From: Catellatospora coxensis
GTDB lineage: Bacteria; Actinomycetota; Actinomycetes; Mycobacteriales; Micromonosporaceae
DNA: 64,000 nt
NCBI RefSeq assembly: GCF_016862635.1
Contig: NZ_BONI01000026.1
Location: forward strand, 1 to 64,000
Reading direction: 5' to 3'
Both the position numbers and the translations under genes were made by a program. Shown piece by piece: positions 1-64,000 of this stretch; positions within the stretch are counted from its first letter, which is position 1, and the number at the start of each line of letters is the position of its first letter. A model generated the notes under the pieces. That model was given only the letters and a program-made list of their open reading frames with translations, had not been told where the DNA came from and did not search any database.

Positions 1-11
1 CTGTTGGGCAT
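1..11 (-). CDS. Start of a further gene in the peptide operon (partial)
   Basis: On the minus strand GAGGAG is followed six bases later by ATG at 11-9, after which the window ends. The spacing is right for a ribosome binding site, and the ATG lies 44 bases after the stop of the upstream solute-binding-like gene. It probably opens a fourth cistron of the radical SAM operon. Only three codons are visible, so no product can be named. Confidence 0.4.
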
Positions 12-55
12 GGCATTCTCCTCAGCTGCGAGTCGGGTCGAAGGAAGGGACCGAG

Positions 56-1462
56 TCAGGCCGCAGGTGTTCTGTCTCGGCGACGAGACCCGGCCAGCGC
101 TGAGTCATCCCGCAGGTGCACGTCCTCGAGCCTGAGCAGGTGGTCGGGATGAGGGCGCAGCCCGTGCACATGCGGCCGGGACGCGACGACCGAGGCGCCG
201 TTGCGCAGGTAGACGGCCGGGACGAGGTGGCTGAGCCGTGCCACCGCCCGCTGGTAGGCCTGGAGCCGCCGCTGCGGGTCGAGCGTTGTGCGAGCCTGCA
301 GGAGCGCATCGTCGACGACCTTGTCGCGTATCCCGGAGTAGTTGCTGCGCCCGCGGCTGTGAAAGCATTCGGTCAGGAAGATGTCGGGGTCGTCGCTGAC
401 CGCTGCGCCCACGAGGGCCATGTCAAACTGCCTCAGCCTCAAGCGTTTGATCAGCTCACCGGGTGGCAGCAGTTCCGGTCGGCAGGCGATGCCGGCTTCG
501 GCCAACTGGTGGCACAGCATGTCGATCGCCACGGGGTTGTAGGCGGCCTCGGCCACCAGACCGAGCGTTGGCCGGCCGCCCGGCCCGGCCGCGTCCGGGC
601 GGTTGTGGCCGTCATTGGCGCGTTCGAAACGTGAGCACGGCGCGACGGGGCCGCGGGGCACCTGGCCGACACCCTGGTGCGCTCGTGCCAGCACCGCGGC
701 CGGGTCGATCGCGGCAGCGGCCCGGCGGCGAAGACCACGAGAGCGGGCTGCGGACTCGACCGTGTTGAACACCAGCATGTTGATCGACAACGACGGGCAG
801 GTGCGCACCCGCACGCCATCGACGATCCCGCTGCGGGCGGACAGTTTGATCACCTCGTAGGGGCACTCGTAGGCGACGTCCACCAGGCCTGAGGCCAGCG
901 CCTCCCACGTCGCCGCACCGTCGCGGAAGGTCCGCATGATGATGGTCTGCGGACCGGGGTGCTCGGCTTGCGGCTTCGCCATGGTGATCTGGTCGTGACC
1001 GACGTCGACCAGCCGGTAGCCGGAGCCCACCGCTGCCCCCCGCTCCCAGGAGGGCGGCGATACCAGCGCCGCCTGGGCAAGGGCGAGGCGTGCGGGCAGC
1101 GACGCCAAGGGCTGGTGGGTCCGGACGGTGACCGAAGTGCCGTCGCTGTCGACCTGCTCCACGTCGGTGTACAGGCCGAGCATCGGCACCAGGCGGCGGA
1201 TCAGGTTGAACGCGACGGCGTCGGCGTCTACCGCGGTGCCGTCCTGAAATGCCCGGCCGGGCGGCACATCGATACGCCACAGGGTGCCGTCGGCGGACGC
1301 CGACCATGCCGCGGCTTGGCCCCGACGTCGCCGGTGCCCGCGTGGCGTCGTGAGGATGCCCGGGTACAGGTGCCTTCCGACCTGACAGTCGGCGAGGGTG
1401 CGCCAGCCGTCCGGCGACAGCTGCGTGATGGCGTCCTCGACGGCGACCACGATGCTGTTCAT
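56..1462 (-). CDS. Family 5 solute-binding-like protein without signal peptide
   Basis: The 468-residue protein resembles the SBP_bac_5 (oligopeptide/dipeptide-binding) fold. Residues 50-92 contain the family pattern in which a sentence like SADGTLWRIDVPPGRAFQDG leads into an AVDADAVAFNL stretch, and the C-terminal half has the usual DPDIFLTECFHSRG and NYSG segments. Family members are normally 500-550 residues and start with a Sec or lipoprotein signal. This one starts directly with MNSIVVAVEDAITQL, so it is probably cytoplasmic. Its ATG overlaps the stop of the preceding HExxH gene in an ATGA, which implies translational coupling. In this operon it may bind a peptide substrate or product inside the cell; that role is inferred. 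Confidence 0.8.
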   Translation of the reverse strand: MNSIVVAVEDAITQLSPDGWRTLADCQVGRHLYPGILTTPRGHRRRRGQAAAWSASADGTLWRIDVPPGRAFQDGTAVDADAVAFNLIRRLVPMLGLYTDVEQVDSDGTSVTVRTHQPLASLPARLALAQAALVSPPSWERGAAVGSGYRLVDVGHDQITMAKPQAEHPGPQTIIMRTFRDGAATWEALASGLVDVAYECPYEVIKLSARSGIVDGVRVRTCPSLSINMLVFNTVESAARSRGLRRRAAAAIDPAAVLARAHQGVGQVPRGPVAPCSRFERANDGHNRPDAAGPGGRPTLGLVAEAAYNPVAIDMLCHQLAEAGIACRPELLPPGELIKRLRLRQFDMALVGAAVSDDPDIFLTECFHSRGRSNYSGIRDKVVDDALLQARTTLDPQRRLQAYQRAVARLSHLVPAVYLRNGASVVASRPHVHGLRPHPDHLLRLEDVHLRDDSALAGSRRRDRTPAA

Positions 1463-2904
1463 GCGACCAGCGCCGAGTCGATATAGCGGCCGTAGTCGCC
1501 GACTGAAGGCAGAAGTTCGGCGTAGCGATACCGGCCAGCGAGGACCGGCTGATCGAAGGTGACGGTGCCGTCCGTCATGACCGCGTGCGCCGCGTGCGGG
1601 TCGGCGACGTCATAGCCGCGCAGCATGAACTGGGCGATGTCGAATTCATGCCGGGCCAGGACCCGGTGTACTTCCTCGTCGTAGGGCCGGCGGGCGCTGT
1701 CGTCGAGGCCGTCCAGCAGCGCGTTTACCGTGGCGCAGGCGCTGTCGGCCAGTCCGGGGATCTGCCGCAACGGCATCGGCAGGTCGTCGGTGATGCCCAG
1801 TGCGCATCCCCGCGCAGTGAGCTTGAGCCGTGCCCCTAGTGCCGCGAGATAGGCCAGGGTGCGCGGGCGCGCCACCTCCGGTTCGTCGCGGGTGAGCGCG
1901 ACCCGCACCAGGCACTCCAACGCGATCGTGTAGGTGGTGTGGAGCATCGTCTCCATATCGCGAAGATCGTTTTTGAACGCCGACAGGAATCGCACGTCCG
2001 CCGAAAGGTCCGGACGCTCGGTCGCGAGATAGAGGGCGAGCTTCACATGGCAGTTCTCGTGGAAAAGCTGCGCTGCGGTGGCGGCGACGTCATCGGAGTC
2101 GAGCCGTTCCTGGGACAGGCCCACGATCGCCGTCGCCGGACAGTCGAGCCGCGTGCCCATGGAGACCCTGAACCCCGGGTGGACTGTGACGAAGACGGTG
2201 TGAAGGTTGTCGAGCAGAATGGCGTAGGCGTCCTGGTCATGGGACTTCAGCAGGTCCAGCGCGCGGTCGATGTGGGCGGCGACTCGATCGAGGTCGGCCG
2301 GCCCCATCGGCAGCCTTCCTTGCGGGAAGCCGGGTAGGCACTCCTGAACGCGCGCGGCCATCCTCGGGCTGGATGCGACCGCCTCAACCGGCACCACACG
2401 CATTCCGTCGGCAGTCCGGCGATGGGCGATGCCTGCCGGCGGGAACACATCCGGCAGCTCGGCATGCAGGTCGGCGAGCAACGCCGTCTCCTCGGTGTAG
2501 TAGCCGAGCAGCTCAGGGCTTGCCGACGCGTCGACCCACCGCAGTCCTCGCGCCAGGGCGTCGACCCAAGCTCTGATCGACGTCACGTAGTACGGATCGA
2601 TCCCGTGCTGGTCGAGCCGGTCCATGACCGACCGCACCGTGCGCGTGAAGCCGGCTGAGGCGGGGCAGAGCGCGTCACAGCGATCGAGGACGTCGGCGTA
2701 GGAGGCCTTGCGGCCTTCGGCATGACGTGAGCGCGCTGTATCATATGCGGCTCGGTCTGACAGGACGGGATCGAAGAACATGGCGGCACCGCACCTTCCG
2801 GGCAGTCGAGAGGGGAACATCGATTGCGTGGCGGCCTGTCCGGCCGCAGGGCTGTCCCAGCCGCCGGGCGTATCGCCGGCAGCAGGTTGTCGTCGGCGGC
2901 TCAC
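1459..2904 (-). CDS. HExxH-type peptide-modifying enzyme (putative peptide beta-hydroxylase)
   Basis: The 481-residue protein carries HENCH at residues 282-286 (LFHENCHVKLALYL). It matches the HEXXH-motif proteins found beside radical SAM enzymes in actinobacterial peptide natural-product clusters. Members of that family have been described as 2-oxoglutarate-dependent peptide beta-hydroxylases rather than proteases; assigning that activity here is inference from family and context. The gene lies 6 bases after the radical SAM stop and overlaps the next gene by 4 bases. The start is uncertain: GTG at 2904 keeps the operon tight, while ATG at 2781 (MFFDPVLSDRAAY) begins the recognisable domain. 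No signal peptide is seen. Confidence 0.8.
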   Translation of the reverse strand: MSRRRQPAAGDTPGGWDSPAAGQAATQSMFPSRLPGRCGAAMFFDPVLSDRAAYDTARSRHAEGRKASYADVLDRCDALCPASAGFTRTVRSVMDRLDQHGIDPYYVTSIRAWVDALARGLRWVDASASPELLGYYTEETALLADLHAELPDVFPPAGIAHRRTADGMRVVPVEAVASSPRMAARVQECLPGFPQGRLPMGPADLDRVAAHIDRALDLLKSHDQDAYAILLDNLHTVFVTVHPGFRVSMGTRLDCPATAIVGLSQERLDSDDVAATAAQLFHENCHVKLALYLATERPDLSADVRFLSAFKNDLRDMETMLHTTYTIALECLVRVALTRDEPEVARPRTLAYLAALGARLKLTARGCALGITDDLPMPLRQIPGLADSACATVNALLDGLDDSARRPYDEEVHRVLARHEFDIAQFMLRGYDVADPHAAHAVMTDGTVTFDQPVLAGRYRYAELLPSVGDYGRYIDSALVA

Positions 2905-2910
2905 CTCATT

Positions 2911-4323
2911 TCATTGCACTGCCACGACCGGCAGCTGGAGTCGGCGAGGGGCATCGTGCGATGGCGAAGCCGGGTGTGATCTGGCCCAAGCCTTCAGATA
3001 CTGCGGGCCGCGCATGTCCGGACAGCCCTTCACACCGGTCGTGAACCGCGACAGCGGGCAGGCGATGCCGCCGCATGGGACGCGATACTGGCAGCCGGTG
3101 CAGCCTTGGTCGGTGAGGGCGTTCGAACCGGTCCACAGAAGGTTCTTGCCATCATCGATTACCAGCGCGCCATCCGGATCGATGCGGCCTACCTGGTTGC
3201 GCTCGTTGTCGAACACGACCGTGCACTTGTACAGCGACAGGTCGGAGCCCACGACGAACCAGTTCGGCTTGCCGGCGTAGCACGCACTGCCCATGATGCC
3301 TGGCAGCCGGTCGTACGTCGTCGTGCGAACCCCCTGTTCGGCGAGAAGCCGGTTGAGCACGAAGAAGTCGACCTCACGTGTCAGGCTGGAGGCGCATCCC
3401 GGCAGCGCGTGCCCTCCGCTGACGGTCTGCCGGTCTGATGACCAGATCTGGTGGATGTCGACGAGGAACCGGGCATCGTCGCGGATGAACCCGAGGGCGT
3501 CCGCGTCGTCGACCAGCGTGAGGATGGAGTCTCGATCGGTGTCGCGTACGTTGCACCGCAGCACGCAGTGGAACTTCTCATCGCTTTGTGCCATCGCGCG
3601 CAGGTTCTCGACGATGCGCCGGAACGTCGGCAGTCCACCGGCGGTCTTGCGCTGCGAGTCGTGAACCTGCGCCGACCCGTCGATGGTGATCTGGTAGCCG
3701 ACGACACCTGCGTCAAGCAGTGAGGTGAATAGCGCCGGCCGCAGCAGCGACCCGTTGGTCGAAATGCTCGCCGCGTACGGCAGACCGCGGCCGGCGACCG
3801 CCTGCAACGCGCGCTGCGACAGCCGTAGCACGATGTCCGCGCACAGCAGCGGTTCGCCGCCGAAGAACGCGAGCCCGAATTGCGGAGCGACCGACGCCGC
3901 GTCGTCGATCGCTTTCTCCAGAGCAGCCACGTTCGCGTCGGCCATCCGGCCCTTCGCAAACGACTCATAGCAGTAGGTGCACCGGAAGTTGCACTGCTCG
4001 GTCGGCATGACGATGAACCCGTGCGAGCGTTGCAGCGCCGCGGCGATGCGCTCGAGCACCAGTCGCTCGGTTGGCGCCGCCCGCTGTTCCTCGATCAGGA
4101 ATCCCGCCGTGTGCAGGGCGTCGCAGAGGCCGCTGTCCAGCGCTGCAGGTAACTCGAATGGCGTCGTGATCCCACTGATCGAAGCCACGGCGTCGGCGTG
4201 ATCCCGGTCGACCGGCAAGGTGACGGCAGACGCGAAGTTCACGGCTACGCCACCGTGGTCGTTGCGGAGAAACCTGGCGTCGGGACTCCACCGCCACAGC
4301 GACTCAACGCGGTTCTGAACCAT
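2911..4323 (-). CDS. Radical SAM/SPASM peptide maturase
   Basis: This 470-residue protein has the radical SAM cluster motif CNFRCTYC (Cys111, 115, 118), the GGEP motif at 155-158 and a C-terminal SPASM-like set of cysteines (348, 367, 408, 411, 417, 422, 434) for auxiliary iron-sulfur clusters. The roughly 95 residues before the barrel are typical of peptide-binding N-terminal regions in such maturases. It should install a radical-mediated crosslink or other modification on a ribosomal peptide. GGAGGG lies 8-9 bases before the ATG. It is the first gene of the operon with the HExxH protein. No precursor peptide was recognised next to it, so the substrate is unknown. Confidence 0.88.
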   Translation of the reverse strand: MVQNRVESLWRWSPDARFLRNDHGGVAVNFASAVTLPVDRDHADAVASISGITTPFELPAALDSGLCDALHTAGFLIEEQRAAPTERLVLERIAAALQRSHGFIVMPTEQCNFRCTYCYESFAKGRMADANVAALEKAIDDAASVAPQFGLAFFGGEPLLCADIVLRLSQRALQAVAGRGLPYAASISTNGSLLRPALFTSLLDAGVVGYQITIDGSAQVHDSQRKTAGGLPTFRRIVENLRAMAQSDEKFHCVLRCNVRDTDRDSILTLVDDADALGFIRDDARFLVDIHQIWSSDRQTVSGGHALPGCASSLTREVDFFVLNRLLAEQGVRTTTYDRLPGIMGSACYAGKPNWFVVGSDLSLYKCTVVFDNERNQVGRIDPDGALVIDDGKNLLWTGSNALTDQGCTGCQYRVPCGGIACPLSRFTTGVKGCPDMRGPQYLKAWARSHPASPSHDAPRRLQLPVVAVQ

Positions 4324-4687
4324 GACAGGAACCCTCCGTCCGGCTGTCCACCAGGGAGCCGAAGACAGATTATCGAGCCGATGACCTGCGGGAACTGTAT
4401 TCGTTAAATTGCTAACCCGTGCGTTTTGAACTCACGATGCGGTCGCTTGTGACCACTTGTCGGCGCGGACCTGTGCCGGATGCGCATGTCCGTCGGCCGT
4501 GGTCCGGCGCGTGCCAGCCGGCCGTGAAGGGTCCAGGCCGGACATCCGCCTCGGGAAAGGTTCCGGATGCTGCCACCGATGGGGGCCAGCCCTGCCGATG
4601 CCGGTCGTCTGCCTCGACGCGGGACGGCGTGGCGAGCGTCGGGTCCACCGCGGCGTCCACCACGCCGGGGCGCTGCTCGTCGCGAAA
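4324..4687. other. Intergenic region upstream of the radical SAM operon
   Basis: These 364 bases must contain the promoter of the radical SAM operon. Short open frames exist on both strands, but none has a convincing ribosome binding site, leader/core peptide layout or repeated aromatic core motif, so none is called. The 60 bases nearest the start codon are richer in A and T (4360-4420) than the surroundings, as expected for a promoter. Confidence 0.4.
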
Positions 4688-4725
4688 CGGGCTGTGCCGG
4701 AACCGGCTTGTTCCGGCACAGCCCG
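4688..4725 (-). terminator. Strong intrinsic terminator hairpin
   Basis: A perfect 16-bp inverted repeat, CGGGCTGTGCCGGAAC and its complement, encloses a 6-base loop (4704-4709). It lies about 50 bases after the stop of the matrixin-like gene. It separates that gene from the radical SAM operon on the same strand. Confidence 0.85.
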
Positions 4726-4777
4726 CGCGGTGGTGCTGAGATCTTCGAGACCTGGTGATAGGGCCCAGCGCCTCGGA

Positions 4778-5377
4778 TCAGACGCCGTCTTTGACCAACG
4801 CCAGGCAGTGCTGGGCCATGGTGACCAGTTGCTCCTTGGTGATGTCGAACCCGGTGATCTGGCCGTTGGCCAGGTGCCGGGAGGCGCTCATGAAGTTGTC
4901 GGTGTCGGCGACGTGGCCCAGGCCGAGGCCGTGCCCGATCTCGTGGGCCCAGGTGCGCCCGTCGGCGTTGCCGACGGTGCTCTTGCGGCTGATGAGCGAC
5001 AGGCTGGACACCGCGCCGCCGGTCACGGACTCGCCGTTGGCCCCCGTCGGAGTGACGGTGGTGGTCTGCATGTTCGGCGCGTCGACGATCATGTCGCAGA
5101 GGAAGACGACGTACCGCTTGCGGGCGCCGTTGCCGCCGACGATCTGCCGCGCCGCCTGCAGCATGACCGGCACGGTCGCCTGCGAGGTGCGGATGCAGTA
5201 GCGCTGGTCGTAGATGGCGCCGTCGGGCCGGTCGAGGTACTTGATCTCGACGTCGAACTTGACGTCCCATCCGTTGACCTGGAATGCGGTCTCGGCGGTG
5301 CCGAGCAGCATGCCGATTTTGGCGACGTCGTTGAGCGGGTTCGGGACGACGAGCGTGATGGGCAGAGTCTGGGGCAT
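4778..5377 (-). CDS. Matrixin-like zinc metalloprotease
   Basis: The 199-residue protein has the metzincin zinc motif HEIGHGLGLGH (His145, Glu146, His149, His155), followed by NFMSAS around Met163 as a likely Met-turn. The start MPQTLPITLV is chosen because GAGGAG sits six bases upstream of that ATG; the open frame extends 28 more codons without support. No signal peptide or propeptide cysteine switch is seen, which is unusual for this group and suggests a cytosolic enzyme or non-classical export. It is transcribed alone and ends at a strong hairpin, so it is probably not part of the peptide operon downstream. Confidence 0.8.
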   Translation of the reverse strand: MPQTLPITLVVPNPLNDVAKIGMLLGTAETAFQVNGWDVKFDVEIKYLDRPDGAIYDQRYCIRTSQATVPVMLQAARQIVGGNGARKRYVVFLCDMIVDAPNMQTTTVTPTGANGESVTGGAVSSLSLISRKSTVGNADGRTWAHEIGHGLGLGHVADTDNFMSASRHLANGQITGFDITKEQLVTMAQHCLALVKDGV

Positions 5378-5729
5378 CTGGTGCTCCTCACCGGGCAGGG
5401 AATCGGATACTGGTGAGAGCCGGCGCGCCACAACGGTGATACGTCGCAGATGCGATAGCACTGCGCGGCGATCGATCTTGCGAGGGACCTGCTCGTGATG
5501 CGATCACGGTGCAGGGCGTCGGAGTTCGGCGCTGTCGTCGGACGGCGAGCCGGCCAAGCGAGGAGCGAAGAAGGTCATGCACAGTTCAGGAGCAGATCGG
5601 CGCCGACGGCATGGGCGAGGCCTGGCGAGCGGCCGGCACGGTGCTCGGCCGTGAGCGGCCAGGGCTGCGCGAAGGCTCTGCTGAGCCGGCTACACTGGCG
5701 CGACTGTCACACGTGAATGAAGGACGCAC
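5378..5729. promoter_or_regulatory. Divergent intergenic region with a small palindrome
   Basis: These 352 bases separate the matrixin-like gene (minus) from a hypothetical gene (plus). No gene is supported here. CGTGAT-GCG-ATCACG at 5494-5508 is a perfect 15-base dyad and may be an operator. TACACT at 5691-5696 resembles a -10 hexamer for the plus-strand gene, whose ATG is preceded by GAAGGA. Both regulatory readings are guesses from sequence alone. Confidence 0.35.
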
Positions 5730-6383
5730 ATGGCCCGCCCCTACGATCCCGGTCCGAAACAGTTCGTCTTCGCGGTCGGTGACGGCAACGACCAGCAGGT
5801 CTCCGTGGGCGACCCGCAGGAGGCCTACGTAGCGTTCTCGGGGTTCTTCCGGGGGCGAGAGTCTGACATCTACGCCATCAGGGATGAACCGGCGGGGCAG
5901 AGTCTGGTGCTCATGCCCCGTGCAGGGGTGATCTCCCGGGTCAACGATGCGGGCCGGCCCCGGACGGAGTACCTCCAGGTCGACAGGGTCAATCGCTACC
6001 TTCCGAGCGCGATGCTGTTCTTCGAGAACGGATATGCCGGCCTCGACCGCTTCGGCCAGTGGTTCGACGACCTCGCCGACCTCGACGCGTCACCGGAGAC
6101 ACGCGGTGCCGCCCGCGCCGCCACGTTCACGACGGAACCAGCGGCGATCGAAGAAGTCGCTCGGATCTGGGCAGCCTCGGGCATCGTCGACCCGAGTGAC
6201 CAGTACTACGTCTTCTTCGACTCGCATGGCGTCGACGATGACCGAGCCGACCGAGCCGAACTGCTCAAGCTGATCGAACTCCTCGGTCTCGAACGAGTCG
6301 CCGCCCCGAACGACGCAGCCGGGGGCGAGGTCTGGGTGCGCACGGACACGCGCCTCGACGCCGAATTCGCAAGGTGGTCGTGA
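5730..6383 (+). CDS. Hypothetical protein
   Basis: The 217-residue soluble protein starts MARPYDPGPKQFVFAVGDGN, with GAAGGA seven bases before the ATG. There are no membrane segments, signal peptide or cysteine motif. The composition is acidic, with many Asp and Glu residues in the C-terminal half (DSHGVDDDRADRAELLKL). I do not recognise the family. It is monocistronic and converges on the CHAP-domain gene, with a shared hairpin between the two. Confidence 0.65.
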   Translation: MARPYDPGPKQFVFAVGDGNDQQVSVGDPQEAYVAFSGFFRGRESDIYAIRDEPAGQSLVLMPRAGVISRVNDAGRPRTEYLQVDRVNRYLPSAMLFFENGYAGLDRFGQWFDDLADLDASPETRGAARAATFTTEPAAIEEVARIWAASGIVDPSDQYYVFFDSHGVDDDRADRAELLKLIELLGLERVAAPNDAAGGEVWVRTDTRLDAEFARWS

Positions 6384-6499
6384 ACCTGTGCTGCGAGGGC
6401 TGCATCAATCTCCGTGATGCCCGCCGCGGTTCCTGGCGACCATGTGCACCCGGTGCGGTTCTGGGCGGGCCTGACCTATGACAGACATCACGGAGGAGC

Positions 6500-6536
6500 G
6501 CCACGATCCGCCGGGCGTATGTCGGCGGATCGTGGC
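6500..6536. terminator. Bidirectional terminator hairpin
   Basis: GCCACGATCCGCCG and its perfect complement form a 14-bp stem with a 9-base loop (6514-6522). It lies between the convergent genes ending at 6383 and 6585 and can serve both. Confidence 0.75.
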
Positions 6537-6584
6537 AACCCGCAGCTCAGTCCTGCGGCAACGGGTCTGCGAAAACCTTCGGGA

Positions 6585-7427
6585 TCACTTGAAACGAACG
6601 AACTGGGAGAACTGGCTGTTGGCCGTGCCCACCGACACCGTGCGGTGGCTGTAGGCCGACCCGCCGTTGTAGTTGTACTCGTCGACCTCGAACGTGCCGT
6701 TGGAGTTCACCCTGGTCACGAACGCGACGTGCCCCCAGGTGCCGCCGAGGCGGACCGCCACGTCGCCGGCCTTCGGGCTGCCGTACACCGGAATGCCGGC
6801 GCTGCGGGCGGCATTGGCCCAGTTGTTCGCATTGCCCCAGTGGACGCCGTCGTAGTAGTTGTGGAAGGCGACGCCCAGGCGGCTGCGCACGGCCCACGCC
6901 GCGAAGCTCGTGCACTGGCCCTTGTAGAAGTTCCACGGGTCGACACCGGTCGTCTGCCCGCGGTAGGGGTAGTCGTCCTTGGCGGGGTAGCTGTCGCCGC
7001 CGCCGGCGGACACGGGCTGGTGCGAGGCGTTGTTGTTCTTCAGCGAGGCGTTCAGGTTGACCTTCGCCCCGGACGCGATGTCCTGGGACGTGCCGCCGAA
7101 GTCGCTGTTGTAGTACACGCGGATCGTGCTGCCGGTGCGGTTCCACGCCGACGCCGCGTTGTTCTTGACGCACAGGCCCTGGCCGTTGCCGGCGCTCTTG
7201 AACTCGTAGCAGGTCGGCTGGGTGGCGCCATAGTCAGCCAGCGACGATCCGTGGTCGGAGATCGACCCGGCGAAGTCGCTGTTGTAGTAGTAGCAGAACT
7301 CGCCGCTGTCGCAGACGCCGTCACGCGAAGCCGCCTGGGCCGGTGTCGCGGATATGCCGACACCGGACACCGCGATGGCGATCGTCACGCCCACGGCGCG
7401 CAGCGCGCGCCCCACTCTCCCTGACAT
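6585..7427 (-). CDS. Secreted CHAP-domain cell-wall hydrolase with I36-like N-terminus
   Basis: The 280-residue protein has a Sec signal peptide (about residues 1-33, ending ATPAQAA). A cysteine-containing region follows at 35-125 and resembles the peptidase inhibitor I36 beta/gamma-crystallin-like family (repeated YYNSDF units near 48 and 106). The C-terminal CHAP domain shows Cys172 in QCTSFAAW and His233 in WGHVAFV, the expected amidase/endopeptidase residues. The start at 7427 is chosen because GGGAGGC precedes this ATG. The likely role is peptidoglycan cleavage outside the cell. An 11-bp inverted repeat lies about 40 bases upstream. Confidence 0.88.
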   Translation of the reverse strand: MSGRVGRALRAVGVTIAIAVSGVGISATPAQAASRDGVCDSGEFCYYYNSDFAGSISDHGSSLADYGATQPTCYEFKSAGNGQGLCVKNNAASAWNRTGSTIRVYYNSDFGGTSQDIASGAKVNLNASLKNNNASHQPVSAGGGDSYPAKDDYPYRGQTTGVDPWNFYKGQCTSFAAWAVRSRLGVAFHNYYDGVHWGNANNWANAARSAGIPVYGSPKAGDVAVRLGGTWGHVAFVTRVNSNGTFEVDEYNYNGGSAYSHRTVSVGTANSQFSQFVRFK

Positions 7428-7466
7428 GTTGCCTCCCCGGGTGGGAACTGGATGGACAGTGAGGCG

Positions 7467-7500
7467 AATGTACGAAGCCGACTTACACACTTCGTACATT
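7467..7500 (-). promoter_or_regulatory. 11-bp inverted repeat upstream of the CHAP gene
   Basis: AATGTACGAAG and its exact complement CTTCGTACATT are separated by 12 bases (7478-7489). The element ends 40 bases before the CHAP start codon and lies 67 bases past the M64 stop codon. There is no T-run, so an operator or structured 5' leader is more likely than a terminator. Confidence 0.55.
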
Positions 7501-7566
7501 TCCGCTACAGATGGGATGCAAGCGCGAGGCGGCCCGCAACATCACCCAAAGTGGCCCCCCGACCGG

Positions 7567-8838
7567 TCACGGTGCGGTGTAGGCGAAGGTGTACGAACCG
7601 GAGCCCGACACCGACTGCAGCAGGTACGTGTAGTACCCGGCGGTGCCGCTGTAGGTGAGCGTCTCGTCGGGGCCGCCGGTGGCGGCACTGGCCACGACCG
7701 CCCACGCGGAGCCGTTCCACTTCTGCAGTTGCAGGTTGAACTCGGCTCCGGCGGGCCCGTCCAGGCAGGCACGGTGAGTGCCCGAGGCTGCGGTGTAGTA
7801 GTAGGTGCCGTCGGGCTGGTACGCCGAACCACCGCTGGACAGGCTGCCGGTCCGGGTGTTCTGGTATCCGGCACATCCGCCGCCACCGCCGATCTTCGCG
7901 CGGATGGCCCGGTCCATGGCATCCAGGCCGACCAGGTTGAACGGCTTGCCCAGCGTGCGCATCAGCGAATCCTGCGAGGGCCGGTAGATCCCGTTGGCGT
8001 ACTGGTGCCCGCCCTGATGGCAGCCGATGACCCCGCCGTCCGGGGTGGCCCGGCCCAGGTACGAGGACCACTTGGCGCAGCCCGGCGACTTGGTGACGTT
8101 GGGCTCGCCTGGTTCGCCGCCGGTGTAGGTGGTGCCCGCGGTCCAGTACTCGTCGGCGAGCCCGCCCACCGAATGGCCCAGTTCGTGGATCGCGATCTGC
8201 CCCGCCCGGGCGTTGCCGCCCGACACCGTCGCGAGACTCGGATACCCTGCGCCGCCGTACTTGGTGGTGTTGCCGACCGCGACGATCGCGTCGACGGCAG
8301 GAGCCTGCGCGGCGTACTGCTTGGCCTTGGTCTCGTTCAGGCACAGCAGCCGCTCGATGTTGCCGCACCAGAAGTACATGTCGAGGGCGGTGTCGCGGCT
8401 GATTCCCCGGGTCGGATCGTTGTCCACCCCGGACTGCGCCGAGACGACCTCGACGAGCCACACGTTCACCGAGGCCCGATGCGTGCTCCACGGCGCGGTC
8501 GCGGCGATCTCTTCCCACTTGGCCTGGGCGTGCTGGCGTAGCAGGCCCATCTCCGAGGACGTGTACCCGTCGCCGACGATGACCAGGTCGAAGCGTTCGC
8601 TCGGCGGCCCGGTGTCCTGGATCGCCACCGTCGCGGCGGCCGCGGCCGCGGCGCGGCTGTCGGGGCTGACGGCTCCGGAGCGTTCGGCGGGCAGCAGCAT
8701 GGTCGTGATGGTGCCGTCGGGGGAGAACACCTCCCGCCACTGCCGGTCCTGCGGCGCGGCGGTCGCGGGCGCGGCGGTGAGGGTCAGGATCGCCGACAGC
8801 AGTGCGGCCGCGGCGAGTGGCAGGGGACTTCGGCGCAT
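7567..8838 (-). CDS. Secreted M64-family (IgA-peptidase type) metalloprotease
   Basis: This 423-residue exported protease has a signal peptide at 1-28 (LTAAPATAA). The M64 core has the segment DLVIVGDGYTSSEM near 84-97 and the zinc motif HELGHSVGGLADEY (His218, Glu219, His222, with Asp229/Glu230 following). From about residue 310 to the end there is a PPC-like beta domain, often found at the C-terminus of secreted proteases and removed on maturation. The start at 8838 has GAGGAGG eight bases upstream. The gene is divergent from a LysR regulator that may control it. Confidence 0.87.
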   Translation of the reverse strand: MRRSPLPLAAAALLSAILTLTAAPATAAPQDRQWREVFSPDGTITTMLLPAERSGAVSPDSRAAAAAAATVAIQDTGPPSERFDLVIVGDGYTSSEMGLLRQHAQAKWEEIAATAPWSTHRASVNVWLVEVVSAQSGVDNDPTRGISRDTALDMYFWCGNIERLLCLNETKAKQYAAQAPAVDAIVAVGNTTKYGGAGYPSLATVSGGNARAGQIAIHELGHSVGGLADEYWTAGTTYTGGEPGEPNVTKSPGCAKWSSYLGRATPDGGVIGCHQGGHQYANGIYRPSQDSLMRTLGKPFNLVGLDAMDRAIRAKIGGGGGCAGYQNTRTGSLSSGGSAYQPDGTYYYTAASGTHRACLDGPAGAEFNLQLQKWNGSAWAVVASAATGGPDETLTYSGTAGYYTYLLQSVSGSGSYTFAYTAP

Positions 8839-9026
8839 CGGCGCCTCCTCTGGGCTGGTACGGAAACGCCCGCCGTCACCGAGCCCGATACATCGATGAC
8901 GGTGTGTGGATGGCGTCTCACTGTGCCGCCCGGCATCCGCGCACCGGCAATCCCGATGTGCCATAACCGCGGTGTGATGGCTGCGCCCCGCCGGCGGCCT
9001 TCCCCGCACGCCCGGGTTGGCATAAC

Positions 9027-9989
9027 GTGCCGCTCGTGGAGCTCGAATTGCGCCATTTGCATTCGCTGTGTGTGATCGCCGACTCCGGCAGCCTGACCAA
9101 GGCCGCGACCCTGCTCGGCGTCTCGCAGCCCGCGCTCACCGCGCAGTTGCAGCGCGTGGAGCGCGAACTCGGCGCGCAGATCTTCCTGCGCGGCCGCCGC
9201 GGGGTGACCCCCACGCCGCTGGGCCAGTACCTGCTCACCCGCGCTCGCGGAGTGCTGCTGGCCATGGACGAGCTGCGCAGCGGCGCCCGCCGGCACCCGT
9301 CGACCCAGCGGCCGGTCGTCCGGCTGGGCGGGATAGCCGGCGCGGTGTCGGTCGGCCTGGCCGACCGCCTCAGCGACCTGCTGCCCGAGGCCGAGGTCCA
9401 GCTGACCACCGAGTACTCGCCCCGCCTGCTGTGGGAGCTGCTGCTGGCCGGACGCCTGGACGCCGTCGCCACGGTCGACTACCCGGGGTTTCCGCTGCGC
9501 CAGCCGGTCTCGGTCCTGGCGGAGGTCGTCGCCGTGGAGCCGGTCTTCGTCGCGATGTCGCACCAGCACCGCCTCGCCGGCCGAGACCGGGTGGAGCTGT
9601 CCGACCTGGCCGACGAGCCGTGGGCGCTGAGCCCGCCGGACGGCTCCGGCTGGCCCGACTGCTTCCTGGTCGCCTGCGAACAGGCCGGGTTCAGGCCGCG
9701 CGTGCTGTACACCGTCGCCGACGCGCAGCCGCTGCGCGAGCTGATCGCCACGCGGCGCGCGATCGCCGCCTGCCAGGCGGTCTTCGACAGCTCGGACAGC
9801 GTCGTGGTCAGGCCGCTGGCCGGCGATCCCGTGAAGATGCGGCACCTGCTGCTCTGCCGCGACGAGGGCCCGGTGGCGCACATGTTCGACGGACTGGTAC
9901 GCCTGGCCCGCGAGGCGTACTCGGCCTACGCCGGCCGCCGCCCGCACTACCAGGCCTGGCTGTGCGCCAACGGGCAGTCTGGCGACTGA
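9027..9989 (+). CDS. LysR-family transcriptional regulator
   Basis: The 320-residue protein has an N-terminal winged helix-turn-helix (residues about 7-65, including GSLTKAATLLGVSQPALTAQ) and a substrate-binding effector domain to the end. It starts at GTG 9027. LysR regulators commonly act on the divergent neighbour, here the M64 protease gene 188 bases away. That target is inferred from layout, not shown. The inducer is unknown. Confidence 0.9.
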   Translation: MPLVELELRHLHSLCVIADSGSLTKAATLLGVSQPALTAQLQRVERELGAQIFLRGRRGVTPTPLGQYLLTRARGVLLAMDELRSGARRHPSTQRPVVRLGGIAGAVSVGLADRLSDLLPEAEVQLTTEYSPRLLWELLLAGRLDAVATVDYPGFPLRQPVSVLAEVVAVEPVFVAMSHQHRLAGRDRVELSDLADEPWALSPPDGSGWPDCFLVACEQAGFRPRVLYTVADAQPLRELIATRRAIAACQAVFDSSDSVVVRPLAGDPVKMRHLLLCRDEGPVAHMFDGLVRLAREAYSAYAGRRPHYQAWLCANGQSGD

Positions 9990-10101
9990 TGCCCTGACCA
10001 CGCGCGCGTGGCGGTCGTGATGGCGTTGCGATGAGGCGCCGATGGCCCGGGGGCCGAGAGTTCATCTGCTCGGTAACCGGTCCAGCAATGGGAGACACAG
10101 C

Positions 10102-10731
10102 ATGTCGTTCAGCATTCGACGAGTGGCCGCCCTCACGGTGGTCGCGACACTAGGGACCCTGTTCTTGACGGCCGGCTCCGGTTCGGCCGCGCCGGCCGCC
10201 GCGGTCGGCGACGCCACGTCGGCCGCGGTGAGCGCCCCGGCCGGCGCCGACGCCGCCCGCATCCTCAGGGAGCTGACGCCGGGCGCGGCGACGGCCGCCG
10301 TGGACCGAAAGGCGCTGTCCGGCCAGGCCGGGGTGGGCACGCTGGCCTGGAGCTGCGGCTCCCGCTGCGACTACCAGGACCCGGCGACGTTCCCGGCCAC
10401 CTACTGCGGCCAGTACTGCTACATCGCCTGCGGCGACGACGCGGTGACCATCGACACGGCCTGGCACGGCAGCGACTACATCGAGCTGCGGTACAGCAAC
10501 TACTGCCAGACGATCTGGATCCGCGGCAACGCGTACGTGTGCTGCAACAACGTGCAGGGCGCCGCGATGAGCACCCACCCGTACGGCAACTACGGCACCA
10601 TCTACGGCACCGTGTACCTGCCCGCGGGCAACGGCGTGCGGTACTCCAAGATGCTCAACGACGCGGGACGGTGCGGCCGCGGCCAGATCTACGCCGCCGG
10701 CAGCGCCTTCGACTGGACGACCTGCTACTGA
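10102..10731 (+). CDS. Secreted cysteine-rich DUF2690-like protein
   Basis: This 209-residue protein has a Sec signal peptide (about 1-33). Its mature part has many cysteines, several spaced as CGQYCYIACGDDAVT, followed by YIELRYSNYCQTIWIRG. That order (Cys, DAVT, ELRYS, Cys, W.R) is the signature of DUF2690, a small family of actinobacterial secreted domains of unknown function. The C-terminal 60 residues add more cysteines and a YGNYGTIYGTVYLP stretch. The start is at 10102, after GGGAGA. It is monocistronic, with a hairpin just downstream. Confidence 0.75.
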   Translation: MSFSIRRVAALTVVATLGTLFLTAGSGSAAPAAAVGDATSAAVSAPAGADAARILRELTPGAATAAVDRKALSGQAGVGTLAWSCGSRCDYQDPATFPATYCGQYCYIACGDDAVTIDTAWHGSDYIELRYSNYCQTIWIRGNAYVCCNNVQGAAMSTHPYGNYGTIYGTVYLPAGNGVRYSKMLNDAGRCGRGQIYAAGSAFDWTTCY

Positions 10732-10738
10732 CCGCCTG

Positions 10739-10780
10739 CGACGGCCGGTGTCCTCGTCATCGGGGGGACACCGGCCGTCG
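10739..10780 (+). terminator. Intrinsic terminator hairpin
   Basis: A 15-bp perfect stem (CGACGGCCGGTGTCC with its complement at 10766-10780) and a 12-base loop begin 8 bases after the DUF2690-like stop codon. Confidence 0.8.
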
Positions 10781-10881
10781 TGCTGTGCCCGCCCACCAGG
10801 GGATGCGGCTGCGATGGCACGGTGATGGCCGGCCCTGCGACCTTGACGGCGTCCTTTCCCGACCCGCGGAACGAGGTACGC

Positions 10882-13800
10882 ATGTCTTCCCGCCCACGGC
10901 CTGGCCTGCCGGCACTGGTGATGCTCACCGTGCTGGCGTTGCTGCCGCAGCCGGCCGCCGCCGCCCCGGCGCCACCGGCCGTCCGGCCGCCATCCGACGC
11001 CGCCCCTGCCGCCACCGCCGAGGACGCGCCGATGGCCGTCGCGCCCGCCGAACGGGACGCCGTGCTCGGCTCCGGCTGGCGCAAGTCCACCGACATCGCC
11101 TGGACCACCTCAGGTGACGCCAACGGGTTCCACATCCTGGCCGCGGCCGCCGACACCGGTTACACGTGGCGTGCGGTCGCCTCGCTGTCCGAGCCGGGGT
11201 TCGAGGCCGACCAGTGGATCGGCAACGCCTGCCTGTCCGGTTCGGGTCGACGGCTCGCGGTCGTGTACGCGCCGCGCACGTTCACCAACGAGGAGCGGCT
11301 GTTCGACCGGGGTGGGTTCGCCGCGGTCGTCGACCTGGTGTCCGGCACGGTCGTCAAGCTGCCCGTGATGTCGAGTCTGGCCTACTTCACTCCGGGCTGC
11401 GGCGCGGGCTCCACCGCCGTGCTGTCGCAGTTCGGCGGGGTCGCCGGGCAGACCCGGCTGCTGTCGGTGGACCTCGACACGGCCAAGGTCGCCGCGCCGG
11501 TCACGGTCGGCATCGAGCTCACCTCGGCGGTGCCGGTGCCCGGCGGGATCGTCGCGGCCGCCAGGGACCAGCTGGTACGCGTCGACAGGACCGGGCGGGC
11601 CAGCGGCCTGGCCCGCACCGCGGGCGTCGCGTACGGCCTGGTGCCGGACGCGGCGGGCCGGGTCGTGTTCCTGGAGCACGCCGGTGACCAGGCACGGGTC
11701 CGCCTCGCCGACGGCGCCCGCCGGTCGGTCGCGTCGACGCTGGCCCAGGGCGCGCGGACCGGCCTGGGGCTGACCCGCGCCGCGGGTGGCCGGGTCTTCA
11801 TCACCGGCGAGACCGCCACCCTGCCGGCGGCGCTGCCGGCGGGGATCACCCGGGTGCCCGCCCCGCCGGCGGCGACGCTGTCCAGCCGCGGCGAGCTGGT
11901 GCTGACCCGGGTCGGGTTCGCCGGTGACAACCGGCAGCTCGCCTCGGATCCGTCGGTGCCACGTGCCGTCGCCGTCACCGCCAGGGTCCGCAAGACCGGC
12001 CGGGAGGTCAGGTTCGGGGTGCACGCCTCGGCGGCGCGGCCGGGCAGCACGCCGCCGGGCCGGCTGGCGCACCCGAAGCTGTCGGTGTCGCGTCCGGCGG
12101 GGCTGCGCGTCGCTCCCTCGCTGGCGAGCCCCGCGTCGCCGGTGGAGGACGAGACCGAGCGCTACTGCGCGGTGCCTCGCAACGATCCGCGCAACCAGGC
12201 CCTGCAGCCGCGGCCGCGTCAGGTGGAATGGGCCGTCGACCAGGCGGTCACCGGCACCGGGTACGCGTCGCGGCCCGCGAACTGGATGAACCTGGGCATG
12301 CCGGCGTACTCACCGCTGGGGCTGTTCCCGCGGGTGCCGCTGGCGGGCGGCGGCCGGGTGCCGGCGCAGATCTACCTGGGCATCGTCGCCCAGGAGTCGA
12401 ACATGTGGCAGGCGGCGCGGTTCGCCGTGCCCGGCGTGACCGCCAACCCGCTGATCGGCAACTTCTACGGCCTGGAGATCTACAACAGCACTCCGGCCGA
12501 CGACTGGGACATCAACTGGGCCAAGGCGGACTGCGGTTACGGTGTCGGGCAGGTCACCGACGGCATGCGGCTGGCAGGCAAGGAGAAGCCCGGCGAGGTC
12601 GCGCTGCCGTATCAGACGCAGCGCGCCGTGGCGCTGGACTTCGCCGTGAACGTCGCCGCGGGGCTGCAGATCCTGCAGCGCAAGTGGAACGAGACCCGGA
12701 ACGCCGGGCTGGTCGTCAACGACGGCGACGCGGCCAACATCGAGAACTGGTTCTACGCCGTGTGGGCGTACAACAGCGGGTTCTACCCGGAGTCGACGGC
12801 GTCGCAGCACAACGGTGCGTGGGGCGTGGGCTGGGCCAACAACCCGATCAACCCGAAGTATCCGGCGGGCCGCCCGGCGTTCCTGGCGAGCAGCTACGAC
12901 GACGCGCGCAATCCGCAGTGGTGGCCGTACCCGGAGAAGGTCATCGGGTTCGCGGCGTACCCGCCGAGCCTGCCTGACGGCGTGGACACGCTCGTGAGCG
13001 CGTACCGGGCGGCGTGGTGGGGCGGGGCGTCGCCGCTGATGAACCGGCTGCTCGCCAAGCCGCCGGTCGAGCTGTTCTGCGACACCACCAACACCTGCCA
13101 GCCGGGCGGGCAGTTCCCGCCGCAGGACCCCGAGGTCGTCGGAGAGCCGGCCGGGCCCTGCTACCACAAGAACATCTTCAACCAGTACGACCTCAAGTGC
13201 TGGTACCACCGGCCGGCGCAGTGGAAGACGTGCGTCGACGACTGCGGCTACGAGCTGCTGCGCTTCGACCCGGGCTGGGAGTACCAGCCCGACGCGGCGT
13301 CCTACCCGCCGCGCTGCGACCGGGGCGGCCTGCCCGGCGGTGCGCTGGTCGTCGACGACGTGCCGGACGGGACGCCGTCGGTGCGGACCGGGTGCACGCC
13401 GCCGACGAGCAACGGCACGTTCGAGCTGGAGTTCGGTGGGTCGGGCGGAACGTACCCAGCGAAGATCGACTTCCATCAGATCGGTGGCGGGTTCGGCGGG
13501 CACTTCTGGTTCGCCCACACCCGCCCGGCCGGGGCCGACGGCGGGAAGATGAAGGTCAGCGGCACGTGGGCGCTGAACCGGCCGCTGGCCCAGTGGGTGC
13601 GGTTCATGGTGCACCTGCCCGACCACGGCGCCCACACCCGGCTGGCGGCGTACGAGATCGATCTCGGCGGCGGGTTCACCGGCCGCAAGCGCATCGTGCA
13701 GCAGCGGGTGCAGCAGAACCGGTGGGTGTCGCTCGGCGCGTTCCCGGTCAGCGGGGTGCCGCGCATCCGGCTGACCAGCGACGCCGGCGACGGCACCGGC

Positions 13801-14877
13801 GAGGAGGACATCGCGTGGGACGCGGTGGCGTTCGAGCCGCTGGCGCAGCGTCCGCGGCACCAGATCGTCGCGCTCGGCGACTCGTACGCCTCCGGTGAGG
13901 GCGCCTCGTCGACGGGCGGGGAGAACTACTACCGGGAGACCGACGTCAAGCAGAAGATCTTCGTCGCCGGCGACAACGAGAAGATCCTCTACCAGAACCT
14001 GTGCCACCGCTCGGAGTACGCCTGGTCGCGGCAGGCGGTGCTGACCGACGACGGGCGCTCCATCGGCGAGCGGGCCGACACCTGGGATCCGCAGATGGAC
14101 TTCCACCTGCGGGCGTGTTCGGGTGCCGAGTCGGAGAACATCCTGCCGTACTACTCGGTGCCGGCGGACGAGCTCAAGCCGCGCAACGGCGACGGGCAGA
14201 TGGGCGACTACCGGTTGTGGGGTGAGCCGACCCAGCTGGACCAGGGCTATGTCGACGAGTTCACGACCCTGGTGACCCTGTCGATCGGCGGCAACGACGC
14301 CCGCTTCGTGCCGATCCTGACCGAGTGCATCCTGGGGTCGGACTGCAAGAACAAGGTCCTCGACGGTGACACCGAGGTGCTGCGGATCGCCGAGCCGGCG
14401 TACCTGGCAGGGCCGTTCAAGGCGTCGGTGGTGTCGGTGCTCAGGGAGATCCACAAGAAGGCCCCGAATGCGAGGATCATGTTGATGGGCTATCCCCGGC
14501 TGCTGGAGGACACCCTCGAATGCGACCTGCTGTTCGGCGACCTGGACGTCGACTGGCTCACCGAGACCGCCGACCTGGTCGCCGCGCGGATGCAGGACGC
14601 CGTGGTCGAGATCAAGGGGGAGTTCCCGGGACTGCAGGTCACCTTCGCGAACCCGATCTCGGACTTCAGCAGCTCCGGCGTGTGCGGCGCGCACGAGTCG
14701 ATCCACCGGATCGTGACCGTGCTGACCCCGGGTGAGGAGGGCCCGCTGCCCGGGTTCTTCCCCGAGGGATGGAACGCGCTGGGCAAGTCCCAGCAGTCCT
14801 TCCACCCGACCGTGTCGGGCGCGAACATCTACGCCCGCCGCATGCGCGACACGCTCTACGACCTCTGGGGGATGTGA
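10882..14877 (+). CDS. Secreted multidomain transglycosylase-like / SGNH hydrolase fusion
   Basis: This 1331-residue exported protein starts at ATG 10882 (GAGG upstream) with a signal peptide of about 28 residues. In order it appears to have a beta-propeller-like region (about 60-350); a lytic-transglycosylase-like region around 470-690 with AQESN near 504 and a later CGYGVGQVTDGM; a golvesin C-terminal-like beta domain about 845-990; and an SGNH/GDSL esterase domain from 995 to the end. The SGNH blocks are GDSYASGEG (block I, near 999), GGND (near 1136) and FHPT (near 1307). A cell-wall or polysaccharide deacetylation and cleavage role is plausible, but the substrate is unknown. Domain borders are approximate. 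Confidence 0.8.
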   Translation: MSSRPRPGLPALVMLTVLALLPQPAAAAPAPPAVRPPSDAAPAATAEDAPMAVAPAERDAVLGSGWRKSTDIAWTTSGDANGFHILAAAADTGYTWRAVASLSEPGFEADQWIGNACLSGSGRRLAVVYAPRTFTNEERLFDRGGFAAVVDLVSGTVVKLPVMSSLAYFTPGCGAGSTAVLSQFGGVAGQTRLLSVDLDTAKVAAPVTVGIELTSAVPVPGGIVAAARDQLVRVDRTGRASGLARTAGVAYGLVPDAAGRVVFLEHAGDQARVRLADGARRSVASTLAQGARTGLGLTRAAGGRVFITGETATLPAALPAGITRVPAPPAATLSSRGELVLTRVGFAGDNRQLASDPSVPRAVAVTARVRKTGREVRFGVHASAARPGSTPPGRLAHPKLSVSRPAGLRVAPSLASPASPVEDETERYCAVPRNDPRNQALQPRPRQVEWAVDQAVTGTGYASRPANWMNLGMPAYSPLGLFPRVPLAGGGRVPAQIYLGIVAQESNMWQAARFAVPGVTANPLIGNFYGLEIYNSTPADDWDINWAKADCGYGVGQVTDGMRLAGKEKPGEVALPYQTQRAVALDFAVNVAAGLQILQRKWNETRNAGLVVNDGDAANIENWFYAVWAYNSGFYPESTASQHNGAWGVGWANNPINPKYPAGRPAFLASSYDDARNPQWWPYPEKVIGFAAYPPSLPDGVDTLVSAYRAAWWGGASPLMNRLLAKPPVELFCDTTNTCQPGGQFPPQDPEVVGEPAGPCYHKNIFNQYDLKCWYHRPAQWKTCVDDCGYELLRFDPGWEYQPDAASYPPRCDRGGLPGGALVVDDVPDGTPSVRTGCTPPTSNGTFELEFGGSGGTYPAKIDFHQIGGGFGGHFWFAHTRPAGADGGKMKVSGTWALNRPLAQWVRFMVHLPDHGAHTRLAAYEIDLGGGFTGRKRIVQQRVQQNRWVSLGAFPVSGVPRIRLTSDAGDGTGEEDIAWDAVAFEPLAQRPRHQIVALGDSYASGEGASSTGGENYYRETDVKQKIFVAGDNEKILYQNLCHRSEYAWSRQAVLTDDGRSIGERADTWDPQMDFHLRACSGAESENILPYYSVPADELKPRNGDGQMGDYRLWGEPTQLDQGYVDEFTTLVTLSIGGNDARFVPILTECILGSDCKNKVLDGDTEVLRIAEPAYLAGPFKASVVSVLREIHKKAPNARIMLMGYPRLLEDTLECDLLFGDLDVDWLTETADLVAARMQDAVVEIKGEFPGLQVTFANPISDFSSSGVCGAHESIHRIVTVLTPGEEGPLPGFFPEGWNALGKSQQSFHPTVSGANIYARRMRDTLYDLWGM

Positions 14878-14891
14878 CCCGGAACCGACCA

Positions 14892-14923
14892 GGGCCGGGA
14901 CAGGGCGGATCCTGTCCCGGCCC
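14892..14923. terminator. Bidirectional terminator hairpin
   Basis: GGGCCGGGACAGG and its perfect complement flank a 6-base loop (14905-14910). It lies in the 57-base gap between convergent genes ending at 14877 and 14935. Confidence 0.82.
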
Positions 14924-14934
14924 CGCCGGTGTGC

Positions 14935-15825
14935 TCACGGCCGCCGGACGCTGACCTGTCCGAGCAGGACGTGCACGATGGCGGACAGGTCGGCGACGGT
15001 GCGGCCGAGGCTGTGCAGCAGCTCGCTGTGGGCCAGCCCGTCGAAGCCGGCGTCGGCCGGCGGGTCCGCCTCGGCGCCGAGCAGGCGGCGCTCCTGGGCG
15101 AGCACGTCCTGCCCCGGCTGCAGGCCGAGCTCTTCGGCCAGCCGCGCCCGGAGCGTACGCAGCGCCTGCAGCCCGTCGGCGGTGCGCCCGCAGTGGTGCA
15201 GCGCCTGCGCCAGCCGCACGTGCAGCCCCTCGTGGTAGGGGTACAGCGCCACCCACGAGGTGAGGTCGGCCAGGATCCGGCCGTGCCCGGCCCGCGCGAA
15301 CTCCAGCACGACGAGCCGTTCGATGGCCCGCATCCGGGTCTCGCGAAGGCTCGTCGCCACACCGCGCAGCAGCGCGGAGTCGGCGTCCTCGAGCGCGTCG
15401 CCCTGCCACAGCGCCAGCGCCGCGCGCAGCCGGGCCACCGCGCGTTCGGCCGCGCCGCCGGCGGCGTCGGCCTCGGCCTGCCGGCACAGCCGCTGGAAAC
15501 GCAGCGCGTCGACCCGGTCGTCGTCGAGTTCGAGCATGTAGTGCGGCGGCCGCCGGACGACCGAGAACGCCAGCCCGGCCTTGGTGATGCTGCCGGTGAG
15601 CAGCCCGACACAGTTCTGGACCTGCTGGCGGGCGGTGGCCGGCGGCTCGGTGTCCCACATCGCGTCGATGAACCGGTCGACGGAGACCAGTCCGTTGGCA
15701 TTGAGCAGCAGTATCGCGAGCATGCGGCGATGGCGCGCGCCGGTCACCGGCCGGTAGCCCGCCGCCGACCGGAACGTCATCGGGCCGAGGATGCGGAAGT
15801 CGGTGGCAACGTCTGACTCGGACAT
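14935..15825 (-). CDS. SARP-type (BTAD) transcriptional regulator
   Basis: The 296-residue protein has an OmpR-like winged-helix DNA-binding domain at about 8-100 (FRILGPMTF onward) and a bacterial transcriptional activation domain at about 105-255 (VDALRFQRLC through LAEELGLQPGQDV). This is the short SARP layout without an ATPase domain. AAGGAG lies five bases before the ATG. It is divergent from a long AfsR-type regulator, and the two share a 232-base promoter region with 11-bp repeats. SARPs usually activate secondary-metabolite genes; the target here is not evident. Confidence 0.88.
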   Translation of the reverse strand: MSESDVATDFRILGPMTFRSAAGYRPVTGARHRRMLAILLLNANGLVSVDRFIDAMWDTEPPATARQQVQNCVGLLTGSITKAGLAFSVVRRPPHYMLELDDDRVDALRFQRLCRQAEADAAGGAAERAVARLRAALALWQGDALEDADSALLRGVATSLRETRMRAIERLVVLEFARAGHGRILADLTSWVALYPYHEGLHVRLAQALHHCGRTADGLQALRTLRARLAEELGLQPGQDVLAQERRLLGAEADPPADAGFDGLAHSELLHSLGRTVADLSAIVHVLLGQVSVRRP

Positions 15826-15958
15826 CGGACTCCTTCACGGGCACGCTGTTCGGGCGAGCGTGAGATCTCTGGTCGGCGTCGGGAGCCGCCCTCGCCGACA
15901 GGACTATTGAGACGATCGAGCGATGGTCCATCTTGGAGACGAGGTGCTGCCACGGTCT

Positions 15959-15991
15959 TACCATCGCGCTACCATCGCGCTACCATCGCCC
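15959..15991. repeat. Three tandem 11-bp repeats, probable SARP operator
   Basis: TACCATCGCGC occurs at 15959-15969 and 15970-15980, with a third copy (TACCATCGCCC) at 15981-15991. An inverted GCGATGGT is found at 15920-15927. SARP proteins are known to bind direct repeats spaced by 11 bp, one helical turn, near the -35 region. The array lies between two divergent SARP genes, 67 bases before the GTG at 16058. Confidence 0.65.
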
Positions 15992-16057
15992 GGATGACGA
16001 GCCTGGCCACCTGACACCGGCCCGGCCACCGCGGCGTTGCATGCTCGGGGAAGTGAC

Positions 16058-18841
16058 GTGCTGGAGTTCCGGCTGCTGGGCCCGTTCAGTGCCGTGGACG
16101 GCGGCGGCGGCACGGTGCCGCTGGGCCGCCGCCAGGAGCGGCTCCTGCTGGCCCTGCTGCTGCTGGAACTCGGCAAGGTGGTCAGCGTCGAGCGGCTGGC
16201 CGAGCTGATCTGGACCGAGGAGCCCCCGGGGCTGCCGCGCAGCACGCTGCGCAGCTATGTCGCCCGGCTGCGTGGCAGCCTCGCCCCGCACGGGCTCACC
16301 ATCGCCACCCACGGCGGCGGGTACGTCGTGGACGCCGACCCCGCGGCCGTCGACGCGCACCGGTTCACCGCGCTGCTGCGCAGTGCGCAGGGCGCTGACG
16401 AGCCCGCCGGCCGGATCGTGCTGCTGGAGCAGGCACTGCGGCTGTGGCGGGGCCCGCTGCTGACCGACGTCGCCGATGCCGCACTGCGCGGCAGGATCGG
16501 CGGCAGCCTGGAACACCAGCACCTGCGCGCCGCCGAGCTGCTGGCTGCCGCCCGCATCGACGTCGGCAGGCTGGACGAGGCCATCTGGCAGCTGCAGCAG
16601 CTGGCCGACCAGCACCCGACGCGGGAGACCGTCGCCGAGCTGCTGATGCGGGCTCACGACCGGGCAGGCAACGCCGACGCCGCCCTCGCGGCGTTCGACA
16701 CCGTACGTCACCGGCTGCGCGAGCAGCTGGGTGTCAACCCGGGCGCGCAGCTGGTCGCCGTGCACGCCGAGATCCTGCGGCGCGGTTCGCCGGCGGTGCC
16801 GGCGGCGCAGCCCGCCGCGCCTCGCCGGCCCAGTTCCGTGCCCCGGCAGCTGCCCGCCGACATCGGCGACTTCGCCGCCCGCGGCGACGACCTGGACCGC
16901 CTCGACCGGCTGCTCGCGCACAGCGGCCGCCCTGGGCCGCCCGTCGCCGCGATCGTCGGCATGGCCGGCATCGGCAAGAGCACCCTGGCCGTGCACTGGG
17001 CGCACCGCGTCGCGGGCCGGTTCCCCGACGGGCAGCTCTACGTCAACCTCAACGGGTTCGACCCGGCCGGTCCGGTGCCCGCCGAGGACGCCGTGCGCGG
17101 CTTCCTGGAAGCCCTGCACGTGCTGCCGAAGAGCCTGCCCACCGGCCCGTCGGCGCAGGCGGCGCTGCTGCGCAGCACCCTCGCCGACCGCGACGTCCTC
17201 GTCGTGATCGACAACGCCCGCAACGCCGACCACGTACGCCCGCTGCTGCCCGGGACCGCCCGCAACATGGTCGTGGTGACCAGCCGCAACGATCTCACCG
17301 GCCTGGTTCTCGGCGGGGCCGCCCACATCGCGCTGGACATCCTCGACGCACGTGAGGGCAGGGAGATGCTGGTCCGCCGGCTCAGCCCCGAGCGTGTCGC
17401 CCGTGAGCCGCACGCCGTCGACCAGCTCGTCGAGCTGTGCGCGGGGCTGCCGCTGGCGCTGGCCATCGTGGCCGCGCACGCGACCGTGCAGCCGCGGCTG
17501 CCGCTGTCCCGGCTGGTCGCCGAGCTGCAGGAGGCCCGGGGCAGCCTCACCGCGTTCGCCGGGTCCGACGTCACCACCGACGTGCATTCCGTGTTCTCGT
17601 GGTCCTACCAGGCCCTGCCCGCCGACGCGGCGGTGCTGCTGCGGCTGCTCAGCCTGCATCCCGGCCCGACCCTGGACCGGCAGGCCGCGGTCAGCCTGAC
17701 CGGCTGGCCGTCCGACCGGGCCCGGCATGCGCTGGCCGAACTGGTCCGCGCGCACCTGGTGCTGGAGGACCGCCCCGGCCGGTTCGGGCTGCACGACCTG
17801 CTCCGCGCGTACGCCGTGGGCCTGCTGCAGCAGACCGACGGCGAGGTGGCCCGGCAGGCCGCCACCGGCCGTCTGCTGGACCACTACCTGCACAGCGCGT
17901 ACCGAGCCGACCGGGCGCTCGACCCGCACCGCGACACCATCACCCTCACCGACGCGGCCACCGGCACCGCCGCCGAGGTGTTCACCGGACCGGCCGACGC
18001 CATGGCCTGGTTCCAGCGCGAGCACCAGACCCTGCTGAGCCTGCTCGAGCAGCCCGCGCTGCGCGCATCACCGGCCCACGCCTGGCAGCTGGCCTGGGTC
18101 GTGGCCAACTTCCTCGACCGGCACGGGCACTGGCACGACCTCGACCACACCCAGCAGCAGGCGCTGCGCTCGGCCCGTGCCCTCGGCGACCTGCCCGGCC
18201 AGGCCCGCTGCTGCCGGATGCTGGCTCGCTGCGCGGCGCGGCTCGGCCGGCACGACAAAGGGCTCGAACATCTGGCGCTCGCCCTCGACCTGCACACCGC
18301 GCTGGGTGACGGGGCCGGGCAGGCATACACCCATCTCAACATCAACCTGATGCTGGAGGGGCAGCGGCGCTGGCCGGAGGCGCTCCAGCACGCCCACCAC
18401 AGCCTCCACCTGTTCACGGCGGCCGGCGACGTCGTCGGGCGGTCGCGGGCGCTCAACGCCATCGGCTGGGGCCTGGCCCACCAGGGCCGCCACGCCGAAG
18501 CCCTCGACCACTGCAACCAGGCGCTGGCCCTGCACCGGCACATCGGCAGCCACGCCGCCGAAGCCGACACCTGGGACAGCGTCGGCTTCATCCATCTGCA
18601 GACCGGCGCGCTGGCCCACGCGGCCGACGCGTACGGCCAGGCACTGGATCTGACGCGCCGGCTCGGTGACCGCTACGAGGAGGCGATGGTGCTGCTGCGG
18701 CTGGCCGACGTGCGCGACCGGCAGGACGACGGTCCCGCCGCCCGCGAGCTGCGCACCCAGGCGCTGGGGATAGCCCAGCACCTGGACCACCTCAGCGCGG
18801 CCGACGTCTGGGCCGTGCTCGACCGGACCGCGGCCGGCTGA
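16058..18841 (+). CDS. AfsR-like regulator: BTAD, NB-ARC ATPase, TPR
   Basis: This 927-residue regulator begins with a winged helix and BTAD (1-245). An NB-ARC ATPase follows, with P-loop GMAGIGKST near 300 and a GLPLAL motif near 465. TPR repeats run from about 610 to the end. GTG 16058 is preferred because GGGGAAG precedes it and MLEFRLLGP is the normal family start; an upstream TTG at 16037 is possible. Such proteins integrate signals (in AfsR, phosphorylation and ATP binding) to activate secondary metabolism. Tandem 11-bp repeats upstream suggest autoregulation or control by the neighbouring SARP. Confidence 0.88.
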   Translation: MLEFRLLGPFSAVDGGGGTVPLGRRQERLLLALLLLELGKVVSVERLAELIWTEEPPGLPRSTLRSYVARLRGSLAPHGLTIATHGGGYVVDADPAAVDAHRFTALLRSAQGADEPAGRIVLLEQALRLWRGPLLTDVADAALRGRIGGSLEHQHLRAAELLAAARIDVGRLDEAIWQLQQLADQHPTRETVAELLMRAHDRAGNADAALAAFDTVRHRLREQLGVNPGAQLVAVHAEILRRGSPAVPAAQPAAPRRPSSVPRQLPADIGDFAARGDDLDRLDRLLAHSGRPGPPVAAIVGMAGIGKSTLAVHWAHRVAGRFPDGQLYVNLNGFDPAGPVPAEDAVRGFLEALHVLPKSLPTGPSAQAALLRSTLADRDVLVVIDNARNADHVRPLLPGTARNMVVVTSRNDLTGLVLGGAAHIALDILDAREGREMLVRRLSPERVAREPHAVDQLVELCAGLPLALAIVAAHATVQPRLPLSRLVAELQEARGSLTAFAGSDVTTDVHSVFSWSYQALPADAAVLLRLLSLHPGPTLDRQAAVSLTGWPSDRARHALAELVRAHLVLEDRPGRFGLHDLLRAYAVGLLQQTDGEVARQAATGRLLDHYLHSAYRADRALDPHRDTITLTDAATGTAAEVFTGPADAMAWFQREHQTLLSLLEQPALRASPAHAWQLAWVVANFLDRHGHWHDLDHTQQQALRSARALGDLPGQARCCRMLARCAARLGRHDKGLEHLALALDLHTALGDGAGQAYTHLNINLMLEGQRRWPEALQHAHHSLHLFTAAGDVVGRSRALNAIGWGLAHQGRHAEALDHCNQALALHRHIGSHAAEADTWDSVGFIHLQTGALAHAADAYGQALDLTRRLGDRYEEAMVLLRLADVRDRQDDGPAARELRTQALGIAQHLDHLSAADVWAVLDRTAAG

Positions 18842-18856
18842 CCGCGTTCGCGGTCA
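18839..18856. terminator. Short dyad made of the two convergent stop codons
   Basis: TGACCGCGTTCGCGGTCA is an 18-bp dyad with a TT centre. Its left end is the TGA of the AfsR-like gene, and its right end is the complement of the stop of the permease gene. A weak shared terminator is possible, but there is no T-run. Confidence 0.4.
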
Positions 18857-20065
18857 CCGGGCCGGTCGGGCCGGCGACGCCGGTCGGACGGATCGCCGCT
18901 GCCGGTGGACCTGCCAGCCGGTGGCGACCACCGCGATCGCGAGGCCGGCCACCGGCCCGGCCGGCGAGCCGGCGACGGTCAGCGCGGTCGCGGCCAGCCC
19001 GGCGGGCAGCCAGGTCCAGACCGCTACGAGCCGTGCCGGGTGGCCCAGCCGTCGCCGCCAGCCCTCGACGGCCATCGGGATGATCAGCGGTGGCAGGGTG
19101 GCGGCCAGTACGGTCAGCCAGGTGAGCAGCGCCCGGTCGAAGCGCGCCGCGGCCAGCGTGCCGCCGAGGATCGCGACGATCGCGATCCCGGCGGTGGCCG
19201 GCAGCCGCGGCCACACGGCCCGCAGCGCGAGCGCGCCGGAGAAGGTGGTGGTCAGCGCGGGCGCGAAAACCCCGACGGTGACGAAGATGTTGCCGTAGAC
19301 GGCGACGCCCGGCGCGCTGGCCAGCACCGCGACGACGTCGGCGCTGCCGGTGCGCAGCCAGACCCCGGCGCCGGCCGCGGTGACCAGGATCGCCGGCCCG
19401 ACCAGCAGCGCCACGCAGATCGCCAGGTCCCGCCGGGTGGCCAGGCCACGGCTGAAGTCCGGCGCGCGCAGCGCGAACACCGCGACGTAGCCGCCGATCG
19501 CGGCGATGTCGGCGAGGGTGGCCCAGCCACCCGGGTCGGCGGTCACCGGCGCGCTGTCCGGGCGCAGCAGCAGGACGCACACCGCGACCAGCGCCAGTGC
19601 CGCGACCGTGGTCAGTACGGCGATCCGGTTGTTCCACCGGCCTGGCAGGAACGACGCGGCCAGCACGGCGCCGGCCAGCAGCAGCGCGCCGGCCGGGCCG
19701 GGCAGCCCGGTGACCTTCGCCAGCGACGCCCCGCCGAGGCCGACGTTGAAGCCGTTCCAGCCGATCATCGCGGCGGCGAGCACCGCGCCGAGCAGGACGC
19801 CGGCCCGGTCCGGCAGGTAGCGCGGGGCCAGTTCGGTGAGGGCGGCGTTCTCCCCGTACGGCTGGCGCAGCCCCAGCGTGCCCTGCCCGAACAGCAGCGC
19901 CGCCATCAGGATCGCGCCCGCGAGCAGCGCGAGCAGCGGGACGGCGCCGTCGTGCCGGCGGGCCATCCCGGCGCCCAGGATCAGCGCGGCGGGCGCGGCG
20001 CCCAGTCCGAGCCAGGCGCCGGCCGCCGCGCTCCATCGGCGGGCCGGCGCCGGTGCCCCGGTCAG
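18854..20065 (-). CDS. NCS1-like (cytosine/purine-type) permease
   Basis: The roughly 403-residue protein is strongly hydrophobic with about 10-12 membrane segments. It contains PYGENAAL and the segment IGWNGFNVGLGGASLAKVTG, which resemble nucleobase:cation symporter-1 proteins such as cytosine permease and the putative pyrimidine carrier CytX. The start is unresolved: the reading frame overlaps the ATPase stop, where CTG at 20065 is the nearest candidate, and the next ATG is at 19966. It is the last gene of the ABC importer operon, so it may move the same class of compound (a nucleobase or pyrimidine precursor) across the membrane. Substrate is inferred. Confidence 0.72.
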   Translation of the reverse strand: MTGAPAPARRWSAAAGAWLGLGAAPAALILGAGMARRHDGAVPLLALLAGAILMAALLFGQGTLGLRQPYGENAALTELAPRYLPDRAGVLLGAVLAAAMIGWNGFNVGLGGASLAKVTGLPGPAGALLLAGAVLAASFLPGRWNNRIAVLTTVAALALVAVCVLLLRPDSAPVTADPGGWATLADIAAIGGYVAVFALRAPDFSRGLATRRDLAICVALLVGPAILVTAAGAGVWLRTGSADVVAVLASAPGVAVYGNIFVTVGVFAPALTTTFSGALALRAVWPRLPATAGIAIVAILGGTLAAARFDRALLTWLTVLAATLPPLIIPMAVEGWRRRLGHPARLVAVWTWLPAGLAATALTVAGSPAGPVAGLAIAVVATGWQVHRQRRSVRPASPARPAR

Positions 20066-20850
20066 TGGTTCGCTCCGGCCCCGAGCAGGCCGCGGATCTC
20101 GGTGGCGTACCGGTCGAAGCGCTGGTCGGACATCACCTTGGCGTATTCGCGCTCGGCCGGCAGGTCGACGTCGATGGTTCGCATGATCCGGCCGGGCCGG
20201 GGGCTCATCACCTCGACCCTGGTGCCGAGAAAGACCGCTTCGGCGATGGAGTGCGTGACCAGCAGGATGGTGGTGCCGGTCTCGCGCCAGATGCGGTTGA
20301 GCTCGGCGTTGAGCTGTTCGCGGGTGAGCGCGTCCAGTGCGCCGAACGGCTCGTCCATCAGCAGCACCGACGGCTGGTGCAGCAGCGCGCGGCACAGGGC
20401 CACCCGCTGCTGCATGCCGCCGGACAGCTCGTGCGGCAGCGCGTCCTCGAAGCCGGTGAGCCCGGTGAGGGCGATCAGCTCGTCGGCGCGCTGGGCTGCC
20501 TGCCGCCGGTCCATGCCCCGGATCTCGGCCTGCAGCAGGATGTTCTTTCGCGCGCCGCGCCAGTCCAGCAGGGCGGCGCGCTGGAACACGTACCCGATCT
20601 CCTTCTGGGCGCCGGTGACCGGCCGTCCCATCAACGAGACCGTGCCGGAGGTCGGCGCCACCAACCCTGCGACGATCTTGAGCAGGGTGGACTTGCCGCA
20701 GCCGGACGGGCCGACGATGGTCACGAACTCGCCGGGGGCGACCCGCATCGTGACGTCGTCGACCGCGACGGTCTGGGTGCGCTTGGATTGGAAGCGCACG
20801 GTCAGTCCGGTGATGTCCACCGCCGTCGCGGCCGTCGATGAGACGGTCAT
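20062..20850 (-). CDS. ABC importer ATPase, NitT/TauT type
   Basis: The 262-residue ATPase has Walker A GPSGCGKST (47-55), a Q-loop in GYVFQ near 90, the ABC signature LSGGMQQ (142-148) and Walker B LLMDEP (163-168) followed by FGALDALTR. These details match the nitrate/taurine/pyrimidine-precursor importer group. It starts four bases after the stop of the binding-protein gene and slightly overlaps the permease gene downstream, so the operon is compact. Confidence 0.92.
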   Translation of the reverse strand: MTVSSTAATAVDITGLTVRFQSKRTQTVAVDDVTMRVAPGEFVTIVGPSGCGKSTLLKIVAGLVAPTSGTVSLMGRPVTGAQKEIGYVFQRAALLDWRGARKNILLQAEIRGMDRRQAAQRADELIALTGLTGFEDALPHELSGGMQQRVALCRALLHQPSVLLMDEPFGALDALTREQLNAELNRIWRETGTTILLVTHSIAEAVFLGTRVEVMSPRPGRIMRTIDVDLPAEREYAKVMSDQRFDRYATEIRGLLGAGANH

Positions 20851-20854
20851 CGGT

Positions 20855-21853
20855 TCAGCCCTTCGTCGCGAACGTGCCGGACCAGTACTTGCTCGGCGCG
20901 CCCGCGTCCTTCAACTCGGCGTGCGTGGTCATCAGGGTGATGGTCTCGGTCCACTTGGCCTCGGCGTTGACGCCCGGCGCCGCCGTGTCGACCAGCGGCA
21001 GGCACAGCGTGAGCTGCTTGATCAGCACGTCCTTGGCCGGCTCGTTCTCGGCGAGCTTCTCCATCGCGGCGGCCGCGCCCGGGATGTCCTTGGCCGCCTC
21101 GGCCCAGGACTTCTGGGTGGCCCGGACGAAGGCCTTCACCAGCTCCGGATCCTTGGCCAGGGTGTCGTCGTGCACGACCAGGCCGGTGCCGAGCAGGTTG
21201 AGCCCGAAGTCGGCGAACAGCAGGTGGTCGACCTTCTTGCCGGTCTTGGCTTCGATGGTCGGGGCCTGGTCGTGGAAGAAGCCCTGGATCGCGTCGACCT
21301 TGCCTTCGGCCAGCGCGGCGATCTTCCCGGCCGCGTCGACGTTGACCACCTTCACCTCGGCCGGGTCGACGCCGTTGGCCTTGAGCAGGGCCGGGAAGGT
21401 CGCATACATCGCGTCTCCGGGTGTGCCGCCGACGGTCTTGCCCTTGAGGTCGCTGATCTTCGTGATGTTCTTGTCGGCCAGGAACTCGACCGACGACGGC
21501 CCCTTCTGCAGGAACACCCCGACGCTCTTCACCTTCATCCCGGTGGTGATGGCCTTGAGCAGCGGGGGAGTGTCGGCCCAGCCGAAGTCGGTCTGCTGCT
21601 GGGCCACGGCCTGGATGGTCTTGCCGGAGCCGCCGCCCGCCTTGATCGTCAGGTCGATGCCTTCGGCCTGGTAGAAGCCTTTGTCGAAGCCGTAGTAGAA
21701 CGGCGCGTGCTCGCCGTACGGGACCCAGTTGAGGGTCAGCGTGACCTTCTTGTTCTCGCCGGGTGCGGCGGGCTGGTCGTTGGTGCCCGGTGCGCAGGCG
21801 GCGGCGCCCAGCAGCAGCGCGAACGCGGCCGCCAGCATGGGAAGTCTTCTCAT
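20855..21853 (-). CDS. NMT1/THI5-like lipoprotein, ABC substrate-binding
   Basis: The 332-residue lipoprotein has a signal ending in lipobox LLGAAAC (Cys20) and the NMT1/THI5-like core: LNWVPYGEHAPFYYGFDKGF near 41-60, followed by GGGSGKTIQAV and DKNITKISDLKGKTVG. This family binds pyrimidine thiamin precursors, riboflavin-like or other small nitrogenous compounds. It sits between the permease and ATPase genes of the same importer. The ligand cannot be read from the sequence. Confidence 0.9.
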   Translation of the reverse strand: MRRLPMLAAAFALLLGAAACAPGTNDQPAAPGENKKVTLTLNWVPYGEHAPFYYGFDKGFYQAEGIDLTIKAGGGSGKTIQAVAQQQTDFGWADTPPLLKAITTGMKVKSVGVFLQKGPSSVEFLADKNITKISDLKGKTVGGTPGDAMYATFPALLKANGVDPAEVKVVNVDAAGKIAALAEGKVDAIQGFFHDQAPTIEAKTGKKVDHLLFADFGLNLLGTGLVVHDDTLAKDPELVKAFVRATQKSWAEAAKDIPGAAAAMEKLAENEPAKDVLIKQLTLCLPLVDTAAPGVNAEAKWTETITLMTTHAELKDAGAPSKYWSGTFATKG

Positions 21854-21894
21854 TGGTTGGTCCTCCTAACGCGGCGACGGGAGGCTGATCCCCG

Positions 21895-22782
21895 TCAGGA
21901 CGTGGTGAGCGGGACCCCGGACCGCCTGCTGGCGTGCCACGGGATGAGTGCTGCCTCGATCCCCTCGACGATCGCGAACAGCACGATGCCGATCAGTGAC
22001 ATGAGGAAGAGGTCGGCGAACAGCAGGGCCGAGTCGAGGTTGCCGTTGGCAAGCAGGAGCACGTATCCCAGGCCTTCGTTCGCGCCGACGAACTCGCCGA
22101 CCACGGCGCCCACCACCGCGAGGGTGACGGCCACCTTCACCCCGGCCATCAGGTGCGGCAGGGCGTTGGGGAATCTGATCTTTCGGAAGGTCTGCCACGG
22201 GCTGGCGCCCATGGTCTTGGACAGGTCCACCAGTTCGGGGTCGGTGGACCGCAGCCCGGCCACCCCGGAGATGACCACCGGGAAGAACGCGATCAGCACC
22301 GCGAGGATGATCTTCGGGGCCAGGCCGAAGCCGAACCAGACGATCAGCAGCGGAGCGATGGCGATCTTGGGGATGACCTGGGCGAACAGCACGATCGGGT
22401 AGAGCGCCCGCTCCATGGTGCGCGAGTAGGCGATCAGGACGGCGGTGAGCAGGCCCAACAGCACGGCCAGCACGAAGCCGATGACGGTCTCGTAGAGCGT
22501 GACGTAGGTGTTCAGCCAGAGGAACGCCCGCTTCTCGACCATCGTCTGCCACACCTGCGCCGGGGTCGGCACCAGGTAGTGCGGGACGGTGCCGCTCTCC
22601 GACAGCGCCCACCACCCCGCGAACACGATGCCCAGCAGCAGCGCGGGCCGCCACAGCGCATCGCCGAACCGGACCAGCCGGGTCAGCGGCTGGACGGGAG
22701 TCCGCAGGGCCAGCGTGGGTTGACCGGCCGCGCGCGCCGACGCGCTGCCAACGGTTGAACCACTGGCTGATCCATCGTGCAC
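21895..22782 (-). CDS. ABC importer permease, NitT/TauT type
   Basis: The 295-residue protein has about six membrane segments and the cytoplasmic coupling loop LSKTMGASPWQTFRKIRFP near 186-204, the EAA-like motif of binding-protein-dependent permeases. It starts at GTG 22782 with GGAGGAG five bases upstream and is the first gene of the importer operon. A TTGCCT-17-TAGTGT promoter and a LacI-type dyad lie immediately upstream. Confidence 0.9.
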   Translation of the reverse strand: MHDGSASGSTVGSASARAAGQPTLALRTPVQPLTRLVRFGDALWRPALLLGIVFAGWWALSESGTVPHYLVPTPAQVWQTMVEKRAFLWLNTYVTLYETVIGFVLAVLLGLLTAVLIAYSRTMERALYPIVLFAQVIPKIAIAPLLIVWFGFGLAPKIILAVLIAFFPVVISGVAGLRSTDPELVDLSKTMGASPWQTFRKIRFPNALPHLMAGVKVAVTLAVVGAVVGEFVGANEGLGYVLLLANGNLDSALLFADLFLMSLIGIVLFAIVEGIEAALIPWHASRRSGVPLTTS

Positions 22783-22824
22783 GGGGACTCCTCCCGGACG
22801 GACGGAAAGTTTCCTGGCGATTGC

Positions 22825-22877
22825 CGGGAAGCGCTTTCCGATGAACGGACACTAGAGAGGATGTCCCCATCAGGCAA
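22825..22877 (-). promoter_or_regulatory. Importer promoter with LacI-type operator
   Basis: On the minus strand TTGCCT (22877-22872) and TAGTGT (22854-22849) are 17 bases apart, a reasonable sigma-70-like pair. Eight bases after the -10 is the near-perfect dyad CGGAAAGCGCTTCCCG (22840-22825, one mismatch), with the AAGCGCTT centre typical of LacI-family operators. A repressor bound there would cover the transcription start. Confidence 0.6.
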
Positions 22878-22892
22878 GGGCTGCGCCCGAAG

Positions 22893-22916
22893 GTATCTTA
22901 AATATTTACATGATAC
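22893..22916. promoter_or_regulatory. AT-rich 24-bp imperfect dyad
   Basis: GTATC (22893-22897) and GATAC (22912-22916) bracket 14 bases made almost wholly of A and T. The stretch stands out sharply in this GC-rich window. It lies between the cupin gene stop and the importer promoter and could be an operator or upstream activator site. The function is not known. Confidence 0.35.
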
Positions 22917-22945
22917 GTTTGCAGAGCCGCGGAGGAGCCGGCTCG

Positions 22946-23734
22946 CTACCGGATCGGGTAGGTGTCCAGCAGCCCGCACATGCCGTGCCGGCCCTGCTCG
23001 CCGGGCGCGGCGAAGCCATGCACCGCGGCGTCGGCCAGATGATCGGACCGCCCGGCGGCCAGCGCGTCCAGCTGGGCGGCGGTGTCCTGCGCCGCCCGCA
23101 ACGCGCCCGCGGCGAACCGCTCCCGCCATCGGGGCAGGTGTGGTGCCACCAGGCGGGCGGCCGCGTGGTGGAAGTCGCGCAGCGGACCGAGGTCGCCGGC
23201 GTCGGCCGCCGCCCGTAACCGCTCGAACCCGAGCACCGCGAGATCGCGCCGGGCGTACGCGGCGGCCAGCGTCGCGCCGGGCGTGCCGTCGGCCGGCGAG
23301 GCGTCGTCCGGAGCGCCGCCGCCGGGCAGGGTGGCGGCCGCGGCGTACCGCTCCGGGTCGGCCAGCACCGAAGGCGGGAACGTCAGCACCGCGTCGCCGG
23401 CCTCCGGCAGCCCGCTGTTCTGCATCAACACCGTGATCTCCAGGCCGCCGTGGTTGACCAGGCGATGGATGGTGCCCGGGGTGAACCAGGCGAGCGTACC
23501 GGGACGCAGCGGCGTCTGCCGGAAGCCGCTCATCGTCAGCGTCTGGACCGCGCCGGCACCGGCCTGCACCACGTACCCCTCGGTGCAGCACAGATGCAGG
23601 TGCGGGGTGCCGCCCACCAGGCCGTCGGGCGCGGTGGTGTCGTACACCCGCAGCTGCGAGACGCCGACCCCGCCGGGCAGCGGCGCGATCGCGGCCGGGG
23701 AACCCGGCTCAGTCGAAGTACTCATCGGCGTCAT
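22946..23734 (-). CDS. Cupin-domain protein with extra C-terminal helical region
   Basis: The roughly 262-residue protein starts at ATG 23734 or 23725, inside the end of the preceding cupin gene. The N-terminal half is a cupin with metal-ligand-like GGTPHLHLCCTEGYVV and a later PGTLAWFTPGTIHRLVNH motif. The C-terminal half is Ala- and Arg-rich helix with no recognised domain. Its overlap with the other cupin gene suggests a functional pair. Carbohydrate, amino-acid or nucleobase metabolism is possible; no reaction can be assigned. Confidence 0.75.
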   Translation of the reverse strand: MTPMSTSTEPGSPAAIAPLPGGVGVSQLRVYDTTAPDGLVGGTPHLHLCCTEGYVVQAGAGAVQTLTMSGFRQTPLRPGTLAWFTPGTIHRLVNHGGLEITVLMQNSGLPEAGDAVLTFPPSVLADPERYAAAATLPGGGAPDDASPADGTPGATLAAAYARRDLAVLGFERLRAAADAGDLGPLRDFHHAAARLVAPHLPRWRERFAAGALRAAQDTAAQLDALAAGRSDHLADAAVHGFAAPGEQGRHGMCGLLDTYPIR

Positions 23735-24062
23735 TCGCGGCGGGCAGGCAGACCACCAGGGCCCGCAGGTCACCCAGCGCCCGGTGCCGGGTGCCGGGCG
23801 GGATCAGGAACGCCGACATCGGCTTGGCCGGATGCCGTACGCCGTCGAGCTCCACCTCGCCGACCCCGTCGAGGATCACGTACACCTCGGTCGCGATCCG
23901 GTGGTGGTGGGTGATCGCCTTGTCGACCTGCAGCAGGTGGACGCTCACCGCGCCGCCGGACTCCCGCGCGAACGCCCGCCGGGTCGTGCCGCAGGAGCAC
24001 TGCCTGGGGGCGATCTCGTCCAGCGCGATCGCGGCGCTGCCGGCCGGTTCCGGGGTCGTCAT
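23709..24062 (-). CDS. Small single-domain cupin
   Basis: This 117-residue protein has the cupin motifs KAITHHHRIATEVYVILDG and PPGTRHRAL, giving the His/Glu set for a bound metal. It also has an N-terminal RQCSCGTTRRAF segment with two close cysteines. The start at 24062 is chosen for GAGGAG eight bases upstream; an upstream in-frame ATG lacks this. It overlaps the next cupin gene and is preceded by a 20-bp dyad. It is probably an enzyme or sensor working with the importer operon. Confidence 0.8.
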   Translation of the reverse strand: MTTPEPAGSAAIALDEIAPRQCSCGTTRRAFARESGGAVSVHLLQVDKAITHHHRIATEVYVILDGVGEVELDGVRHPAKPMSAFLIPPGTRHRALGDLRALVVCLPAANDADEYFD

Positions 24063-24101
24063 CCCGCGGCTCCTCATCGTCGGTTGCGCTTGAGGCAAAA
24101 A

Positions 24102-24121
24102 TCGGGAAAGGGTTTTCCCGA
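24102..24121 (-). promoter_or_regulatory. 20-bp dyad upstream of the cupin genes
   Basis: TCGGGAAA-GGGT-TTTCCCGA is a perfect 8-bp inverted repeat ending 40 bases before the cupin start. The CGGGAA/TTCCCG arms resemble those of the importer operator at 22825-22840, though the spacing is 2 bp longer. AACGT-CA-ACGTT at 24154-24165 may be a further site for the divergent gene. Confidence 0.55.
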
Positions 24122-24358
24122 CGGTGGGTAGACGCTAATCTCCCGCGTAGATGAACGTCAACGTTTCGATGTGATGTCCGAAGAAGGGCCACTCTCGCCG
24201 ACCCCCGGAGGTAGTTCGACGAAGCGACAGCAGTGAGCTCACCTGTGAAGACGACGTGGCGGCGCACGTCCATCCGCGTCAGGCAACCCGCCTGATCCAC
24301 CCGACATCCGGGCCTGCGCTCGCGCTGCTGCCCGGGTGCGATCGCGAGAAGGATCGCC

Positions 24359-27300
24359 ATGAGTTCTCCACCCGTCCCTGAAACCGCCCGCCGCCGCCGC
24401 GCCTCAGCCCTCGCCCTGGGGCTGAGTCTGGTGGTGCTGTCCGTGTCCGCGCCCGGACCCGCCCACGCCGCGATCCCACCCCAGGATCCCGGGGTCACGT
24501 TGCGCACCTACGGCCTCGGAGCCGATCTGACCGTGCTGTGCACGCTCAAGCCCGGGCAGACCCCCAACTACGACAAGCTGATGCCGGTGATCAACTGGTC
24601 GACCCAGACCGACTTCGGCATCGCCGACAGATTCCTCACCCAGGTCATCGCGAACATCAACATCACCACCGCCGGCTCGTACGCCTTCCGGCTCACCAGC
24701 GACGACGGCTCCCGCCTGCGCATCGACAAGAGCACCGTCGTCGACAACGACGACTCCAACAGCAGCTTCACCACGGTCGTCAACCACGACGGCGTGCACG
24801 GCACCTCGTCCAAAGACGGCACCGTCGACCTGTCCGCCGGCTACCACAAGCTGCGCATCGAACACTTCGACAACACCGGTGGGCAGGCGCTCAAACTGGA
24901 ATGGCAGCCACCGGGCACGACACAGTTCGTCGTCGTGCCGACCACGGCGCTGAGCACCGAAGCCGGAGTCACCCGGGTGACCGCGCCGGGGACCAAGGAA
25001 TGCGTCGAAGGCGGCGACACCCCGGGCGACGGGCTGCCACTGAACGCGGTGCACCCCAACTACGCGCTGACCGACCTGCGTCCCAGCGGGTTCCAGCCGA
25101 AAGTCACCGGCATGGACTGGCTGCCCGACAACCGGCTGGCCATCACCACCTGGGGCGGCGACTACGGCACCACCCAGCCGCTCGGCGAGGTCTACCTGCT
25201 GGGCAACGTCACCGGCGCCACCTCCGCCGCCCAGGTGACGGTGAAGAGGATCGCCACCGGCATGCAGGACCCGATGGGCATCAAGTACGTCGACGGCAAG
25301 CTGTACGTCTCGGAACGGTCCCGGCTGGTCGAGCTGAACGACACCAACGGCGACGAGATCATCGATACCAAGCGGACGGTCGCGACCTGGCCGTTCGGCG
25401 GCACCTACCACGAGTTCGCGTTCGGCCTGCTGTACAAGGACGGATACTTCTACCTCAACCTGTCGGTCCAGATCACCCCCGGCGGGCGCACCACCAGACC
25501 GCAGCTCGCCGCCAACCGCGGCACCGCGATCAAGGTGAACAAGGCCACCGGACAGGTCGAGTACACGGCAAGCGGGCTGCGCACCCCCAACGGCATGGGT
25601 TGGGGTCCCGAAGGCGGCATCTTCGTCACCGACAACCAGGGCGACTGGCTGTCGGCCAACAAGCTGGTACAGCTCAAGCCAGGCCGGTTCTTCAACCACT
25701 ACAACGACCCGGCCGGTCCGTTCGACTCCAACGCCGTCACCCAGCCGGTCCTGTGGCTGCCGCACAACGAGATCGCGAACTCGCCGAGCACCCCGATCAT
25801 GCTCACCCAGGGCCAGTTCGCCGGGCAGATGCTGTTCGGTGACGTCACCTACGGCGGCATCCAGCGCGGCTACCTGGAGAAGGTCAACGGCGAGTACCAG
25901 GGCGCGGTCTTCCGCTTCACCCAGGGGCTGGAGGCCGGCATCAGCCGGATCACCCTCGGCCCCGACGGCGCGATCTACGCCGGCGGCATCGGCGACGAAC
26001 GCGCCAGCAGCAACTGGCGCCAGCAGGGCAAGCTCCGCTACGGTCTGCAGAAGCTGACCCCCACCAGCAGCAACGCCTTCGACATCCTGGCGATGCGGGC
26101 GGTGGCCGGCGGCTTCGAACTCGAATACACCCAGCCGCTGTCGGCCGCGACGCTGAGCTCGCTGACGTCTCGGTACCAGGTCCAGCAATGGCGCTACACC
26201 CCGACCTCGGCCTACGGCGGGCCGAAGGTCGACCTGGAGACGCTGGGCGTCACCTCGGCGATCCCCTCGGCCGACGGCAGGAAGGTCACCCTGCGGATCA
26301 ACGGCTTGGAAGCCGGACGGGTGGTGTACGTGCACTCGCCGCGGCCGTTCAGCTCGGCTTCCGGGCAGTCCCTGTGGAGCACGGAGGCCTGGTACACCCT
26401 CAACGCGCTGCCCGGCAGCACCTATGAGGCCGAGCAGGCGGCGCTCAGCAGCGCGAACGTAGGAACCGAACACGCCGGGTACAGCGGGACCGGGTACGCC
26501 GACTTCGCCGATGCGGCCAACACCGGCGGATATGTCGAATGGACGGTGAACGTGCCGACCGCGGGATCCCACTCGCTGGCATTCCGGTACGCCAACGGCA
26601 AGACCGTCGACCGGCCGCTGGCCATCGCGGTCAACGGCACGGCACTCAGCCCGGCGCTGTCGTTCCCGCCGACGGGCGCGTGGACCACCTGGCGAACCGC
26701 GTCGCTGGCCACGACGCTGCCGGCCGGGCAGGTCAAGATCCGTGCGACCACGACGGGCGCCAACGGCAGCAACCTCGACCAGCTGGTCGTCACTCCGGTG
26801 TCCCGTATCGCACTGTTCGACGGCACCGGGCTGGCGGCGTGGGAGCACTCGGACGGCAGCCCGGCGACCTGGCCGGTGTCCGGAGGGTCCATGGAATCGC
26901 TGGGCGGGAACATCCGCACCAGGGCGAAGTTCGGCGACTTCAAGCTGCACGGCGAGTGGCTGGAACCGGCCTACCCGCCGGAGGTCACCGGACAGGCCCG
27001 CGGCAACAGCGGGTTCTACCTTCAGGAACGCTACGAGATCCAGGTGCTGGACTCCTACGGTGACACCACCCTGGCCAACAACGAGGCCGGAGCCATCTAC
27101 CTCAAGCGAGCCCCCGACCGGAACATGGCCACCGCGCCCAACACCTGGCAGACCTTCGACATCACGTTCCGCGCCGCGCGGTTCAGCGCGACGGGCACGA
27201 AACTCGAAGACGCCAGGGTCACCGTGGTGTGGAACGGCGTCGTCGTCCACAACAACGTCGCCGTCAACGGCCCCACCGGCAACGGCCAGCCCGAAGGGCC

Positions 27301-27388
27301 GACGCCTGGCCCGATAGGTCTGCAGGACCACGGCGACCCGGGCGCGAACCCCCGCTTCCGCAACATCTGGATCGAACCGCTGAGTTGA
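24359..27388 (+). CDS. Secreted PA14 / beta-propeller / CBM6 / DUF1080 protein
   Basis: This 1009-residue protein has a signal peptide (1-38) and then, in order: a PA14-like domain about 55-200 (TAGSYAFRLTSDDGSRLRID); a sugar-dehydrogenase-like six-bladed propeller about 240-560; a linker beta domain; a CBM6-like domain from about 687 (YEAEQAALSS); and a C-terminal DUF1080/3-keto-disaccharide-hydrolase-like domain from about 816 (ARGNSGFYLQERYEIQVLDS). This set suggests extracellular binding and processing of a carbohydrate. AAGGA precedes the ATG. It is divergent from the cupin/importer cluster, but no direct functional link is proven. Confidence 0.83.
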   Translation: MSSPPVPETARRRRASALALGLSLVVLSVSAPGPAHAAIPPQDPGVTLRTYGLGADLTVLCTLKPGQTPNYDKLMPVINWSTQTDFGIADRFLTQVIANINITTAGSYAFRLTSDDGSRLRIDKSTVVDNDDSNSSFTTVVNHDGVHGTSSKDGTVDLSAGYHKLRIEHFDNTGGQALKLEWQPPGTTQFVVVPTTALSTEAGVTRVTAPGTKECVEGGDTPGDGLPLNAVHPNYALTDLRPSGFQPKVTGMDWLPDNRLAITTWGGDYGTTQPLGEVYLLGNVTGATSAAQVTVKRIATGMQDPMGIKYVDGKLYVSERSRLVELNDTNGDEIIDTKRTVATWPFGGTYHEFAFGLLYKDGYFYLNLSVQITPGGRTTRPQLAANRGTAIKVNKATGQVEYTASGLRTPNGMGWGPEGGIFVTDNQGDWLSANKLVQLKPGRFFNHYNDPAGPFDSNAVTQPVLWLPHNEIANSPSTPIMLTQGQFAGQMLFGDVTYGGIQRGYLEKVNGEYQGAVFRFTQGLEAGISRITLGPDGAIYAGGIGDERASSNWRQQGKLRYGLQKLTPTSSNAFDILAMRAVAGGFELEYTQPLSAATLSSLTSRYQVQQWRYTPTSAYGGPKVDLETLGVTSAIPSADGRKVTLRINGLEAGRVVYVHSPRPFSSASGQSLWSTEAWYTLNALPGSTYEAEQAALSSANVGTEHAGYSGTGYADFADAANTGGYVEWTVNVPTAGSHSLAFRYANGKTVDRPLAIAVNGTALSPALSFPPTGAWTTWRTASLATTLPAGQVKIRATTTGANGSNLDQLVVTPVSRIALFDGTGLAAWEHSDGSPATWPVSGGSMESLGGNIRTRAKFGDFKLHGEWLEPAYPPEVTGQARGNSGFYLQERYEIQVLDSYGDTTLANNEAGAIYLKRAPDRNMATAPNTWQTFDITFRAARFSATGTKLEDARVTVVWNGVVVHNNVAVNGPTGNGQPEGPTPGPIGLQDHGDPGANPRFRNIWIEPLS

Positions 27389-27396
27389 CGCACACC

Positions 27397-27429
27397 CTGG
27401 TGCCGCCGCTCTCCGCGCGGCGGCACCAG
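27397..27429 (+). terminator. Intrinsic terminator hairpin
   Basis: CTGGTGCCGCCG pairs perfectly with CGGCGGCACCAG (27418-27429) across a 9-base loop, starting 8 bases after the stop codon of the large secreted protein. Confidence 0.8.
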
Positions 27430-27621
27430 AGTGCTGAGCCACGTGATCGCCACCGCAGAACCATCCGGAGAAACCGGGTCAAGCTCGATCAGGATTCGTC
27501 GTGTCGGTGAGGGGCCGACTGGTGGGTCGCGTCGGCCCCGTGTGTCGTCGAGTGCCAGCAGGGCAGTGCCGGTGCCCGTCCGGCGGTATCCTCCCCGAAT
27601 CGATGCCAATCGTGAGGAAAC

Positions 27622-28263
27622 GTGAAACGTCTGGCGGTCGCTCTCGCGGCGACGCTGATCGGCTCGCTCCTGGTCGCGCCCGGTCCGGCCGCGGCCGCCG
27701 CCGAGTCGCTGAAGACCCTCGCCGCCGCTTCACGCGGCGGCACCGGGCCGCTCATCGGCTCCGCCATGCGGCACAGCGCGATGGGCGACGACGCGTACAC
27801 GCAGCGGGCGGCGCAGGAGTTCAGCCTCATCGCGCCCGAGAGCGAGTTTGTGTGGGGGTCTGTCAACCGGGGTGCCGACCCGGCCAACCCGTACCACGGT
27901 GTGTACGGGTTCGATCGGCTCGACCCTGTCGTCGACTTCGCCAGAACGAACAACCAGACCATCATCGGTCAGCACCTGGCCTGGCACACCGACATCCCGG
28001 TCTACGACGCCGGGGCCGGCCAGATTCGCCTGTACGTCAACGGCCGGCTGCAGTCGTCGCGGTCAGGTGTGACCTCGTGGGCGGCGAACAATACCCTGCG
28101 CATCGGCCACGCTCTGGAGGGTCTGCGGTTCCTCGGCGGGATCGACGATGTGCGGCTGTTCCAGAAACGGCAAGATCCCCGCTGGCCGGCCGGGTTCCGG
28201 CCGGCCAGCGGGTACTGGTCAGGTGCTATTGGCGGGGGTTGCCGTCGAGTACCGGAGGAGTAG
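27622..28263 (+). pseudogene. Collapsed GH10 xylanase-LamG gene
   Basis: The 213-codon frame starts at GTG with GAGGA upstream and a good signal peptide (1-26). Residues 38-127 match the N-terminal third of glycoside hydrolase family 10, including SEFVWGSVN and IIGQHLAWHTDIP. The frame then jumps directly into the last strands of a LamG/concanavalin-like domain (IRLYVNGRLQSS, then IGHALEG and GGIDDVRLFQ). GH10 normally needs about 300 residues with two catalytic glutamates in the missing part, so no activity is expected. The frame reads through a hairpin before stopping and overlaps the convergent VWD gene. An internal deletion is the simplest explanation. Confidence 0.75.
28178..28212. terminator. 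Strong hairpin between GH10 remnant and VWD gene
   Basis: A perfect 16-bp stem starting CCCGCTGGCCGGCC, with a 3-base loop (28194-28196), begins 14 bases past the VWD stop codon. It lies inside the last codons of the GH10 remnant, which suggests that the remnant's original stop was lost. Confidence 0.8.
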
Positions 28264-30064
28264 CGCCGACATAAGCCTGCGCAGCCCTCTCGCCGAGCAC
28301 CGCGACGTCCAGGGTGCAGTTGTCGAGCCAGGCCTGGTGGATCTCGGCCCGGACACAGACGGCCTGCGCCTGCTGGCGGAGGTCCTGCGGCAGGTCGTTC
28401 ACGAAGAACGGCCGGCTCGGGGTGCCGTTGGGGATCTGGCCGCTGCAGGGAGCGAGCAGAGTGGAGGTCGGCGGGACCCGCCAGCTCTTGCCGTAGACGT
28501 TGTACAGGTCGTTGAACGACAGCGGGACGTTGAACACGGTGCCGTCAGCCGCTTCGAGCTTGGTGGCGTCGTTGTTCGGGTTGCCGAGCAGGCCGCGTAC
28601 CGTCGTCGGCCAGGTGCCCAGGCCCACCGACAGGTCGACGTGGGTGGGGTTGACCTGGGCCTTCATGCTGTCGCCGGCTTCGTTGACGACGGTGTAGGTG
28701 TTGCCGCTGCGGTTGACGACGACCCCGCCCGGCACGGCGAGCTGGCCTGAGGTGAGGGTGGTCAGGTTGCCGTTGACGTAGAGCTTCGGGCCCAGTGCCA
28801 CGACGACGCTGGTGCTGCCCGTGCGGGCGCCGACGCAGGAGTTGACCGAGGCGTTGGGCCAGTTCGGGGCGCCGGACACCTTGCGCGACTCGACCTGGAA
28901 GCCCGTGCCGGTACGCGCTTCGACGAAGTCGCCGCTGGCCTGGAAGTCGTAGGACAGCCCGGAGAAGGTGTGCTGGTGGGTGTCGCCGATGGCGGTGGCG
29001 TACGCGCAGTTGGCGGTCGAGGAGTTGGTCGTGTTCTCCGTGAACACGATGGCGGGGCCGGGCGGTCCGGCGGGCGGCGGGGCAGAGCCGAAGCTGAGGT
29101 TGTTGGTCTCGCCGGTGAAGCCCTGGGCCACGCAGATGGGTGCGGCGGTGCCGCCGTAGTTGATGCGGGTCCGGACGGTCAGCGACGCGCCGGGGTTGAA
29201 GTTGGCCTGGAATCCGCCGCCGTCGCCGAACACGTTGAACTCGGCGATCTTCCAGCCCGCGGCCGCGTTGACGTAGTTGCCGCCGGCGATCGTGTAGGCG
29301 GTGAGCCCGACGAACGTGGTGACGCTGTCGCTGCCGGGGTTCGCCGTGCCGGACACCCGCAGGTTGGCCAGGTTCGTGATCGGCTGCATGGGCACCACCG
29401 CGCCGAAGGGGCTGTTGCGGTAGCAGTGGATGCCGTAGGTGAACCACCCGGCGGGGCAGGGGGCGCTGTAGAAGATGAGCCAGTACTGGATGAACGACAG
29501 TCCGCTGGTGCCGTCCTGCGCGTAGATGAACTGCTCCCAGCCCCGGCAGTTCGGGTCGGGCGAGGCCGCACAGGCGGTGCTGACGAAGAAGTCGGTGTTC
29601 AGCTGCAGCGAGTACGCGTTGGCCACCGGGGCCCCCACGCCGTTGGGGGGACTGCTGACGCTGGTGACACCCGAGACGTTGTCGAACGAGCCGATGGCGT
29701 TGAAGATGAACCCGCTGGGCGCCTTCGCCGAGAGGTCATCGCCGTTGCCCACCACCATGGGCCGCGGACCGGTGCGAGGGCCCATCGGAAGAGCCGGGCG
29801 GGGGACCATCGGGTTTTGCGACGGCGTGGCGCACGCCGACTCCTGCCACGCGAGGGCCGGGTAGGTTGCCTGGTAGCAGCCCTTCGTGGGCCTGGTGAGC
29901 TGTGAGATCCTCGTCTGCCAGGTCTGCTGGGCGGCCATGGTGGGTTGCGCGTCGATCGCTGCGCTGGCCTGCGCGGCTCCCGTGGACACCAGCAGCAGGG
30001 CCGCCATGGTGACCGCGGTCAGCACCCGGTGCCTCGTGGTTCGTGTGGGGCGGGACAGCCTCAT
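28226..30064 (-). CDS. Secreted protein with a von Willebrand type D-like domain
   Basis: The 612-residue protein has a signal peptide (about 1-37) with GGGAGGAG before the ATG. Residues about 95-370 form an Asn/Gly-rich beta region with paired cysteines that I do not recognise. A VWD-like domain starts near 380 with DTHQHTFSGLSYDFQASGDF and continues with KLYVNGNLT, VRGLLGNPNNDATK and SWRVPPTSTL. A C8-like cysteine tail ends the protein. VWD domains mediate extracellular adhesion or multimerisation in animals. Bacterial members are secreted proteins of unknown role. Confidence 0.75.
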   Translation of the reverse strand: MRLSRPTRTTRHRVLTAVTMAALLLVSTGAAQASAAIDAQPTMAAQQTWQTRISQLTRPTKGCYQATYPALAWQESACATPSQNPMVPRPALPMGPRTGPRPMVVGNGDDLSAKAPSGFIFNAIGSFDNVSGVTSVSSPPNGVGAPVANAYSLQLNTDFFVSTACAASPDPNCRGWEQFIYAQDGTSGLSFIQYWLIFYSAPCPAGWFTYGIHCYRNSPFGAVVPMQPITNLANLRVSGTANPGSDSVTTFVGLTAYTIAGGNYVNAAAGWKIAEFNVFGDGGGFQANFNPGASLTVRTRINYGGTAAPICVAQGFTGETNNLSFGSAPPPAGPPGPAIVFTENTTNSSTANCAYATAIGDTHQHTFSGLSYDFQASGDFVEARTGTGFQVESRKVSGAPNWPNASVNSCVGARTGSTSVVVALGPKLYVNGNLTTLTSGQLAVPGGVVVNRSGNTYTVVNEAGDSMKAQVNPTHVDLSVGLGTWPTTVRGLLGNPNNDATKLEAADGTVFNVPLSFNDLYNVYGKSWRVPPTSTLLAPCSGQIPNGTPSRPFFVNDLPQDLRQQAQAVCVRAEIHQAWLDNCTLDVAVLGERAAQAYVGATPPVLDGNPRQ

Positions 30065-30371
30065 CGTTCTCCTCCCGAGTCTTGTCTGTGGGGCACCAAT
30101 CAGGACAGCAGGCAGCGGCTGTGATCCAGCTGCGAAACGGTTGCCGCCCGCCGGGATCGGCATCGACAGCCGACGCCGGCCGCGCCGGCGACAGGACAGA
30201 CCTGCAGGTCGCCCGCTCGACGCCGGCCGGGTGGCACGTGCCGGCGGGTCGATCCGGAGCCGTCACAACCGATTCACAACCGCCGTTTCGTAGCCTGGCC
30301 GTGGCCGTCGACGTCCCCAACCCGCCGTCGGACTGGCCACGGCGAGAAGAGGCGGCCGGAAAAGGCGTCCC
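30065..30371. other. Divergent intergenic region
   Basis: These 307 bases separate the VWD gene (minus) from the Calx-beta gene (plus). They must hold both promoters. I see no supported gene, long inverted repeat or clear promoter pair. Confidence 0.35.
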
Positions 30372-30890
30372 GTGATACGACTGCTCCGCCTGCCGCTGCT
30401 GACCGCGGCCGCCGCCGCGACGCTGACGGCGATGATCCTGCTTGCCGGCAGCCCGGCCGGCACACCGATCCGCCCCGTGAACGTGACCGTCTCGCTGAGC
30501 CCGGTGCCGTCTCCCAGCCCGTCGCCTTCCCCGAGCCCGTCACCGGGCTCGGGCTGCGACGGCTGTGTCCAACCGACGGACACCCTCTGCTGGGAAAGTC
30601 ACCCGCGCTGCTTCGTGCTCGTGGTGCGGGTGCCGGCCCGCGCCAACGCGGTCACGGCACGCTTCAAGACCGTCGGCATGACCGCCCGGCCGGGGATCGA
30701 CTACGTCGGGGTCGACTCCGGAACGCTGGTGATCCAGCCGAACCAGTCCTCGGCCGAGATCTCGATCCAGCTGATACCGAATCCGAACGCGCGCGAGGAC
30801 CGGACGTTCGGCGTCGAGCTGTTCGAGGTGTCGGGCGCCGGGTTGATCAGACCGATGGCGACGGTGACGATCAGGCGCTCGCGCGGCTAA
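30372..30890 (+). CDS. Secreted or anchored Calx-beta-like protein
   Basis: The 172-residue protein begins at GTG with an N-terminal hydrophobic helix (about 8-27), then a Pro-Ser repeat linker (residues about 43-59). A Calx-beta-like domain follows with the pattern TARPGIDYVGVDSGTLVIQP and a later EDRTFGVELFEVSG. Calx-beta domains usually bind calcium and mediate adhesion, but the domain alone here gives no enzyme activity. Its stop overlaps the stop of the convergent AfsR-like gene by four bases. Confidence 0.75.
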   Translation: MIRLLRLPLLTAAAAATLTAMILLAGSPAGTPIRPVNVTVSLSPVPSPSPSPSPSPSPGSGCDGCVQPTDTLCWESHPRCFVLVVRVPARANAVTARFKTVGMTARPGIDYVGVDSGTLVIQPNQSSAEISIQLIPNPNAREDRTFGVELFEVSGAGLIRPMATVTIRRSRG

Positions 30891-33800
30891 CGGGCTTCGG
30901 CTCCGGCCTGCCCGAACAGTTCGGCGGCCAGCTCGTCGTGGTGACGCGCCTGCGCAGTGCGTTCGGTGCGGGCGGCGAGCTGGCCCAGGTCGCGGTGGAT
31001 CGCGGCGGTCTCGTACGGGTCCGGGGCCAGCTCGCGCGCCGACAGGGCCAGACTGAGATGTTCGCCGGCCGCCGCGGCGTCGCCGGCCGCGAGATCGATG
31101 CGGCCCAGGTTGGCCAGCGCGATCGCCTCCTGGTGCGGGTCGGCCTGCTGCCGGCTGAGGGTCAGCGCCTGGAGGAAGTACTCGGTGGCCGAGGTGAACT
31201 GCTGCCGGGCGAATTCGGTCAGCCCGAGGTTGTTCAGCGTCTCGGCCTGGTAGCGGCGGTCGCCGGTCTGGCGCCGCAGGATCAGCGCATCGTGGAACCG
31301 GGCCGTGGCGAGCTCCCACTCGCCGCGGTCGCGGTGAGCCTGGCCCAGGCCGCCCAGCGCCACGGCCTCCAGCCGAGGATTGCCGATCTCGCGGCTGGCG
31401 GCCAGCGCGCGGCTGAGGTGGTCGAGGGCGAGGTCGGCTTGGCCCATGCGGACATAGGCGTCACCCAGGTTGCTCAGCGTCAGCGCGACGCCCAGCTCGT
31501 TGCCCTCGGCCAGGTGCAGCGCGAGCGCCTGACCGTAGGCGTCGACGGCTTCGGGAAAGCGCCTGGCGCCGGCGAGGGCGACCGCGATGTTGTTGCGCAC
31601 GTGGGCCTCACCCCGCTTGTCGCCGTGGGCCTGCAGGACCTCCAGCGCCTGGTTCAGGGTGGTCAGCGCCTGGTCGAAGCTGCGGGTGGTCACGTACGCC
31701 ACGCCCAGCCCGCTGCCCATCAGCCCCTCGGCCACCGGATCACCGGCGGCCCGGGCGGCGGCCAGACCGAGCCGGCACAGCTGGATGCGCTGGGTCCAGT
31801 GGCCACGGGAGTCGAAGAACCCGGTGACCAGGTAGGTCATCTGCCAGGCCGTGTCGGGGCGGCCGTGGTCCATCGCGCACGTCAGGACCGGCAGCAGATT
31901 CTCGCGCTCGCCGTCGAGGAACGACAGCGCGCGATCGGCGTCGGCCCGGAACGGCAGCGTCGGCGGAGGGTGGGCGACAGCGACGCGGACCCGGTCACGG
32001 CCACGGTCGACGATCTTGTTGGCGGCGTCGGCGACGGTCAGGTACCAGTCCAGGATCCGGTCCACGATGTCGGCGCGGGCCTGCTCGGACTCGCCGCGCT
32101 GGGCGCACTCGCGCGCGTACAGGCCGATGAGGTCGTGGAAGCGGTAGCGGCCATTGGCGATCTCGGTGACCAGGTGCACGGCGGCCAGCTCGTCCAGCGC
32201 CTGCCGGGCCGCGGTCGGTGTGACGTCGGCGGCCGACGCGGCCAGATGAGGGCCGAAGGTGGCACCCGGGTGCAGCCCCAACGCCCGGAACACCCGCGCG
32301 GTGACCGGCTCCAGGACCTCGTACGCCGTCGCGAAGACCGTCCGCAGGTTGCGGGAGTCACCTTCGACCGACAGCTCGTCCAGCCGCTCGCCGGTGGACA
32401 GCTCCTCGGCCAGGTCGGCGATGTCCCGCATCGGTCGGGAGGTCAACTTGGCCGCCGCGATCTGCAGGGCCAGCGGCATACGGTCGCACAGTTCGACGAG
32501 TTCGGCGGCGCTGTCGGGCTCGCGGCCCAGCCGCTGCGAACCCAGCACGCTGTCGAGCAGGTCCAGCGCCTCGTCGGGGCGCAGCGCATCGAGAGCGACG
32601 ACCTTGACCGCATGATGGGTCTTCAGCGCGGTGAGCCGGTGCCGGGAAGTCACCACCAGCAGCGTGTCGGTGTTCGCCGGGACGAGCGGCAGGACCTGCG
32701 CCACGGTGCCGGCGTTGTCGGCCAGGATCAGCATCCGCCGGTCGCGGGTCAGCGAACGGTACAGCCCGACCCGGCCCAGCCCGTCGTCCGGGCCGCCACG
32801 ATCGGGCTGGTCGAGGCCGGCCAGCACGTGTGCCAGCGCCTCGGTCGGGGTGACCGCCACCGCCGGGTCATGCCCACGCAGGTCGAGAAACACCTGCCCG
32901 TCAGGGAAGTCCGCGGCGGCCCGGTGGCCCCACTGCACGGCCAGGGCGGTCTTGCCCATGCCTGCCGCGCCGGAGATCACCACAACCTGGACGTCGGGGT
33001 CGGCGGCCGCGGCGTCCAGCTGCGCCAGCTCGTCGCTGCGCCCGGTGAAGTGCCCGACCGGGCCGGGCAACTCGGCCGGGCGGGGCCGCGGGCGGACCAG
33101 CGGCGAGGACACCTCGACCGGCGCCGGCCCATGCTGGTCGAGGACGGGATCGCGGCGAAGCATCTGCACGTAGAGGACGGCCAGTTCGGAGCACGGTTCG
33201 GCGCCCAGCTCCTCCCGCAGGTGGACCCGCAGCAGGTGGTAGAGGTTCAACGCGTCGTTGGTCCGCCCGCACCGGTACAGCGCCAGCAGCGCGAGTCCGA
33301 CCAGGCGTTCGTGGAACGGGTACCGGGCCAGCAGCCGCTGCAGCTCGCCGACGGCCGCGACGTGCCGCCCCAGGCGCAGCTCGCCGTCCCACAGGTCGCA
33401 GAACGCGGCAAGCCTGACCTCCTCCAGCCGGATCAGCTCGCCCGCCGCCCAGCCGTACGCCTCGGCGCCGGCGAAGGCGTCGCCGCGCCACAGGTCCAGC
33501 GCCCGGTGCAGCCGGCTGACGGCCGCCGTGTCGGCGCCGTCGCCGAGTTCGGCGCGCGCCAGCCTGACCTCGCGTTCGAAGCGGTGCGCGTCGACGAGGC
33601 CGAGGTCGATGGTCAGCTGGTAGCCCGAGTCGTTCGTGTGCACCAGATCGACCAGGCCGCACTCGTCCAGTGCCTGCCGGAGCCGGGCGATGTGGCTGTG
33701 CAGGGTCTTCACGGCGGTGCGCGGCGGTTCGTCACCCCAGAGGCCGTCGACCAGCCAGGTCTTGGAGATCGTGTCAGGTGCGCCGAGTGCCAGCAGCCCG

Positions 33801-33922
33801 ACCAGCGCGGGTTGGCGGTTTCCGGTGAACACTGCGTGGCCGGCAGGTCCGGTCACCTCGATCGGACCGAGCAACCGGATACGCGGCGCCTGCTCAGCCG
33901 GAGCTGATCTGGTCTGTGGCAA
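30887..33922 (-). CDS. AfsR-like regulator: BTAD, NB-ARC ATPase, TPR
   Basis: This 1011-residue protein has a winged helix (about 14-105), a BTAD ending with LREELGAEP near 245, an NB-ARC ATPase with P-loop GAAGMGKTAL near 322 and MPLALQIAAAKL near 485, and at least six TPR units in the last 350 residues. It starts with TTG at 33922, with GGGAGG eight bases upstream. It is about 85 residues longer than the AfsR-like protein at 16058-18841 and differs in sequence, so it is not a recent duplicate. It likely activates genes in response to an unknown signal. Confidence 0.88.
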   Translation of the reverse strand: MPQTRSAPAEQAPRIRLLGPIEVTGPAGHAVFTGNRQPALVGLLALGAPDTISKTWLVDGLWGDEPPRTAVKTLHSHIARLRQALDECGLVDLVHTNDSGYQLTIDLGLVDAHRFEREVRLARAELGDGADTAAVSRLHRALDLWRGDAFAGAEAYGWAAGELIRLEEVRLAAFCDLWDGELRLGRHVAAVGELQRLLARYPFHERLVGLALLALYRCGRTNDALNLYHLLRVHLREELGAEPCSELAVLYVQMLRRDPVLDQHGPAPVEVSSPLVRPRPRPAELPGPVGHFTGRSDELAQLDAAAADPDVQVVVISGAAGMGKTALAVQWGHRAAADFPDGQVFLDLRGHDPAVAVTPTEALAHVLAGLDQPDRGGPDDGLGRVGLYRSLTRDRRMLILADNAGTVAQVLPLVPANTDTLLVVTSRHRLTALKTHHAVKVVALDALRPDEALDLLDSVLGSQRLGREPDSAAELVELCDRMPLALQIAAAKLTSRPMRDIADLAEELSTGERLDELSVEGDSRNLRTVFATAYEVLEPVTARVFRALGLHPGATFGPHLAASAADVTPTAARQALDELAAVHLVTEIANGRYRFHDLIGLYARECAQRGESEQARADIVDRILDWYLTVADAANKIVDRGRDRVRVAVAHPPPTLPFRADADRALSFLDGERENLLPVLTCAMDHGRPDTAWQMTYLVTGFFDSRGHWTQRIQLCRLGLAAARAAGDPVAEGLMGSGLGVAYVTTRSFDQALTTLNQALEVLQAHGDKRGEAHVRNNIAVALAGARRFPEAVDAYGQALALHLAEGNELGVALTLSNLGDAYVRMGQADLALDHLSRALAASREIGNPRLEAVALGGLGQAHRDRGEWELATARFHDALILRRQTGDRRYQAETLNNLGLTEFARQQFTSATEYFLQALTLSRQQADPHQEAIALANLGRIDLAAGDAAAAGEHLSLALSARELAPDPYETAAIHRDLGQLAARTERTAQARHHDELAAELFGQAGAEAR

Positions 33923-33967
33923 ACCCGGCCTCCCTCGCGGACGCGCGAACGCAGACAGTTATCATCA

Positions 33968-33990
33968 CCTATCTCTAGGTCGAGGATAGG
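33968..33990. promoter_or_regulatory. Inverted repeat in divergent promoter region
   Basis: CCTATC and GATAGG are separated by 11 bases, 46 bases upstream of the AfsR-like start and 122 bases before the comB-like start. The dyad extends imperfectly outwards (ATCA and TGAT). A repressor or activator site is possible. Confidence 0.35.
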
Positions 33991-34111
33991 CGGTGATCGA
34001 CAAAGGCGACAACCGTCCCGCAGCCGAATGACAGAGGCCCGCGGCTGTCCGGCCCGAGTCTGTTCGGGTCCCGTCGCGCGGTCGGCCGAGCGAGTGCCGC
34101 ATCATTTCCCG

Positions 34112-34885
34112 GTGATCACTCCTTATCAGCAGGCCGGTTACCGGGTGCGCGTCGACTGGGGTCCGCAGGGCGCCGACGCCGTGGGCGCCGGAGCCGCCTT
34201 GGTCGCGGTGGTGGACGTGCTGTCGTTCACCACGGCGCTGACCGTCGCCGCCGACCAGGGCATCGAGGTGTTCCCGTACCGGTGGCGCGACGCGCGGGCG
34301 TTCGAATTCGCCCGCAGCCACGACGCGCTGCTGGCGGTGGGCCGCTCCGAGGTGGGCCCGGCGCATCCGGTGAGCCTGTCGCCGGCGACCATCCGGTCCG
34401 CGGCCGGAGTACGGCGGCTGGTGCTGCCGTCGCCCAACGGATCGGCGATCACCCAGCGGCTGGCCGAGGCGGGCGCGACCGTCGTCGGAGTGTCGCTGCG
34501 CAACGCCGCGGCGGCCGCGGCCTGGACGGTCGCGCACCTGGCCGGGGCCGACGACGCCGTGGTGGCCGTCGTCGCCGCGGGTGAGCGGTGGCGGGCCGAC
34601 GACACGCTGCGCCCGGCGGTAGAGGACCTGTGGGGCGCGGGCGCGTTCGTCGGCGCGCTGGCCGGCCACGGGTTCGGGCCGCTGTCGCCGGAGGCGGAGG
34701 TCGCCGCGGCGGCGTACCAGCGGGTGGCGGGCCGGTTGCCGCAGGCGCTGCAGGACTGCGCCAGCGGCCGGGAGCTGATCGGCTACGGATACCCGCAGGA
34801 TGTGGCGATCGCGGCCGAGGTGGCCGGCAGCAGGGTGGTCCCGGTGCTGGAGGGCGTGAGTTTCCGGCCGCAGCGTCTGGCATGA
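34112..34885 (+). CDS. comB: 2-phosphosulfolactate phosphatase family protein
   Basis: The 257-residue protein matches the ComB family: YRVRVDWGPQGADAV, VVDVLSFTTALTVA, LPSPNGSAIT and the C-terminal SGRELIGYGYPQDV all fall in order. In methanogens ComB removes phosphate from 2-phosphosulfolactate during coenzyme M synthesis. Actinobacteria keep the family without that pathway, so its substrate here is unknown. GTG 34112 gives the usual family N-terminus; an ATG at 34028 would add 28 unsupported residues. Confidence 0.83.
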   Translation: MITPYQQAGYRVRVDWGPQGADAVGAGAALVAVVDVLSFTTALTVAADQGIEVFPYRWRDARAFEFARSHDALLAVGRSEVGPAHPVSLSPATIRSAAGVRRLVLPSPNGSAITQRLAEAGATVVGVSLRNAAAAAAWTVAHLAGADDAVVAVVAAGERWRADDTLRPAVEDLWGAGAFVGALAGHGFGPLSPEAEVAAAAYQRVAGRLPQALQDCASGRELIGYGYPQDVAIAAEVAGSRVVPVLEGVSFRPQRLA

Positions 34886-34928
34886 ACCAGGACCCGGCCG
34901 GTCGGCCGGGACCGCACGTGGTGGCCGT

Positions 34929-35657
34929 TCAGCTGAGCCGGCAGGCCTTCAGGGAGCCGTCATAGCCGGAGAAGAACGCGTCGGTGCGTTGCGCGACGGT
35001 GCCGTGCGACTCGGGCGCGAACCAGGGCTGGCCCTCGGGGTCGCCGACGGCGAGCAGTCCGCGCCGGAACTCGTCGAGGTCGCCGTCGGCGAGGCTGAGC
35101 AGGTCCCGGCGGACGGAGTCGCCGAGGTACGCGCCCGCCATGCAGTCGGCCTGGAGCTCGTGGTCGATCGCGTAGCGGTGCTCGACCCCGAGGCGGGCCT
35201 GGACGGCGTGGGCGTACTCGTGGCCGAGCAGGTAGAACACGAACGCGTCGCCGATCCGGCGGAACGCGGTGACGGCCCAGTCGGCGTCGTAGGCGATGAA
35301 GTCACCGGCCGGGCAGTAGACGGCGTTGTCGGCGGGGATGGGTTCGCGGCCGCAGGCCAGGTCGCCGGTGTCGCGGTAGGGCCGGACGGCGCGGACCGGC
35401 CCGAACGTCACCCCGGACGCTTCGAAGACGGCGGACCAGTACGTTTCGGCGAGGCTGACGGCGTCCCCCGCGTCCTCCTCGAACTCCTCGACGGTCTTGG
35501 TGCCGTCGACCTTGGCAGTCGGCGTGGCCGCGGGGGCGGGGGCCGTGGAGGTCACGTCCTCGGGCAGGGTCGGGTCGGGCAGCGCCCCGCAGCCGAGGGT
35601 CAGCACGGCGGCCGCGACGAGCGCGACGGTCCAGCGGGTGCGGTGGCGGGCGGGCAT
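34929..35657 (-). CDS. Lipoprotein zinc metallopeptidase (PF04228-like)
   Basis: The 242-residue lipoprotein has a lipobox LTLGC (Cys23), a short acidic linker and a zinc motif LLGHEYAHAVQ (His146, Glu147, His150). HELQADCMAGAY follows at 166-177, supplying the third ligand. This pattern fits the putative neutral zinc metallopeptidases (YpfJ/PF04228 group). It should sit on the outer face of the cell membrane. It converges with the ComB-like gene. Confidence 0.83.
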   Translation of the reverse strand: MPARHRTRWTVALVAAAVLTLGCGALPDPTLPEDVTSTAPAPAATPTAKVDGTKTVEEFEEDAGDAVSLAETYWSAVFEASGVTFGPVRAVRPYRDTGDLACGREPIPADNAVYCPAGDFIAYDADWAVTAFRRIGDAFVFYLLGHEYAHAVQARLGVEHRYAIDHELQADCMAGAYLGDSVRRDLLSLADGDLDEFRRGLLAVGDPEGQPWFAPESHGTVAQRTDAFFSGYDGSLKACRLS

Positions 35658-35842
35658 CGGCGGCGTCCTTTCAAGGGGTGTCCTCTGTTGTACCCTCCGA
35701 TGCCCAATCCGCGCGGGTTCAGTCGGCGGCGGTGTGGTGAGGTGTGCCGCGTCGCCCCCAAGCCGTCAGCACACGGCCCTGAACACGGGAGTGGCGTTCG
35801 CGGGAGGTGTGTCTCCGGATCGGCCGGATCGTTGATCACGAC

Positions 35843-36244
35843 ATGAAGCCACGCGCCGTGTTCGGGGTCATCGCCCTGTCGGCCATGCCCTTGCTCCTGG
35901 CGACACCCGCTCAGGCCGCTGAGCCCGGGCCGCGCGAGGGGCTCGGAGGACTGGATATCGTCAGCGATCTACTCAAGCCCGGCGGCGACGACGACAGCAA
36001 GGTCGCGAACGGGGGGCCGGTCGGCCCAGGGCTCAGCGAGCTCGTCGCGATCGCAGAAGGCATCTTGACGAAGTACGGCATCACCAAGTCGTTCGCGGAC
36101 ATCCAGGACCTCGACGCAGGGATCCTCGCGATCGCTTCAGGCGTCCTCAACATCAACGGCAAGGACGGCATCATCGCAGCCCCGGGGAAACTCCTCGGCA
36201 ATTCTCCTCCAAAGACCTCGAATCCGGATCCGGCGAGCCGATGA
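35843..36244 (+). CDS. Small secreted hypothetical protein
   Basis: The 133-residue protein has a Sec signal peptide (about 1-26, ending ATPAQAA). The mature part is Gly- and Asp-rich, with no cysteines and no recognised domain. The stretch ILTKYGITKSFADIQDLDAG is probably helical. It is monocistronic. The ATG lacks a strong ribosome binding site, but the signal peptide fixes the start. Confidence 0.6.
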   Translation: MKPRAVFGVIALSAMPLLLATPAQAAEPGPREGLGGLDIVSDLLKPGGDDDSKVANGGPVGPGLSELVAIAEGILTKYGITKSFADIQDLDAGILAIASGVLNINGKDGIIAAPGKLLGNSPPKTSNPDPASR

Positions 36245-36284
36245 GGGCGGCGGAGGACAGCGCGCCGAACAGGGCCCGGACCGG

Positions 36285-38813
36285 CTACGGCGACCGACGT
36301 GCGCTGAGCCTCACCCTGGGGGCCAGGTAGCGGGCGGTGTGCCCGTCGGCTGCGGCGACCTGTGCCGGGGTGCCCGCCGCGACGATCCGGCCGCCCGCGT
36401 CGCCGCCGTCCGGCCCCAGATCGACGACCCAGTCGGCGGTCGCGGCCACGCCCATGTCGTGTTCGACGACGATCACGGTGTTGCCGGCGTCGACCAGGTC
36501 CTGGAGCTGGCCCAGCAGCAGCTCGACGTCGGCCGGGTGCAGGCCGGTGGTCGGCTCGTCGAGCAGGTACAGGGTGTGGCCGCGGTGGGCGCGCTGCAGT
36601 TCGGTGGCGAGTTTGATGCGCTGCGCCTCACCGCCGGACAGCTCGGTGGCGGGCTGGCCGAGCCGCAGGTATCCGAGGCCGACCTCGCGCAGGGTGACCA
36701 GGCTGCGCGCGGCGGCGGGCACGTCGTGCAGGAAGCGACCGGCCTGCTCGACAGTCATCGCGAGCACGTCGGCGATGGTCGCCCCGCGGTAGGTGATCTC
36801 CAGTGTCTCCGGGTCGTAGCGCGCGCCGTGGCAGTCGGGGCAGGTCGCGTAGGTGCCCGGCAGGAAGATCAGCTCGACGGTGACGAAGCCTTCGCCCTGG
36901 CATGTCGGGCAGCGCCCGGCGGGCACGTTGAACGAGAACCGGCCGGGGCCGTAGCCGCGGGCCTTGGCCTGCTCGGTGTTGGCGAAGACCTTGCGTACGG
37001 CGTCGAACATGCCGGTGTAGGTGGCGAGGTTCGACCGGGGAGTGCGGCCGATCGGCTTCTGGTCGACGCGGACGAGGCGGTCGAAGTGCTCCAGGCCGCG
37101 CACGTCGGCGGCGAGCACGTCGGAGTCGTCGACCGTTGCGAGGCCGAACTCCGCCTCGGCGGTGTCGTCGGGTTCGGCCGCCGCGACGCCGAGGTGGCGG
37201 GCGACGACTTCGGCCACGACCTGTGTCACCAGCGTCGACTTCCCGGACCCGGACACCCCGGTCACCGCGGTGAGCGTGCCCAGTGGCAGGTCGGCGTCCA
37301 GGTCGCGCAGGTTGTGCCGGTTGACGCCGCGCAACCGCAGCCAGCCCGTGGGCCGCCGTGGTTCGCGCCGCGGCGGGCGGGTCCGGCCGGGGAACAGGTA
37401 CGGCCGGGTGGCTGAATCCGCGGCGTCGCGCAGCCCGGTGACCGGGCCGCTGTAGACGATCCGCCCGCCGGACTCGCCCGCACCGGGGCCGACGTCGACG
37501 AGCCAGTCGGCGCGGCGCACCACGTCCATGTCGTGCTCCACGACGAAGACCGAGTTGCCCGCGGTGCGCAGGCGGTCCAGGACCTGCAGGAGCGGCTCGG
37601 CGTCGGCGGGGTGCAGCCCGGCGGACGGTTCGTCGAGGACGTACACGACGCCGAAGAGTCCCGATCGGAGCTGGGTGGCGATCCGCAGCCGCTGTGCCTC
37701 ACCCGGTGACAGCGTCGGCACGGGCCGGCTGAGCTGCAGGTAGCCGAGTCCCAGGTCGACCAGTACGCCGATGCGTTCGGTCAGGTCGGCGGCGAGTGCG
37801 CGGGCGACCTCGGTGCGCTCTCCCGACAGTGACGACTCCCAGGCGGGCTCCGGATCGGGCAGGGTCGCGGTGGGCCGCAGCACCTCGGCCAGCGCCGACA
37901 GCGGCAGCGCGACCAGGTCGGCGACGGTGCGCCCGGCGAAGGTGACCGCCAGCGCCTCCGGCCGCAGCCCGGTTCCGTGGCAGGTGGGGCACGGTCCGAT
38001 GGTCACATGGCGCAGGGCGCGTTCGCGGTTGCGCTCGCTCTTGGAGTTGGCCAGCGTGTGCATGATGTGCGACCGGGCGCTCCAGAACTGGCCGTGGTAC
38101 ACGGCCTCGCCCCGGTCGCGCTGCGGGTGCACTTCGACGACCGGCTGGTCGTCGGTGTAGAGGATCCAGTCCCGCTGCGACTTCGGCAGCCGGTGCCAGG
38201 GCCGGTCCACGTCGACGCCGAGTGCGACGAGGATGTCTCGCAGGTTGACGCTCTGCCACGCGCCCGGCCAGGCCGCGACCGCGCCTTCGCGGATGCTGAG
38301 CGTCGGGTCGGGCACCATGAGCCGTTCGGAGACCACGTGGGTGCGGCCCAGGCCGTGGCAGGTCGGGCACGCGCCCGCGGCGGTGTTCGGGGAGAACGCC
38401 TCGGCCTCCAGCCGCTGCTCGGTGCCCGGCGGATAGGTGCCCGCGCGCGACAGCAGCAGCCGCAGCAGATTCGACAGCGTGGTCAGCGTGCCCACCGTCG
38501 AGCGGGCTCCGCCCGAGCCGCGGCGCTGCTGCAGCGCGACCGCGGGTGGTAGCCCGGTGATCTCTTTGATCTGCGGCGCGGGCAGCTGGTTCAGCAGCCG
38601 CCGGGCGTACGGCGCGACCGACTCGAAGTAGCGCCGCTGGGCCTCGGCGTAGATGGTCGCGAACGCCAGTGAGGACTTGCCCGAGCCGGAGATGCCGGTG
38701 AAAGCGACCAGAGCGTCGCGCGGCAGGTCCACGTCGACGTCGCGCAGGTTGTGCACCCGAGCGCCACGGACCCGGACGAACTGGTCGTGAGCCGGCGGCC
38801 GCGTCCTGGCCAC
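36285..38813 (-). CDS. UvrA-like ABC ATPase (short paralogue)
   Basis: The roughly 842-residue protein has two ABC modules with P-loops GISGSGKSSL near the N-terminus and GVSGSGKSTL in the middle, two signature regions (TLSPGEAQRLRIA and ELSGGEAQRIKLA) and zinc-binding pairs (CPTCHGLG, CPTCHGTG, CPTCQGEG, CPDCHG). It is over 100 residues shorter than housekeeping UvrA. Such class II paralogues occur in antibiotic producers and have been linked to drug resistance as well as repair. GTG 38813 is preferred to an upstream frame start. It stands alone, without uvrB or uvrC. Confidence 0.83.
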   Translation of the reverse strand: MARTRPPAHDQFVRVRGARVHNLRDVDVDLPRDALVAFTGISGSGKSSLAFATIYAEAQRRYFESVAPYARRLLNQLPAPQIKEITGLPPAVALQQRRGSGGARSTVGTLTTLSNLLRLLLSRAGTYPPGTEQRLEAEAFSPNTAAGACPTCHGLGRTHVVSERLMVPDPTLSIREGAVAAWPGAWQSVNLRDILVALGVDVDRPWHRLPKSQRDWILYTDDQPVVEVHPQRDRGEAVYHGQFWSARSHIMHTLANSKSERNRERALRHVTIGPCPTCHGTGLRPEALAVTFAGRTVADLVALPLSALAEVLRPTATLPDPEPAWESSLSGERTEVARALAADLTERIGVLVDLGLGYLQLSRPVPTLSPGEAQRLRIATQLRSGLFGVVYVLDEPSAGLHPADAEPLLQVLDRLRTAGNSVFVVEHDMDVVRRADWLVDVGPGAGESGGRIVYSGPVTGLRDAADSATRPYLFPGRTRPPRREPRRPTGWLRLRGVNRHNLRDLDADLPLGTLTAVTGVSGSGKSTLVTQVVAEVVARHLGVAAAEPDDTAEAEFGLATVDDSDVLAADVRGLEHFDRLVRVDQKPIGRTPRSNLATYTGMFDAVRKVFANTEQAKARGYGPGRFSFNVPAGRCPTCQGEGFVTVELIFLPGTYATCPDCHGARYDPETLEITYRGATIADVLAMTVEQAGRFLHDVPAAARSLVTLREVGLGYLRLGQPATELSGGEAQRIKLATELQRAHRGHTLYLLDEPTTGLHPADVELLLGQLQDLVDAGNTVIVVEHDMGVAATADWVVDLGPDGGDAGGRIVAAGTPAQVAAADGHTARYLAPRVRLSARRSP

Positions 38814-38894
38814 ACACCGAGGGTACCGCGGATCCCGCCTCGAGTTCACCGGCCCGCATGGCCCCGCAATAGGTCCTGACCAGCGTAAAGTCAG

Positions 38895-38910
38895 CTAAGG
38901 TCGGCCTTAG
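38895..38910. promoter_or_regulatory. 16-bp dyad in divergent promoter
   Basis: CTAAGG-TCGG-CCTTAG has perfect 6-bp arms and lies between the UvrA-like gene (minus) and the SPW gene (plus), 37 bases before the latter's ATG. The inner AGG/CCT pair is weakly like a DtxR/IdeR iron box, but the outer bases do not fit. Confidence 0.4.
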
Positions 38911-38947
38911 GAAGGTTGTTTGATGTTGTCGTTCGGAGGTGTTTAGC

Positions 38948-39427
38948 ATGACTGTTCGAACCCCTCGCATCGAAGATCATCCGGACCTTGCGGAGCTTCG
39001 GCTGCGCTACGAGGAAGCCGCCGAAACCCCGACCGCACAGGTGGCGGAGGGTCTGACCTTTCTGTCGGGTCTCTACCTCGCCATCTCGCCCTGGGTAGTG
39101 GGCTTCACCGGCAACTCCAGCCTCACGGCGAGCAACGTCATCTGCGGTGTCGCGCTGGCCGTGCTGGCCCTGTGCTTCGCCACCATGTACGGGCATTCGC
39201 ACCGGATCGCGTGGGTCGCCCCGATCATCAGCGCCTGGGTGATCGTCTCGCCCTGGCTGGTCAGCGGTCCCACACCGAGTGTCCGCGTCATCGTCAGCAA
39301 CGTCATCGTCGGCCTGGTCGGCCTGGTGTGCACCATCGCCATGATGTCCGTGGGCAGGCGAAGGGTTGCCGACACGGCAGGCCTGAGGGCATCGGCGCAG
39401 TCGTACCGGGATGTGCCGCGGCCGTAG
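38948..39427 (+). CDS. SPW-repeat membrane protein
   Basis: The 159-residue protein has about four membrane helices and two SPW repeats (ISPWVVGFTGNSS and VSPWLVSGPTPS), the hallmark of PF03779. It starts at ATG 38948, with GGAGGTG upstream. Function in this family is unknown, although actinobacterial members are common small membrane proteins. It is followed by a strong bidirectional hairpin. Confidence 0.88.
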   Translation: MTVRTPRIEDHPDLAELRLRYEEAAETPTAQVAEGLTFLSGLYLAISPWVVGFTGNSSLTASNVICGVALAVLALCFATMYGHSHRIAWVAPIISAWVIVSPWLVSGPTPSVRVIVSNVIVGLVGLVCTIAMMSVGRRRVADTAGLRASAQSYRDVPRP

Positions 39428-39495
39428 TCGCCGGTAGCCGGCCCTCGCCGGGTCGGATGCGGTGACCTGCTCTTCCAGCACGGGCGCACGGGCGG

Positions 39496-39531
39496 CTGTT
39501 TGGCGCTGCCGACGGCGGCAGCGCCAAACAG
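39496..39531. terminator. Bidirectional terminator hairpin
   Basis: CTGTTTGGCGCTGCCG and its perfect complement (39516-39531) enclose a 4-base loop. The 16-bp stem lies between the SPW gene and the convergent NB-ARC gene. Confidence 0.88.
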
Positions 39532-39541
39532 TGCTATCCAG

Positions 39542-42013
39542 TCACGGTCGGGCAGAGCTGGTCGCCCTCGCCGCAGGCCCGGTGGCGCGGACCAGCCGGT
39601 CGCGCACTCCCTCGGCATCGGGATGGCCGAGGTTGTCGAGGATGCGCAGGGCCCGCTGCCAGGTACGCGCGGCGCCTGCTCGGTCGCCCAGGGACCATCG
39701 GCTGTCACCGAGCCGGTGCAAGGTGTCCGCCTCGTCGTAGCGGTCACCGATCCGCATGATGAGGACCAGGGCCCGGTGGTAGCACGAGACCGCCCGGCGG
39801 TAGCGGCCGAGTCGGTCGTGGATGAAACCGAGGCTGTCCCAGGTGTTCGCCTCGCCGTGCCGGTCGTCGGTCTGGCGCAACAGCACCAGCGCTCGCCGGC
39901 AGTGGTCGAGCGCCGGCCCGTACTGGCCGAGCCTGGCGTGCGCCCACCCCACCCCGTTGTGCGCGCTGGCCTCTCCGGACAGGTGACCGGCGATCCGGTA
40001 CAGCTCCAGGCCTTGCTGCGCGTGGTGCAGGGACTCGGCGTGACGGCCGAGCCGATCCAGCATCGCGCCGAACGCCCGGTGGGTCCGTGCCTGCCCGGTG
40101 TGGTCACCGAGTTCGCTGAAGAGCTTCAGCGCCGCGCGGTAGTGGCCCTCCGCCTCCTCCCGTTCGCCGACTCGGGCAAGCGCCCGGGCGAGGTCGCGGT
40201 GAGCGCTCGCCTGCCCGGGCCGCTCGCCCACCTGCTGTGCCGCGGCGAGGGCGGTTCGCTGGGCGGCGACCAGGTCCGGCCAGTGGCCTTGGCGCTGCAG
40301 GAAGTCCACCAGGGTCCGGGCCAGCCGCCAGGCGTGCCCTGCGAACCGGGCGCGTTCGGCGTGGGCGACCGCCGCCAGGAGCACGCGGTACTCGGCGGTG
40401 AACCAGCTCAGCGCGTGGCTGTGATCGGTGATCTCCTCGGGGGCTACCCCGGGTGGGGCGTCGGCCAGGCTGATCGGGTCCCAGCCAGGCTGCAACAGCA
40501 GCGCGGCCGCGTGTGCCGTGTGAAGGTAGTGGTCCAGGCCGCGCTGGATCGCCGTCCGCTGGACGTCGGGGGCGTCGATGCTTTCGGCCAGGTCGGCCGC
40601 GTACCCCCGCAGCAGGTCGTGGAGGTTGAACCTGCCGGGCGCGTGTTCGGTGACCAGGTGCGCATGGGCCAGTTCGGCCAGCAGCCGGTGCACCTGGATC
40701 AGGGGCAGCCCGGCCAGGCTGGCGGCGGCGGGGATGGCGGTGTCCGGCCCAGGATGGCAGGCGAGCAGCCGGAACAGGCGCGCGGCGGGCTGGCTCAGAT
40801 GCCGGTACGACCAGGAGAAGACCGCCTGCACGTCGGTGCCGGCGTCGCCGCTGTTGAGTAGCCGCCTGGTCTCCCGCAACTCGGCGGCGAGGGTGGACAG
40901 CGGAAACGACGGATGTGCCGCTCCGCGGGCGGCGACCACCGCCAGCGCCAGCGGCAGCCGCGCGCACCGTTCGATCATATCGTTCACGGCCTGCGGTTCC
41001 GAGGTCAGCCGGTCCGCTCCGAGACGCCGTTCCAGAAACTGCCACGCCTCGTCGAAGGAGAGCAGGTCGACGGTGACCGGCCGAGCGCCCTCGGCGGCGA
41101 CCAGGCCGCCGAGGCGGTTGCGGCTGGTCACCAGCACGAGGCACGTCGGGCTGCCGGGTAGCAGGTGGCGCACCTGCTCGACGTCGCGGGCGTTGTCCAG
41201 CACTACCAGCATCCGCCGGCCGGCGAGCAGGCTTCGGTACAGCCCCACCTGCGCGGGCAGGTGTATCGGGAGGCGTTCGGGCGGCACGTCGAGTGCCTCC
41301 AGGAACCCGCGTAGCGCCTCGGCGGGCGTCATCATGGAGCCGCTGGGGTCGAACCCGCGCATGTTGACGTAGAGCTGGCCGTCCGGGTAACGCTCTGCGG
41401 CGCGGTGGGCCCAGTGCACCGCGAGACTCGTCTTGCCGACCCCGGCGGTGCCCGACAGCACCACGCTCGTCGCGGCCGGCTCGGCTGCGCTGCTTCCACC
41501 GGTGGTGGTGGCGGCGTCGAGCTGGGCGAGCAGCTCCGCGCGGCCGACGAAGGCGGTCAGGGCCGGTGGCAACTGCTGCGGCACGGGAACACCTGCCGCC
41601 ATGCCGTTCGCCGGTGCCCGCGCGGTGCCCGGTCCGGCCTGCCCGCCGGCCGGATTCATGCGACGTCGACCTTCCTCGACTTGGTCGCGCGCGGTGGCCA
41701 ACCGGCCTTGCTCGGCGCTGGTGGCCCCGAGCAGCCGGGTGAGGATGTCGAACCGCTCGGTAGGGGGCAGGACGTTTCCCGCGAAGTACTCCCCGATGAT
41801 TCCGTGGGACCAGCCGGTCTTAGCTGCCAGCTGCCGGTAGGTCAACAAGGTGCCGCCGTGCTGGCGTGCGTGGCGGTGCCGCAGCTTGCGCAGCAGCAGG
41901 GCCAGGTCCTGCACCGTCTGCGGTTCGCGGTCGACCGCGAGCGCGGAATGGGGTGCGTCGGGTGTCTGGTGGAACGCCTGCCGGGCACCGGGGCGCACCG
42001 GTTGGTCGTACAT
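39542..42013 (-). CDS. XRE-type HTH, NB-ARC ATPase, TPR regulator
   Basis: This 823-residue protein replaces the BTAD of the other two large regulators with an XRE-like helix-turn-helix (about 35-95, LTYRQLAAKTGWSHGIIGEY). An NB-ARC ATPase follows (P-loop GTAGVGKTSL near 190, LPLALAVVAARG near 345), then TPRs from about 500. The start MYDQPVRP at 42013 has GGGGGAG upstream; the frame extends 122 codons further without support. The NB-ARC and TPR parts are close to those of the AfsR-like protein at 16058-18841 (shared phrases such as VHWAHR and DTWDS/NTWDSLGFIH). It is a STAND-type signal-dependent regulator with unknown target. Confidence 0.87.
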   Translation of the reverse strand: MYDQPVRPGARQAFHQTPDAPHSALAVDREPQTVQDLALLLRKLRHRHARQHGGTLLTYRQLAAKTGWSHGIIGEYFAGNVLPPTERFDILTRLLGATSAEQGRLATARDQVEEGRRRMNPAGGQAGPGTARAPANGMAAGVPVPQQLPPALTAFVGRAELLAQLDAATTTGGSSAAEPAATSVVLSGTAGVGKTSLAVHWAHRAAERYPDGQLYVNMRGFDPSGSMMTPAEALRGFLEALDVPPERLPIHLPAQVGLYRSLLAGRRMLVVLDNARDVEQVRHLLPGSPTCLVLVTSRNRLGGLVAAEGARPVTVDLLSFDEAWQFLERRLGADRLTSEPQAVNDMIERCARLPLALAVVAARGAAHPSFPLSTLAAELRETRRLLNSGDAGTDVQAVFSWSYRHLSQPAARLFRLLACHPGPDTAIPAAASLAGLPLIQVHRLLAELAHAHLVTEHAPGRFNLHDLLRGYAADLAESIDAPDVQRTAIQRGLDHYLHTAHAAALLLQPGWDPISLADAPPGVAPEEITDHSHALSWFTAEYRVLLAAVAHAERARFAGHAWRLARTLVDFLQRQGHWPDLVAAQRTALAAAQQVGERPGQASAHRDLARALARVGEREEAEGHYRAALKLFSELGDHTGQARTHRAFGAMLDRLGRHAESLHHAQQGLELYRIAGHLSGEASAHNGVGWAHARLGQYGPALDHCRRALVLLRQTDDRHGEANTWDSLGFIHDRLGRYRRAVSCYHRALVLIMRIGDRYDEADTLHRLGDSRWSLGDRAGAARTWQRALRILDNLGHPDAEGVRDRLVRATGPAARATSSARP

Positions 42014-42381
42014 TCTGTCTCCCCCTGCCGGCCACCCGGCGGTCTCATGTGCTGACACCGCGGGTGGTCCAGCCTTTCTGGCATCACTGGAACATCGCCA
42101 TCCGGACCCGTTGATAACGGATGAATGACGCATGGCCGGACCTGCTGAAGGCCGCCCGTGGCTGAGGTCGGGTGCCGTAGGTCGCTTGCGGACCACCGCG
42201 GCAATGCTCGACGGTGCCCTGCCGCCGCCCATGGCGATCCACCGCGCCAGTGCGGAGGCCTGTGCCACAGGTCCAGGTGTCCAACGATGTCCAACATCCC
42301 CATTGGACGGTCGTGCCATCGATAACAGTAACCGTCTGAGCGGATGTCGCACGGGCTCCGCCACAGGTTGGGAGAACATGA
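42014..42381. promoter_or_regulatory. Divergent promoter region with GTCCA repeats
   Basis: These 368 bases separate the XRE/NB-ARC gene from the secreted protease. GTCCAAC occurs at 42279-42285 and 42289-42295, a related GTCCA at 42271 and an inverted TTGGAC at 42303-42308. The cluster lies 74-111 bases upstream of the protease start and may be its operator. No gene is supported here. Confidence 0.4.
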
Positions 42382-43506
42382 ATGTCAGTCACAACGACCG
42401 GGCGGCAGGCTTCCGCGGCCCGGATCCTCGCGGCCGTCGCGTTGGCGGCCGGGGTAGCCCTGGCGGTGCCCCAGTCCGCTGCGGCCGCCCCCGACGATGC
42501 AGGTCTTTCGGCGAAGGCCGGCGTGACCGGAGGCGCGGTGGCTGTGCACGCCGAAGCGTGGACGGCCGGACGTGCGAAGTACGGGCGAAACGTCACCGCG
42601 GCCCAGGCGGTCGACGCGTTCTGGACGCCGGAGCGCATGCGCGCGGCCAGGCCGATCGAGGAGTCGCCCGAGTACGCCCGCGCGATGGCCATGGGCAGCG
42701 CGGCCGCGAAGGCCGCGGCGCCACAGGCGGCCACCGGCGCCCGTAAACCGACGGTGATCCCACCCTATGAAGGGGCCCTGGGCACCCCCAAGGGCGACGG
42801 CGCGTCGACCCTGGCCGTCAACCCGAACTTCGCCTCGTCCCACCCGACCGCGCGCACCAGCGGCAAGGCGTTCTTCGTGCTCGGCGGGCTCTCCTACCAG
42901 TGCTCCGGCACCGTGGTGAACTCCGCGGGAGCCGACACGGTGTGGACGGCCGGCCACTGCATCCACAGCGGCGCGGGCGGCCAGGCCGCCTCCAGCTGGG
43001 CGTTCGTGCCGGCCTACGACGACGACCTGGCCAACCCGCGGCCGTACGGCACCTGGACCGCCGTCAGCATCTGGACCATGAACGCATGGATCAACTCGTC
43101 GGCCCCGGCCGAGGACATGGGCGTGGCGATCATGGGCACGCTGAACGGCAACCACATCGTCAGCTACCTCGGCGGCCAGGGACTGTGGACGTTCGCCGGC
43201 ACGCAGAACCTGCAGAACGCGTTCGGCTACCCCGCCCAGTCCCCGTTCGACGGCGGCAACCTGCTGCGCTGCAGTGGCTATTCCTCGCAGGAGAACGCCA
43301 ACGTCTGGACCGAGACGATCAAGATCCCCTGCAACTTCAACAAGGGCGCGAGCGGCGGCGGCTGGCTGCTGAACTGGGACGGCAACTGGGGCCTGGTCAA
43401 CGGGATCAACAGCCGCGTCGACAAGCTGCCCAACCCCACGATCGTCGCGTCGCCGTACTTCGACCAGACGGCCCTGGACCTGTACGACTTCACCAAGAAC
43501 ATGTGA
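42382..43506 (+). CDS. Secreted trypsin-like serine protease
   Basis: The 374-residue protein has a signal peptide (about 1-36), a propeptide-like segment to about 135 and a chymotrypsin-fold protease. The triad is visible as His192 in TAGHC, Asp245 in EDMGV and Ser324 in GASGGGW. This arrangement is common for streptomycete and Micromonosporaceae exported endopeptidases of the S1/V8-like group. GGGAG precedes the start. A perfect palindrome follows the stop. Confidence 0.9.
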   Translation: MSVTTTGRQASAARILAAVALAAGVALAVPQSAAAAPDDAGLSAKAGVTGGAVAVHAEAWTAGRAKYGRNVTAAQAVDAFWTPERMRAARPIEESPEYARAMAMGSAAAKAAAPQAATGARKPTVIPPYEGALGTPKGDGASTLAVNPNFASSHPTARTSGKAFFVLGGLSYQCSGTVVNSAGADTVWTAGHCIHSGAGGQAASSWAFVPAYDDDLANPRPYGTWTAVSIWTMNAWINSSAPAEDMGVAIMGTLNGNHIVSYLGGQGLWTFAGTQNLQNAFGYPAQSPFDGGNLLRCSGYSSQENANVWTETIKIPCNFNKGASGGGWLLNWDGNWGLVNGINSRVDKLPNPTIVASPYFDQTALDLYDFTKNM

Positions 43507-43532
43507 GCTGTCCGCAGCCGCGGATCTCATGA

Positions 43533-43568
43533 CGATGCTGTGGGAGTCACGTGACTCCCACAGCATCG
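43533..43568 (+). terminator. Perfect 36-bp palindrome
   Basis: CGATGCTGTGGGAGTCAC is followed directly by its exact complement, giving 18-bp arms with no spacer, 27 bases after the protease stop codon. It should act as a terminator. A start codon for the next gene inside it (GTG at 43551) is therefore unlikely. Confidence 0.8.
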
Positions 43569-43757
43569 CCATACATCGGGAACGGCATCCTTGTCGATCG
43601 TCACGGACCTGTCCGTGTGCGGGCGGTCGCGGGGCGGAGAGGACGCGTCCCAGGGCTCGGCCCCAGCGTCCCGCCTACGGCTGACTGTCGGATAGCCGAA
43701 CCGGCGGCGGTCGCCCATCACACAGTGCGGCGGTCGCGGCGGCCGCATGCTCGGTCG

Positions 43758-44876
43758 ATGGCGGACACTGCGGCCGGGCTGTCCCGGCGACGGGCAATGG
43801 CGGGCCTGGGCGGGCTCGCGGCACTGGCGATGCTGCCCGGCTGCCGGGAGGCGATCGAAGCGGCGGCCGACAGCTGCCCGGAGGATCCGGCCGAGTCCGG
43901 GGGCGTCACCTGGAACCCCGACATCGGCCGGCCCGTGTTCTGGGGCGTGCAGGACCTGACCGCGGCCACCCACGGCACGCCGCGTGACGTGCGCGTGTAC
44001 TACCCGAGCTACGACGGCGCGACCGCGAACGCCCCCATGCTCAAGCTGTGCCTGACGAAGTGGCCGGTGGTGCTGTTCCTGCACGGGCAGCCGCCGCAGG
44101 GCGTGTCGAACACCGGCTACCACGCGCGCTGGGAGCGGTTCGCGGCGGTGCTGGCCCGGTGCGGGTACGTGGTGGTCGTGCCCAGTCACACCGCGGTCCT
44201 GTCGCAGGGCGCCGACGACCCGGCCATCGCGGCGGCGGGCGCGGACCTGACCTGGGTGCGCACTCAGTGGGAGCACCGGCGTTGGGTCGACGCGCGGGCG
44301 GAGTCCACCGCGGTGGTCGGTCACTCCTACGGCGGGGTGTTGGGCTCGCGGGTGATGGCGGCCAACCCAGGTTTTGCGGCGTTCGCCAGCCTGGGCGCGC
44401 CGTACGCGGAGCTGAACGACCGGCAGGCGGTGCTCACCGCGATCGGCCGGCCGACGTTCTTCGCCTGGGCCGACGGCGACGGTCTGGGCCTGGTCTTCGA
44501 GGACCTGGACCGGCCGACGAAGGTCTGGGACGGCCTGCCGCAGGCCCGCTATGCTGCCGTGTACCAGGGCGAGCACTTCGACTACCTGCGCGCGGCGGAC
44601 ACGGGTTCGGTCCTGCGCGGCCCGTGCCCGCTGGTCGGCGGTGCGATGGCGGACCTGGTCGCGCTGTTCCTGTCCACGCACCTGCCGGTGCCGCTGGGCC
44701 GTGCCCGGGTCGGCGACGACCTGAAACCGCCGCAGGTGGACCTGACCCCGGAGCAGGAGCGGTTCGCCGGCGCGCACCTGCAGGGTGTGGCGCAGTTCCC
44801 GGCGGCCCCTGGCTGCCGTCTCGACCTGCGCTGGAACCTCGACGGCCGGACCGGCTCCCGCCGCCTCGGCACCTGA
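43758..44876 (+). CDS. Tat-exported lipoprotein alpha/beta hydrolase
   Basis: The 372-residue protein has a twin-arginine signal (LSRRRAMAGLGG) ending in the lipobox MLPGC. The alpha/beta-hydrolase core has FLHGQPPQG as the oxyanion strand, the nucleophile elbow GHSYGG (Ser190), an acid in the AWADGDGLG region and a late His in GEHFDYL. It resembles the chlorophyllase/PAF-acetylhydrolase-like group in general layout. The substrate is unknown. ATG 43758 is chosen because the signal starts there and upstream codons fall in a palindrome. Confidence 0.82.
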   Translation: MADTAAGLSRRRAMAGLGGLAALAMLPGCREAIEAAADSCPEDPAESGGVTWNPDIGRPVFWGVQDLTAATHGTPRDVRVYYPSYDGATANAPMLKLCLTKWPVVLFLHGQPPQGVSNTGYHARWERFAAVLARCGYVVVVPSHTAVLSQGADDPAIAAAGADLTWVRTQWEHRRWVDARAESTAVVGHSYGGVLGSRVMAANPGFAAFASLGAPYAELNDRQAVLTAIGRPTFFAWADGDGLGLVFEDLDRPTKVWDGLPQARYAAVYQGEHFDYLRAADTGSVLRGPCPLVGGAMADLVALFLSTHLPVPLGRARVGDDLKPPQVDLTPEQERFAGAHLQGVAQFPAAPGCRLDLRWNLDGRTGSRRLGT

Positions 44877-44961
44877 CACGTCAGCGGCTCCCCACCACTG
44901 GCATCGGCTCAGGCGACAGCCCGACCCGGCCGTCGTCGCCGGACTGCGAGGTGGGCACTGC

Positions 44962-46365
44962 TCAGATCAGGCTGAGCAGCCCGGCGCAGATGCCGAGCAG
45001 GGTGCAGAGGCCGAGCACCCGCAGCACGGACCACTTCGCCCAGAAGATCATCACAGCTGCGGCTGCTGCGATGACTGCTGCGGCCGGGCGCAGGCTGGTC
45101 GGATCGGGTAGCAGGAGGCTCAGGGGTCCACTGGTGATGGTGCGGGTGTCGGTGAACAGGGTGTGGAAGGCGAAGTAGAGGCCGAGGTTGGCGATGACGC
45201 CGACGACCGCTGCGGTGATGCCGGTCAGCGCCGCCGACAGGCTGTGGTTGGCGCGCAGCCGCTCGACGTACGGGGCGCCGAGCAGGATGAACAGGAAACA
45301 TGGCACGAAGGTGACCCAGGTGGTCAGCAGTGAGGCGATGATCCCCGCGGTCCAGGGGTTGAGGCTGCCGGGGTGGTGGTAGGCGCCGAGGAACGCGACG
45401 AACTGCACCACCATGATCAGCGGTCCGGGCGTGGACTCGGCGAGGGCCAGGCCGCGGACCATGTCGCCGGCCGACAGCCAGGCATAGCGCTCGACGGCCT
45501 GTTGCGCGACGTACGACAGGACGGCGTACGCGCCGCCGAAGGTGACGACCGCGGCACCGGAGAAGAAAAGGCCCTGCTGAGTGAACACGCTGCCGGTGCC
45601 GGTGGTGGCGGCGACGATCGCGATCGGCAGGGCCCAGGCTCCCAGCCCGACGGTGAGGATGGTCAGTGCGCGCCTGGCGGAGGGGCGGTCGTGGTGCAGC
45701 GCGTCGTCGGGAATCAGCGGTGCCGGGCCGTCCTTGCCTTTGCCGTGCCCGCCACCGCCGGTCGCCACCAGCTGTGGGCGCAGACGGTGCAGGCCCCAGC
45801 CGGCCAGCGCCGCGGCGGCGATGACGACCGGGAACGGCACGCCGAACAGGGCGAGTGCTGCGAATGCGGCCACGGCGAAGCCGACCAGTGCCGCGTTGTG
45901 CAGCGAGCGGCTGCCGACGCGCCATACGGCCTGGGCGACCACGGCGACGATGGCGGGCGCGAGGCCGGTGAAGATCGCGGTGACGGCGGTGGTGTCGCCG
46001 TAGGCGACGTACAGCCCGGACAGGGCCAGCAGCGCGACCAGGCCGGGCAGCACGAACAGGGTGCCGGCGATGAGCCCGCCGCGGACGCCGTTGAGCAGCC
46101 AGCCGACGTAGATGGCCAGTTGCTGGGCTTCGGGGCCGGGCAGCAGCATGCAGTAGTTGAGGGCGTGCAGGAAGCGTTTCTGCCCGATCCAGCGCCGCTC
46201 GTCGACGAGGTGGCGCTGCATGACGGCGATCTGCCCGGCCGGCCCGCCGAACGTCTGCAGCGAGATCAGGAACCAGGTCCTGACCGCTTGGCGAAGCGGG
46301 ATGACGTCGCCGGCCGCCGGCTGTGCCGTCTCGGTGCCGCCGTCTGTGCGGGTGGTGGTCATCAT
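44962..46365 (-). CDS. chrA: Chromate transporter ChrA
   Basis: This 467-residue membrane protein has two homologous CHR halves with motifs FGGPAGQIAVMQRHLVDERRW and TFGGAYAVLSYVAQQAVERY, plus LPGPEAQQLAIYVGW and ESTPGPLIMVVQFV. It exports chromate from the cytoplasm. GGAG lies six bases before the ATG. It is the last gene of an operon that begins with two ChrB-domain genes, 30 bases downstream of the second. Confidence 0.93.
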   Translation of the reverse strand: MMTTTRTDGGTETAQPAAGDVIPLRQAVRTWFLISLQTFGGPAGQIAVMQRHLVDERRWIGQKRFLHALNYCMLLPGPEAQQLAIYVGWLLNGVRGGLIAGTLFVLPGLVALLALSGLYVAYGDTTAVTAIFTGLAPAIVAVVAQAVWRVGSRSLHNAALVGFAVAAFAALALFGVPFPVVIAAAALAGWGLHRLRPQLVATGGGGHGKGKDGPAPLIPDDALHHDRPSARRALTILTVGLGAWALPIAIVAATTGTGSVFTQQGLFFSGAAVVTFGGAYAVLSYVAQQAVERYAWLSAGDMVRGLALAESTPGPLIMVVQFVAFLGAYHHPGSLNPWTAGIIASLLTTWVTFVPCFLFILLGAPYVERLRANHSLSAALTGITAAVVGVIANLGLYFAFHTLFTDTRTITSGPLSLLLPDPTSLRPAAAVIAAAAAVMIFWAKWSVLRVLGLCTLLGICAGLLSLI

Positions 46366-46395
46366 GGCGCTCCGCGGGGTGGCGTGGTCGTGGGC

Positions 46396-46830
46396 TCAGG
46401 CGGGGGTGCGGTCGAGCAGCAGTCCGCGGCGAAAGTACTCGTACAGGCCGTCGAACATCGGCCCCGTGATCGCGAGGATCTGCTCGTCGTCGGCGATCAT
46501 CGACAGTCCGCGCAGGACCGCGTCCAGGCCTGGGGCTTCGGGCGCGTGGAAGCGTTCGTCGTCGAGGTCGGCCTCGTGCACGACCTCGGCGATCTTCCAC
46601 AGCACCGGGTCGGTCACCTCGTAACGCCGCAGGATGGTCTCGAACGAGCAGTTCCCGCCGTGGTGGCCGAGTTCCACCCCGCGCATGTCGAACGGCGTCG
46701 CGCCGGCGGGCACCTCGGCGGGGTCGGTGACGAACACGAACGCCGCGTGCGGGTCGACGGTGCGGCGGATCAGCCAGGCGCACGCGGCACGGTCGATGTG
46801 GATCCCGGCTCGGGTGGCCCAGGCGCTCAT
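46396..46830 (-). CDS. ChrB C-terminal domain protein
   Basis: The 144-residue protein matches the C-terminal ChrB domain, including RAGIHIDRAACAWLIRR, FDMRGVELGHHGGNCSFE and a late FDGLYEYFRRGL. In many bacteria this is fused to the ChrB N-terminal domain in a chromate-sensing protein. Here it is a separate gene overlapping the N-terminal-domain gene by ATGA, so the two polypeptides may assemble. It is expressed with ChrA. Confidence 0.9.
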   Translation of the reverse strand: MSAWATRAGIHIDRAACAWLIRRTVDPHAAFVFVTDPAEVPAGATPFDMRGVELGHHGGNCSFETILRRYEVTDPVLWKIAEVVHEADLDDERFHAPEAPGLDAVLRGLSMIADDEQILAITGPMFDGLYEYFRRGLLLDRTPA

Positions 46831-47324
46831 ACGTGCTGCTCCGTGGAAAGGTCGCTCGTCTGTGGTTCGGCCAGGGACTGCACGGCCGTGTGGGCGATCT
46901 GCCGCTGGGGCGGCGGGAAGTGGTCGCGGCGGCCGATGCGGCGCAGTTCGGCGCGCAGCCGGCGTAACACTCGTCGGCGTTCGGTTTCGTCGCTCGATGC
47001 GGCGGCTTGGGCCTCGGCGGCGATCTGCTCGTACTCGGCAGCCCGTGCCTCGCCCATCGCGGCGGCGATGGAGCGTTCCTGGGCGAGGCTGCCCGGTGCG
47101 GCGACCCAGATGGTGGCGGCGCCGCCGGCTTCGGTGACCTCGTCGGCGATCCAGTCGAGGTGCTCGCGGGTGCGGGCGTCGGCGGGCAGCGCGACCAGCC
47201 CGTCGCCGAGCCTGGCCACGCCCAGGGCTTCGAGTTTGCGCCACACCGCGATCCTCGGGCGCGACGGCTCACGCGGGATGCGGTAGGCGAGCAGCACCCA
47301 GGTTCCGACCGACCCAGCACTCAT
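46827..47324 (-). CDS. ChrB N-terminal domain protein, probable chromate-responsive regulator
   Basis: The 165-residue protein matches the PaaX-like ChrB N-terminal domain (WVLLAYRIPREPSRPRIAVWRKL, then GVARLGDGLVALP). Full-length ChrB represses chrA until chromate is present; the regulatory role of the separated domain is inferred. No ribosome binding site precedes the ATG. TACACT lies 6 bases before it inside a palindrome, which points to a leaderless mRNA. Confidence 0.87.
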   Translation of the reverse strand: MSAGSVGTWVLLAYRIPREPSRPRIAVWRKLEALGVARLGDGLVALPADARTREHLDWIADEVTEAGGAATIWVAAPGSLAQERSIAAAMGEARAAEYEQIAAEAQAAASSDETERRRVLRRLRAELRRIGRRDHFPPPQRQIAHTAVQSLAEPQTSDLSTEQHV

Positions 47325-47330
47325 TACGGC

Positions 47331-47348
47331 AGTGTAACCATGGTTACA
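47331..47348 (-). promoter_or_regulatory. Leaderless chr promoter with overlapping operator
   Basis: TGTAACCATGGTTACA (47333-47348) is a perfect 16-bp palindrome. The -10-like TACACT (47336-47331, minus strand) overlaps its end and is 6 bases from the ATG, the geometry of leaderless actinobacterial transcripts. ChrB is the natural candidate to bind it. Confidence 0.65.
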
Positions 47349-47529
47349 GCATATGGTGCGAGGTGGGACCGCTCGCCGCGGTGGTGGGCCGGCAGGTATG
47401 CCGGGGGCCCGCATCTGTTTGGAGACTGAAAGCGATCTGAAAGGGGGTGAAGGTCGGCGTCGGACGCGACGGGTCGATCGAGGGGCGGGATCTGCGGGGG
47501 AGCCGATCTTCCGGTCGCCGCCGTCGCTC

Positions 47530-48379
47530 ATGCGGGACTCGGCGCACAACCGGAAGGAAGCGCTGGCCACCGTCGCGATCCGGAACAGGTCGTTGGTGAT
47601 CACGGCCGATGCGAAGCTGCTCGACGATCCCGACACGACCTTCCCGGTCACCATCGACTCGGCGCCGGCGCAGCTCGGCAAGTTCGCGTGGGGCGGGGTC
47701 TACTCGGGCAACGCCGGTCGCGCGTACTACAACAGCACCGCCGACCCGAACGGCACCGCGCAGGTGGGTCTGTGCAACTGGTCCAACCGCAACGGTCGTC
47801 GGCGTCGCCCGCACCTATTTCAGTTCGACACTCGCTGGCTGGGTGGCAAGGAGTTCATCAAGGCGTGTCAACACCGTCGCGGTCTACGACGAGGGCAACT
47901 CGAGCCACTGGCGCGAGTACGATCCAGGCCGCACCGTGCTGTACGTCGAATACAACACCAAGCCGAACAAGCCCACCGAGCTGTCGGTGTCGCCGCGGAC
48001 CGAGGGTCACCAGCGACGTGTATCCCGCCGACAACCGTTGGCATGGGGGCACCACGGTTGCCGGCGTCTTCACGTTCACGCCCGACTTCGCCGCAGGCGA
48101 GCTGCAGGACATCGACCATTACCGGTACGGCTGGGACGCCTCGGCTCCCGAGAAGCTCGAGGCGGGTGCGCTCAACGCGTCCGCGTCGATCCATCGCGCC
48201 GTAAACGAGCGTGCCGACGATTTCGCTTGGCGGATCGCCTGGGCCATCTGGGGTTTCCTGGACATGACCGGCTACTGGGATGAGCGGGCCTCGGCGATTC
48301 AGGCGACGCTGCATATCTCGCCGCAGGATCCCTACTGGCCAACTGCGTATCAGCCTGCACAGACCCGCGCTGGCAGGTT
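47530..48379 (+). pseudogene. Frameshifted secreted DNRLRE/LamG-type protein remnant
   Basis: One protein can be followed through three frames. LDDPDTTFPVTIDSAP and YSGNAGRAYYNS are in the first. QFDTRWLGGKEFIKA continues after a one-base shift near 47818. VNTVAVYDEGNSSHW and VEYNTKPNKPTEL are in a second frame from about 47867, and DVYPADNRWHG and DIDHYRYGWDAS are in a third from about 48010. This resembles the middle of the very large secreted DNRLRE/LamG proteins of actinobacteria. Both ends are missing and at least three frameshifts are needed, so it is not functional. Confidence 0.7.
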
Positions 48380-48410
48380 CTCCGGTGGTGTGGCGGGCCG
48401 GATGAAACCG

Positions 48411-48812
48411 CTAATCGTGTGTACCGTCGGCGCTGATGACCTTACCGCCGAGCCCGGATCGGGACGTGGGCTGGCCGACCAATTCGACCAGGACCTCGTC
48501 GCGGCAATCGTCGCCGAATACGGCAGTGACGGCCTCGGTGAAGGCGGAGACGAGTTGTGCGACGACTCTGGCCGCATCCTGCCGTGCGAATACTTCTTCG
48601 CGCATGCCAAAGGTGATCGAGGGTGCCGCCGACGCGACCGTCGCGCCGCCGCGGGCCCATCGTCCCGCAGGCACGCCGATAAGCCTGACATCGACCGAGC
48701 TCCGAACCCACTCGCCATACACCGACACCACGGCGGAGGTCAGTTCGGCGATAAGGCCGGGTTCCCGACCAGCGAGCTCTTCTTCGAGCGCGTAAAGCGT
48801 CACGTGGGGCAT
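48411..48812 (-). CDS. Tautomerase-family protein
   Basis: The 133-residue protein starts MPHVTLYALEEEL, placing a proline directly after the initiator Met, as required for the catalytic base of 4-oxalocrotonate tautomerase/MIF-like enzymes. It has two beta-alpha-beta units (1-60 and 65-125), ending VLVELVGQPTSRSGLGG. It should act on small keto acids, but the substrate is unknown. It is intact although flanked by decayed genes. Confidence 0.75.
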   Translation of the reverse strand: MPHVTLYALEEELAGREPGLIAELTSAVVSVYGEWVRSSVDVRLIGVPAGRWARGGATVASAAPSITFGMREEVFARQDAARVVAQLVSAFTEAVTAVFGDDCRDEVLVELVGQPTSRSGLGGKVISADGTHD

Positions 48813-48906
48813 CGGCAGGTCCTCGATGTCAGAAAGCAGCGGGCGGACTCCGGTGGTGGTCTGCGATCAAGCAGCATAGTGCTGCCCATTCGGTGTCGGA
48901 ATCGAA

Positions 48907-49080
48907 TTGTTCCCGTCGCCAGACCAAAGCGTATCGGCCGATGCGGCACCGGCCGAGCGCTCCGTGACTTGCGGAATCAACCGGCTCGAACGCAACCGAG
49001 CCGTGGCCCGAAGGTTCGACAAGCTCGGACGCCGGCCGTCCCTGGTTGCGCGCGTATCCCTGCTCGTGCAGTACACGGGT
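48907..49080 (+). pseudogene. IS5-type transposase remnant, copy 1
   Basis: The segment encodes CGINRLERNRAVARRFDKLG, the C-terminal signature of IS5-family transposases (usually [21 protein letters not shown]), preceded by a diverged ERSVT. The catalytic N-terminal and central parts are absent. It overlaps the 5' flank of the acetyltransferase gene. Confidence 0.7.
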
Positions 49081-49114
49081 GGCGGCCCTCTGGCCTACGA
49101 GTACTCTCGTGCGG

Positions 49115-49750
49115 ATGATCTCGCATGAAGCAGCAGACGTACTCCGCAGTTGGGCAACGGGTTTGGCCGCGGTCAGGCGCAACTCCGTGCCTGTCGAGAC
49201 CGCCTGGGGCCTGCGGATCGACGAAGTCCGGCCGAAGACCCGCGCCCGCTGTCTGGTGTTTCGCGACGACCTCGACGCGGTGCGCAGCGCGGCGAAGGAC
49301 GCGACCGCCCCGCACGGTGTGATCATCGTTGCCGCCGCCGAGGACGCGGTAGCCGCCCTGCTCGGGCCGGCCTGGCAGAGTACGCCGCCGGAGCCGATCA
49401 TGACGATCGCGCTGCGGCAGATCGCGTCGAGCGTGCCCGTCGGCTATGACCTCACCACCACGATCGACGCGGGCGTCATCAACGTGCGCGTGCAGGCCGA
49501 CGGTGAAGTCGCCGCGGCGGGATACACGGCCGTGGTGGACGGTGTCGCCGTCGTGGATCGTGTCGGCACCGAGCCCGCACATCAGCGCCGTGGCTTGGGC
49601 ACAGCGGTGATGAACGCACTGACCGTCGCGGCCATGGATCAGGGGGCGGTGACCGCCGTACTCCATGGGACAGAGGAAGGGCGTGCGCTCTACGAGCGTC
49701 TCGGCTGGCAATTACACTCAAAGATCACGAGCTTCACTCACGCGGCATGA
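49115..49750 (+). CDS. GNAT-family acetyltransferase
   Basis: The 211-residue protein has the acetyl-CoA motif A VGTEPAHQRRGLGTAVMNAL near 150-170 and a motif B HGTEEGRALYERLGW at 185-200. The N-terminal 100 residues are less conserved. ATG 49115 is chosen because upstream codons belong to the transposase remnant. It transfers an acetyl group to an unknown amine. Confidence 0.83.
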   Translation: MISHEAADVLRSWATGLAAVRRNSVPVETAWGLRIDEVRPKTRARCLVFRDDLDAVRSAAKDATAPHGVIIVAAAEDAVAALLGPAWQSTPPEPIMTIALRQIASSVPVGYDLTTTIDAGVINVRVQADGEVAAAGYTAVVDGVAVVDRVGTEPAHQRRGLGTAVMNALTVAAMDQGAVTAVLHGTEEGRALYERLGWQLHSKITSFTHAA

Positions 49751-49900
49751 CCTTGAAGACCATGGCGGCGGGTGCGAGCACGGCCGATCCTGCTCGCAGC
49801 GCGGGACGAGGTTGGGATGTCGCCAACCGGATCTTCGTCGGTCAGGCTGTCCAGAGTGCAGCCGTCAGCTGAGACGTCGACAGCAGGAAGGACTGCCCCG

Positions 49901-50437
49901 GTGCAGCGCAACGCGATCATCTTCCATGGAACGGGTGGCAACCCCGAGGTCTGCTGGTTGCCATGGCTGGGGCGGCGACTCGCCGACCGCGGGTACGCCG
50001 TCGAGATCCCGCACTACCCGGGCGTCAACGTGGAACCGATCGCCACGTTCCTGCCGAAGGTGCTGGGCAACCACCGCTTCGACGAGAACACCGTGCTGGT
50101 GGGCCATTCAGGCGGTGCCGCGCTGCTGCTGGCCGTTCTCGAACACATCGACGTCACCGTGTCCCAGGCCGTTCTCGTCGCCGGGTACTCCACCCGACCG
50201 AACACCGGCGACGAACCGGTCCTGCAGAGCGGCTACGACTGGCCGGCGATCAGGGCCCACGTACGCGACCTGTACTTCATCAATTCTCGCCAGGACCCGT
50301 ACGGCTGCGACGACAAGCAGGGACGTGCGATGTTCGAACAGCTGGGCGGCACGCAGATCGTCCGCGACGACGGCCACTTCGGTGATCACGACCAGCAGTA
50401 CCCGACGTTCGAACTCCTCGACAGGCTCATCGACTGA
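49901..50437 (+). CDS. RBBP9/YdeN-like serine hydrolase
   Basis: The roughly 178-residue alpha/beta hydrolase has the early motif [10 protein letters not shown], the nucleophile elbow VGHSGGAA and a C-terminal DDGHFGDHD with the likely catalytic His. This is the compact RBBP9/YdeN fold. GTG 49901 follows AAGGA; a longer frame upstream is unsupported. It converges with the nhaA remnant, overlapping by 11 bases. Confidence 0.8.
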
Positions 50438-51086
50438 CACCGCGCACGCCGAACACGATCCCGGCGCCCGTGGAGAAGTCGGGTATACCGTCGCCGTCGG
50501 TGTCTTGCCGCTCGGCCTGCGCGATACGCCGGTAGGCCCGGTCGCGCAGCCGCAGCACCACCGCCGCGGGCACCGCGGCCGCCGCCGACCCGACCAGGAC
50601 CGCGATCGTCGCGTCGGACCCTGCCGCCGGCCCGGACGCCAGGTCGGAGATCAGCAGCGACACGGTGAAGCCCATACCCGTCAACATCGCCAGGCCGGCC
50701 ACGTCGGCCCAGGTCAGACCGTCGTCGAGCTGGGCGGAGGTGAACCGGGCGACCAGGAACGTCGCTGCCAGCACCCCGATGAGCCTGCCGAGCACCAGCC
50801 CGCCGACGATGCCCACCGACACCGGTGTGGACAGCGCGTCGGCGAGCCCGGCCGCGCCGCCGATCGCGACGCCTGCGCTCATCAGCGCGAACACCGGCAC
50901 CGCCACCCCGCCTGACAGCGGCCGCAGCTGGTGCTCGAACCGCTGCGCCAGGCCCGGGTCGGTGCGGCCGGCGCCGCCGCGGCGGGGCAGGACCGGCACG
51001 GTGAAGGCCAGCAGCACCCCGGCGACGGTGGCGTGGACCCCGGAGGCGTGCACCAGTGCCCACGTGGCGAACGCCGGCGGCGCCGT
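50427..51086 (-). pseudogene. nhaA: 5'-truncated Na+/H+ antiporter gene
   Basis: About 210 codons match the C-terminal half of Nha[59 protein letters not shown] and the acidic [10 protein letters not shown] tail. The first half, with the essential paired aspartates of the ion path, is missing. Homology runs up to 51086, where a 21-bp palindrome begins and an in-frame TGA follows. GTG 51053 could start a shortened peptide, but it could not be a working antiporter. Confidence 0.78.
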
Positions 51087-51107
51087 AAATGTTAGTCACT
51101 AACATTT
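51087..51107. promoter_or_regulatory. 21-bp perfect palindrome at the nhaA breakpoint
   Basis: AAATGTTAGT-C-ACTAACATTT has 10-bp arms around one base and is AT-rich for this genome. TTAGTNACTAA is reminiscent of TetR-type operators. It lies exactly where the nhaA homology stops. Confidence 0.55.
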
Positions 51108-51348
51108 CAAGAGAGTGGTTCGGCGTCGCTCTCGTGCGGACTTCGTGGCCTCGACGGTGCCCCCGCCCGTGCGTGCACCTGCGGCCCGGACGCAGTGGAG
51201 GCACAGGCGTCGCGCGGAGCCGGTCATCCCCAGGGGGCTGCGGTTACGCAACCACGCCAGGGGAGGACACCACAATCGGATGGGTGTTGATGTATCGGTT
51301 CATGACCGCTCTCGTGGCCGTCACGCGACGCGCGTGCACGGCAGGCCG
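51108..51348. other. Non-coding stretch next to the nhaA breakpoint
   Basis: No supported gene is seen. Translations in all frames are Arg- and Pro-rich and resemble out-of-frame GC-rich DNA. It may be residue of whatever was joined to nhaA. Confidence 0.3.
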
Positions 51349-51480
51349 GTGAGCATATGGCGGCCAGGCCGATACACCATCGCCGCCTACATCGCGTTCT
51401 TCCTGATCCATGCCATCGTGCTGCGTAACCTGCCTTGGACGCCGTTCACCCGGCTCCATGTCGCCGACCTCATTCCGTGA
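51349..51480 (+). CDS. Possible 43-residue single-helix membrane protein
   Basis: The short frame starts with GTG (MSIWRPGRYT) and has one hydrophobic helix, IAAYIAFFLIHAIVLRNL, followed by a short polar tail. A distinct hydrophobic helix is unusual for random GC-rich frames, but the ribosome binding site is weak. It could equally be chance. Confidence 0.3.
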   Translation: MSIWRPGRYTIAAYIAFFLIHAIVLRNLPWTPFTRLHVADLIP

Positions 51481-51620
51481 GCTCGGCCCGGCGACCGGCA
51501 CGGTGCGCGCCGCTGGTCTTCGACCGCACGGCGCCGTTGGCGGTGCCGCCCTCCGCCCGACGGCCGCCCGGCTGGTCGAGCAGCCGGGCGGCGCAGCCTG
51601 CGGCGGCGGGTGTGCCGTGG

Positions 51621-52100
51621 TTATGCCTTGTCGAACAGTGCGGCGTACCGGTCCAGGTACAGCGGCCAGCCCTGGTCGTGCTCGACGCCGTCGCGAACCG
51701 ACTCCCAGCCGGGACCGTGCCGGTCGATGTGGCGGTGTTCGAGGTCGACGCGGGTGCGGTCGGCTGCTTCGGCGGTGAAGGTCACCTCGACCTCGCTGGT
51801 GAGGCCCGGGTCGGTCTCGACCTGCCAGGTGGGGCCGATGTCCCAGGTGAACACGACGCGGTGCGGCGGGTCGTAGGCGAGGATGCGCGCCCAGCGGCAT
51901 TCGCTGCCGTCCTCGCCGCGGTCGACGATGTTGCCGCCGACTCGGGGTTCGAACACGGTCTCGGTGATCGGCACCGCCAGCAGGTTGTGCTCACGCGGCT
52001 TGAAGTCGCCGAACCGGTCGGTGAACACGCTGAACGCCTTGTCGATGGACGCGTCGACCACGACCTGGCGGCGTACCACCGCAGAACCTGCCTCTGTCAT
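51621..52100 (-). CDS. SRPBCC/AHSA1-family protein
   Basis: The 159-residue protein has the START-like fold pattern VVVDASIDKAFSVFTDRFGDF, GGNIVDRG and WARILAYDPPHRVVFTWDIG, followed by the helix ending WPLYLDRYAALFD. AHSA1-like proteins of this type are commonly paired with an ArsR repressor and may bind small hydrophobic molecules. Its ATG overlaps the ArsR stop (TGATG), with GAGGAG just upstream. Confidence 0.87.
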   Translation of the reverse strand: MTEAGSAVVRRQVVVDASIDKAFSVFTDRFGDFKPREHNLLAVPITETVFEPRVGGNIVDRGEDGSECRWARILAYDPPHRVVFTWDIGPTWQVETDPGLTSEVEVTFTAEAADRTRVDLEHRHIDRHGPGWESVRDGVEHDQGWPLYLDRYAALFDKA

Positions 52101-52420
52101 CACTTCTCCTCTGGTGTGTCCTCGACCGTGTTCTGGAAGCCGTCCAGTGCGCGGCGCCAGAACGTGTCGAGCTGATCTTTGAGTGCGGCGACCCCGGCCG
52201 GGTTCAGCCGGTAGACCCGGCGGGTGCCCACCGGCTCCGCCGAGACGAGTCCGGCGTCCTTGAGCACCCGGAGGTGCTGCGACACGGCCTGGCGGGTGAT
52301 GGGCAGCCGGCCGGCCAGCTGCCCGACGTCACTGGGCCGCTCGGCCAGGCACTGCACGATGGCGAAGCGGCTGGGATCGCCGAGAGCCTCCCAGCCCTCA
52401 TGTGCTTTGAAAGTAGGCAC
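52100..52420 (-). CDS. ArsR-family repressor
   Basis: The 106-residue winged helix-turn-helix has LGDPSRFAIVQCLAERPSDV and ITRQAVSQHLRVLKDAGLV, with no cysteine pair for metal sensing. It starts at GTG 52420. The pair with the AHSA1-like gene is a known two-gene module, often autoregulated. GAAAGT (52409-52414) and ACTTTC (52435-52440) form an inverted repeat over its start and may be the operator. Confidence 0.88.
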   Translation of the reverse strand: MPTFKAHEGWEALGDPSRFAIVQCLAERPSDVGQLAGRLPITRQAVSQHLRVLKDAGLVSAEPVGTRRVYRLNPAGVAALKDQLDTFWRRALDGFQNTVEDTPEEK

Positions 52421-52516
52421 TAACGAAAGCTACGACTTTCATAAGCGGGATGTCAAGCGCCCCGATCATGCTCTGAACTGGGCAACCTGCTCCCACCCGC
52501 GTGTGCTCGACACGCG

Positions 52517-52678
52517 CCGGTGGCCGGAGACGCGTTCGATGCCGCGATCTGCGAGCAGCGGCACGCGATGGAGTGCGGGATCAACCGGCTCAAGCGCCAC
52601 CGCGCGGTGGCAACGCGCTTCGACAAACTCGCCATCCGCTACGCGGCCACCGTGCAGACCGCGGCCATCAACGACTGA
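52517..52678 (+). pseudogene. IS5-type transposase remnant, copy 2
   Basis: The frame encodes [40 protein letters not shown] in sequence (two adjoining motifs) and ends at the transposase's natural type of C-terminus, TAAIND then TGA. This is the best preserved of three copies in the region, but only the last 50 or so residues remain. No terminal inverted repeat is evident. Confidence 0.8.
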
Positions 52679-52700
52679 TTACGTCCCCTTCAACCGCGCT

Positions 52701-53369
52701 CTAGCTCTCGAAGAGCTTCCAGTGGCCCTCGGACACGACCTCGACGGCACCGCCCACCACCTTGATAGCCGTGTCGTCGTCGACCGCGTATCCGGGCACC
52801 GGCACGCGCGCGGCCCACTTCTCGGCGTTGGCCATGGTGTTCTCCGGGCACATCGCGTTGTCCAAGTGCGGGAAGATCGAGAATCCGACCATACCCAGCG
52901 CGCTGTCGCCGCCGGCGGCCGACTTCCAGCCCACGAACTCCTCGCCGACGTGTGGGGCCATCACCATGCTGCCGGCGCTCAGTCCCACATAGACCGTCTC
53001 GGTCAGCTCCGAGAACAGATCCGCCAGGCCGGACTCACGCATCCAGTGGTGCAGATACAGCACGTCGCCGCCGCACACGAGCAGGGCATCGGTCTCCCGG
53101 ACCAAGGGGACCCAGTTCTCGGCGTCGATGCTGGGCAGCGCAGTCAGCTCCAGCATTCCTACGGACTTCCATCCCAGCTCGACCATGGGCGTGGACGTCT
53201 GCCCGGCGATCTGGCGCCACGTCATGACGGCGGTCCTGGGCAGCATGCCGTACATCGCGGTGGGGATGCACAAAGCGGTGGATTCGTCGATGGGTTTGCC
53301 CAGCATGTCGACGAGGGCGTCACGGATGCTCTGGTTGCTGACGCCGCCGGAGGTGAGGAGAAGCTTCAT
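52701..53369 (-). CDS. Peptidase E-like (S51) protein
   Basis: The 222-residue protein matches the S51 family: MKLLLTSGGVSNQSIRDAL at the start, ALLVCGGDVLYLHHWMR and the nucleophile elbow VGLSAGSM (Ser131), then FPHLDNAMCP. Peptidase E cleaves Asp-X dipeptides; related S51 enzymes process cyanophycin or act as cysteine-free class I amidotransferase-like hydrolases. AAGGAAGA precedes ATG 53369. Confidence 0.85.
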   Translation of the reverse strand: MKLLLTSGGVSNQSIRDALVDMLGKPIDESTALCIPTAMYGMLPRTAVMTWRQIAGQTSTPMVELGWKSVGMLELTALPSIDAENWVPLVRETDALLVCGGDVLYLHHWMRESGLADLFSELTETVYVGLSAGSMVMAPHVGEEFVGWKSAAGGDSALGMVGFSIFPHLDNAMCPENTMANAEKWAARVPVPGYAVDDDTAIKVVGGAVEVVSEGHWKLFES

Positions 53370-53534
53370 CGCGTCTTCCTTATCCATCGAGAGCTCGGAC
53401 CGGTCACGGCGAGCCGTGGAATCCATCGAACGCTGTCGGGAGCTTCGGTTGAGAAGTCAATCACGGTGCACTGACTCGCACAAGTGTACGAGCAAGCTGG
53501 CTGGGACTGGGACCGCCATGACACCGGGGGGCAG

Positions 53535-53582
53535 GATCGGCTCAAGCGCTACCGCGCGGTGGCCACGGGCCCGGCGCAGTAG
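53535..53582 (+). pseudogene. IS5-type transposase remnant, copy 3
   Basis: Sixteen codons, DRLKRYRAVATGPAQ then TAG, repeat the core of copies 1 and 2. Over 33 bases it differs from copy 2 at only three positions. Nothing else of the element is recognisable. Confidence 0.55.
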
Positions 53583-53701
53583 CCAGCCGTTCTAGGCGAC
53601 GCAGCGGGCCAGGCGCAGCGGCCGGTCTCGCGTCGACGAGCCCGTGCAAGCTCGGCAGACCAGTCGCCAGCCTTGGCCGCGAGGCCGCTTATGATGGCGC
53701 G

Positions 53702-54091
53702 ATGTCTCTCGCAGTGCGCTGGACTCGGCTGCTGATGGTGGCATCGGCAGCCGGCTTCGCGGGCGCGGCCTACGCCATCCGCGCTGCGATGGACGGGCCT
53801 GTCGAGCAGTACGCGGGGGCCGCCTTGTCCGCGGCCATCGTCTACACGATAGTGATCTTCATAAAGCCGATGATCTCTCCGCTGGCCGCCGGTGGCGTCG
53901 CGATCGCATACTGCTGGCTCATCGAGTTTGCGCAGCTCACCCCGTTGCCTGCGGCACTTTCGCAGCGCGACTGGCTCGCACGCCAGCTGCTGGGTGCCCA
54001 ATTCGACCTCATTGATGTCGCCTGGTATCCCGTCGGCGCCGTTCCACTGGTCGCCGCGCACTGGCTTCTGCGTGCCCGCACACGTTCCTAA
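53702..54091 (+). CDS. DUF2809 membrane protein
   Basis: The 129-residue protein has about four membrane helices and the DUF2809 features CWLIEFAQLTPLP in the middle and LLGAQFDLIDVAWYPVGAV near the end. The family is a small integral-membrane group of unknown function. It starts at ATG 53702. No operon partners are seen. Confidence 0.83.
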   Translation: MSLAVRWTRLLMVASAAGFAGAAYAIRAAMDGPVEQYAGAALSAAIVYTIVIFIKPMISPLAAGGVAIAYCWLIEFAQLTPLPAALSQRDWLARQLLGAQFDLIDVAWYPVGAVPLVAAHWLLRARTRS

Positions 54092-54576
54092 ACAAACTCA
54101 ACACCAGGTGGGTCGGCGGCGCGAGGCCGACCCCGGTCCGCCCGACCGGGCGGCGGGCCAGGCGACCGCGCCGCGCGATCCGTGACCTGCTACCCCTGGC
54201 GGAGCGTGCCGACCAGGACCCGCGACCTGTCCGGCACGCTACACGGCTCTGAGCAGGGGATACCTCTGTCGCAGAGGTATCCGAGCCAGATGTCCGCCAC
54301 TTCGTGCTCCTGTCTTCCTGCGGATGTTCGTCAGAACGCGCGCCACTTGTCGACCATCGGGAGTCAGCGGCGAGACTGGCGCACGGGCTGCCACGTCATT
54401 CTGCGTAGACGTCGACAGTGATGTTGGACCAGGGGTCGACGCGCGCTTCTGTCGATGTGCAGAAGTTGGGCAATGGCAAGTGGTCGACGGACATAGCCTG
54501 AGCTGTCTGGCGGTGGGGAGCTGGTCGGCTCGCCTGCCCACGCTGGGTGCGGGCGGGGGCCAGAAGGTTTCCGGTG
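54092..54576. other. Gene-free stretch with one strong hairpin
   Basis: No gene is supported in these 485 bases. GGATACCTCTG (54258-54268) and its exact complement (54272-54282) form an 11-bp stem with a TCG loop, about 165 bases after the DUF2809 stop. It may be a terminator or the remains of a small element. The sequence is less GC-skewed by codon position than the genes around it. Confidence 0.45.
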
Positions 54577-55239
54577 TCAGCCGGTGAGGCCGGCGTCGTG
54601 GGCGAGTAGGGCGACCTGGGTACGGTTGTTGAGATCGAGTTTGGTGAGTATCCGGGAAATGTGGGCTTTCACGGTGGCCACGCTCACGAACAGCTCGCCC
54701 GCGATCTCGGCGTTGGACTTGCCCCGCCCGACGGCGATGGCTACCTCGCGTTCGCGTTCGCTGAGCAGACGCAGCGCGGTGGTGGCGTGCTGTTGCCGGG
54801 CGGCGGCGCCGGTGTTGCTGAGGTGGGCGATGAGCCGGCGGGTGACGGTCGGCGACAGGATGGGTTCGCCGGCTGCAACCCGCGCGACGGCGCGCAGGAT
54901 CTCGGCGGGTGGCGTGTGTTTGAGCAGGAAGCCGCTGGCCCCGGCGCGCAGGGCGCGCAGGACGTACTCGTCTGCGTCGAAGGTGGTCAGGACGATGACC
55001 TCAGGCGGGCCGGGTCGGGCGCGGAGTCGTTCGGTGGCGGCGAGGCCGTCGAGGGTGGGCATGCGGATGTCCATCAGCACCACGTCCGGGGCGTATGCGT
55101 CGACGGCGGCGGCTACTTCGCTTCCGTCACCGGCCTCGCCCACCACGGCGAGGTCCGGCGAGCCGCCGATGACCATGGTGAGGCCGGCCCGCACGAGCGG
55201 GTCGTCGTCGACGATGAGGACCCGCACCGGTGCGTTCAC
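54577..55239 (-). CDS. NarL/LuxR-type response regulator
   Basis: The 220-residue protein has a receiver domain with acidic pocket DDDP, phosphoacceptor Asp57 in VVLMDIRMP and a C-terminal LuxR helix-turn-helix (LSEREREVAIAVGRGKSNAEIA). It starts at GTG 55239 with AAGGAG upstream. It is the second gene after the histidine kinase, with 52 bases between them. The regulated genes are unknown. Confidence 0.92.
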   Translation of the reverse strand: MNAPVRVLIVDDDPLVRAGLTMVIGGSPDLAVVGEAGDGSEVAAAVDAYAPDVVLMDIRMPTLDGLAATERLRARPGPPEVIVLTTFDADEYVLRALRAGASGFLLKHTPPAEILRAVARVAAGEPILSPTVTRRLIAHLSNTGAAARQQHATTALRLLSEREREVAIAVGRGKSNAEIAGELFVSVATVKAHISRILTKLDLNNRTQVALLAHDAGLTG

Positions 55240-55291
55240 GTTGGGCTCCTTGTCCGTGCTCACCTGGGCCGGAGGCCGGTTCCGACCGCGA

Positions 55292-56518
55292 TCAGAGGGT
55301 AGGCCACGGTAGCCAGGCCCTGAGCCGGAAGTCACCGGCGGGGGTGGGGCCGTGTTCGAGGCGTCCGCCGGCGAGGGCGGCCCGTTCGGTGAGCCCGATG
55401 AGGCCGATGCCGGCGCCGGGGATGCCGGCAGGACTGGCCTCGGCAGGGTGCGAGTTGCGGATCTCGACGGCTACGCCGTCGCCCGGGGTTGCCCGGACGG
55501 TGACGGCCACCTCGCCGTCGGGGGCGTGCTTGCGGGCGTTGGTCAGCCCTTCCTGCACGATCCGGTACGCGCTGCGCCCCACACCAGCCGGTACGGCCGA
55601 CAGCGCGTCGGTCTGCCAGTCGAGCCGTACCCGCATCCCGGCGCGCCGCGATTGGTCGACGAGGTCAGGGAGGTCGGCCAGGGTGGGCTGCGGCCGTTCC
55701 GGCGTCTCGTCAGACCGGTCGACACCGGTACGGAGGACGCCGATCACCTCCCGAAGGTCCTCCAGCGCCTGGTAGGCGCTGTCGCGGACCACCCCTGCGG
55801 CACGGGCGACCTCCTCGGGCGCGGCGTCGGGGCGTAGCTCCAGCGCCCCGGCGTGCAGGCAAAGCAGGGACAGGCGGTGGGCGAGCACGTCGTGCATCTC
55901 CCGGGCGATCCGGTTGCGTTCACCCTGGCGGGCTTCGGCGACACGCAGTTCCTGTTCGGCCTCGACCCGCCCAGCCCGCTCCCGCAGCGACTGGCGTCGG
56001 GCCCGTACAAACATGCCCCAGGCGAGTACCGCGGCCGCGAAGACGACGCCCAGCACGATCTCCGACGGGGACCCGACTGGGACGTCGGGCCGAACCAGCA
56101 GCGTCAGGAACGGGACGAGCGCGTACCCAGCCACGATCGGGGCGACCACCGCGAAGCGCCGGTGAACAGCGACGGTGAACAGCGCGATGACCGCCGCGCC
56201 CGCCGCCGACGTCGCGTAGACGCCGACCACACCGGCGACCACGGCGAGGCCGACCGGCCAGCGCCGGCGCAGCCACACCCCCAGGCTGCACAGGCCGCCG
56301 AGGACGAGGTCGACAGTGAGCGGGACCGGCGCGATGTGCTGCGCGAGGCCGTCGCCCAGGGCGAGCACCGTGAGGCCGACGGCCAGCAGGAAACACGCGG
56401 CGTCGACCACCCGGCCGCGGATCATGCGCCCGGCCGGGCGTGCCGGATCGTGGCCGGCATCGCTGGTCACGCCCGCCGGGAGCAGGCTCCGATCCTGCGG
56501 CGGCGCCGGGAACATCAT
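55292..56518 (-). CDS. NarL-type sensor histidine kinase
   Basis: The 408-residue kinase has four to five membrane segments (about 37-170), a HisKA_3 phosphoacceptor His209 in RIAREMHDVLAHRLSLL and an HATPase domain with VQEGLTNARKHAP and GIGLIGLTERAALAGG. It starts at MMFPAPPQDR; upstream codons are not supported. It phosphorylates the response regulator encoded next. Such pairs often sense envelope stress in actinobacteria. Confidence 0.9.
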   Translation of the reverse strand: MMFPAPPQDRSLLPAGVTSDAGHDPARPAGRMIRGRVVDAACFLLAVGLTVLALGDGLAQHIAPVPLTVDLVLGGLCSLGVWLRRRWPVGLAVVAGVVGVYATSAAGAAVIALFTVAVHRRFAVVAPIVAGYALVPFLTLLVRPDVPVGSPSEIVLGVVFAAAVLAWGMFVRARRQSLRERAGRVEAEQELRVAEARQGERNRIAREMHDVLAHRLSLLCLHAGALELRPDAAPEEVARAAGVVRDSAYQALEDLREVIGVLRTGVDRSDETPERPQPTLADLPDLVDQSRRAGMRVRLDWQTDALSAVPAGVGRSAYRIVQEGLTNARKHAPDGEVAVTVRATPGDGVAVEIRNSHPAEASPAGIPGAGIGLIGLTERAALAGGRLEHGPTPAGDFRLRAWLPWPTL

Positions 56519-56759
56519 GATCAAAGGGTACGGCCGGGTCGGGCCCCACGGCATCCGACCAAAGTCGATCCCGCGGTGTAGACCTTCGGCCCACCACCAT
56601 CGACCTTGGCTCGTAGCGGTGTATCCGGCTGCTCCAGCAACCTGTTCCACATCACCGGAACCGACAGCCAAAGAAGACCGAAACCAATTCCGACCATACC
56701 TGCGCCAGCGAATGACGCGGTGTTGCACCGATCATCCGACCGCAACGAAAGAGTGAGAG

Positions 56760-57725
56760 ATGAGATCACCGCATAACCCCGCCACCGCGCTGGAATCCCT
56801 GCACGTACCCATGAGCGCGGCGGCGGCAACGACGAGGCCGACCCCGACCCGAGCGCTCCGAGAGCGGGTCGTGGGCGCGACGGCGATCACGTTGGCAGCG
56901 TCGGTGGCGATCCAGAACGCGGTGGTGGTCTGGGCCGGAGCGCCAGACTACGGGGACCCGATCAAGGAGGTACTCGCCTTCCACGCGGAGCACCGGGTCG
57001 CGGTCACGATCGCGGTCGGCCTGGAGGCGCTGAACCTGCCGCTGCTGCTCGGGTTCCTGACCGGTCTCCACGGGCTCGTCGCGCGCCGCGGGCGTGCGGG
57101 CGCAGACTGGTCACGCCTCGCGGTCGCCGCAGGCGCGACCCTCTCGGCAGTCTTCGCGCTCTACGCCGTCCTGTGGAACGGTGTCGTGCTGTCCGCCGGC
57201 GAGCTCGCCGAGCCGAGCCCGGAGTTCGAGCTCACCTGGCAATTGCACGCAGCAGCCTTCGCGTTGGCGCTGCCGGCACTCGGCGCCACACTTATCGGCG
57301 CTGCGCTGGCGGCGCATGCGAGCCAGCTGACGCCACCGTGGCAGCGTCTGCTCGCCGTGGCCGGGGGAGGCCTGCTGCTCGCCGCCGGGGCGGCCAACCT
57401 CGCGATCGCGGACGGCTCAGGGCTCCTCTTCGTGGGGATGCCCGGCTACGCCGCCTGGCTCGTGTGGCTGCTCGCGACCGGCGTGCGGCTGGTGCGCGCT
57501 CGAACAGCTGACCGTCCTGACGGCGTATCGACCTCCGACGAGCAGGGATTCGAGCACCTGCTCGTCGGCGAACCCCCGCAGCAGCGGCAGCTCGCCCAGC
57601 TCGGCGGGCACGACCCGCACCTGGGCTCCGACATTCGTGAACGTCAGCCGCCCGTCGCCGACCAGGTAGGTGAGCCGCCGGTTCACCCGGTAGGTGCCGC
57701 CGCCGACCTGCACCCACGGCAGTGA
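56760..57725 (+). CDS. Multispanning membrane protein with read-through tail
   Basis: The 321-residue frame has about six membrane helices in residues 30-245 and no recognised family; it looks like small actinobacterial membrane proteins sometimes next to two-component systems. Residues after about 258 (from [11 protein letters not shown]) are hydrophilic and are encoded antisense to the encapsulin fragment. The natural C-terminus was therefore probably lost at the junction near 57535. It diverges from the histidine kinase gene. Confidence 0.65.
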
Positions 57726-57920
57726 CCGCAGCAGCCAGCGGGAGGAGATCTCCTGCATCTGCGGTACGGACTTCGTCATCGTCGCAAGGTTGCGGGCCGC
57801 CGCGGTGCTGAGGCTCTGGCGCGAACGCGCCCCGTCGTCGATACCGGACTCCACCACGCTGGTCCTGGGGACTTCACCACCCGTCAAGGACTGCCCTCGG
57901 CCCGGTCGAGCCGATACCAC
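57543..57920 (-). pseudogene. Truncated family 2 encapsulin shell gene
   Basis: The frame encodes [56 protein letters not shown] and [20 protein letters not shown]. In order this is the N-terminal arm and start of family 2 encapsulin shell proteins (those with an inserted cyclic-nucleotide-binding-like domain in subfamily B). Homology stops after about 126 codons of a roughly 400-470 residue protein, at the junction with the convergent membrane-protein gene. No shell can form from it, and no cargo gene is near. Confidence 0.75.
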
Positions 57921-57944
57921 AAACAGCTGGATTGACCGAGAGGG

Positions 57945-58790
57945 TCAGTCCAGCACCTCCACGATGTCACCGACGCTGATCGTACGATCCTCGGGGGAGC
58001 GCCCGCCCGGTTCGGGCCGCACCGTCAGCTGGAGACCGAAAAGGAGCTTCTGGTCGACGTTGCGTCGTTTGGCGAGAGTACGCAGTGGCTCCCGCCCCTG
58101 CTGCCCGGTGTCCTGGTCGATCGTCGCGACCGCACAGCGGGCGCACTCGCCGACGCCGTGGAACACGGCCCCGCCGATCCGGATTCGCCGGCCGACCCAC
58201 TCGGCTTCGGCCCACGGCGTGGCGCCGCTGACCACTACGTTGGGGCGGAACTGGATCATCGGCAGCGGCCGCTCAGGGTCGTCCGACACCGCCAGCCAGT
58301 CGTTGAACGCGTCCAGTGACGCGGTGTTGGCCAGCAGCAGCGGAGTGCCGTCGGCGAAACTCACCTCGGCACCGGAGCCGGCCGGAACCGGCCAGGGAAC
58401 GAGGCTGGCGGCGGGGTTGTCGAGCCAGACCAGCCGGGCGGTGCGGCCCAGCAGTCGCTTGAGCCAGGCGTCCGCCTTGGGGCTGGCGGCGCGTACCGGT
58501 GCGGGCGGGCGCTGCCGGTACACCTGGACCTCGGTCGCCTCGCCGTCGGTCGGTTCGGCCAGATCGAGCGTGGCCAGCCCCGGTGCGTCCAGGGTCAGCC
58601 TGCCCGACCGAGATACCGCCCGCATCGTGACCAGTTCCCGGTGCTGGTGTTGGGACAGTCCGAGTCCGTCTTCGTCCACGATCAGCCAGCGCCGGTCGCC
58701 CTCCAGGCCCCAGGGCTCGACCATGGCCGTGTCCCGGTCCATCCGGCGGCATCCCTTCACGGGATAGGTAAATATCGATGCCACTCGCAT
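57945..58790 (-). CDS. MOSC-domain protein
   Basis: The 281-residue protein has the MOSC N-terminal beta-barrel (IFTYPVKGCRRMDRD, GLEGDRRWLIVDEDG) and the MOSC domain with FRPNVVVSG, AEAEWVGRRIRIGG and GECARCAVATID. In YcbX- and MARC-like proteins this fold binds molybdenum cofactor and takes part in reducing N-hydroxylated compounds with a redox partner. No ferredoxin domain is fused here. It is intact and monocistronic. Confidence 0.9.
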   Translation of the reverse strand: MRVASIFTYPVKGCRRMDRDTAMVEPWGLEGDRRWLIVDEDGLGLSQHQHRELVTMRAVSRSGRLTLDAPGLATLDLAEPTDGEATEVQVYRQRPPAPVRAASPKADAWLKRLLGRTARLVWLDNPAASLVPWPVPAGSGAEVSFADGTPLLLANTASLDAFNDWLAVSDDPERPLPMIQFRPNVVVSGATPWAEAEWVGRRIRIGGAVFHGVGECARCAVATIDQDTGQQGREPLRTLAKRRNVDQKLLFGLQLTVRPEPGGRSPEDRTISVGDIVEVLD

Positions 58791-58799
58791 CCGGTCAGG

Positions 58800-58928
58800 A
58801 TGACACGACGCGGTGTGACGCCGCTACCCCGTCTGTCGTACCGTGATGTCGAGGAGCTGCTGGTCGGGCGCGGGTTCGAGGTCGACCACGGCACCGTGTT
58901 CCGGTGGGTCCGCGGGGCACTGACGTTG
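58800..58928 (+). mobile_element. IS6-type transposase fragment
   Basis: About 40 codons encode LSYRDVEELLVGRGFEVDHG followed by TVFRWVRGA, the conserved N-terminal segment of IS6-family transposases. The DDE core is absent, and the frame runs into unrelated sequence antisense to the EAL gene end. Confidence 0.6.
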
Positions 58929-58963
58929 CGCCCAGGCCGCCACCGCGGTCGGCAGCGGCTCGG

Positions 58964-60721
58964 TCAGCGTCGGGCAGGTGTCCGGAAGCCGGGACGGCTC
59001 AGCCCGGCCGGGTCGGGGTGGTCGATCCAGTATCTGACCTGCTGGTCGCTCATGGGCCGGGCGAAGAGGCGGCCCTGCCCGTGGGTGCAGCGGGCCTGTA
59101 GGAGGTGGTCGAGTTCGGCTCGGCGCTCGATGCCCGCGGCGACGGTGTCGAGTCTCATCCGGTGGGCCAGGGCGATGATGCCGGCCACGAGTCCGGCCTG
59201 GTGCGGGGAGGTGGTGATGCTGCCGGTAAGGGCCCGGTCGAGCTTGAGGACGTCGATCGGGGCGTGGCGGAGGTTGTCGAGGGCGGAGTGACCGGCGCTG
59301 AATTCGACGGCCACGCGGACACCTGCGCGCCGCAGCTCGGCCAGGTCTCGCCAGACCCGCTCGCCGTCACCCACCAGCAGCGTCTCGGCGATCCCCAAGG
59401 TCAGCCGGTGCGGGGCGAGCCCGGACCGGGCCAGGCTGCGCAGCACCTGTTCGAGGAACCCCGCGGTGTGGAACTGCCGCATGGAGACGTCGACGCTGAC
59501 GTAGGGCAACGCGCCGGTGGGCGGGGCGGTCCAGGCCGCTGCGGCGGCCGCCGCCTGCGCCAGGACCCGGTTTCCGATCGATACGATGGCACCGGTGTCG
59601 CCGGTGACATCGAGGACCTGGCTGGGCGTGAGCCTTGCCCGCCCGGGGTCGCTCCAGCGCAGCAGGGCCTCGAACCCGACGGGCGCCTGGTCGGCCAGCC
59701 GCACGATCGGCTGGTACTCCAGGAAGAACTCGCCGGCGGGCATCGCCTGTCGCGGGCGGACGCGTTCGGCGCTCGAGGAGTCCAGGGCGGGGCCATGGTG
59801 GAACCAGTCGACCTTGCCTGCGGCTCTGGCGGTGTAGCGGTCGACATCGAGCTCGCATCGCAGGTCGGCGGCCGTGTTGCCGTCGGTGGCGAGCGGGACG
59901 CCGGCTCGGGCGGACGCCGGGCGTCCGTCGCGTTCGAGCGCGATGCCGTGACCGCGTCCGTCGGGCGCCGGCCGTGGCCGTGGTCGCCGGGCGGGCGGCC
60001 GGGCCGGGGCGGGGCCCGCGGCGGCGAGCTGCTGGCGCTCGTGGAGGTGGGTGCTGATCGCGTGCAGGAACGCGACGACGCCGAGCATCTCGAACAGCTC
60101 CTCGACCGAGGCCGCCAGCAGGTACTCCATGTATGCGACGCCGGGGGTGGCGTGGCCGCCGCCGCCGCGGCCGACGAAGGCGCCGACGATCTCCATGCCG
60201 ACCGCTCCGAGCATGAACAGCACGCCGCCGCTGGCGATCAGCAGCCGTATGCGCAGCGGCAGCCGGAGCAGGAACCGCAGGTAGGCGACGCAGAACACGA
60301 GCACGAGGGGCGTGGCGACCACGATCCAGGACAGGTAGGACGCCTTGCCCAGCTGCAGCACGCCGATCTTGCGGCTCATCTCGTGCATCTGGCTGATCTC
60401 GTCCATGGAAAGGAACGCGAAGACGAGCGACAGCATGCGCCAGTGGCCGGCGTCTCTGTCGCCCTTGGCGCGCGTGTCCTTGGCGATCTCCCACAGCACG
60501 TAGGTGGTCAGCATGAGCAGGGTGGTGGAGAACCAGGTCGGGAGGTTGCGCTCCTTGTCCACGTTGACGAAGGTCGTCCACCACGCGAAGCCCGGGACGA
60601 GCTCGCGCAGTCCCAACCCGTGGTAGAGGTAGTTGGCGACGAGGTTGAGCGTGTGCAGGGCGGCGACACAGCACAGCAGGAGGCGGGCGAACGGGCGGGG
60701 ATCCGGCAGGTTGATTCTCAT
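58964..60721 (-). CDS. Membrane protein with degenerate EAL domain
   Basis: The 585-residue protein has about six membrane helices (10-225), a Pro/Arg linker and a C-terminal EAL domain (335-575). EALLRW is present at 351-356 and LKLDRAL at 492-498. The usual DDFG is replaced by EFSAGH (473-478) and VAEGVE by VAAGIE, so several metal ligands are lost and c-di-GMP hydrolysis is doubtful; binding or sensing is more likely. The membrane part has conserved-looking acidic/His positions DEISQMHE (107-114) and VEELFEM (206-212). It starts at ATG 60721. Confidence 0.82.
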   Translation of the reverse strand: MRINLPDPRPFARLLLCCVAALHTLNLVANYLYHGLGLRELVPGFAWWTTFVNVDKERNLPTWFSTTLLMLTTYVLWEIAKDTRAKGDRDAGHWRMLSLVFAFLSMDEISQMHEMSRKIGVLQLGKASYLSWIVVATPLVLVFCVAYLRFLLRLPLRIRLLIASGGVLFMLGAVGMEIVGAFVGRGGGGHATPGVAYMEYLLAASVEELFEMLGVVAFLHAISTHLHERQQLAAAGPAPARPPARRPRPRPAPDGRGHGIALERDGRPASARAGVPLATDGNTAADLRCELDVDRYTARAAGKVDWFHHGPALDSSSAERVRPRQAMPAGEFFLEYQPIVRLADQAPVGFEALLRWSDPGRARLTPSQVLDVTGDTGAIVSIGNRVLAQAAAAAAAWTAPPTGALPYVSVDVSMRQFHTAGFLEQVLRSLARSGLAPHRLTLGIAETLLVGDGERVWRDLAELRRAGVRVAVEFSAGHSALDNLRHAPIDVLKLDRALTGSITTSPHQAGLVAGIIALAHRMRLDTVAAGIERRAELDHLLQARCTHGQGRLFARPMSDQQVRYWIDHPDPAGLSRPGFRTPARR

Positions 60722-60919
60722 CGCGGTCTCAGGTCGACGGTCGGCCAACTCACTTCGAGCGACCTGGCTGTCGGATATAACGGACGACACGCGTTCTCGT
60801 TCTCATCCCGCCGCTGACGACCGCACCATGGACCAGGCGGCCCGGGGCGGCGGCTACGGCGTGACGCCGGGCCCCGCGTTCGTGGCGGGAGGCGATGGAG
60901 CAGTGGCCGGCTGGATGGA

Positions 60920-61492
60920 TCAGTACGGCATGGGTACCTCCCGCGGCGGCGAGTCCGGCTCCTTGTAGCCACCGCGCTTCTGCCACCGGGGTAGCTTGAC
61001 GGGTTCCTGCTCGACCGTCGTGTACGGGATCTGGCTGAGCAGGTGGCTGATGACGTTGAGCCGCCCGCGTTTCTTGTCGTCGGTGTGCGCGATGTGCCAG
61101 GGCGCCCACGCGGAGTCGGTGCGGCGGAACATCTCGTCCCTGGCCCGTGAGTAGTCGTATCACCGGTTGCAGGACTGGACATCCAGCTGGGACGGCTTCC
61201 AGCGTTTGCGCCGGTCGACGAACCGGTCCCGCAGGCGCAGCGTCTGCTGTTCTCGGCTGACCTCCAGCCAGTACTTGAGCAGGATCACGCCGGAGTTCAC
61301 GATGGCCTGCTCCACGGCAGGCACGACGTCGAGGAACTGGTCGGTCTCCTGCGACTTGCAGAAGCCCGTGACGAGCTCGACACCGGCGCGGTTGTACCAG
61401 CTCCGGTCGAAGATGACGACCTCACCGCCGGCGGGCAGGTGCGGGAGGTAGCGACGTGGGTCGGACGGTGCCGGAGGCCACGCCCACCAGAT
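60920..61492 (-). pseudogene. ppk2: PPK2 polyphosphate kinase remnant with in-frame stop
   Basis: In one frame the sequence runs LPAGGEVVIFDRSWYNRAGV, VILLKYWLEVSREQQ and KRWKPSQLDVQSCNR, then TGA (61162-61160), then YDYSRARDEMFRRTDSAWAP and GRLNVISHLLSQIPY. PPK2 enzymes have Trp at the stop position (R-W-V-D-Y-S-R-A), so TGG to TGA explains the break. The N-terminal 90-100 residues with the Walker A motif are also missing. The gene cannot encode an active kinase. Confidence 0.8.
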
Positions 61493-61573
61493 CGCATTGC
61501 CGACCCGCAGCGCTGCTGGGTCGGGTCCGATGTGAACGCCGCTACCTAGCCCGGGGGCACTACATTCGACGTC

Positions 61574-62722
61574 ATGCGGCGGGCATTGATCAAACTTGCC
61601 ATCCAGGTGGCGTTGATACTCACTCTCTCCGCGATTTTCGTAACCCAGTTCGCCGGCGCCATCTTCACGACAAGCGGGCACCCGGATGCGTCCGAGCCGG
61701 ACAGCCTGACCATGGCATACCGTTCCGACCAGGTTGAAGGAGTCCTGGTCGGGCTACAAGTCAGTGCCCAGTCCCTGTCAATGACGATCGAGGTCGTCCG
61801 GACAGGAGCCGTCGCCTTCGACCACGACGGTGAGCAGTTCTTCATCCCTGTGTTCCTGACAGCGACCGGCAGCGGGCGGCGGGTCGCTGACTGTTTCACC
61901 CACGGTTCCGGTGCGGTGGTGTCGGCAGTGCCCCAAGGCAGTGCGGCGCAGCAGATGCTCGCCGACGCTCAGCGCGTACGTTCACAGTGGTCCGAACCGC
62001 AGATGTCAGCTCTCCAGATCAATGTCCCCTTCAACCACTCCCAGGTGCTCTCCAGGATCGGCGTCACGTGTGACATCGCGCCAGAGGCGGCAGTGACTCG
62101 CTCACAGGCTCGTCGTGACGTCCGGTTGCCTGCGATGACCGTCGCCGGGATGCTGATGTCCCGCACCTCCATCAAGCAGGCCCAGAGTGCGCCGACCTCG
62201 CTGTGCGTGACCCAGGAACTGCGCCTCGCCGCCTCCGAGCAGATCGACACGCTGGCTCCGTCTCCTGCCGTGACGGGAGACGGTGTCTGGAACGAGCTGT
62301 GGCCTGAGACAGCCGCGGCTCGCACGGCAGGACTGACCACCCTCGATGATCCTGCCGCAAGCAACATCTGGCGGTCCTGCTCTGCGGCACTCGACTGCCC
62401 GATGAGTTTCCTTCACAGGTTCGGGCGCTGCGCGACCGGAGTGAAGATGCCCGCGATACGCGCGTCCTTCCATGACCTGAACGCCGCCTCCGACCGCGAT
62501 GGGCTCATTTTTCTCGCCGGCGCGCTCGTCGGGATCATCGGGGGTCTTATCGTCGAGGTCGTTCAATCGGGATTCGACGTCGCCGCCATGCGACGAGGCG
62601 GGACCACTGCGTCGGGCGACCGCCAGGTTCGACGCAGGGCCAACCGGCAGCTGATGCGGCGGCTGCCGGCACGGCGGAAGCGGGGATCCGTGCGGCCGAC
62701 CCGGCGACGCGATACCGCTTGA
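61574..62722 (+). CDS. Hypothetical membrane protein
   Basis: The 382-residue protein has an N-terminal hydrophobic helix (7-30) and a second helix near 323-343, with an extracytoplasmic Ser/Ala-rich domain containing six to eight cysteines between. The C-terminal 40 residues are very Arg-rich and probably cytoplasmic. I do not recognise the family. It begins beside the truncated end of the PPK2 remnant. Confidence 0.65.
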   Translation: MRRALIKLAIQVALILTLSAIFVTQFAGAIFTTSGHPDASEPDSLTMAYRSDQVEGVLVGLQVSAQSLSMTIEVVRTGAVAFDHDGEQFFIPVFLTATGSGRRVADCFTHGSGAVVSAVPQGSAAQQMLADAQRVRSQWSEPQMSALQINVPFNHSQVLSRIGVTCDIAPEAAVTRSQARRDVRLPAMTVAGMLMSRTSIKQAQSAPTSLCVTQELRLAASEQIDTLAPSPAVTGDGVWNELWPETAAARTAGLTTLDDPAASNIWRSCSAALDCPMSFLHRFGRCATGVKMPAIRASFHDLNAASDRDGLIFLAGALVGIIGGLIVEVVQSGFDVAAMRRGGTTASGDRQVRRRANRQLMRRLPARRKRGSVRPTRRRDTA

Positions 62723-62843
62723 GCCGGCGAAGCACGATCCGTGGTCGGCGCTCATCCCCACTGCCATAGGTCACGACACGAGGGCGTGGTGTCGTCGCCA
62801 AGGTGAATACTGAGCCGGTCTACACGAAGGCAGGGACCTGCCG

Positions 62844-63692
62844 TCACTTCACGCTGACCGGCCACTCGACGCCGTACTTCGCCGCCGGCCCGGTGAGGCT
62901 GAACCAGCCGTCGGCGGGTACGGCCGAGGCGTCCTGGTATCGGCGCCCAATCCGGTCGAGGAAAAGCCGCTGCGCCGCGCCGTTGTCGTCGACGTAATCG
63001 ATGCCGAGCACCCACCTGTGGAGCACCTCCTTCGACCCGGTCACCGTGAAGTTGATGCCCTCCTGCTCGCCGGTCTTCAGCGTGATGCGGTGGTCGGTGA
63101 AGTACTCGGTCTTGCCGCTCATGATCTTCGGCTGCGCCTGGTCGAGGTCGGCGGAGAGCTTGATGGTGTCGGCCTGACCCTGACTGATGATGGATACGAG
63201 GGTGCCGTCGAGGACCGGCTCGGACTTCAGTTTCACGACGTCGATGCCCGTGATGCTGATGCCGTTCGACCGGTGGCCGGTCAGCAACAGCTTCACGACC
63301 ACCTCCTTGACCGGCGCGCCGTCCTGCTGGACGAGGAAGTCGCCCCAGGCCTGGTCGATGCGGCCGGACTTCAGGCGCGCCGCGACAGGCCCGTCGCTCT
63401 CGGCGCGCCGCAGCGCCAGCTGGTCGGGGGCGTCGCCGACGTCGCTGCTCAGCGCGACGGTGAAGGCGTCCCTCGGCGGCTCGCTGCTCGCCGTCAGGGC
63501 GTCGGCGCCGCGGTTGACGAGGCTTTCCCCCACACCGGTGAAGAACGCGCCGACCGCGACGGTCACCAGCGCGCCGACGGCTGCCAGGATCTTCGCCCAA
63601 CGGCTCTTGCGCTCCGCCGCCGGCGCGGCCGGTGGGGCCGCCGTCGTCTCCGGAGCGCTCGCCCCGCGTGCTCGCTTGCGCTGCTTCGCCAC
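62844..63692 (-). CDS. Hypothetical membrane-anchored protein
   Basis: The 282-residue protein has a basic N-terminus (MAKQRKRARG), a Pro/Ala linker, one membrane helix (about 33-54) and a roughly 220-residue extracytoplasmic beta-rich domain (KEVVVKLLLTGHRSNGISIT, TDHRITLKTGEQEGINFTV). No catalytic motif is visible. It may be a sensor or structural surface protein. The next gene upstream is on the same strand 40 bases away, so they may form an operon. Confidence 0.65.
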   Translation of the reverse strand: MAKQRKRARGASAPETTAAPPAAPAAERKSRWAKILAAVGALVTVAVGAFFTGVGESLVNRGADALTASSEPPRDAFTVALSSDVGDAPDQLALRRAESDGPVAARLKSGRIDQAWGDFLVQQDGAPVKEVVVKLLLTGHRSNGISITGIDVVKLKSEPVLDGTLVSIISQGQADTIKLSADLDQAQPKIMSGKTEYFTDHRITLKTGEQEGINFTVTGSKEVLHRWVLGIDYVDDNGAAQRLFLDRIGRRYQDASAVPADGWFSLTGPAAKYGVEWPVSVK

Positions 63693-63731
63693 TGCCTGTC
63701 ACCGATTCCCTCAGCGTCGTCGTGTCTACGG

Positions 63732-64000
63732 TCAGCCCAGCCGGGCCGGCACCATCGGTGCCAGCTCGCGGGCCAGCCCCGCGTGCCCCTGCGGGACCGT
63801 CACCTTGCCGATGCGGGCACCGACCCGGATATAGAGGTGCACGGTCGGCTCCGGGTATTCGAACGCGACGACCTCGATCGCCTCATCACCGAGGCCGAGG
63901 ACCTTGACCGAGTCGTCGTTCTGGTTCCACAGTCTCGCCATCACCTGCGCGGCCTGCGCGGCGTCCGGGGCGACCCAGGCGATCCCGGCTGTCACCTCGG
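63732..64000 (-). CDS. Hypothetical protein (C-terminal part; may continue past window)
   Basis: The 87 or more residues form an alternating alpha/beta pattern (VAPDAAQAAQVMARLW, then AIEVVAFEYPEPTVHLYIRV) ending RELAPMVPARLG. A GTG at 63995 could be the start, but no ribosome binding site is visible before the window ends. No family is recognised. It is probably co-transcribed with the membrane-anchored gene downstream. Confidence 0.5.
   Translation of the reverse strand, partial: EVTAGIAWVAPDAAQAAQVMARLWNQNDDSVKVLGLGDEAIEVVAFEYPEPTVHLYIRVGARIGKVTVPQGHAGLARELAPMVPARLG

Follow-up and report, generated by a model that had tools for sequence, protein, structure and literature searches.

A contig-edge operon with a SPASM maturase, a putative HExxH hydroxylase and a solute-binding protein as a candidate RiPP locus

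What would a bacterial operon make that encodes a radical SAM/SPASM maturase, a HExxH protein and a solute-binding protein, and beside which no peptide substrate is seen? The question is raised by the first genes of a 64,000-nucleotide stretch of Catellatospora coxensis DNA, analysed here as a whole and called the window. According to the accessible text of three papers, the αKG-HExxH enzymes ChlB, BpmH/BipH, PflC/PosC and PesO hydroxylate RiPP precursors (PMC12636437, PMC12707348, PMC13060819). These enzymes form a recent class, and the SPASM maturases make up a large class. A stand-alone pair of the two would add to the range of doubly modified peptides, and a cytosolic solute-binding protein fixed by gene overlap to modifying enzymes would suggest a new way of carrying peptide intermediates.

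The products of the gene set probably act on a small peptide, first cross-linking and then hydroxylating it; the gene for this peptide may lie past the end of the assembled sequence. We give an even chance to the reading in which the locus is the front part of a RiPP maturation operon, with its precursor encoded by the gene that starts at position 11 or by a later operon gene missing from the assembly. In this reading the peptide would first receive a radical cross-link from the SPASM maturase. The αKG/Fe HExxH protein would then β-hydroxylate, or otherwise oxidise, a residue of the peptide, and the third protein, which has an OppA/DppA-type binding fold and would be retained in the cytosol, would hold the peptide or a fragment of it, or hand it over between the enzymes or to an exporter. 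The sequence itself shows the gene identities by family or fold, the gene order, the overlap, the lack of a signal peptide and the contig edge; the peptide substrate (from relatives), the types and order of the reactions, the role of the binding protein and the position of the precursor are inferred. The initial annotation is thus confirmed in what it observed and partly supported in its interpretation. What limits this assessment is that it comes from one incomplete locus, a single case whose precursor is missing.

Layout of the locus at the contig edge

The three genes are minus-strand ORFs standing head to tail (Table 1). The initial annotation had taken them for a SPASM maturase, a HExxH protein and a solute-binding protein, and these identities are borne out by the reading frames and by family matches, the one to TIGR04267 falling just under its cutoff. 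Translational coupling, which had been proposed for the whole set, stands firmly where the HExxH stop and the solute-binding protein start overlap as ATGA, whereas the maturase/HExxH junction is less firm and depends on the start chosen. GTG 2904 lies 6 nt past the maturase stop; the alternative ATG 2820 (Met29) is aligned with the first Met of the Rhizobium homologues and would leave a gap of about 90 nt after the maturase. Judged by this alignment, the ATG appears to fit the HExxH homologues better.

Table 1. Features of the operon and its upstream flank, in window positions
Feature	Positions	Strand	Remarks
Next operon gene, cut by the contig end	1..11	-	First codons ATG CCC AAC
Family-5 solute-binding protein (SBP_bac_5)	56..1462	-	468 aa; no signal peptide
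αKG-HExxH-type putative peptide hydroxylase	1459..2904	-	481 aa; start GTG 2904 or ATG 2820
HENCH motif, predicted metal site	2047..2061	-	
Radical SAM/SPASM maturase	2911..4323	-	470 aa; ORF and Radical_SAM PF04055 match
Operon upstream region	4324..4687	-	GGAGGG-type ribosome site before 4323
16-bp perfect inverted repeat, hairpin without T run	4688..4725	.	Closes the upstream gene

The further gene that had been noted at position 11 is indeed present, its ATG standing 44 nt after the solute-binding protein stop and 6 nt behind GAGGAG, the strongest ribosome site in the operon. Since the contig starts at window base 1, this gene was cut by the assembly and not merely by the window edge; the source genome comprises 9.35 Mb in 222 contigs, with completeness rated 99.98%. 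An exact search of this genome with the first 24 bases returned the window only, with 4400 bases as query no overlapping end of another contig turned up, and no recognisable operon continuation was seen among the frames open at the edge of 280 of the 442 contig ends other than those of the contig itself (103 contigs in full length, 5 over their first 20 kb and 69 over their first 5-6 kb). The ends inspected were those passing a third-position GC filter, which retains higher-GC ends (54 rows from 220 ends, 8 more rows and a filtered list drawn from 60 ends), so that the failure to find a continuation is weak. An ABC exporter at the edge of contig C152 was considered as the continuation and rejected, its neighbours looking like core genes in our reading.

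Window 4400-16400 is partly present in 10 genus relatives, in scattered places, so that the left neighbour is not predictable from them. In the upstream region itself (4324-4687), a consensus scan found no sigma-70-like promoter. Farther on, window 4778-5461 encodes a metzincin-like (metalloprotease-like) protein with the 16-bp hairpin at its end and with family matches that are all sub-cutoff, and window 6585-7499 encodes a secreted-looking protein in which an I36 inhibitor-type domain is followed by a CHAP domain.

A solute-binding protein with no signal peptide

The third protein matches SBP_bac_5 (PF00496) at 65 bits against a cutoff of 32.4, and its best NCBIfam match is the nickel-peptide binding family Opp5A/NikA. 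Its match to GsiB (1uqw) begins at residue 3 in the window protein and at residue 26 in GsiB, and its start stands 3 residues ahead of GsiB's first mature-domain strand. Neither an export or lipoprotein signal nor a lipobox position was found; the first 60 residues contain no hydrophobic stretch, their top 19-residue hydropathy being 0.48, and no in-frame upstream start (ATG, GTG, TTG, CTG, ATT, ATC or ATA) occurs before a stop. Lacking a signal peptide as well as any upstream codon at which translation could begin, the protein, judged from its sequence, should be cytosolic, a feature missed by the initial annotation; it is linked to the enzymes through the ATGA shared with the HExxH gene.

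It may instead be supposed that the binding protein belongs to a Dpp/Nik-type uptake system whose substrate is the product, some metal or a signal peptide and whose permeases are encoded beyond position 1, only the two enzymes being biosynthetic. The SBP_bac_5 and Opp5A/NikA matches and the continuation of the operon past the contig edge agree with this, but a protein devoid of signal peptide, lipobox position and alternative start would remain in the cytosol and cannot serve an importer, and we regard uptake as unlikely. Going by its fold and the missing signal, the protein may rather serve the peptide as a carrier or adaptor and have no part in uptake. More specifically, we propose tentatively, and with a limited chance of being right, that a peptide-binding OppA-type protein was recruited to the cytosol as a dedicated carrier of RiPP intermediates: the hydroxylase would receive the cross-linked peptide from it, or an exporter the cleaved product. 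If true, RRE domains would be joined by a novel type of RiPP partner protein; no solute-binding protein in a RiPP setting was found in searches of open-access paper listings.

The maturase, its relatives and the search for a precursor

Radical SAM/SPASM maturases are recognised by a CxxxCxxC motif together with the spacing of the SPASM cysteines. In the window protein the motif is formed by Cys 111/115/118, with C-terminal Cys at 348, 367, 408, 411, 417, 422 and 434, and the protein matches Radical_SAM (PF04055) at 52.6 bits against a cutoff of 29.5 and the radical SAM domain of ChlB with E 2.5e-5. It carries an N-terminal extension of about 100 residues that is missing from several relatives; an RRE-like leader-binding N-terminal domain gave no Pfam match, and the single-sequence model is weak (pLDDT 40). 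The top NCBIfam matches are peptide-maturase families (TIGR04463, geopeptide, Clo7bot, CefB and PapB), all far under their cutoffs (143.3 bits against 525, E 9e-42, for TIGR04463; 83 bits against 340, E 1.9e-23, for PapB), and no named maturase family is reached at curated score. Non-peptide radical SAM families rank below them, and a grouping with such enzymes, which had been considered damaging to the proposal beforehand, was not observed. PADLOC gave only matches of viperin type, to the radical SAM core.

Maturase matches occur in 105 of 72,556 records of a plasmid collection, none at 60% identity or more, and the closest relatives (about 34-37% identity) lie on plasmids of Deinococcus, Sinorhizobium, Streptomyces, Bradyrhizobium and Acetobacter. 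Eleven relative loci, taken from the plasmid matches or their relatives, were examined, and seven of them (Deinococcus twice, Sinorhizobium, Streptomyces twice, Bradyrhizobium and Acetobacter) have a nearby frame of 60-86 residues with Cys near its end, directly upstream in five loci; in both Deinococcus loci it stands on the opposite strand, some 1.3 kb upstream. As one Streptomyces locus has two such candidate precursors, there are eight peptides in total over the seven loci; the leader D-x-G-[RK]-[VI]-[VI]-[IL]-x-x-P-E-[LF] is common to six of them, those of Bradyrhizobium and Acetobacter being divergent. Short frames with a DxGrVVIxDPEL leader and a C-terminal Cys stand near plasmid SPASM maturases of Deinococcus, Sinorhizobium and Streptomyces (L005:6257-6451, L006:1544-1726, L007:7142-7905, L008:7706-7900, L226:2216-2401), and are likely to form a precursor family that spans phyla. 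On the plasmid of Deinococcus sp. KNUC1210 (L226:1-4879), lantibiotic dehydratase pieces, two short candidate peptides, a LLM-class oxidoreductase and a radical SAM maturase were also observed.

In a 12-row maturase tree, a split supported at 100/99 separates the window maturase and the seven relatives with a candidate precursor from the remaining four; the branch of the window maturase is long (2.46), and no closer placement is supported. Since each of the seven relatives on this side has a short candidate precursor, the tree supports, by analogy, a peptide substrate for the window maturase. Homologous loci devoid of any conserved short frame had been named beforehand as speaking against the proposal; among the loci of maturase relatives, 7 of 11 have such a frame, and for the whole operon no second copy was found in the genomes sampled. 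Neither a HExxH nor a solute-binding protein is annotated beside the tree-side maturases in the examined loci, and Sinorhizobium neighbours of 442 and 494 aa, tested as these two, were rejected. The maturases of a R. etli locus, where a SPASM maturase stands with a JmjC protein, and of a Methylomagnum locus, where one stands with a 2OG-Fe(II) oxygenase, fall on the opposite side of the tree. The Rhizobium etli plasmid operon (L230:3527-8829), with a 77-aa frame, radical SAM/SPASM, JmjC and GNAT genes, is possibly a separate RiPP cluster.

That no precursor is visible in the window was confirmed by a frame scan and by a leader profile. In the gap at 4324-4777, a scan for frames of 15-150 aa with a Shine-Dalgarno match of at least 4 nt gave one 37-aa minus-strand frame devoid of Cys and one 63-aa opposite-strand frame, neither of them precursor-like. 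The leader profile was built from the eight candidate peptides, so that its matches to those eight are by construction; the Rhizobium HExxH loci gave no partner, nor did the window, whose best match (E 0.68, 6.3 bits) lies in a 1-kb frame, and no precursor was found in all 222 contigs of the source genome, where the best match (E 1.7) falls within an open frame of 520 aa. As the locus is cut at position 1, the absence is not final. The precursor could also be encoded elsewhere in the genome and be of a kind invisible to the relatives' profile, since the long branch and the N-terminal extension absent from several relatives mean that the leader may differ. We hold this to be improbable: all seven relatives on the same tree side have a short candidate frame nearby, and an operon running on at position 11 offers a simpler home for the precursor.

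The HExxH protein, the spread of the operon and known systems

The second protein scores 38.9 bits (E 8.5e-10) against mod_HExxH TIGR04267, missing the cutoff of 40 by 1.1 bits, and a Rhizobium relative scores 73.6 bits. Its HExxH motif is intact as HENCH (residues 282-286). An AlphaFold2 model, made from an alignment of 11 Rhizobium relatives, is weak (mean pLDDT 61.3). Five of its 257 Foldseek matches at E<=10 have E<=0.001, namely four chains of 8s5f (the ChlB HExxH domain, titled as a novel αKG-dependent oxygenase) and 22ob 'SjiH-Ni', the best ChlB HExxH-domain match having E 3.2e-5 and the TM-scores being 0.30-0.37 of the query. Neither structure was recovered by a sequence-profile search against PDB chains, and a literature search on SjiH function found nothing. 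By motif and modelled fold the protein looks like an αKG-HExxH putative hydroxylase, which agrees with its earlier description as peptide-hydroxylase-like.

The closest relatives have 30-35% identity over nearly the whole protein and occur in 67 of the 72,556 plasmid records, all of them Rhizobium, Neorhizobium or Sinorhizobium. A pattern scan of genome contigs yielded 14 Rhizobiales loci, and since only two peptide patterns were scanned it is a weak negative for non-Rhizobiales groups. Among the 11 of these 14 that were aligned, the motif reads HExxH in two, HExxN in seven and HQxxH in two, the rest of the protein being well conserved. With the motif broken in 9 of 11 relatives, the HExxH family is not always catalytic, and the motif-broken Rhizobium proteins may be a non-catalytic branch of the hydroxylase family.

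This loss lends some colour to the view that the window protein acts as a peptidase, or as a scaffold without catalytic function, and not as a hydroxylase; HExxH is also the zincin motif, and PflC, itself an αKG-HExxH enzyme, is described in the accessible text of its paper as also hydrolysing leaderless peptides (PMC12636437). The motif is nevertheless intact here, no Pfam peptidase match was found, and the significant fold matches are to 8s5f and SjiH, which makes this view distinctly improbable.

The HExxH protein was found only in its own genome among 298 genomes of the order, 354 of the family and 396 of the phylum, sets that overlap and each include the source genome; the maturase at E<=1e-35 occurs in 1 of 396 genomes and the solute-binding protein at E<=1e-30 in 1 of 296, the best 4-5 candidates per genome being scored in these searches. 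The wider-relative search gave no match in viral contigs. The GC3 of the three operon genes is 0.81-0.86, that of three neighbours 0.92, 0.82 and 0.92. The single occurrence, the GC3 and the scattered flanking genes fit a gained, rarely kept cluster. That the genes are a decaying remnant, acquired and left with no precursor and no product, would suit this rarity, the flanks scattered in 10 genus relatives and a GC3 below the 0.92 of two of the three neighbours, but is very unlikely, because the three frames are long, intact and overlapping, contain no stop and keep their Cys and HExxH motifs complete.

In favour of the RiPP maturation operon we count the family and fold matches, the intact HExxH motif, the tree side of the maturase, the ATGA overlap and the continuation of the operon at position 11, the signal-less start of the binding protein, the published action of αKG-HExxH enzymes on RiPP precursors, and the pairing of a SPASM maturase with an αKG/Fe-type oxygenase in two loci (R. 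etli and Methylomagnum); counted against it are the precursor not found, the sub-cutoff TIGR04267 score, the weak HExxH model, the broken motifs and ThiF-like partner in Rhizobium, the narrow basis (fold and missing signal) for the role of the binding protein, and the maturase tree, in which the JmjC/2OG loci lie opposite the window maturase.

Known systems resemble the locus in parts. In all three annotated Rhizobium loci a ThiF-like gene follows the HExxH relative, so that the HExxH protein is partnered there by a ThiF/MoeB-like adenylyltransferase instead of a radical SAM enzyme; genes for S8 peptidase, PAP2 and SARP proteins lie upstream. TIGR04463 and PapB-like SPASM maturases are the best NCBIfam matches, yet the window maturase is a member of neither family, and the plasmid maturases of Deinococcus, Sinorhizobium, Streptomyces, Bradyrhizobium and Acetobacter have a candidate precursor nearby, which is absent at the window locus. 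BipH/BpmH, PflC/PosC and PesO are likewise stand-alone αKG-HExxH enzymes in RiPP clusters, but in the accessible text of their papers these clusters are centred on MNIO enzymes and no solute-binding protein is described. Similar in the two activities expected is ChlB, a fused radical SAM and αKG-HExxH protein responsible for cyclophane formation and β-hydroxylation (structures 8s5f and 9gm3), to whose HExxH fold and radical SAM domain the window proteins match; the window differs in having two separate genes, an extra, presumably cytosolic solute-binding protein, another maturase subfamily and no precursor found. What sets the locus apart from known systems is the stand-alone pair of maturase and HExxH protein, this type of maturase and the putatively cytosolic binding protein.
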